From: a virus
IMG/VR virus record: IMGVR_UViG_3300006737_000235
Coordinates: 1 to 22,839 of that record
Reading direction: 5' to 3' (one strand)
Length of the DNA stretch: 22,839 bases
Each line of letters begins with the position of its first letter. Position 1 is the first letter of the stretch. Positions 1-22,839 of the stretch are shown here, piece by piece. The notes beneath the pieces are model-generated. The model ran no database searches and was not told where the DNA came from. It saw nothing but the letters and a program-made list of their open reading frames with translations. Both the position numbers and the translations under genes were made by a program.

Positions 1-2
1 CA

Positions 3-158
3 CAACTCAATGAAGGTGACTTGCCTAGAAGTAAACAGCCAACAATAATAGAGCGTGGTAAGAAGTTTGCAGCATATAATAAACGTGGTAAGCTAATAAT
101 ATTGGGATACGATAGAAGAATAGTACAGGAGTATGCATATGCCCAAAGCAAAATATGA
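3..158 (+). CDS. C-terminal end of an unidentified phage protein (partial)
   Basis: An open frame enters from the left edge and runs 51 codons to a TGA at 156-158. The visible tail is basic and hydrophilic, ending in ...YAYAQSKI. It overlaps the next gene's start by about 20 bases, as tightly packed phage genes do, and the next gene's Shine-Dalgarno AGGAG (127-131) lies inside it. No domain can be recognised from this fragment. From its place just before the lysis genes it could be the end of a late or virion protein, but that is inference only. Confidence 0.55.
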   Translation, partial: QLNEGDLPRSKQPTIIERGKKFAAYNKRGKLIILGYDRRIVQEYAYAQSKI

Positions 159-444
159 TCTAAACGATAACGGCAAAATTGATCCAGATGAGCGCGAAAT
201 AATGCTCGATCAATTGCGTAGACAGGTTTTAGATGCCGATGCCAAGCGCGATGCACAACGTAGGATGGCGTGGTTTAGCTTAACAGGTATGCTTTTGTTT
301 CCATTTGGCGTTATTTTTACGGAATGGATGGAGCTACCTCAAGCCTCAGTAATGTTAGCAAGCATGAGCAATATATACTATGTCAGTATTGCTGCTATAG
401 TTGCAGCTTATTATGGCTTCACAAACATGGGTAAGGATCAATGA
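139..444 (+). CDS. Small two-TM membrane protein with an EF-hand-like calcium loop
   Basis: 101 residues from ATG 139. I prefer this start over ATG 133 because AGGAG at 127-131 then sits 7 bases upstream. Residues 7-18 (DLNDNGKIDPDE) match a 12-residue EF-hand loop with acceptable ligands at all six positions: D7, N9, N11, K13 via backbone, D15, E18. A charged helical stretch follows, then two hydrophobic segments at about 44-62 and 78-95, so a short calcium-binding head on a membrane hairpin is likely. Its end overlaps the holin start by 4 bases (ATGA), suggesting translational coupling. It may be a holin partner, antiholin or second holin; no known lysis family is recognised. The membrane and loop calls are good; function is unknown. 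Confidence 0.75.
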   Translation: MPKAKYDLNDNGKIDPDEREIMLDQLRRQVLDADAKRDAQRRMAWFSLTGMLLFPFGVIFTEWMELPQASVMLASMSNIYYVSIAAIVAAYYGFTNMGKDQ

Positions 445-818
445 TAGATAAACTTATAGGGCCAGTAAGCGGCCTGCTTGGTAAAGTTATAAAAGATAAA
501 GATCAGGCTGCACAGTTGGCACATGAGATTGCAACGATGGGCGAAAAGCACGCCCAAGAGCAAGTAATGGCCCAGTTAGAAATATTAAAAATGGATGCTC
601 AGGGCAACTGGTTTCAATCGTCTTGGCGTCCACTTATCGGCTGGATCGGTGGTATATCGTTAGGCATAAATTACATGGTCGCGCCAATAGCTATGGGCTT
701 TGGTTTTAGTATACCTCAAGCAGATATGTCAGTGATGATGCCATTGTTGTTAGGTATGCTCGGCATGGGTGGAATGAGATCATTTGATAAGCTTAACAAA
801 ACGGATAGTAAAAAATGA
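441..818 (+). CDS. Holin, GTA_holin_3TM-like
   Basis: 125 residues. The N-terminal ~50 residues are amphipathic and rich in charged and Gln residues. A WRPLIGWIGG motif at 62-71 leads into a hydrophobic stretch to about 88, and a second Met/Leu/Gly-rich hydrophobic segment spans about 98-114 before a Lys/Asp tail. The W-R-P followed by a hydrophobic hairpin is the signature of the three-TM holins described for gene-transfer-agent release (PF11351). Such holins form inner-membrane lesions that let the endolysin reach the cell wall. It overlaps both neighbours by 4 bases (ATGA) and is directly followed by an endolysin, which fits a lysis cassette. Family call from motif memory, not a search. 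Confidence 0.82.
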   Translation: MIDKLIGPVSGLLGKVIKDKDQAAQLAHEIATMGEKHAQEQVMAQLEILKMDAQGNWFQSSWRPLIGWIGGISLGINYMVAPIAMGFGFSIPQADMSVMMPLLLGMLGMGGMRSFDKLNKTDSKK

Positions 819-1444
819 GTGACGCATTAAAAATATTACAAGCTAAGTGTGGCGTAAAAGACGATGGATCGTTTGGACCAAACACAGCTAGAGCTATAGC
901 AAAGCATTATGAGTTATCAGATAAACATGGGGCGCATTTATTAGGGCAAGCTCACCATGAGAGTGGTGGCTTTAAACGGACCAAAGAAGGTTTATATTAC
1001 AGCACCCCAGAGCGACTAATGGCGGTGTGGCCTAGTCGGTTTAAGTCTGTAGAGGCTGCAATGCCATATACTAAAAACCCAGAAGCACTAGCTAACAATG
1101 TTTATAGTGATCGCATGGGTAACGGTGACAAAGCGTCTGGCGATGGCTGGAAATTTTCTGGCAAAGGTTTTATCCAATTGACAGGCCGTTCTAATTTCAG
1201 ATCATTTAGCAGTGATATGCGCCTACCTGATGTAATGAAGCACCCAGCTTTTGTTGAGACTGAGTATGCTTTTGAGTCGGCCTTGTGGTTTTTCAGGTCT
1301 AACAAGCTGTTCAGTATATGTGACAAGGGTGTTGATGATGATACAATCAAGGCTGTGACCAAGCGTGTAAATGGTGGCACGCATGGCCTTAAAGATCGTA
1401 TAGAGCAAACTAAAAAGATTTATGAGTGGCTCACTGCGGCCTAA
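815..1444 (+). CDS. Endolysin, GH19 chitinase-like lysozyme
   Basis: 209 residues. The first ~35 resemble a short peptidoglycan-binding repeat (ALKILQAKCGVKDDGSFGP). The catalytic domain follows: GQAHHESGGF at 44-53 holds the probable catalytic Glu49, and GKGFIQLTGRSNF at 116-128 is the hallmark substrate-cleft motif of glycoside hydrolase family 19. The enzyme should cleave the glycan strands of peptidoglycan. There is no signal peptide, so export probably depends on the holin encoded just upstream (4-base overlap). Length is typical for compact phage GH19 lysins. Its last 14 bases overlap a convergent small gene on the opposite strand, and no terminator is visible between them. Confidence 0.9.
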   Translation: MSDALKILQAKCGVKDDGSFGPNTARAIAKHYELSDKHGAHLLGQAHHESGGFKRTKEGLYYSTPERLMAVWPSRFKSVEAAMPYTKNPEALANNVYSDRMGNGDKASGDGWKFSGKGFIQLTGRSNFRSFSSDMRLPDVMKHPAFVETEYAFESALWFFRSNKLFSICDKGVDDDTIKAVTKRVNGGTHGLKDRIEQTKKIYEWLTAA

Positions 1445-1637
1445 TTTTAGGTTTAACTATCTTTGATGGTATAGCTGATACATCACAAAAGCCTGCCTCT
1501 GCATTAATCTGATCGTAAAGCGTATCGTTTTGCATTAACACGCTCCAACAATCATCCTCACTAGCAAACCAAATTTTTGCCTCTTGAGGATGCCCATTCA
1601 TGTAATACATAATTGTTAATAATGTAAAATATTCCAT
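1431..1637 (-). CDS. Hypothetical 68-residue protein
   Basis: Last gene of the left minus-strand cluster. The start ATG at 1637 has GGGGTG nearby upstream, a plausible ribosome site. The N-terminus is moderately hydrophobic (MEYFTLLTIMYYMNG) and could be a weak signal or membrane anchor. The rest has paired cysteines (DDCW, GFCD) and aromatic residues, a pattern seen in small phage proteins of unknown role. It overlaps the endolysin tail by 14 bases in convergent orientation. No function is recognised. The coding call rests on position, ribosome site and composition. Confidence 0.6.
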   Translation of the reverse strand: MEYFTLLTIMYYMNGHPQEAKIWFASEDDCWSVLMQNDTLYDQINAEAGFCDVSAIPSKIVKPKIRPQ

Positions 1638-1652
1638 TGTTTACACCCCAGA

Positions 1653-1877
1653 TTATGATATTGTAATTCTAGAGGAAGCCCTTGGCCTTATACTTCTCCT
1701 GCTTGTATTAGTTTTACCTTTGGTTTCCTCACGAACTCTTTTCCCATTATTATTTAAAAGCCTAAACTTGTTTTCCGCTGCTATGTTTTTTGAAGTTCCA
1801 TGCAGCATTTTACGCTGTTTATCTTTTTCCAGCCTTGCCATTTTCTTCATGGCCTTACCAATTTCTTCTTCAGTCAT
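1653..1877 (-). CDS. Hypothetical basic 74-residue protein
   Basis: The start ATG at 1877 has a strong Shine-Dalgarno, GGAGG, 6 bases upstream, which supports translation. The N-terminal half is a charged amphipathic helix (EEEIGKAMKKMARLEKDKQRKM). The C-terminal half is Arg/Lys/Ser-rich with RRSIRPRASSR, consistent with nucleic-acid contact. It overlaps the preceding gene by 8 bases, so it probably belongs to the same transcript as the genes from 3034 leftwards. No family recognised. Confidence 0.65.
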   Translation of the reverse strand: MTEEEIGKAMKKMARLEKDKQRKMLHGTSKNIAAENKFRLLNNNGKRVREETKGKTNTSRRSIRPRASSRITIS

Positions 1878-2115
1878 TATTTTCCTCCGCTATTTGCCTA
1901 AAAACAGATGCAAGCCGTCTTAGCTCTGCATCCATGCCTTTCTCAATAAACCCTGTAAATAAAGGTCTGCGATCTTTAGCATTTACAGCTTCACAAGCTT
2001 TCAATGCAAAAGTCTTATTCTTTCTACTAAACTCAAAAGTTATATGGCCCACCTGTATGCAGTCTCTGTCTGCATCTGGATGACGCCTGTTAGCCTTTAA
2101 CGTGTGCGTACTCAT
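1870..2115 (-). CDS. Hypothetical 81-residue protein
   Basis: The start ATG at 2115 overlaps the upstream gene's TGA (ATGA) and has GAAGG just before it, so translation is probably coupled. The protein is a mixed charged soluble domain: a basic N-terminus, then a likely beta segment (IQVGHITFEF), then helical segments rich in Ala, Arg and Glu ending RQIAEENND. It has no transmembrane segment or cysteine motif. It sits in a six-gene overlapping minus-strand cluster. Function is not recognised. Confidence 0.65.
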   Translation of the reverse strand: MSTHTLKANRRHPDADRDCIQVGHITFEFSRKNKTFALKACEAVNAKDRRPLFTGFIEKGMDAELRRLASVFRQIAEENND

Positions 2116-2291
2116 ATATCTACGCCTTCTGCCTGCAACTTACCAACAAGAGTTTTCATAGCATCTTTGGCATCTCTATATTGCTGCTTAACCTTTGGCT
2201 CTGCATTAACTGATAGCGCCATTGGCTCCAGTCTTTGTATCTCCCTCTTTAAGCTGTCTCTCAGATTCCTGTCTTCTGGCTTCAGTTCCAT
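2112..2291 (-). CDS. Hypothetical helical 59-residue protein
   Basis: I choose ATG 2291, which has GAAGGG about 7 bases upstream. A longer frame from 2336 has no ribosome site. The product is a small, highly charged, mostly helical protein (RNLRDSLKREIQRLEPM... KQQYRDAKDAMKTLVGKL), possibly a short coiled coil. It ends in an ATGA overlap with the next gene. Unusually, its first 86 bases overlap the zinc-knuckle gene at 2206-2418 on the same strand in another frame. Both frames look coding, so this is either a true long overlap or one of them is shorter than drawn. Confidence 0.55.
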   Translation of the reverse strand: MELKPEDRNLRDSLKREIQRLEPMALSVNAEPKVKQQYRDAKDAMKTLVGKLQAEGVDI

Positions 2292-2418
2292 TGTTACACC
2301 CTTCGCAAAGTTTTTTATGTTTAGTAATGTATCCAATGCTAGGTAAAAAAATAACTGGATGCACCACCTCTACCTCAATGTAGCCTTTATTATTGCACTG
2401 TGTGCAAAGCTTTCTCAT
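2206..2418 (-). CDS. Small zinc-ribbon-like protein (two CxxC pairs)
   Basis: About 70 residues from ATG 2418, preferred because GGAG lies 6 bases upstream; ATGs at 2424 and 2430 are alternatives. The N-terminal half holds CTQCNNKG and, about 30 residues later, CEGCNNG. Each is CxxC followed by Asn/Gly turns, as in DnaJ-type or rubredoxin-like zinc knuckles, so it likely binds one zinc. The C-terminal part is charged and probably disordered. The start lies inside the end of the 2390-3034 gene, and the end overlaps the next gene by 86 bases. A role in RNA, DNA or protein binding is possible; no specific family can be named. Confidence 0.55.
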   Translation of the reverse strand: MRKLCTQCNNKGYIEVEVVHPVIFLPSIGYITKHKKLCEGCNNGTEARRQESERQLKEGDTKTGANGAIS

Positions 2419-3034
2419 CTTCATCTCCATAACCCAAAACGTATTTTTTATATATATCCATAGCTATTCTTCTGTCGCACCAAGCGAGTTTCGAAACTTT
2501 ATCTTGCTTGCCGTCCACAGTAAGGGAGAGTTTAGCAATTTTACCCTTCATGTGAAGCCCAGTAAGTTTGCTAGTTATATCTTTATTAGAACCAATAGCA
2601 TCATATTTTCTTTCAACTTGCTCCATTACTTCAAAGCTAGTAAAAAATTCTTGTTCTGACTGAAGAACTGCTAAAATAGCTTCATCCCAATCAATAACAT
2701 TAACATTTTTTTGAGGAGCAAGCTCACCAAGGCCAGCCAAACCCTTAACTGAAAATTGATCCATTAAATGGATAAACGGACTGCTTTTATCATAAATAAC
2801 CTTAGCTTTATACTCGCTATGGAGCTTACCTGAACCCTCAAGTCTTTGGATTTCATCTTTTGGAGTATGTATAACCTCAATAAAGCAAGTAGCGTTCAGT
2901 TTTAAATTAAATTGATCCACCATAGACTTTGGAATAAAAACCTCATCGAGCGTTTTCATACATCTCCCCAATCCATGCCCTGATCTAATAATGCGTATAA
3001 TCGCTACCTGTCTAATATCTAACTTCTGTTTCAT
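2390..3034 (-). CDS. Hypothetical 214-residue protein, first gene of the left minus cluster
   Basis: The start at 3034 is supported by the leader GAAAGGTTAAACAA directly upstream, the same type found before many genes here. An internal ATG at 2959 with GGGGAG upstream is an alternative. The first half is mixed beta with an IPKSMVDQFNLKLNATCFIEVIHTP segment; the middle and C-terminal parts look helical. No catalytic motif stands out. It is the promoter-proximal gene, reading away from the control region at 3068-3108, so it is probably expressed early. The helical part around EFFTSFEVMEQVERKYDAIGSN could be a winged-helix-like fold, but this is only a guess. Confidence 0.72.
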   Translation of the reverse strand: MKQKLDIRQVAIIRIIRSGHGLGRCMKTLDEVFIPKSMVDQFNLKLNATCFIEVIHTPKDEIQRLEGSGKLHSEYKAKVIYDKSSPFIHLMDQFSVKGLAGLGELAPQKNVNVIDWDEAILAVLQSEQEFFTSFEVMEQVERKYDAIGSNKDITSKLTGLHMKGKIAKLSLTVDGKQDKVSKLAWCDRRIAMDIYKKYVLGYGDEDEKALHTVQ

Positions 3035-3067
3035 TTGTTTAACCTTTCATTATATTATTGCACGGAC

Positions 3068-3096
3068 TTGACATATAAGGTAATATTCCCTAAATG
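3068..3096 (+). promoter_or_regulatory. Candidate sigma70 promoter for the replication operon
   Basis: A perfect -35 TTGACA lies at 3068-3073. The hexamer 17 bases on (TAAATG, 3091-3096) is a weak -10, so the -35 carries most of the call. It faces the plus-strand genes from 3128. Its TTGACA and the minus-strand TTGACA form an inverted pair (TTGACA...TGTCAA, 3068-3108), which could also serve as an operator. Confidence 0.35.
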
Positions 3097-3108
3097 CAAT
3101 AGTGTCAA
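3080..3108 (-). promoter_or_regulatory. Candidate sigma70 promoter for the left minus cluster
   Basis: On the minus strand a perfect -35 TTGACA (3108-3103) is followed by a 17-base spacer and TATTAC (3085-3080), which matches the -10 consensus at 4 of 6. It would start transcription near 3073 and read into the gene starting at 3034. It interleaves with a plus-strand candidate on the same DNA. Confidence 0.45.
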
Positions 3109-3127
3109 TTTTTTTAAAGAGGTTACG

Positions 3128-3328
3128 ATGACAGATAAACAAAAAACAGTGCAGCAATGCATGAGGATGAGGGAAAGTATGGTTGAAAAATTGGACTTTC
3201 TTAGCAATGTAACTCGCATTCCTAAAAGTGTATTGGTTGAGCAGTATATGCTCTACGGAAACTTAGAGGAGGATTTAGTTAAATATAACTTTTCTAAGGC
3301 AAGGGAACCTGTCGGGCATAATAAGTGA
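3128..3328 (+). CDS. Ribbon-helix-helix (Arc/CopG-like) DNA-binding protein
   Basis: 66 residues from ATG 3128, chosen for the GAGG ribosome site 5 bases upstream; an earlier in-frame start at 3035 would translate the promoter region. Residues 8-15 (VQQCMRMR) look like the beta strand, and ESMVEKLDFLSNVTRIPKSVLVEQYM is the helix-turn-helix pair of the RHH fold, with the typical 'IPKS' turn. Such proteins dimerise and insert the strand pair into the major groove. Next to two overlapping divergent promoters it is the natural candidate for an autoregulator or early switch. The fold call is from pattern, not from a search. Confidence 0.68.
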   Translation: MTDKQKTVQQCMRMRESMVEKLDFLSNVTRIPKSVLVEQYMLYGNLEEDLVKYNFSKAREPVGHNK

Positions 3329-3329
3329 T

Positions 3330-3725
3330 ATGGTTAACGGCAGGCAAAAAGGAGCTAGTTTTGAGCGCACTATATGCAACGCTTTGCAGGACGATCTAAA
3401 TGTAAAGGCGGCAAAGAGGGATCTAGAACAGTATAGATCTGCGGATAGGGGCGATATACTTATAGACGATGACAGCTTCCCTTATACTATAGAATGTAAA
3501 AGGTATAAGAAGGGTAGCTGGTCGCAAAGCTGGTGGGATCAGGTTGATAAGGCAGCTAAGGTTGCTAATAAAGAGCCTGTCTTAGTGTATAAGTTTGATA
3601 GACAACCAATTAGAGTTGTAATGAGGCTTGAGCATTTGATGAGGGATAACACAGAGCAAGGTTTAAAGGTTGAACTTAATTGGGAAGCTTTTTGCTACGT
3701 TGCTAGAGAAAATTGGAACAGCTAA
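3330..3725 (+). CDS. PD-(D/E)XK nuclease, Holliday-junction-resolvase-like
   Basis: 131 residues. The core of the restriction-endonuclease fold is visible: Glu12 in KGASFERTI, Asp42 in DRGDILI, then Glu55 and Lys57 in the IECKRYKKGSW strand. An aromatic/Gln helix follows (WSQSWWDQ), as in Hjc/VRR-type resolvases and small phage endonucleases. It probably cleaves branched recombination or replication intermediates with Mg2+. It starts one base after the RHH gene and precedes a RecE-like nuclease and an SSB, which fits a recombination module. Exact subfamily and substrate are uncertain. Confidence 0.75.
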   Translation: MVNGRQKGASFERTICNALQDDLNVKAAKRDLEQYRSADRGDILIDDDSFPYTIECKRYKKGSWSQSWWDQVDKAAKVANKEPVLVYKFDRQPIRVVMRLEHLMRDNTEQGLKVELNWEAFCYVARENWNS

Positions 3726-3739
3726 GAAAGGCTAAAATT

Positions 3740-4042
3740 ATGACTAAAAAAATAAGAAAATTAGATTTAGGCAATGGTCAATTAGACCCTAATTTTTTTG
3801 TCGTGAAGATTTATGATAAAGATTTTGAAGGTCTACATATGGGTGATCAGGGTTTTATTCATTTTCACATAGATGATGTTGTTGCTTGGCAGGATATTCC
3901 AACACACCCATCAAATGATTATCATACGCTTAAAATATTTTTTAAAGGTGGGCATAAAGTTAATACGGTGCATAGACAGGAGAGCTATGACACTGTTTTA
4001 GCATTGCTTGAGGAACGAAAATGCCGCTGGTCTGAGGAGTAG
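3740..4042 (+). CDS. Hypothetical 100-residue protein
   Basis: The start ATG 3740 is set by the leader GAAAGGCTAA (3726-3735), identical to the motif before the minus-strand cassette genes. The frame extends upstream to 3713, but that would cover the leader. The protein is a likely alpha/beta soluble domain with beta-rich segments (FFVVKIYDKDF, GFIHFHIDDVVAW, HTLKIFFKGGHKV) and a C-terminal helix. It ends at the start of the RecE-like gene, whose ribosome site GAGGAG overlaps its last codons. No family recognised. The context suggests an accessory replication or recombination role. Confidence 0.7.
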   Translation: MTKKIRKLDLGNGQLDPNFFVVKIYDKDFEGLHMGDQGFIHFHIDDVVAWQDIPTHPSNDYHTLKIFFKGGHKVNTVHRQESYDTVLALLEERKCRWSEE

Positions 4043-4047
4043 TGAAG

Positions 4048-4896
4048 ATGGAACTCCCAAAAGATTTTTTTAGGCGAGATTTGTCTAATGAGCAGTATCA
4101 CGATAGTGACACTTATCCTCACTTTAGTTCATCAGATATAAAAGAGGTTGTTAAAAACTCAGCCTTACACTGGGCGCTAAGACAAGATGAGCCTCGCAAA
4201 GAGCCAACTGAAGCTATGCTATTAGGTAGCGCAGTTCATGGATTTATTTTGGAGCCAGAGAAGAATGAATTTATGCGTGGCTTGCCAAATAAACTGCAAA
4301 GAAAAGCTTGGGCTGAAATGGAAGAGCAGGCGGCTAAGGATGGTAAAATTTTGCTAAAAGAGGGAACTTACGATCAAGCTAAAAAGCTAGCTGAGGTCGC
4401 CTTACACACTAACACTGATTTGCAAGATTTTATAAAGCATAAAAATTTTCTTCCAGAGGTTAGTGTGTTTGGAGAATGCGAAAACACTGGCTTATCTGTA
4501 AAATGCAGACCTGACGGTATGCTTTTAGATGAAAAGAATAAAAAGGCGACATTGATGGATATTAAAACCACATTTAATGTCAGCCCTTATGGTTTTTCAA
4601 AAGAGATAAAAAACTGGAATTATGGCGTTCAGGCTGTGTTCTATATGATGTGCTGCAAATCAATAGGTTTGACAGTAGATAGGTTTATCTTTTTTGCGGT
4701 GTGTAAAGATACAGGTATTTGTACAAAACACACACTAAGCGAATTGTATTTGAAATATGCTGAAAAGCAGATGTTCAAAGCAATGGCTGAATTACTTGAT
4801 GCTCAAGTATCAGGTAAATTTAGCACTGGCTGGCCCGATGAAAATGTTATTCATTTGCCCAGCTATCTTGAAGATGAAGTAATGGATGAAATGTAG
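4048..4896 (+). CDS. RecE / exonuclease VIII-like PD-(D/E)XK nuclease
   Basis: 282 residues from ATG 4048, placed 8 bases after GAGGAG; a GTG at 4042 is a weaker alternative. The N-terminus (LSNEQYHDSDTYPHFSSSDIK) and the LGSAVHGFILEPE motif are typical of phage exonuclease VIII-like proteins (DUF3799/PDDEXK_RecE). Nuclease motifs follow: RPDG with Asp156, MDIKTT with Asp171 and Lys173, then NWNYGVQAVFY with the conserved Tyr/Gln. It should resect one strand of double-stranded DNA to leave 3' tails for annealing. It lies between a junction nuclease and an SSB. No RecT-type annealing protein is seen nearby, so the SSB or an off-window protein may fill that role. Confidence 0.85.
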   Translation: MELPKDFFRRDLSNEQYHDSDTYPHFSSSDIKEVVKNSALHWALRQDEPRKEPTEAMLLGSAVHGFILEPEKNEFMRGLPNKLQRKAWAEMEEQAAKDGKILLKEGTYDQAKKLAEVALHTNTDLQDFIKHKNFLPEVSVFGECENTGLSVKCRPDGMLLDEKNKKATLMDIKTTFNVSPYGFSKEIKNWNYGVQAVFYMMCCKSIGLTVDRFIFFAVCKDTGICTKHTLSELYLKYAEKQMFKAMAELLDAQVSGKFSTGWPDENVIHLPSYLEDEVMDEM

Positions 4897-4906
4897 AAAG
4901 GTTAAC

Positions 4907-5572
4907 ATGATACATAAATTAAAAAACGTAAAAGCTAGATACCCGAAAATGAACCAGCCTTACATTTGGAGCGATCCAGATAATAGGTATATCGGTTGCG
5001 ATGCTACAATGGATAATGCTGCTTTTTATTGTGACGCATTTATCTCAAATGATGCTTATGAAGATTTGCAGAAATTATGTGAGCAAGTATGGAAAGAGTT
5101 TTGTGAAAAGCGTCAGCAAGAAAACAAGCCTATTAAAGACCCTAAGAAATTTAGGTTACCTTTAGATGAGGATAATGAGGGCAGAGGTTATTGCAAAATG
5201 AAGCTGCCAACATATGGCGATGAAAAAACTGTCGTTAAGCAATGGGATAGCGCAGCCGAAAGGTTAGCGAAAGACTTTGCTCTAACAACCAACAGTGATA
5301 TGCATTGTCAGTTCATCATCAAAGGCTATAAGAACGGCTCACAGCAGGGTATTACTCTAAAGCTAACTGATGTTCAGGTATTGCAGTTAGCTGCCCCTAT
5401 GGAGCGTCCGTCACCCTTTCAGGCTGAAGAGGGCGGCTTTAAGGCCAGTGACGCACCTGATGGGCATCAGCCTAAAACTGATGACGATGAGGAAACTGAG
5501 CTTGCGCCCGATAAGGGCGAAGATAAGAAGTCTGATGATTCGGAATTCTTTGACGATCAAATCCCATTCTAA
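4907..5572 (+). CDS. Single-stranded DNA-binding protein, Enc34/DUF2815-like
   Basis: 221 residues from ATG 4907, set by the leader GAAAGGTTAAC immediately upstream. The body has features of the phage Enc34-type ssDNA-binding proteins (DUF2815): aromatic N-terminal strands (YIWSDPDNRYIGCDATM), a conserved central helical part, and RLPLDEDNEGRGYCKMKLP. After about residue 165 comes a long acidic, probably disordered tail ending DDQIPF. This closely mimics the C-terminal tip of bacterial SSB, which recruits host repair and replication proteins. It coats ssDNA made during replication and RecE-like resection. A strong hairpin follows the stop codon. Confidence 0.82.
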   Translation: MIHKLKNVKARYPKMNQPYIWSDPDNRYIGCDATMDNAAFYCDAFISNDAYEDLQKLCEQVWKEFCEKRQQENKPIKDPKKFRLPLDEDNEGRGYCKMKLPTYGDEKTVVKQWDSAAERLAKDFALTTNSDMHCQFIIKGYKNGSQQGITLKLTDVQVLQLAAPMERPSPFQAEEGGFKASDAPDGHQPKTDDDEETELAPDKGEDKKSDDSEFFDDQIPF

Positions 5573-5574
5573 GC

Positions 5575-5605
5575 AAAAAAATAGCCCCACTGTTAAAGTG
5601 GGGCT
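5575..5605 (-). terminator. Strong intrinsic hairpin, canonical in the minus direction
   Basis: A 9-bp perfect stem AGCCCCACT/AGTGGGGCT (5583-5591 and 5597-5605) with a 5-base loop follows the SSB stop. In the plus direction the tail is only TTATAAGTT. In the minus direction the stem is followed at once by a run of seven T (complement of A7, 5575-5581). It may work in both directions, but its best orientation is against minus-strand transcripts. Confidence 0.65.
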
Positions 5606-5616
5606 TATAAGTTAAA

Positions 5617-5644
5617 ACCTACAGAAAGGCTAATAAAAGTAGGT
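5617..5644 (+). other. Hairpin carrying the GAAAGGCTAA motif in its loop
   Basis: ACCTAC (5617-5622) pairs with GTAGGT (5639-5644). The 16-base loop contains GAAAGGCTAA (5624-5633), the leader motif that elsewhere sits just before start codons. Here no start codon follows until 5686. It lies between a strong hairpin and the primase-helicase gene, so it might be a protein- or RNA-binding site in that gene's leader. Confidence 0.35.
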
Positions 5645-5685
5645 CTAGCAGTTATATAAATATCCATGCGGAGTATTCGAGTAAA

Positions 5686-7596
5686 ATGGTACAATATATA
5701 GATAATAATAACAAGTCATATACAGCATATTGGTCAGAGTATGCTGAAGGTATAATCCAGTCATTAGATCTAAAAAAAGTAAGCCCAAAAGAATATCATG
5801 GGGCTTGCCCATGTTGTGGCGGTAAGGATAGATTCTGGATTAGCGACTTTCATGGTGAGGTTCGTGTAAATTGCCGTAAATGCGAAGATTTTTCAGGCAT
5901 AACTAAAGTTTTAAGGGATCAGGGATTGTTACCTAAGTTCGAGCCGCAAAAAAGAGAAGATTTTTCACAAGTGCCTAAATTTCAAGTTGAGGATGTTCAC
6001 CCCTACTTATCTTTAAAAAGAATTAAGCAACATGGCGCTAAAATTGATAATGGTAAACTAAAAATACCAGTTATTAATAAAGATGGTGACATAAAAGGTT
6101 ACCAGTACATCGATGGGCAGGGTCAAAAGAAATTTAACACTGGTTTGCAATATAAAGGCTGTTTTCATGTTGTTGGTGGCGTGATTAAGGATAAAGCTTA
6201 CATTGCTGAGGGCTTTGCGACTGCCGCATCAATATATGAGGCAACATCAGTGCCGTGCGTTCATGCTTTAAATGCTGGTAATGTTGTAAATGTTGTCAGT
6301 GAGCTAAAATCGGTAAAACCAGAAACAGAATTTACCATAGCTGGTGATAATGATGAGGCTGGTTTGAAAGCTTGCAACAAGGCTAAAGAGGAGCATGGCA
6401 TTGAATTTGTTGTTCCTAAAAGTGAAGGTTTAGATTGGAACGATGTTTGGGTTGCCAGAGGAAAAGACTTTTTAATCAAAGCCTTACGACCACAAAGCAT
6501 TTTAGATGAGGTTATATTTCCAAATCAGGCCGTAACTCAAACATCATTAAATTACATTGTTAAAGGCTGGTTAAGCGAAAACAGCATGAGCATTGTTTAT
6601 GGTGCTAGTAATGTGGGTAAAAGCTTCTTTTGTATGGATATGGCTTATCACATTGCCGCAAAACAAAGCTGGATGGGTAACAAGGTCAGAGGTGGTGCTG
6701 TTTTATATTTGCAGACCGAAGGTGGTCAGGCGTTTAACGCACGTTTAATAGCGTTAAGAAATAAGTACAGCGATTTTGAAGATGTTAATCTTGCTGTTAG
6801 GGCCGCACCGATTAATCTTTTTAATAATGAAGATGACATGGCTAAGGTAAAATCGTTAATTGAAATAATTGGTAAAAAATATGAACCAGTTAAAGTATTA
6901 ATCGTTGATACTATATCTAGAGCCACTCAGGGGCAACTTGATGAGAATAGTAATTCAGATTTTGCCAGATTTTTAACAAATTTAGATATTTTAAGAGCAG
7001 AAACGGGCATACACGTTATGCTGGTTGGTCATTCAGGTAAAGACCCGTCAAAAGGATTAAGAGGTAGTTCAGCCCAAAAGGCAGGCACTGATACTGAGAT
7101 AGAAATAACCAATAATGAAGACGTAGGAATGCGAACTGCTACAACAACAAAGCAGAGAGATATGGAAACAGGTAAAACGATAAGCTTTTTACTTAGTCGT
7201 GAAGTCTTGGGTATTGATGAGGATGGTGACGATATTACCACCTGTACAATTCGTGAGCCGACTGAGGATGAGGTAAAAGAGGCTAAAAGGCCTAAACTTT
7301 CGGGTAAAAACCAAGTGCTTTTTAAGCAGGCATTTTATCAGCTTAGAGGTGAGGGCGTTGGAGAGAAAAATCCATCTGGCGTTGGTTGGCCTAAAGGCGG
7401 TACTTATTGGTGCATAGAAAATAAAAAGATAAAGGAGCATTTTCTAGGTAAATTAGGAATCCATAAGAACTCTGACACTGCGTATAAACAGACGTTCGAT
7501 TCACTGGTTGATAAGGGTCATATAGCTATAAATGACAATAAAGTATGGTTTTGCGATAAAGAGGGCAAACATAATGAGTCTAGTAGCCCGTTTTAA
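5686..7596 (+). CDS. Bifunctional primase-helicase (zinc finger, TOPRIM, RepA-like ATPase)
   Basis: 636 residues. Domains in order: a CHC2-type zinc finger with Cys41, Cys43/44, Cys63 and Cys66; a TOPRIM fold with Glu175 in AEGFATAAS and Asp221/Asp223 in AGDNDEAG; then an AAA_25/RepA-like hexameric helicase with Walker A YGASNVGKS (305-313) and Walker B VLIVDT (404-409), followed by a VGHSGKD sensor-like motif near 447-453. The C-terminal ~100 residues look like a winged-helix-like DNA-binding tail (inference). It should prime and unwind DNA at the replication fork. The 90-base leader holds a strong hairpin, a loop-presented leader motif and a weak GGAG. No DNA polymerase gene is in this window. 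Confidence 0.9.
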   Translation: MVQYIDNNNKSYTAYWSEYAEGIIQSLDLKKVSPKEYHGACPCCGGKDRFWISDFHGEVRVNCRKCEDFSGITKVLRDQGLLPKFEPQKREDFSQVPKFQVEDVHPYLSLKRIKQHGAKIDNGKLKIPVINKDGDIKGYQYIDGQGQKKFNTGLQYKGCFHVVGGVIKDKAYIAEGFATAASIYEATSVPCVHALNAGNVVNVVSELKSVKPETEFTIAGDNDEAGLKACNKAKEEHGIEFVVPKSEGLDWNDVWVARGKDFLIKALRPQSILDEVIFPNQAVTQTSLNYIVKGWLSENSMSIVYGASNVGKSFFCMDMAYHIAAKQSWMGNKVRGGAVLYLQTEGGQAFNARLIALRNKYSDFEDVNLAVRAAPINLFNNEDDMAKVKSLIEIIGKKYEPVKVLIVDTISRATQGQLDENSNSDFARFLTNLDILRAETGIHVMLVGHSGKDPSKGLRGSSAQKAGTDTEIEITNNEDVGMRTATTTKQRDMETGKTISFLLSREVLGIDEDGDDITTCTIREPTEDEVKEAKRPKLSGKNQVLFKQAFYQLRGEGVGEKNPSGVGWPKGGTYWCIENKKIKEHFLGKLGIHKNSDTAYKQTFDSLVDKGHIAINDNKVWFCDKEGKHNESSSPF

Positions 7597-7654
7597 TGTA
7601 TAAAAACAGCAACTTATAAAGAAAATATTAACAAAATGAACATAAATTATTTGT

Positions 7655-7699
7655 ATTATTTATTTATTAAAATGCCTATAGGCATTAATAATTAATAAT
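7655..7699 (+). repeat. 45-bp direct repeat, copy 1, with 14-bp palindrome
   Basis: This 45-base stretch is identical to 12930-12974. Its centre is the perfect palindrome ATGCCTATAGGCAT (7672-7685) in AT-rich flanks. It lies 20 bases before the TTG start of the plus-strand gene at 7720. A matched position before another plus-strand operon suggests a shared operator or promoter. The bases around the palindrome leave a 17-base spacer between AT-rich hexamers (TTTATT, TAATAA), which is compatible with, but does not prove, a promoter. Confidence 0.85.
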
Positions 7700-7719
7700 A
7701 TTAATGTTGGGAGCTTTCG

Positions 7720-7965
7720 TTGGACTATTCAAATTGGTTAAAAGAAAAATTAAAAAATGGTTCTGCTAAGGAATTCAAAAAGGGAACCAGTAAAATTAAA
7801 TTTTTGCAGACCTTTGAGTCAAAATTAGCAAGTATTACAACTGAAGAAGAATTATACGGATTTGCTAACCGTAGGCGTGTGCTAGGCATTAATTTGCCTG
7901 AATGGAACGATGAGCAGGTAAGGGCGATAAAATGGCGTTTAATGGAAATACGAAAAAACCGTTAA
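7720..7965 (+). CDS. Hypothetical basic 81-residue protein
   Basis: It begins with TTG at 7720, six bases after a good GGGAG. It is a highly charged, mostly helical, lysine-rich protein (WLKEKLKNGSAKEFKKG) that ends with an Arg/Trp-rich helix (WNDEQVRAIKWRLMEIRKNR). The FANRRRVLGINLP segment could contact nucleic acid. It overlaps the next gene by 34 bases. It is preceded by copy 1 of the 45-bp palindromic repeat, which probably controls it. No family recognised. Confidence 0.65.
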   Translation: MDYSNWLKEKLKNGSAKEFKKGTSKIKFLQTFESKLASITTEEELYGFANRRRVLGINLPEWNDEQVRAIKWRLMEIRKNR

Positions 7966-8132
7966 GGTGGGCTGTATACGATAATGGGCTTAAGATCTAT
8001 TATGAGGGCGAACTGGTGGGGCTAATAGAAAATGATGAGCTACACCACCTCAGCGCAGAAATACTTAACCTGTTGCGCTGGAAACATGGCAAAGGCGCAA
8101 AAAAAAGCCCTGCCGAAGCAGGGCAAGTTTAA
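7932..8132 (+). CDS. Hypothetical 66-residue protein
   Basis: Start ATG 7932 lies within the end of the previous gene and follows AAGGG by about 7 bases. A small beta-rich domain is suggested (LRWAVYDNGLKIYYEGELVGLIEND), followed by a helix (HLSAEILNLLRW) and a basic tail. Its last codons overlap the A8 tract and GC-rich hairpin that act as terminator for the opposing minus-strand cluster, so the KKSPAEAG tail is partly dictated by that structure. Function unknown. Confidence 0.6.
   Translation: MAFNGNTKKPLRWAVYDNGLKIYYEGELVGLIENDELHHLSAEILNLLRWKHGKGAKKSPAEAGQV
8099..8124 (-). terminator. Intrinsic terminator of the central minus-strand cluster
   Basis: Read on the minus strand, the stem GCCCTGC/GCAGGGC (7 bp) is closed over a UUCG loop with a C-G closing pair, a very stable tetraloop, and is followed by eight T (complement of A8 8099-8106). 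It lies 26 bases after the stop of the last minus-strand gene (8150), exactly where this transcript should end. It overlaps the 3' end of the converging plus-strand gene. Confidence 0.88.
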
Positions 8133-8149
8133 CTCAAGGAAAGGTGAGT

Positions 8150-8482
8150 TTATTTTTTAGACTTTTTAGGCTTTTCTTCAGGTAGCTCATCAGTGTCAAA
8201 CCAAGTGCCGTCAATATCCCACTCAATGCCATGTTCGCACATTTGATCTGTCTGATATTCTGATAAGCCTTCAAAATTTCTTTTCATATCATACATGGCG
8301 CTTTCTAGCTTCCTGATTGTAGATAACCAAACATCCTTGCACTCATCTAGCTCCCATAAAAATTCTGGTAAAATATTATTTAATCCAGTGACAGCTTTTT
8401 GCTGATCAGGGGTTAAACCTCTAAAGCCCATATTTTCTTGTTGCTGTTTATTTGCAACATTAATCCAATCTTTTTTATCCAT
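8150..8482 (-). CDS. Hypothetical 110-residue protein
   Basis: Last gene of the central minus-strand cluster. The start ATG 8482 overlaps the previous stop (TAATG) and has GAGGGAG upstream. The N-terminal half is helical with Gln/Asn-rich segments, the middle carries WELDECKDVW and an aromatic EWDIDGTWFDTDE stretch, and the tail is a Lys/Pro-rich KPKKSKK, perhaps disordered or DNA-contacting. A strong terminator follows 26 bases on. No family recognised. Confidence 0.65.
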   Translation of the reverse strand: MDKKDWINVANKQQQENMGFRGLTPDQQKAVTGLNNILPEFLWELDECKDVWLSTIRKLESAMYDMKRNFEGLSEYQTDQMCEHGIEWDIDGTWFDTDELPEEKPKKSKK

Positions 8483-8700
8483 TATAATTCTCCCTCGTCT
8501 TCATCGACAGTTAAGTTAAGTTCGATATCCTCAATATCGTGGCTAGTGTTCCTCATAAGCTTATAAACAGCTTGCTCTATAACCTGATGGCTTGGAACGT
8601 GCGTGTTGGGTAAATCCAACTGGTTAAAATCGACATTAAACGTAAAATGTACATCTAAGTCAGCTAAGTAAAAATCAACTGATATATCACCGCTAATCAA
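8482..8700 (-). CDS. Hypothetical acidic 72-residue protein
   Basis: It starts with TTG at 8700, after AAAGGA with a 7-base gap. The first half is beta-like with alternating hydrophobics (ISVDFYLADLDVHFTFNVDF), and the second half is helical and strongly acidic (IEDIELNLTVDEDEGEL). It is soluble with no cysteine. Its net negative charge is high, which in phages sometimes marks DNA-mimic or host-inhibitor proteins, but this is only a possibility. It overlaps both neighbours (8 bases and 1 base). Confidence 0.6.
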   Translation of the reverse strand: MISGDISVDFYLADLDVHFTFNVDFNQLDLPNTHVPSHQVIEQAVYKLMRNTSHDIEDIELNLTVDEDEGEL

Positions 8701-8941
8701 TGTTTATTCCTTTCTCTAAAATTGTTTCAGATTCAGCAATAGCGCTGTTAAATAAAATTTTATCTCTTATCAGTTCAGCCTTATGCAGTTCTTTAGCAAA
8801 GCCAAGTATCTCGATATGATCGCCTGAACTTAGCTCATCAGTGATAGCCCATATGCTTACCTTGTTAAGGTTGTTTATCTTAACAACTGCAAAACCTACA
8901 GGCTCATCACGCTTTTGTTTATTTATAACGAGCGTTTTCAA
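8693..8941 (-). CDS. Hypothetical 82-residue protein
   Basis: It begins with TTG at 8941 after AAGGA, overlapping the previous gene by 4 bases. The fold is probably alpha/beta: a beta N-terminus (TLVINKQKRDEPVGFAVVKI), another strand pair (KVSIWAITDEL), then a helix (AKELHKAELIRDKILFNSAIA). This is the pattern of many small phage domains but matches none I can name. It is one of two consecutive genes using TTG starts. Confidence 0.6.
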   Translation of the reverse strand: MKTLVINKQKRDEPVGFAVVKINNLNKVSIWAITDELSSGDHIEILGFAKELHKAELIRDKILFNSAIAESETILEKGINID

Positions 8942-9147
8942 TGCATTTTCCTTTTTATTTTATCGCGCCTAATTTTCGCGATGCGTTTAAGACATATAGC
9001 GTAGGCGATAAATAGATTTTCTATCTGATCATCATCTAAAACGTGATCACCAGTTCGCCAATCAACTAAAGAATAACCTTCAATATCGCCTGCGCTGTCA
9101 GTGTTACCGTAAATCGCATAGTTTAGCGGTAAATTGTAAAGCTTCAT
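8938..9147 (-). CDS. Hypothetical 69-residue protein
   Basis: The start ATG 9147 overlaps the previous stop (ATGA), and there is no strong ribosome site, so translation is probably coupled. The N-terminal half is polar and aromatic (YNLPLNYAIYGNTDSAGDIEGYSLVDW). The C-terminal half is a helix that ends very basic (KRIAKIRRDKIKRKMH), a candidate nucleic-acid or membrane-surface contact. Function unknown. Confidence 0.62.
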   Translation of the reverse strand: MKLYNLPLNYAIYGNTDSAGDIEGYSLVDWRTGDHVLDDDQIENLFIAYAICLKRIAKIRRDKIKRKMH

Positions 9148-9503
9148 ATTTTTTTAACCATTAAACCAACGTGAACCATCCAGAGTCGGATCATTTTTAA
9201 ATTCTCATTAGCTATATCGTTAACGTGTTGGGCGCTGACATTTCCTTGAAAACCACTAGGCATAAGCCAAACGCTAACAGTGCCTGACGCATAATCTCCG
9301 CAATCATTACTATAGCGGCAACAATAATGCCAATGTTTTGGGTCAAGGCTTCCCTTGTTTTTAGGGCTTATAAAGAAATAAACGTCAGACCTACTCCCAC
9401 TATAGCTTGTAGTGCCAGCGTAGCTTCCTTTTGGATGATCGCACATATCCTCAAAAATAGGTTCGTGCTTAAAACCGTATTCATCTATGGTAAATTCATT
9501 CAT
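9144..9503 (-). CDS. Hypothetical 119-residue His/Cys/Trp-containing protein
   Basis: I choose ATG 9503, which overlaps the upstream stop as TGATG; ATG 9515 is an alternative. The middle is rich in aromatic and metal-capable residues (DPKHWHYCCRYSNDCGDYASG), with three cysteines and two histidines close together, so metal or disulfide chemistry is conceivable. The C-terminus is helical and hydrophobic, ending WMVHVGLMVKKI. It sits in the cluster of small unknown early-looking genes. No family recognised. Confidence 0.62.
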   Translation of the reverse strand: MNEFTIDEYGFKHEPIFEDMCDHPKGSYAGTTSYSGSRSDVYFFISPKNKGSLDPKHWHYCCRYSNDCGDYASGTVSVWLMPSGFQGNVSAQHVNDIANENLKMIRLWMVHVGLMVKKI

Positions 9504-9685
9504 CACAAGCCCCAATCTATAGCGATTTCATCACCAGTTGTGGGGCAGTTGTAAAAACCATCAGCGCCTATATCGCGTGGAAAGTCCTCTTTTAAGATCC
9601 TGATTAAATCCTTTTCATCAGTTGCCCTAATGATGCCAAAATCAAGACCGTTCTCGCCTTCTAAATAAAATTCATATTTTTTCAT
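9503..9685 (-). CDS. Hypothetical 60-residue protein
   Basis: It starts at ATG 9685, six bases after a full copy of the GGAAAGGCTAAC leader (9692-9703). It is an acidic small alpha/beta protein (YEFYLEGENGLDFGIIRATDEKDLIRILKEDFPRDIG) with a single Cys. The pattern of a strand, a 'T/D-E-K-D-L' turn and a helix resembles small ferredoxin-like folds, but this is weak. It is first of a six-gene overlapping run that ends at the terminator at 8099-8124. Confidence 0.65.
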   Translation of the reverse strand: MKKYEFYLEGENGLDFGIIRATDEKDLIRILKEDFPRDIGADGFYNCPTTGDEIAIDWGL

Positions 9686-9848
9686 AATATTGTTAGCCTT
9701 TCCTTTTTATGTGACAGCTAGCTACTTGAGGTTTAATCACTAATCGAATTAATTTGCTATAATTCAAACAGTCCTTAACGAGCTTCACTAACTGCCACGA
9801 TTCGAATTGTACCACGTTTAAAATGATATCACAAACATTTAGTTAATA
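9686..9848. other. 163-base gene-free gap
   Basis: No open frame with a ribosome site is seen. It is AT-rich, with a leader copy next to the gene at 9685, an AGCTAGCT palindrome near 9718 and an ATTCGAAT palindrome near 9800. A weak TTAACG/CGTTTAA pairing around 9776-9825 could form a hairpin, but the conserved CCAGC/GCTGG core of the other junctions is absent. Confidence 0.5.
9692..9703 (-). promoter_or_regulatory. Conserved gene leader GGAAAGGCTAAC (type copy)
   Basis: Before many genes the sequence AAGGAAAGGCTAACAA or a close variant ends 2-6 bases from the start codon. Minus-strand copies: 9692-9703 (gene 9685), 9981-9992 (9977), 10808-10819 (10805), 11758-11769 (11755), 12118-12129 (12115), and variants at 3038-3048 (3034) and before 11622 (GAGGGTTTAACAA). 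Plus-strand copies: 3726-3735 (gene 3740) and 4896-4906 (4907). GGAAAGG can act as Shine-Dalgarno, but CTAAC lies outside the usual anti-SD contact and is still conserved. Confidence 0.8.
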
Positions 9849-9977
9849 TCAGATAAAGATCTGGGCTAGCTCTTTAATAAGCTTTGCAGCGTAGCCAGCC
9901 TGAAAAATTGAAACTGTCACGCCTAACAGCGCAAGCCCTCGCGTTACGCTGTACCAAATAATTTCGCGGTTACTCAT
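9849..9977 (-). CDS. Small membrane protein, 42 residues
   Basis: A short gene from ATG 9977 to TGA at 9849-9851. It begins directly after a perfect leader copy (9981-9992), which is the main evidence that it is real. Residues 12-30 (TRGLALLGVTVSIFQAGYA) form a probable single transmembrane helix with a short N-terminus (MSNREIIWYS) and a charged C-terminal helix (KLIKELAQIFI). It follows the hairpin after the DUF2786 gene. Possible roles include an inner-membrane effector or lysis regulator; none is shown. Confidence 0.6.
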   Translation of the reverse strand: MSNREIIWYSVTRGLALLGVTVSIFQAGYAAKLIKELAQIFI

Positions 9978-10016
9978 ATTCTTAGCCTTTCCTTTTGTTT
10001 AGCTTTTAGCGCCTAT

Positions 10017-10064
10017 AACAGCACTGGATGCCAGCCCTAGCAAGGGCTGGTCACCAGTAATGTT
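10017..10064 (-). ncRNA. Structured junction element, copy C
   Basis: It begins right after the stop of the DUF2786 gene. Inner stem CCAGCCCT/AGGGCTGG (10031-10038 with 10043-10050), loop of 4; a 3x3 internal loop (ATG/TCA on the plus strand); then an outer stem ACTGG/CCAGT of 5 bp, a 2x2 mismatch and AACA/TGTT of 4 bp. The core matches copies A and B, but the outer stems have different sequences that still pair. There is no T-run after it, so it is not a standard terminator. Confidence 0.75.
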
Positions 10065-10805
10065 TTAGCTCAGTCTCAGCGTGCCTCCAGAGCTTCCAGA
10101 ACCTACGCCACGACTAAGACTAGCTCTATCGCCAGCAGCAGCACCAGCACTAGCAGCAGAACCGCTTCCAGAATGACGCCCTCTAGCCGTTCCTATTCTT
10201 GGAAACATTTTGCGATGCTCCAAGTCTCTCTTTTGACCAGCTAAAACGACTAAATCAGTTCCAGTGCTAGACTGCTCTTTAACTTGCTGGTTTTCGTCCT
10301 TAGCCATTCTTTTTAATCTATCGCCTATACGATAACCCATAGCATTGAGAAAGTTTGAACGTATCGATTGAGGGTGGTGGCGCATTCTCAAATCTTGATA
10401 TTCCCATTGGGTTTTAAATTGTGCGAATTCTTGCTCCATTGTCGCTTTAATCAGATTGACCATGTACAAAGCATTTTGAACATTGTGAGGTGCGCCAAAA
10501 AATGAAATATTGCCGCTCGTGTCGTCATTTCGCCTAGTATAACTATGCATTAAAATTTCAACTTGGCAAAAGTCTCTAATGCCATTTAAAGAACAGACAA
10601 CTGGATGCTTGCGTTTGCCAGCTTCAAAATAATGAATTTCAAAATCCATTTCTTGAACGTCTAACTCTGTTAAGGATACATTATATTTAGCTTGCAATTC
10701 ACTTAGTTTTTTTGCGGCAAGCATTGCCTCAGCTTCAGAGCAACCGTTATCAATAGTACGTTCTGAAAACATTTTCATTCTGTTTAATATTTCTTTTTTA
10801 TCCAT
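10065..10805 (-). CDS. DUF2786 domain protein with a Ser/Gly/Ala-rich tail
   Basis: 246 residues from ATG 10805, preceded by a leader copy (10808-10819). Residues 5-47 (ILNRMKMFSERTIDNGCSEAEAMLAAKKLSEL...) fit the DUF2786 pattern, a short helical domain found in phage and bacterial proteins of unknown role, often near an LLAKAE/T-E-A-EA signature. Residues ~55-195 form a mixed domain with FFGAPHNVQNALYMVNLI, like the companion domain seen after DUF2786. The last 40 residues are low-complexity Ser/Gly/Ala/Arg, likely disordered and possibly RNA- or DNA-contacting. It is flanked by junction hairpins on both sides. Activity unknown. Confidence 0.75.
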   Translation of the reverse strand: MDKKEILNRMKMFSERTIDNGCSEAEAMLAAKKLSELQAKYNVSLTELDVQEMDFEIHYFEAGKRKHPVVCSLNGIRDFCQVEILMHSYTRRNDDTSGNISFFGAPHNVQNALYMVNLIKATMEQEFAQFKTQWEYQDLRMRHHPQSIRSNFLNAMGYRIGDRLKRMAKDENQQVKEQSSTGTDLVVLAGQKRDLEHRKMFPRIGTARGRHSGSGSAASAGAAAGDRASLSRGVGSGSSGGTLRLS

Positions 10806-10850
10806 TGTTTAGCCTTTCCTTTTTTAAATAGATAACCATAAACTTATAGC

Positions 10851-10898
10851 AAGCTTATGAAATGCCAGCCTATAAATAAGCTGGTCATTAATAAGCTT
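10851..10898 (-). ncRNA. Structured junction element, copy A
   Basis: Between the GP88-like gene and the DUF2786 gene. Inner stem on the minus RNA CCAGCUUA/UAGGCUGG (10865-10872 with 10877-10884), loop of 4, with a U-G pair that would be C-A on the opposite strand. Then the same 3x3 internal loop as in the other copies, two A-U pairs, a 1x1 mismatch, and an outer 8-bp stem AAGCTTAT/ATAAGCTT (10851-10858 with 10891-10898). The stop codon of the upstream gene lies at the edge of the stem. Confidence 0.78.
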
Positions 10899-11622
10899 AG
10901 TGTGTCTGAAATATTACAGGCTTTTGAGCTACCCAGCAAACCGCGCAATCAGCGCAAGAATTAACTTGTTTGGTTTGTTCTGGGCAAAGTATAGCTTCCT
11001 TCCTTTTTATTGCCTGTTTTGACCTAATATCATCATAACTATTTGCAGAAAAATTATCCTCAAAATTACCGCTAAATCTAACGGCAAAGCGTCCGTTGGC
11101 ATTGTCTCTTAAGCTTAGGATTGCTTGACCTATTGAGCGCTCAAGCTTGTCACTAGCGTTGGGCTGGTTGGCTGTGTATCCGTAAACGTGTAAGGCTGGA
11201 AATTTGCCTAACCAGCCAGCCCATTTAGCGACATAACCAACACTGTAAAAATCGCCTAAAATATGCAATCTAACTAGAAAGCCTTTAGGGTGTTTACGCT
11301 GTAATTCTGCAAGCTCAATTTCTAGCATTGCCTCAAGTGCTGGGCCTGCCTCATATCTGTATGCGTAGCGCATATGGTTACCATAACAGTCTAACCAGTG
11401 AACGCATGATTTAGGACAAGTCGCACGTTCTTCTAAGGTCAAAGTAAATATTGGAAAGCCTTTATAATGGCCCTTATTCACCTTTTTACCTAGCTTGGCA
11501 TTAGTTGACTTTTTGATAAGCTTTTCCGTTTTTGCCATTAGCGAACTATCAGCTTTTTTAACGCGATACTGGAATAATGTTTTTCCAGCATTTGCGGCTA
11601 TTTGGGTTTTAGTTAAAGTCAT
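10897..11622 (-). CDS. GP88-like cysteine-rich phage protein
   Basis: 241 residues. The motif ATCPKSCVHWLDCYG at 67-81 and the HILGDFYS motif at 120-127 match the phage GP88 family (PF17338), whose biochemical role is not established. Cysteines fall in two groups: C69, C73, C79 and, near the end, C213, C223, C226, C229 (CADCAVC). Seven cysteines in CxxxC and CxxCxxC spacing suggest a metal or iron-sulfur site, which is inference. The start ATG 11622 follows GAGGGTTTAACAA, a divergent form of the shared leader, and overlaps the end of the 48-residue gene by 14 bases. It is followed by junction hairpin A. Confidence 0.78.
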   Translation of the reverse strand: MTLTKTQIAANAGKTLFQYRVKKADSSLMAKTEKLIKKSTNAKLGKKVNKGHYKGFPIFTLTLEERATCPKSCVHWLDCYGNHMRYAYRYEAGPALEAMLEIELAELQRKHPKGFLVRLHILGDFYSVGYVAKWAGWLGKFPALHVYGYTANQPNASDKLERSIGQAILSLRDNANGRFAVRFSGNFEDNFSANSYDDIRSKQAIKRKEAILCPEQTKQVNSCADCAVCWVAQKPVIFQTH

Positions 11623-11755
11623 TTGTTAAACCCTCGCTTTTTAGCTGGTCATTATCTTGCAGTGATAAATGATCAAATTCATCAAAAAAATCACGCTCGG
11701 AGTCGCGTTCTAATTTGTCTAGATACGCTTTAAAGTTTTGGTATTTGTTTTGCAT
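11609..11755 (-). CDS. Small acidic 48-residue protein
   Basis: ATG 11755 follows a perfect GGAAAGGCTAAC leader copy (11758-11769) and ends at TAA 11609-11611, overlapping the GP88-like gene by 14 bases. It is a charged helical peptide (YLDKLERDSERDFFDEFDHL). Its last third (DNDQLKSEG...) is coded by DNA containing one arm of the junction element (plus-strand AGCTGGTCATTA, 11643-11654), which suggests the reading frame ran into a decayed intergenic element. Role unknown. Confidence 0.6.
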   Translation of the reverse strand: MQNKYQNFKAYLDKLERDSERDFFDEFDHLSLQDNDQLKSEGLTNDFN

Positions 11756-11779
11756 TTGTTAGCCTTTCCTTGTTTATGC

Positions 11780-11831
11780 AAATTGGTATTAAATGCCAGC
11801 CTAACTTGAAGCTGGTCATTAATATCAATTT
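11780..11831 (-). ncRNA. Structured junction element, copy B
   Basis: Between the genes at 11825-12115 and 11609-11755. Inner stem on the minus RNA CCAGCUU/AGGCUGG (11796-11802 with 11809-11815) with one U-G pair and a 6-base loop; the same 3x3 internal loop; then an outer stem of 12 pairs in 13 positions (11780-11792 with 11819-11831). The stop codon of the upstream gene is inside the outer stem. There is no T-run. Confidence 0.78.
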
Positions 11832-12115
11832 TGAGCTACTCGCCATTTTGCAATTGCTTGCTCGCGTCTTTTCTCATAGCCTTTATTAAGTTCTTTAATA
11901 CCGTCTTTAAGAGCTTTTGCGCTACCGTCCGTTTTTAGGATTTTCATATGTTTACGAGACCAGTTTTTGCTTCCCAAAACTGGATGAGCAAAGCCCAAAT
12001 AAGCAAACTCAAATTCTTCAATACATTCTTGCAAATCATATGAACCGAATTCATCGCACCAGCCATGCGTATATGTTCCATAGTCTAGAGCCAAAGTGTA
12101 ATAATCTTTTGCCAT
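11825..12115 (-). CDS. Hypothetical 96-residue protein, first gene of the central minus cluster
   Basis: ATG 12115 follows a leader copy (12118-12129). The N-terminal half is aromatic and acidic (YYTLALDYGTYTHGWCDEFGSYDLQECIEEFEFAYLG). The C-terminal half is basic and helical (KALKDGIKELNKGYEKRREQAIAKWRVAQ). It has two cysteines and no known motif. As first gene after the repeat-rich control region and the minus promoter candidate at 12171-12199, it is likely the earliest expressed of the cluster. Its stop codon is inside junction hairpin B. Confidence 0.68.
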   Translation of the reverse strand: MAKDYYTLALDYGTYTHGWCDEFGSYDLQECIEEFEFAYLGFAHPVLGSKNWSRKHMKILKTDGSAKALKDGIKELNKGYEKRREQAIAKWRVAQN

Positions 12116-12170
12116 TTTTTAGCCTTTCCTTAATTTATGCGCGAATCACTATGCACGCGGTTACACGCTC

Positions 12171-12199
12171 ATTTTAACGATATCAAGCGATATTAACAA
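12171..12199 (-). promoter_or_regulatory. Candidate promoter for the central minus cluster
   Basis: On the minus strand, -35 TTGTTA (12199-12194, 4/6) is separated by 17 bases from -10 TAAAAT (12176-12171, 5/6). It points at the gene starting at 12115. The spacer and -35 overlap the first two iterons (12179-12198), so a protein binding these would block or alter the promoter. Confidence 0.5.
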
Positions 12200-12240
12200 G
12201 TATTTATATAATATTGAGTAAATATTAGGTGATATTAAGT
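12179..12240. repeat. Five helically phased iterons (GATATTAAG-type)
   Basis: Near-repeats start at 12179 (GATATCAAGC), 12189 (GATATTAACA), 12210 (AATATTGAGT), 12221 (AATATTAGGT) and 12231 (GATATTAAGT). The steps are 10, 21, 11 and 10 bases, i.e. whole helical turns, so all copies face the same side of the DNA. This suits cooperative binding of a replication initiator or repressor, or intrinsic bending. Confidence 0.65.
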
Positions 12241-12631
12241 AATTGTTCACTGAGTAGGGGAAAGGCTTTTTTGTGACCTAAACTATACCAAAGTAAACAA
12301 GGCCTATCAGCGAGCCTTATATTGGCTCTCAGCGATTTTTGACCAATTTTTGACGTTCGGTATACAATTGTTCGCGATTGTTTGGATTATGCCAAAAATT
12401 GACCGAACAGATACAAAAGCACAAGGTTGGGCGCGGGCGCGCGCAAATAATACAATGCGATACAAATCGCAAGCTAATGTTTTACAATGTTCAAATTAAG
12501 TACAAATCAAAACAATGGTTCAACTTTGTTTTGCAATGTTTAAATATTGTTTAACTCAATACCGAACCCCATTTAAGTTTTGCATTGTACTATTTCTGGC
12601 TAATGTTGAACAATGGCGAACAATTGTATAC
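12241..12631. repeat. ATTGTTC-type repeat family
   Basis: Variants of ATTGTTC(A/G) or AATGTTCAA recur on both strands: 12241-12250, 12366-12375, 12376-12385, 12486-12495, 12512-12525, 12533-12545, 12544-12556, and inverted at 12603-12613 and 12616-12625. Two of them are exactly 10 bases apart. The density is well above what neighbouring sequence shows by eye. They may be binding sites of a phage replication or regulatory protein. Confidence 0.5.
12360..12631. repeat. 23-bp inverted repeat pair (12360-12382 / 12609-12631)
   Basis: The arm GTATACAATTGTTCGC (12360-12375) is repeated exactly in inverted orientation at 12616-12631. The match extends to 23 bases with one mismatch. The arms are 226 bases apart, and each contains ATTGTTC-family sites. 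They bracket most of that repeat family, so they may delimit the functional core of the origin or operator. Confidence 0.75.
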
Positions 12632-12652
12632 AAATGAGATCTATTTTTTTAG

Positions 12653-12795
12653 CCCCCCCCCTTAAAGTATTTGCAGCTACCTATGCTATAACTACATTCC
12701 CATACAGTAAAATCTGTGCTATAAATTTTTTGGGTGTTGTTTAATAAAATTTTACCTCCCTGATTTTTATTATTTTCTCTCGCAACACCCCCCCC
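12653..12795. other. Two long C-tracts (C9 at 12653-12661, C8 at 12788-12795)
   Basis: In an AT-rich region, runs of nine and eight C (G on the minus strand) stand out. The second is followed by TTTTACCCC. They lie about 220-350 bases before the small terminase gene. They could be slippage-prone sequencing positions, a packaging or nicking signal, or G-rich structures on the minus strand; nothing in the sequence decides. Confidence 0.4.
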
Positions 12796-12861
12796 TTTTA
12801 CCCCTACTAGGAATTTAGGAATTGCTAGGAAAATCAAAATCCTAATTATTTTGCAGATATT

Positions 12862-12889
12862 TTGCTAATATTTTAATATTTTCTATATT
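12862..12889 (+). promoter_or_regulatory. Candidate promoter for the terminase operon
   Basis: -35 TTGCTA (12862-12867, 4/6), 16-base spacer, -10 TATATT (12884-12889, 5/6), reading towards the small terminase at 13010. It lies within a block of repeated ATATTTT units (about 12857-12893), where chance matches are frequent, so confidence is low. The 45-bp palindromic repeat would be in its 5' leader. Confidence 0.3.
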
Positions 12890-12929
12890 TTAAAGGGCTT
12901 AAAACTAATAAGACATACCTATACTTAAG

Positions 12930-12974
12930 ATTATTTATTTATTAAAATGCCTATAGGCATTAATAATTAATAAT
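12930..12974 (+). repeat. 45-bp direct repeat, copy 2, with 14-bp palindrome
   Basis: Identical over 45 bases to 7655-7699, with the palindrome ATGCCTATAGGCAT at 12947-12960. It lies 35 bases before the small terminase start. After it a short ATGTTGAACAT dyad (near 12981-12991) stands just before the ribosome site. Both copies precede plus-strand operons and both point the same way. Confidence 0.85.
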
Positions 12975-13009
12975 TGTAGTATGTTGAACATAACTTTTGC
13001 GGAAAGAGT

Positions 13010-13498
13010 ATGGCTGGTAAACCAAAATTAAAAAAAGCTTTATCTGAACTTGATAAAAGAGGTGGCGTTGAGGCTTTGCAGAGAGAATTGTTATCTGGCA
13101 AAACAATTCCTATGATTGCTAAAGAGCTAGATTTAGATCGCGGTTACTTTAGGCGTAACTTGATGAAGGACGAAAAGTATGGCAACGCTATACGAGAGAT
13201 AGAGCATTTAGTGGCTGATGCTCATGCTGATGCTGCGTTCGAAGCTCTTAACGATATTAAAGATAGGCGAGACACTGAGGTTAAAGAGGCCTTAAACGGT
13301 GATCGTGACGTTGCTGAGGGTAATGTTAATCAGGTTGATATTGGTATTGCTAAAGGTTTAGCGCAGCAGCATAATTTTATAGCTTCATCTTTAAACAAAA
13401 ATAGGTATGGTACAGGCAGTCAGCAAAACATCCAGATTAACATTGGTGATTTGCATTTAGATGCGCTGCGTAAGATGAAGGTTATTGACCATGAATGA
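13010..13498 (+). CDS. terS: Terminase small subunit (putative)
   Basis: 162 residues; ATG 13010 follows GGAAAGAG. The N-terminal half has a helix-turn-helix-like segment (SGKTIPMIAKELDLDRGYFRRNLMKD), suited to recognising the packaging site. The middle is a long charged helix, and the C-terminal part (QQHNFIASSLNKNRYG, then QNIQINIGDLHLDALR) matches the usual end of phage small terminases. It overlaps the large terminase by 8 bases, the standard pairing. It should bind the pac or cos site and load the large subunit. The family call is by pattern and position. Confidence 0.8.
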   Translation: MAGKPKLKKALSELDKRGGVEALQRELLSGKTIPMIAKELDLDRGYFRRNLMKDEKYGNAIREIEHLVADAHADAAFEALNDIKDRRDTEVKEALNGDRDVAEGNVNQVDIGIAKGLAQQHNFIASSLNKNRYGTGSQQNIQINIGDLHLDALRKMKVIDHE

Positions 13499-14897
13499 CT
13501 TATCTCAGAATACGATGATTGAGTTTACCCAGCGCTATGCTAAAAATCCAACATTGTTTGTGAGAGAGGTGCTTGGGTTAGAGCCGTTAGATTATCAGGC
13601 TGAGTTTTTGCAGGCTATTGCTGATGGAGAAAGAAAAATTTCAATTCGCTCTGGACATGGAACTGGTAAGAGCGCGGCTGCGTCATGGGCTATGCTTTGG
13701 TATTTCTTAATGCATTATCCGAATAAGGTTGTGGTGACTGCCCCTACTTCTAGCCAGTTGTTTGATGCTTTGTTTGCTGAAATGAAGCGTTGGATTAATG
13801 AGTTGCCGCCTGCGTTTCACGATGTGTTGAATGTAAAGTCTGATCGTGTTGAGCATACTTCTGCGCCTAGTGAGATGTTTATTTCGGCTAGAACCTCAAG
13901 AGCAGAAACGCCAGAAGCGCTTGCTGGGGTACACTCAGAACACGTTATGTTAGTTGTAGACGAGGCATCTGGTGTGCCTGAGCAAGTATTTGAAGCTGCT
14001 GCTGGTTCTATGTCTGGTCATAATGCGACTACGATTATGTTAAGTAACCCTACTAGATCTAGTGGTACATTTTTTGAGAGCCAGAATAGGCTTGCTGATA
14101 GCTGGTGGACTAGGCGTTGGTCATGCATTGAAAGCCCTTTGGTAAGTGATGAATTTATTGAAGAAATGAAGTTGCGCTATGGTGAAGACAGTAATGCCTT
14201 TAGAATCAGAGTGTTAGGTGAATTTCCACAGGCTGACGATGATACAATCATACCTTATCACTTAGTTGAAAACGCAATACATCGTGATGTTGAGGGTGAT
14301 GAGGACTTGCCTAGTGTGTGGGGTTTGGACGTTAGTAGGTTTGGCAATGACAAAACTGCGTTGTGCAAGCGTCAGGGTTCTATTGTGACTGAATTGAGGT
14401 CTTGGTCTGGTTTAGATTTGATGCAGACTGTTGGCCGTGTTGTTGCAGAATATGAAGGTTTACAGCCATCCAGACGGCCTAGAGAGATACTTGTGGATAG
14501 TATTGGGCTTGGTTCTGGTGTTGTTGATAGGTTAAGAGAACTAGAGTTGCCTGTTCGTGGTGTTAATGTTGCAGAAGCGCCTAGTATGGGTGCTACATAT
14601 TTAAATTTGCGTAGTGAGTTATGGTTTAAGACTAAGGGTTGGTTTGAGGATCGTGCTTGTAAGTTGCCGAAAGACGATCAGTTATTAGCGGAATTGACAG
14701 GTATTAGATATAGCTTTACGTCTAGTGGTAAGATGAAAGCTGAAAGTAAGGATGAGATGCGTAAGCGTGGATTAGCGTCACCTGACTTGGCTGATGCGCT
14801 TTGTTTAACGATGGCTAGTGATGCTGCAACTGCATTATCTGGAGCATTTACTAGCTGGCGAGGCGACATAAAACGTAATTTGCGTGGCATTGCATAA
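13491..14897 (+). CDS. terL: Terminase large subunit (ATPase and nuclease)
   Basis: 468 residues from ATG 13491, preferred because AAGG lies about 9 bases upstream; a TTG at 13485 is too close to it. ATPase domain: Walker A SGHGTGKS (54-61), Walker B VMLVVDEA with acidic pair 157-158, then a coupling-like LSNPTR motif near 185-189. Nuclease domain (RNase H-like): Asp280 in GLDVSRFGNDK, Asp336 in LVDSIG and Asp432/435 in SPDLADAL, i.e. the metal-binding triad. It translocates DNA into the empty procapsid and cuts the concatemer. All key residues are present, so it should be active. Confidence 0.95.
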   Translation: MNDLSQNTMIEFTQRYAKNPTLFVREVLGLEPLDYQAEFLQAIADGERKISIRSGHGTGKSAAASWAMLWYFLMHYPNKVVVTAPTSSQLFDALFAEMKRWINELPPAFHDVLNVKSDRVEHTSAPSEMFISARTSRAETPEALAGVHSEHVMLVVDEASGVPEQVFEAAAGSMSGHNATTIMLSNPTRSSGTFFESQNRLADSWWTRRWSCIESPLVSDEFIEEMKLRYGEDSNAFRIRVLGEFPQADDDTIIPYHLVENAIHRDVEGDEDLPSVWGLDVSRFGNDKTALCKRQGSIVTELRSWSGLDLMQTVGRVVAEYEGLQPSRRPREILVDSIGLGSGVVDRLRELELPVRGVNVAEAPSMGATYLNLRSELWFKTKGWFEDRACKLPKDDQLLAELTGIRYSFTSSGKMKAESKDEMRKRGLASPDLADALCLTMASDAATALSGAFTSWRGDIKRNLRGIA

Positions 14898-14932
14898 TGT
14901 GGTATGTGTTTAAAAAAATAAAGGAGATGATT

Positions 14933-15031
14933 ATGCCGAGTGGTAAGGGTACTTATGGTTCTACAATGGGTAGACCTCCTAAAAAAACGACTAAGAAAAA
15001 GAAAAAAGCTAAAAAAGCTAAGAAAAAATAA
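14933..15031 (+). CDS. Tiny Lys-rich protein, 32 residues
   Basis: From ATG 14933, preceded by AAAGGAGAT, a very strong ribosome site, to TAA at 15029-15031. The sequence opens MPSGKGTYGSTMGRPPKK and ends in an almost pure Lys/Ala tail. It overlaps the next start by one base (TAATG), as do the two genes after it. Its AT-hook-like GRPPKK segment suggests contact with DNA. Peptides of this kind are found near the terminase in marine phages as I recall them, without known role. It may be a DNA-condensing or packaged virion peptide. Confidence 0.65.
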   Translation: MPSGKGTYGSTMGRPPKKTTKKKKKAKKAKKK

Positions 15032-15207
15032 TGTCTTTATATAGAAACATTGCTAAAAAGAGAGCCAGAATTAAGGCTGGTTCTGGTGAGAAAATGCGTA
15101 AGAAAAACGCAAAAGGCGCACCTTCTGATAAAGACTTTAAAGATGCAGCAAAGACAGCTAAGAAGCGTCCTAAGAAGAAAAAATCTAAAAAGAAGGGTAA
15201 GAAGTAA
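15031..15207 (+). CDS. Small Lys-rich protein, 58 residues
   Basis: From ATG 15031 (TAATG overlap with the previous gene) to TAA 15205-15207 (TAATG overlap with the next). It begins MSLYRNIAKKRARIKAGSGEKMRKK and ends with a Lys/Gly run. About 40% of residues are Lys or Arg. The central KGAPSDKDFKDAAKTAKK stretch is a pattern I recognise from small marine-phage proteins of unknown function. It probably binds DNA or an acidic capsid surface. Translation is coupled to its neighbours. Confidence 0.68.
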   Translation: MSLYRNIAKKRARIKAGSGEKMRKKNAKGAPSDKDFKDAAKTAKKRPKKKKSKKKGKK

Positions 15208-16103
15208 TGGCTAATGAAGAACATATGCAGCGAGTTGAGGCTCATTACAGGGCTTTAGGTATGGAAAATCCTCACGCTGGTCATTTTGCGTCTATGCGTG
15301 GACGTTCAGGCGGTGGCGGTGGAGCTTCAGATACAGCAAGGTCTGGCGGTCTTGGTTCTGGAAAAGGTGGAGCTAGATACGAAAGAACTTCAGCAGAAGA
15401 CCGTAAAAAAGCCAACAATGATGGTAGATTTGGCTATTTTGATGAAACAAACAAGCGTTATGTTCCTGCTCTATTTGATGCTATAGATGGCGGTGGTAGA
15501 GATACTAGGGGCGATGAATTTTCTGGTGGACCGTTAAGCGGAATATTAAATGATCTTGGCATAAATCCATACGGATCTCAGCGTGATCGTATGTTTGTTA
15601 GCCCAAATACTTCTCCTATTGTACAGGCGGTAGCGAGGCCTAGGGCTAGACCATTTGATGCTGCAATGGCAAATCAGGAAGCTAGCTTTACTCAGCCCAA
15701 CACTACACCTATGAATGCTCAGGAAATGAGCTTTACTCAGCCAAGTAGTACACCTCAAAACTTGCAGGAGATTAGCTTTACTCAGCCTAATCCTACACCG
15801 ATGACTGCTCAGGAAATGAGTTTTAGACAGCCTAACACTACACCTATGAATGCTCAGGAAATGAGTTTTAGACAGCCTGTCTCTAATCCTTTTATGGGTC
15901 CAACATATGATATGCCTGCTGATCCAAGAGCGCAAATGGGCGGTGGAAATGCTTTACCGTCATCTGGAGAAGAAGCTGATTTCGCAGCATTTTCAGAAAG
16001 TATGCAAAAAAACTTAGGCACAACATTGCCAAAAGAAGCCTTACTAAATATGTACTTTAACTACAAATCGCAGTTAGCGGAAATGAAATCCGCTCAACAG
16101 TAA
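15207..16103 (+). CDS. Unidentified protein with five 15-residue repeats
   Basis: 298 residues. The N-terminus is a short helix (MQRVEAHYRALGM) followed by a Gly/Ser-rich linker; residues ~60-100 are charged with RFGYFDETNKRYVPALFDAI. Residues 156-230 consist of five 15-residue units of the type AQEMSFTQPNTTPMN, Gln/Ser/Thr/Pro-rich and presumably extended. A helical C-terminus (EADFAAFSESMQKNL... LLNMYFNYKSQLAEM) may mediate assembly. It lies between terminase and adaptor, where a portal or scaffold would be expected, but shows neither signature. It may be a virion or scaffold-type protein. Function unknown. Confidence 0.7.
   Translation: MANEEHMQRVEAHYRALGMENPHAGHFASMRGRSGGGGGASDTARSGGLGSGKGGARYERTSAEDRKKANNDGRFGYFDETNKRYVPALFDAIDGGGRDTRGDEFSGGPLSGILNDLGINPYGSQRDRMFVSPNTSPIVQAVARPRARPFDAAMANQEASFTQPNTTPMNAQEMSFTQPSSTPQNLQEISFTQPNPTPMTAQEMSFRQPNTTPMNAQEMSFRQPVSNPFMGPTYDMPADPRAQMGGGNALPSSGEEADFAAFSESMQKNLGTTLPKEALLNMYFNYKSQLAEMKSAQQ
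15672..15896 (+). repeat. Tandem repeat, five units of 45 bases
   Basis: In-frame units at 15672, 15717, 15762, 15807 and 15852 encode the 15-residue repeat. Units 2 and 4 are nearly identical; the last is partly degenerate (ending PVSNPFM). Such repeats can expand or contract by slippage without a frame change, so copy number may differ between relatives. Confidence 0.85.
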
Positions 16104-16369
16104 TGCCAAGAAAGCGAGAAAAAGCCATACCTAAAACGACCAAAGGCAAAGGTCGTAATTACCGTTCGGCAAAAGAAGGTGCTGGCATGACCGCAAAAGG
16201 TGTTGCCGCACATAGAAGAAAAAACCCAAAGTCGAAACTAAAAACGGCTGTAACAAAAAAGAAAAATTTAACTGCAAAAGAGAAGGCTCGTAAGAAGTCT
16301 TTTTGCGCTAGGTCTAGAGGCTGGACAGGTGAACGTGGCAAAGCTGCTCGTAGAAGATGGAATTGTTAG
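16103..16369 (+). CDS. DUF6321-like small basic protein
   Basis: 88 residues, starting by TAATG overlap with the repeat-protein gene and ending immediately before the adaptor start. The C-terminal motif KKSFCARSRGWTGERGKAARRRWNC, with the preceding KGVAAHRRKNPKSKLKTAV, is a conserved pattern of short phage proteins that I recall as DUF6321. It is extremely basic with two cysteines, likely a nucleic-acid-binding or head-associated protein. It is the third Lys/Arg-rich small gene in the 14.9-16.4 kb stretch. Confidence 0.75.
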   Translation: MPRKREKAIPKTTKGKGRNYRSAKEGAGMTAKGVAAHRRKNPKSKLKTAVTKKKNLTAKEKARKKSFCARSRGWTGERGKAARRRWNC

Positions 16370-16990
16370 ATGGCGTTATCAACTTATGACGAACTAAAAG
16401 CTAGTGTTGCTGATTTTTTAAATCGCAGTGACTTAACGTCAGTTATACCTGATTTTATTAAAATGGCTGAAACTGATATGAACCGTAAGGTTAGGCATTG
16501 GCGTATGGAAAATAGGGCGTCAGCAACAATAAACGCTCAGTATAATGCCCTGCCTACTGATTTTTTAGAACCAATTAGGGCGCATATTGAGACAGGCGAT
16601 TACAAGCCAATAGAGCTTGTTTCGCAGTTTGAAATGCAACAAAGGCGCAAGAATAACTTAGACACATCTGGTAAGCCTAGTTTTTATTCTATTACGCAGG
16701 GAGAAATGGAGATATACCCAACGCCAGATGGTAGTTATGGTATAGAGCTAAACTATTATGCAAAGATACCGTCCTTGAGCGCATCCACAACCACAAATGA
16801 AATATTAACTAATTTTCCTGACGCTTATTTATATGGTTCATTAATTCATGCAGCGCCTTATTTACAGGAAGATAAACGCACAACGACATGGGCTGCGTTG
16901 TATCAAGCATCAATTGATGGTATAAATTCTGAAAGTAACCAAGCTAAATTTGGTGGTACTGGTAGAAGAATGAGGGTGAGGGCGTATTAA
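16370..16990 (+). CDS. Head-tail adaptor protein, SU10-adaptor-like
   Basis: 206 residues. The N-terminal motif YDELKASVADFLNRSDL...IPDFIKMAETDMNRKVRHWRM, and the following ALPTDFLEPIRAHI and YSITQGEMEIYPTPDG segments, are typical of the phage adaptor family first described structurally in phage SU10. Such proteins form the ring below the portal and join the short tail. The family presence is the main reason to infer a podovirus-like virion. The TAATG overlap with the fibre gene links it to the tail operon. The portal itself is not in this window. Confidence 0.85.
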   Translation: MALSTYDELKASVADFLNRSDLTSVIPDFIKMAETDMNRKVRHWRMENRASATINAQYNALPTDFLEPIRAHIETGDYKPIELVSQFEMQQRRKNNLDTSGKPSFYSITQGEMEIYPTPDGSYGIELNYYAKIPSLSASTTTNEILTNFPDAYLYGSLIHAAPYLQEDKRTTTWAALYQASIDGINSESNQAKFGGTGRRMRVRAY

Positions 16991-17910
16991 TGACTACTAT
17001 TGTTAAACGTGCAACTAAAGGCGCTCCGCTTACACACGATGAAGTTGACGCTAACTTTGATAACTTAAATAATGATAAAATAGGTGCAACTGGCGGCACA
17101 GTAAATGATGATGCTATCGTTAACTTTGGTAATAGCACAGACTTACAGATTTATCATACAACTACTGGTAATGATGGTTACATTCAAAACAATACTGGTG
17201 AGTTATACATTCGTGGCGATAATATTACGTTAGGTGCAGTAGACGCAACAAGCCCAACATTTATTACAATGGATGAAAATGGCGCTGTTGAGTTATTTTT
17301 TAACAATAGTAAGAAGTTAGCGACTACTACTGATGGCATTGATGTCTTTGGTAAAGTAAACGCTACTGATACCTTGGCTATTCAGGGTGATTTAATTGCC
17401 CAAGGTAATCTAGAGGCGGCAGGCATTAGCGTGACAGAAGGTGTTACTGCGGCTGGAACATCTGCATTTGGAAATATACAAGCTAGTGGTTTTATAAGTG
17501 CTACTGGAAATATTATTACGCAAGGTGAATTAGCTACTGAAGGTGGCCTTACATCTGATGGCGATGTTCAAATTAATGCAAATGCTGTAGCGACAGGAAG
17601 TGTTACGGCAACAAGTTTTATTGGTGGCAACATATCAGCTACCACAGTGACAACAACAGGCGATATTACGTCTGGAAGTAATGTTATTGCTACTGGAAGC
17701 GTGACTTCTGATAGCATAGCAGCAAATGGTTCCATCTCTGGTGGGGCTATCAGTTCAACAGGTGCGATAACGTCAGGTGGCGGTATTAATTCTGTTGGCG
17801 ATGTAACTGTAACTGGCGCACTTAGTGTGACAGATGCAGAAACAACTAGGTCAAACCTCGATGTCGATAGGGCAGGCGAGGCATTGGCATTCAGTATAGC
17901 CTTAGGTTGA
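16990..17910 (+). CDS. Tail-fibre-like protein with beta-repeat body
   Basis: 306 residues. The N-terminal LTHDEVDANFDNLN motif is shared by many phage tail-fibre proteins near the attachment site. From residue ~90 the protein is a long series of Gly/Thr/Ser/Ala repeats (ITSGSNVIATGSVTSDSIAANGSISGG and similar), which looks like a trimeric beta-helix or triple-stranded fibre. The C-terminus ends ALAFSIALG without a recognisable receptor-binding or chaperone domain. It is probably a virion fibre or an adsorption-apparatus scaffold. An AAGGAG ribosome site for the next gene follows its stop. Confidence 0.75.
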   Translation: MTTIVKRATKGAPLTHDEVDANFDNLNNDKIGATGGTVNDDAIVNFGNSTDLQIYHTTTGNDGYIQNNTGELYIRGDNITLGAVDATSPTFITMDENGAVELFFNNSKKLATTTDGIDVFGKVNATDTLAIQGDLIAQGNLEAAGISVTEGVTAAGTSAFGNIQASGFISATGNIITQGELATEGGLTSDGDVQINANAVATGSVTATSFIGGNISATTVTTTGDITSGSNVIATGSVTSDSIAANGSISGGAISSTGAITSGGGINSVGDVTVTGALSVTDAETTRSNLDVDRAGEALAFSIALG

Positions 17911-17928
17911 TTAGAAAAGGAGAAAATC

Positions 17929-18378
17929 ATGGCTGACGCAGCGAAAGCTACAATGGAAGTAACAGTCCTTCCTGATGAGATTGCAAAAACATTCTCAGCG
18001 ACAATGACTGTCACACCTGAAGATGCAAACGATAAGTGGTACTACAAACTATCTTCAGTAAACAACACAAGTTCTGACCTTATTGCAGGGTCTTTTGTGG
18101 ACTACACAGCAGTAGACAGTTCTACAGCGCCAGCGGCTGTAGCCGCCACAGATAAAGTTAAGTTTCTTTACATTAAGAATGTGGACGGAAACGGTGGCTC
18201 TATCCATGTTTGTTTTGACGCAGGAACGGCAACTGCAACTTTGGGTGACGCTGTTACAATAGGGCCAAACGAGGCTTTTGCGGCACGTTTACCAAATGCA
18301 ACGGTTGCAGAAATTCACGCAATTTCATCAGCTTCAACTGTTGAGTGTGTTGTTTGCGCTTTGCTTGACGACATTTAG
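17929..18378 (+). CDS. Probable virion protein, beta-rich, 149 residues
   Basis: The start has a strong AAAAGGAG upstream. The protein is beta-rich and Thr/Ala/Val-rich (MEVTVLPDEIAKTFSATMTVTPEDANDKWYYKL..., VKFLYIKNVDGNGGSIHVCF) with a jelly-roll-like look and three cysteines. It resembles small structural proteins between fibre genes in marine phages. It lies alone with 17-18-base gaps on both sides, so its expression may be high. Head-fibre, decoration or tail role cannot be told. Confidence 0.65.
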   Translation: MADAAKATMEVTVLPDEIAKTFSATMTVTPEDANDKWYYKLSSVNNTSSDLIAGSFVDYTAVDSSTAPAAVAATDKVKFLYIKNVDGNGGSIHVCFDAGTATATLGDAVTIGPNEAFAARLPNATVAEIHAISSASTVECVVCALLDDI

Positions 18379-18395
18379 GTAAGAGGTAAGCACAT

Positions 18396-18704
18396 ATGGC
18401 TAATACGTTTAAAAACTACACAGCGGCTTCAGTCGGTCAGTCTGAGGAAACTGTATATCAAGTGCCGCAAGGTACAACGTCAGTGGTTATTGGATGTAAT
18501 TTAGCCAATGTGCATACCGCTCAAGTAAAAATATCTGTCAAGGCCGCATACGTTCATTTGGTTAAAGATGTACCTTTGCCAAGTGGCGCGGCCTTGTCAG
18601 TTCTTGATGGAAAAGTTATTCTACAAGAAGGAAATACGGTCACGATAGAAAGTGATACAGACAAATCGGTTGACGTTATATTGAGTGTTCTGGAGCAAAC
18701 ATGA
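18396..18704 (+). CDS. Small beta-rich virion-type protein
   Basis: 102 residues, starting MANTFKNYTAASVGQSEETVYQVPQGTTSVVIGCNL. The pattern 'MANTFKN...VY..P.GTTSVVIG..LAN' and the ending 'VDVILSVLE' are familiar from small marine-phage proteins in the tail region, which are thought to be structural. It is a likely single beta-sandwich with no long helix. It overlaps the next gene by 4 bases (ATGA). Confidence 0.7.
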   Translation: MANTFKNYTAASVGQSEETVYQVPQGTTSVVIGCNLANVHTAQVKISVKAAYVHLVKDVPLPSGAALSVLDGKVILQEGNTVTIESDTDKSVDVILSVLEQT

Positions 18705-19762
18705 GTAAGCAGAACGAATTAGTTCAGTTTTCTAGAGGCGCATCAGGCGGTGGGTCGAAGAACCTTATAATTAATGGTGCAATGAACGTGGCACAGAGAT
18801 CGACAACTGCGTCAGTAACTAGTAGTGGTTATAAAACAGTTGATAGATTCTTAATGAATATTCATAGTGACTTTAACAGTAAAAGCACTATGACACAAAA
18901 TTTAGACTCTCTTACTCCACCAGATTATTTTAATAATTATCTTGGTTTAAAAATAGATACAGCAACTACAGCAACTGGAGATGTTTTTTATAATTTTAGA
19001 CAGCAACTAGAAGGTTATAATATCAGTCATTTAAAATTTGGTACTTCAAGTGCAAGATCAATTACAATATCTTTTTGGGTTCGTTCAACATTAACTGGCA
19101 ATTTTTCATTAACACTTAGAAATGGGGCTTCTGATAGGTCATTTGTAACTACATATAATATATCAACAGCTAATACTTGGGAAAAGAAAACCATTACTGT
19201 AGCAGGAGATACCACAGGCACTTGGACATCTACTAATGCAATAGGTTTAACCATTAATTTTGGACACGGTAGCGCACAAGGTCTTTATTCTACAAGCACA
19301 TTAAACGCATGGCAGTCAGGTAGCTTTACGGGAGCAACAAGCACTGTACAGATGGTTGAAACAGTTAATTCTAAATGGTACATCACAGGCGTTCAATTAG
19401 AGGTTAACGATAACGCTACGGACTTTGAGCATCGAAGCTTTGGGGATGAGCTTCAGTCTTGCAGACGGTATTACCACAAACAAGGAACTACTTACGGTTT
19501 TGTTGTAGCAATGCAAACCTCAACATCTTGTTATTCAAATCCAACTTTTCCTGTTGAAATGAGAGCCGCTCCAACCGTTGATATTGACCATGCTAATATA
19601 AATTTATACGTTCAGGGTGCAAAAACAACTACTGCTGATTTTGCACAGAATATTCAGCCTAGGTCTTTCCAGTTTCATTTACAAAGTTCTGGTGCATCGG
19701 CTGGTGATGCTGGACATATAGATGCACCTACTTTATTTTATACAGCAGATGCGGAGTTGTAA
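18701..19762 (+). CDS. Receptor-binding-type tail protein with carbohydrate-binding-like domain
   Basis: 353 residues. The opening FSRGASGGGSKNLIINGAMNVAQRSTTASVTSSGYKTVDRFLM and the WYITGVQLEVNDNATDFEHRSFGDELQSCRRYY motif mark a class of phage fibre proteins with a CBM-like beta-sandwich. Between them lies a long Ser/Thr-rich beta domain (SFWVRSTLTGNFSLTLRNG). The C-terminal ~90 residues are probably the variable tip. It should bind surface glycans of the host. The next gene, a small TIEEAE-type protein, starts 4 bases later. Confidence 0.78.
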   Translation: MSKQNELVQFSRGASGGGSKNLIINGAMNVAQRSTTASVTSSGYKTVDRFLMNIHSDFNSKSTMTQNLDSLTPPDYFNNYLGLKIDTATTATGDVFYNFRQQLEGYNISHLKFGTSSARSITISFWVRSTLTGNFSLTLRNGASDRSFVTTYNISTANTWEKKTITVAGDTTGTWTSTNAIGLTINFGHGSAQGLYSTSTLNAWQSGSFTGATSTVQMVETVNSKWYITGVQLEVNDNATDFEHRSFGDELQSCRRYYHKQGTTYGFVVAMQTSTSCYSNPTFPVEMRAAPTVDIDHANINLYVQGAKTTTADFAQNIQPRSFQFHLQSSGASAGDAGHIDAPTLFYTADAEL

Positions 19763-19765
19763 GGT

Positions 19766-19936
19766 ATGAATATTACGTCAGCACAATACATTCAAAATAT
19801 GAGTAATAAAAACGACTGTATAAAAACGGTTATTGACAGTAAAACACTATACGTTCCCCCAGATCCAGCAAACCGTCACTACGCCGCTATCCTCGAATGG
19901 GTTGCAGACGGAAATACCATCGAGGAGGCTGAATAA
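19766..19936 (+). CDS. Small conserved tail-region protein, 56 residues
   Basis: From ATG 19766, with AAGG just upstream, to TAA 19934-19936, which overlaps the next ATG (TAATG). The C-terminus RHYAAILEWVADGNTIEEAE is a common short motif of phage tail-region proteins, often found with fibre genes. It is probably a small assembly or tail-associated factor. Its coupling to the two fibre genes on either side supports this; the biochemical role is unknown. Confidence 0.72.
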   Translation: MNITSAQYIQNMSNKNDCIKTVIDSKTLYVPPDPANRHYAAILEWVADGNTIEEAE

Positions 19937-20976
19937 TGGCAGGGTATATAGGCGCAAACACTAGCTCAGTAACTAACAACCAAAATGCGGCTGAACGTAG
20001 AAAGAAGTTTACGTTTACGGCTGCTACAACTGCGCTGACTGGTTTAAATTTTTTACCTAACAAAATACATATATTCCACAACGGAATACGCCTCGTAAAA
20101 AATACAGATTTCACAGAGGCGGCTGACGGAAAGAGCGTAACCCTTATAAATGCCGCCCAAGCAGGCGATGAGGTAGTAGCAGTTACGTTTTCGCAAAACC
20201 CTTCATCTGGTGGTTATTCTGATACAGATGTTGACGCGCACTTACTAACGGCAGGCGTAACTCTTGATGCAACGAATGATAGTGTTGGGATTGGTACTAA
20301 TGCCCCAGCCGCAAAATTTGAACTGGAAGATGGTGGAGCGAGTCAAACAGTTTTGATGAAAATAACGGCTGATGATAGTAATCCATACAGTTTAGTCATT
20401 GGTAATGATACATATAGTACATCTGATACAGATGGCTTGACTATGTATGTTGGTAACTCAGGGCATGGTACTATAAACATGAGGGGTACAGGTTCATCAT
20501 TACAGTTTAGAACTGTGGGAACAGAACGTATGCGTATTGATGAAGATGGTTATGTAACAAAACCTAATCAGCCTTGTTTTGCTGCTTATAATTATAGTGC
20601 AGCTGGAACAATATTAGCCTCACATTATAATCCTATGCGTTGGGCAAATGTGCATGCAAATGTTGGTAATTGTTTTAATAATACAACTGGTAAATTTACT
20701 TTTCCTGTTACAGGTAAATATCTTTGTTTCTGTAATATAAATCTTAAAGCAACAGATGCTCAATGGTTTGGTTTGCATCTAGTTTATAATAATAATAGTG
20801 TGCAAGCGGCAAGTTGGAGCCAAAATCTTACTAATTCAACATATATAAACGTTATAATAAGCTCTATAGTTAGCGGTTCTGCTAATGATAATATGGCCTT
20901 TGCATGGCATAATTCTTATTCTGCACCAGACACCAATAATAGCTATAATCAAGCTTACATATATTTATTAGGTTAG
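19936..20976 (+). CDS. Tail-fibre protein with C1q-like tip
   Basis: 346 residues. An N-terminal module of about 90 residues (MAGYIG..., NKIHIFHNGIRLVKNTDFT, GDEVVAVTF) is an attachment-type domain that recurs in the gene at 21256. A repeat-like middle (SVGIGTNAPAAKFELED, TVGTERMRIDEDG) is typical of phage fibres with short GIGT...A repeats. The C-terminal ~130 residues (KFTFPVTGKYLCFCNINLKATD...) look like a C1q/TNF-type trimeric tip. The tip is likely the host-contacting part. It ends AYIYLLG. Confidence 0.72.
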   Translation: MAGYIGANTSSVTNNQNAAERRKKFTFTAATTALTGLNFLPNKIHIFHNGIRLVKNTDFTEAADGKSVTLINAAQAGDEVVAVTFSQNPSSGGYSDTDVDAHLLTAGVTLDATNDSVGIGTNAPAAKFELEDGGASQTVLMKITADDSNPYSLVIGNDTYSTSDTDGLTMYVGNSGHGTINMRGTGSSLQFRTVGTERMRIDEDGYVTKPNQPCFAAYNYSAAGTILASHYNPMRWANVHANVGNCFNNTTGKFTFPVTGKYLCFCNINLKATDAQWFGLHLVYNNNSVQAASWSQNLTNSTYINVIISSIVSGSANDNMAFAWHNSYSAPDTNNSYNQAYIYLLG

Positions 20977-20986
20977 GAAAAAAATT

Positions 20987-21256
20987 ATGCCAGATACAAC
21001 AGTTAGTTTAACGGACACAGAGGTAAAATCGTTAGAGTATGTAACCACATCTATTCAAGATTGGGCAGACAATGCTCTTACAAATAGAGCGCGAATAGCA
21101 AAAGACGAAATTATTTCTTTGTTAGTAACTCACTGCAACGCAAACAGTATAGCTATTGCGACAGGTGAAGATGCACAAGTAACACAAGCTTATTCTTTAG
21201 GTGTTGTTAAAACAGCCGAAGAACGAAACGCAGAGGAAGAAAGTACACCAGACTAA
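20987..21256 (+). CDS. Hypothetical 89-residue tail-region protein
   Basis: Helical and acidic, beginning MPDTTVSLTDTEVKSLEYVTTSIQDWADNAL. A 'TDTEVKSLEYV..S.QDWADNA..NRARIA' pattern is shared by small proteins in the fibre regions of marine phages, where a chaperone role has been suggested by context. It sits between two fibre-type genes (11-base gap and TAATG overlap), which fits a fibre-assembly helper. No catalytic motif. Confidence 0.68.
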   Translation: MPDTTVSLTDTEVKSLEYVTTSIQDWADNALTNRARIAKDEIISLLVTHCNANSIAIATGEDAQVTQAYSLGVVKTAEERNAEEESTPD

Positions 21257-21711
21257 TGGCAGGCTATATTGGAACATCAGGAGACACGCCCAGAGCTACC
21301 CAGACTAGAGATGTGTTCACTTGCGTTGGCGGTGAAACAAGTTTTGCTACAGGTGGATATTCGGTCAACTATGTTGACGTATTTTTAAATGGCATAAAAA
21401 TGCAAGTGGGTACAGATGTCACCGCAACAAATGGTTCTGATATTTTATTTGCAACGGCTGTGGCGGCTTCGGACATTGTAGAGGTCATAGCATACAAAAC
21501 CTTTGAAGTGGCAGGCGCAGTAGGCGGTGGAATGTTCAAGGGTGAGAACGGCACAACTGGCACAAGTGCAGGCGATATATTTAGAGTTAACGAGCAACAG
21601 CTTGACACAGATGTAGAAATTACATCAGCAGAAAACGCTAGTGCGACAGGGCCACTTACTGTAGCCTCTGGCACAACGCTTACAGTTAATGGGAACTTGG
21701 TGATTATATGA
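21256..21711 (+). CDS. Tail-fibre attachment-module protein, 151 residues
   Basis: It begins MAGYIGTSGDTPRATQTRD and contains YVDVFLNGIKMQVGTDVTATNGSDILF, a module related to the N-terminus of the gene at 19936 (MAGYIG, NGI-K/R, GTD/NTD, DIVEV/DEVVAV). After residue ~85 comes a Gly-rich hinge and a short beta/repeat-like tail (GPLTVASGTTLTVNG). It may form a collar or base for the tip proteins that follow. It overlaps the next gene by 4 bases (ATGA). Confidence 0.7.
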   Translation: MAGYIGTSGDTPRATQTRDVFTCVGGETSFATGGYSVNYVDVFLNGIKMQVGTDVTATNGSDILFATAVAASDIVEVIAYKTFEVAGAVGGGMFKGENGTTGTSAGDIFRVNEQQLDTDVEITSAENASATGPLTVASGTTLTVNGNLVII

Positions 21712-22250
21712 GTACGTTAGTAGTAGAAAATCTAAAAGGCCCAACAACAGGCGCTAATGCCAATAAGATTATCGTACCGTCTGGTCAGACGCTTGATGCT
21801 AGTAATGGTTTTACTGCTCCTGCTGGTCATGTTCTTCAAATAAAATGGAACCAAAATACAGCTTGGACAACTACAACAAGCACAAGCGGTATTGACGCAT
21901 TAACTTGTTCAATAACTCCATCTGCAACAACAAGTAATGTTTTGGTAATATTGCACTTAAACGGCATTAGAATTAATGGACTTACTCAATATGGAAAACT
22001 TGATTTATATAGAGATAGTACATTAATTAAACATATTCATGATTTAGCAGGATATCAAACCACACACACACATTATACTACAGATATACCTTCTACCTTT
22101 TATGATACATCAATATCAACAACATCATCTGTAACATATAAATTAACAGTAGCTATTTCTAGTTCAAGTGCTGATTTTGGCTTTAATAATTATGGCACTG
22201 GTAATAACAGGACAACTTCTAGTATTACATTAATGGAGATAGCAGGATGA
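21708..22250 (+). CDS. Tail-tip-like protein, 180 residues
   Basis: The start MSTLVVENLKGPTTGANANKIIVPSGQTLDAS is a recurring N-terminus of phage tip proteins. The rest is a Thr/Ser-rich beta domain (ALTCSITPSATTSNVLVILHLNGIRI, YKLTVAISSSSADFGFNNYG), probably a host-contacting lectin-like fold, ending TLMEIAG. It overlaps the next gene by 4 bases. It belongs to a series of short proteins that share the MSxL-(V/K)-V-(E/D) start (21708, 22247, 22729). Confidence 0.7.
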   Translation: MSTLVVENLKGPTTGANANKIIVPSGQTLDASNGFTAPAGHVLQIKWNQNTAWTTTTSTSGIDALTCSITPSATTSNVLVILHLNGIRINGLTQYGKLDLYRDSTLIKHIHDLAGYQTTHTHYTTDIPSTFYDTSISTTSSVTYKLTVAISSSSADFGFNNYGTGNNRTTSSITLMEIAG

Positions 22251-22732
22251 GCATCCTAAAGGTAGACACCATTAACGAAAAGACTAGTGGTAATGGGGTG
22301 CAGATTGCTGGTCATGTTATCCAATATCAACAGAGACATTTTGACTTGGGTGGTGGTTTTACTACAAGCACTGCATCATATATAGATTTTACAAATGTAT
22401 ATGTTGATATTACTCCAAAGTTTTCAAATAGTTTAATCAAATTTAGAACTCAAGTTTTTGGAAAAAATGCTACTTCTACTGGTTATTCTCAGTTTCAAAT
22501 TGTTGACACAAATAATTCTAATACAAGATTTAACGTAAATACTGCTGCTGAAAGTGCTTTCTATGAAGAAACAGGTTGGAATACTTCTGTAATAACTGCT
22601 GTAAATACAGCTAATACAACTAGCACTATGAGGCTTCAATTAAGAATTTTTACAAGCACCAGTCATACAAGCGTTTTTAATTGGTCTAGCGGTGATAGTA
22701 GACACGTTGAAGCATGGGAGATAGCCCAATGA
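22247..22732 (+). CDS. Tail-tip-like protein, 161 residues
   Basis: The opening MSILKVDTINEKTSGNGVQIAG and the ending HVEAWEIAQ parallel the previous gene (N-terminal MS-x-L start, C-terminal EIA). In between is a beta-rich domain with many Asn, Ser and Thr and several aromatic residues (YQQRHFDLGGGFTTSTASYIDFTNVYVDI), suited to glycan or protein binding. ATGA overlaps on both sides suggest coupled synthesis with the neighbouring tip genes. Exact family uncertain. Confidence 0.7.
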   Translation: MSILKVDTINEKTSGNGVQIAGHVIQYQQRHFDLGGGFTTSTASYIDFTNVYVDITPKFSNSLIKFRTQVFGKNATSTGYSQFQIVDTNNSNTRFNVNTAAESAFYEETGWNTSVITAVNTANTTSTMRLQLRIFTSTSHTSVFNWSSGDSRHVEAWEIAQ

Positions 22733-22839
22733 GTTCAGTATTAAAAGTAGATGCAATACAGAATACTGCTGGAACTTCTGCGCTGACTATAGATAGCGGT
22801 GGTGTAGTAAATTTATCTAGCACAGTTATGTATGACACA
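22729..22839 (+). CDS. Tail-tip-like protein, N-terminal part (runs off the right edge)
   Basis: From ATG 22729 (ATGA overlap) the frame is open to the edge, giving 37 residues: MSSVLKVDAIQNTAGTSALT, then IDSGGVVNLSSTVMYDT. The opening matches the previous gene's MSILKVDTIN, making a third member of the tandem tip series. Similar SALTIDSGGVV segments precede lectin-like tips in phage fibres. The rest lies outside the window. Confidence 0.68.
   Translation, partial: MSSVLKVDAIQNTAGTSALTIDSGGVVNLSSTVMYDT

Follow-up and report, generated by a model that had tools for sequence, protein, structure and literature searches.

A structured RNA hairpin with a fixed UGH/CAU internal loop recurs between genes in many phages and prophages that are unrelated to one another and mostly traceable to Rhodobacterales

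The early mRNA of phage T7 carries five RNase III sites at which it is cut during transcription, giving rise to monocistronic and dicistronic mRNAs (PMC4858673). The model site R1.1 forms a 60-nt hairpin in which the internal loop measures 4/5 nt, and the alphaproteobacterial RNase III of S. meliloti requires longer duplexes than does its counterpart from E. coli (PMC6121014). The sites R0.3, R0.5, R1/R0.7, R1.1 and R1.3 were used for comparison. As read from the T7 record, the early sites consist of a stop codon, a spacer of 7–26 nt and the hairpin, and the loop signal precedes the next ATG by 23–31 nt at four of the five sites, the exception being R1.1 with 116 nt. Other phage elements of relevance here are the T4-type promoter-early stem-loop elements, which combine a promoter with a terminator-type stem-loop, and the put sites of HK022, which are few in number, lie near early promoters and form two adjacent hairpins.

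The stretch of DNA analysed here (the window) comprises the 22,839 bases of a phage record. Its plus strand carries replication and structural genes, and its minus strand a cluster of small genes running from 12115 down to 8150. An earlier note had placed three hairpins in this cluster, with a TGA/CAT internal loop, an inner stem continued by U-G and U-A in two copies and by C-G and C-G in the third, and outer stems of unrelated sequence. All three were found at their positions and as described. The features are listed below in the direction of transcription; R1 and R2 are the two covariance models of the family.

11825..12115, minus strand: gene 5' of copy 1, with its stop codon ending 6 nt ahead of the loop (ORF list, offsets)
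11779..11832, minus strand: hairpin copy 1, made up of outer stem, internal loop, inner stem and loop (cmsearch R1 54.2 bits, R2 45.1 bits; fold z −5.4)
11816..11818, minus strand: copy 1 internal loop, 5' side UGA (sequence)
11793..11795, minus strand: copy 1 internal loop, 3' side CAU (sequence)
11609..11755, minus strand: 48-codon gene 3' of copy 1, start offset 37 nt (sequence, offset)
10897..11622, minus strand: GP88-family gene 5' of copy 2 (Pfam PF17338, clustering)
10848..10901, minus strand: hairpin copy 2 (cmsearch R1 52.8 bits, R2 40.2 bits; fold z −5.9)
10885..10887, minus strand: copy 2 internal loop, 5' side UGA (sequence)
10862..10864, minus strand: copy 2 internal loop, 3' side CAU (sequence)
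10065..10805, minus strand: DUF7168/DUF2786 gene between copies 2 and 3 (Pfam)
10014..10067, minus strand: hairpin copy 3 (cmsearch R1 59.0 bits, R2 48.9 bits; fold z −5.7)
10051..10053, minus strand: copy 3 internal loop, 5' side UGA (sequence)
10028..10030, minus strand: copy 3 internal loop, 3' side CAU (sequence)
9849..9977, minus strand: 42-codon gene 3' of copy 3, where relatives have other genes (sequence, neighbour exchange)
8107..8124, minus strand: ordinary intrinsic terminator closing the cluster (stem GCCCTGC TTCG GCAGGGC, then eight T)

An unfiltered covariance-model search of the whole window returned these hairpins as the only strong matches (59, 54 and 53 bits), everything else scoring at most 15 bits. 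The copies folded far better than dinucleotide shuffles, none of 200 shuffles being as good, and the distance from the end of the upstream stop codon to the loop was 6, 9 and 11 nt in copies 1–3. None of the three is followed by a run of T. Given the fact that the cluster ends in an ordinary terminator, the hairpins are a different kind of element.

Further repeats were observed in the window. The leader GGAAAGGCTAA lies directly 5' of the start codon as an exact repeat at five minus-cluster junctions (minus strand, 9693–9703, 9982–9992, 10809–10819, 11759–11769 and 12119–12129), two of which are without a hairpin. A 40-nt inverted repeat (GTATACAATTGTTCGC...; 12360–12399 and 12592–12631), 78% complementary and with its arms 192 nt apart, sits in an A+T-rich stretch with runs of G upstream of the minus cluster; this may be a control or origin region. 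A 45-nt tandem repeat was located at 15675–15899 within the ORF 15207–16103 (15-residue repeats, ∼70% alike). A single half of the element without a partner (TGACCAGC; 11644–11651, minus strand) lies within the 48-codon gene, shortly ahead of the start of GP88, and is probably due to chance.

Close relatives of the window phage, traced through the GP88 gene, carried hairpins at the same junctions, and several had a fourth copy. Loss of outer-stem pairing in such relatives had been named in advance as evidence against the element; what was observed were stems of changed sequence that were still paired. A pattern scan of 2.9 million virus contigs found this arrangement again in phages that otherwise do not resemble the window phage. 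The first broad pattern gave mostly chance matches, located within genes; a chance origin of the copies was rejected, as true copies separate cleanly by the pairing of their outer and inner stems. The covariance model R1, built from 36 copies, recovered further copies in which CCAGC/GCTGG was replaced by GCAGCC/GGCTGC, CTGGCC/GGCCAG, CCGCCC/GGGCGG, GGGGCGG/CCGCCCC and others. In an independent pattern search, with the outer frame (ATCGGTG...CATCCCATGC) as the sole fixed part, 132 stretches were returned in two groups, with an inner stem of at least 6 pairs in 82 and of at most 4 in 50. The second model, R2, was built from 65 diverse copies. Its search yielded 225 matches that were complete or almost so, every one on the gene-sense strand at E < 0.01, and 194 of these were distinct. 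The 194 copies come from phage contigs, phage isolates and prophages, which were searched by pattern and by covariance model; a search of this kind had been suggested in the earlier note for the window and its relatives, and it recovered all three copies of the window.

No Rfam 15 family reached its gathering score in the window, and lax scans of the window region and nine other loci gave no believable match. No published description of the element was found in the literature, and the roseophage genome paper makes no mention of hairpins, terminators or RNases. The window hairpins are one corner of an undescribed, widespread family of structured phage RNA that is absent from Rfam 15. The original observation was right, and the phenomenon is much larger than first noted.

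Compensatory change was analysed in an alignment of 65 sequences. Pairing was present in 88% of cells as opposed to 65% in shuffles, and 195 cells were compensated versus 46 in shuffles, with no shuffle coming near, which bears out the compensating stems proposed from the window. Double changes were seen at 14 of 15 pairs, both stems covarying, and pairing frames that had been slid reached at most 40% pairing. The inner stem, 7–8 bp in length, was 99.7% paired, and each of its six counted pairs showed double changes. In the outer stem of 8–9 bp, covariation was seen except at one position three pairs from the loop, which was mostly a pyrimidine mismatch. At the well-paired stem positions of the 194 copies, 134 G-U pairs and 7 C-A mismatches were counted on the gene-sense strand. 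As the opposite strand would swap these counts, the folded molecule is the gene-sense RNA, that is, the mRNA, in agreement with the direction suggested earlier by the U-G pairs.

The internal loop read TGH/CAT in 187 of the 194 copies, a count that carries some ascertainment, since R1 and R2 were built mostly from UG/CAU copies; departures were accepted, and seven were found. On the 5' side TGA occurred 101 times, TGT 60 times, TGC 31 times and other triplets twice, and CAT formed the 3' side in 189 of 194 copies. Position 17 (H) was A, U or C, with G in a single copy, and its pairing with C42 seems to be avoided. An alternative register (U15-A43, G16-C42 with a bulged 17, and G14-U44) would fit energetically, yet the pairs 13-46 and 14-45 covary independently (GG/CC, AA/TT, GA/TC, AG/CT, TG/CA) and it was rejected. 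The symmetric 3x3 frame given in the earlier note is therefore kept. Within it, U-A and G-C pairs with two single bulges are possible. The conserved core of the element is the internal loop, 5'-UGH/5'-CAU; the shared CCAGC/GCTGG, which the earlier note had listed as a common core, is incidental and is replaced pair by pair in many relatives.

The placement of the hairpin between genes is rigid. The upstream stop codon ended 4–16 nt before the loop in 185 of the 209 copies with a usable call, the mode of 8 nt corresponding to the stem base, and the next start codon lay 20–60 nt past the loop in 206 of 212 copies (median 37). Up to seven copies followed one another in a single 4.8-kb contig (L157). 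At least five T in any 8 nt after the stem were found in only 5 of 218 copies, the other 213 being without a U-run. The terminator-type arrangement of a G+C-rich hairpin followed by a run of U is thus not that of this element, and the earlier view that these are not plain terminators holds. Promoter-like matches fell below the shuffled mean, and no promoter was shown at the element.

The neighbouring genes are often exchanged across the hairpin. Similar pairs across the element were one-sided in 63+56 cases and two-sided in 56; the one-sided fraction was 0.52 at element junctions and 0.36 at the remaining junctions of those locus pairs, all of these counts resting on crude gene calling. In our view this exchange reflects phage mosaicism, and any preference for element junctions is mild at best. 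GP88-family homologues occurred in 14 carrier loci as well as the CRP roseophages, and the gene is 66% identical between the window family and the T7-like roseophages (CRP-361 protein versus that of the window relative). GP88 genes were located at 10897–11622 in the window, L212:812–1582 and L248:2767–3537, with the hairpin after the gene in the window and L248, and gene and hairpin may move together. The records of two more distant GP88 relatives, L134 and L135 (63% and 48% identity), held no element.

The phages and prophages that carry the element are numerous and unrelated, and most could be traced to Rhodobacterales. Their loci include genes for a T7-type RNA polymerase, a match to the N4-like RNA polymerase, an SU10-type portal and adaptor, integrases and terminases of several unrelated families. 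In a comparison of five carriers (CRP-361, Mae-JY02, a 41-kb window relative and contigs G019 and G005), no protein was common to all of them, and several pairs shared none; a shared phage protein was therefore rejected as the recognition factor. Among bacterial genomes, R2 matches of at least 40 bits were found in 8 of 293 Rhodobacterales genomes (one of these being the centre genome, which had been chosen for its match), in 1 of 385 genomes of a class-wide sample (the same centre genome) and in 2 of 398 genomes sampled across the phylum, both of which belong to the Rhodobacterales set as well. Each genome match had its own stem sequence. Two matches inspected more widely had phage-type genes nearby (terminase, methyltransferases), and for a third the two proteins tried gave no phage match. 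The element is assigned to phages of Rhodobacterales and, probably, of close relatives. Given this concentration and the lack of a protein common to the five carriers, a trans-acting factor, if there is one, is probably supplied by the host.

In the T7-like roseophages the element is located in the early region, 5' of the RNA polymerase gene, and in the CRP phages it falls within the region that the host polymerase must transcribe first. The earlier assignment to early genes thus holds for the T7-like roseophages; for the window phage, an early timing is something we infer. The nearest relatives of the window-phage terminase are unclassified spring phages (60%) and Sinorhizobium phage phiM5 (54%), which suggests, without proving, an alphaproteobacterial host. 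A copy of the element was also located in Mae-JY02 (L343, 29579–29631, minus strand), a phage recorded as infecting the cyanobacterium Microcystis, the element having elsewhere been traced to Rhodobacterales phages; this host label may deserve a check.

Taking together the sense-strand RNA, the stop-codon placement, the distance of 20–60 nt to the next start, the repeated copies, the missing U-run and the carriers, which share no protein although their host order appears to be the same, a processing and 3'-end-forming site served by a host factor is the best explanation. A function in message processing or in protection of the 3' end is likely. We consider it about an even chance that the element is an intercistronic processing and 3'-end-forming hairpin, cut by the host RNase III or another host nuclease. 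The element would be a cis-acting RNA hairpin built into a long phage operon message. With the stop codon lying at the foot of the outer stem, the hairpin would fold after the terminating ribosome has departed, and a host double-strand ribonuclease, most likely RNase III, would recognise two stacked helices (∼8 and 7–8 bp) split by the UGH/CAU loop and cut at or near that loop. In this way the message of the upstream gene would mature with a stable hairpin at its end, and that of the downstream gene would begin with a leader of only ∼35 nt that carries its ribosome-binding site. The cutting, its agent and position, and the stabilising or separating of messages are what we infer from this anatomy. 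The layout matches the order of the T7 early sites, and among the roles proposed in the earlier note, a T7-like RNase III site fits the placement best.

The fixed loop is what an RNase III model explains least. The sequence requirements of RNase III are generally considered slight, and a strict UG/CAU therefore calls for a further reason: the loop might restrict cleavage to one cut, match what the alphaproteobacterial enzyme prefers or serve as the target of another factor. In view of the longer duplexes required by the S. meliloti enzyme, two 8-bp helices are also near the minimum, which counts against processing by RNase III. When host substrates of RNase III were sought, no convincing UGH/CAU hairpin with a strong stem was seen in six Rhodobacterales 23S rRNA loci; as the motif is in addition nearly absent from the host genomes, no host substrate of this kind is known. 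Tentatively, UGH/CAU can be viewed as the recognition module of a so far unknown Rhodobacterales ribonuclease or RNA-binding protein that unrelated phages, T7-like, SU10-like and temperate ones among them, would use in parallel for cutting or capping their messages gene by gene. A less likely case is that the RNA itself cleaves at the loop.

The alternatives were weighed against the same observations. The loop might bind a host RNA-binding protein or nuclease other than RNase III, so that the hairpin protects the 3' end or blocks an exonuclease on uncut RNA. A loop of fixed sequence between two helices that are free to vary is in line with such binding, as are the near absence of G at position 17, where pairing with C42 is seemingly avoided, the host factor implied by host-clade restriction and the lack of a protein common to the five carriers, and the position directly 3' of the stop codon. 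However, no host transcript with the same module was found, and protection alone leaves unexplained why the hairpin stands between operon genes and not at the operon end, where the window has its ordinary terminator; we regard this alternative as possible, though rather doubtful. Governing of ribosome release or of re-initiation at the next gene by a hairpin after the stop codon would agree with a stop codon at the stem base and a start codon ∼37 nt after the loop. The Shine-Dalgarno region, however, lies outside the hairpin, close coupling usually acts over shorter distances and the fixed internal loop would be unexplained, which makes a translational role improbable.

A cis-acting antitermination RNA of the HK022 put kind, altering the host RNA polymerase for read-through of the operon, is consistent with a conserved module in gene-sense RNA and with the position in the CRP phages, within the region first transcribed by the host polymerase. 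It would be expected once or twice near promoters with no reason to adjoin stop codons, whereas as many as seven copies occur in a short contig, each at a fixed distance from a stop codon, and we consider this function very unlikely. We judge equally slim the chances of a DNA-level linker or mobile repeat for the exchange of gene cassettes, comparable to T4-type promoter-early stem-loops or integron attC sites. The frequent exchange of neighbouring genes across the element would suit it, but the enrichment is modest under crude gene calling, no recombinase accompanies the element, no protein is common to the five carriers, and the sequences diverge with pairing kept and with sense-strand G-U pairs that selection at the DNA level would not produce. 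Least probable of all, to the point of being scarcely credible, is an intrinsic terminator that works without a U-run: a stable hairpin does stand directly behind the stop codon, but the U-run is missing in 213 of 218 copies, many copies occur in succession, the T7-like roseophages carry the element 5' of their RNA polymerase gene, and the window cluster closes with a canonical terminator.

The comparative support for this undescribed RNA family is very strong, and the phages that carry it have no protein in common but seem to infect one and the same bacterial order. This suggests that the host supplies a common means of processing or protecting phage messages, outside the T7–E. coli model. 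The element can provide a marker for Rhodobacterales phages in metagenomes, and the isolated roseophages make the family testable. If the loop is indeed a recognition module, the UGH/CAU motif offers a handle for finding the host factor.

Compared with the known systems, the element resembles the T4-type promoter-early stem-loop elements in being repeated between small phage genes and tied to gene exchange; unlike them, it has no U-run and no promoter was shown. It shares with the HK022 put RNA the character of a cis-acting phage RNA of early transcripts, and differs from it in being a single hairpin with an internal loop, present at many gene ends. Membership in the T7 sites by sequence was refuted, as the sequences differ and an R2 search of T7 1–20000 gave no match, and there is no close T7-family homology. 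The T7 sites share CUCAAGG...CCUUUAUGAU and have a larger, asymmetric loop, whereas the present element has a 3x3 UGH/CAU loop and two variable stems. Both are hairpins with an internal loop, located between genes of a polycistronic message, near a stop codon and a short distance from the next start, and both extend over about two helical turns, with outer stems of 8–9 bp and inner stems of 7–8 bp flanking the 3x3 loop of the element. As far as anatomy can tell, the element would work like a T7 site.
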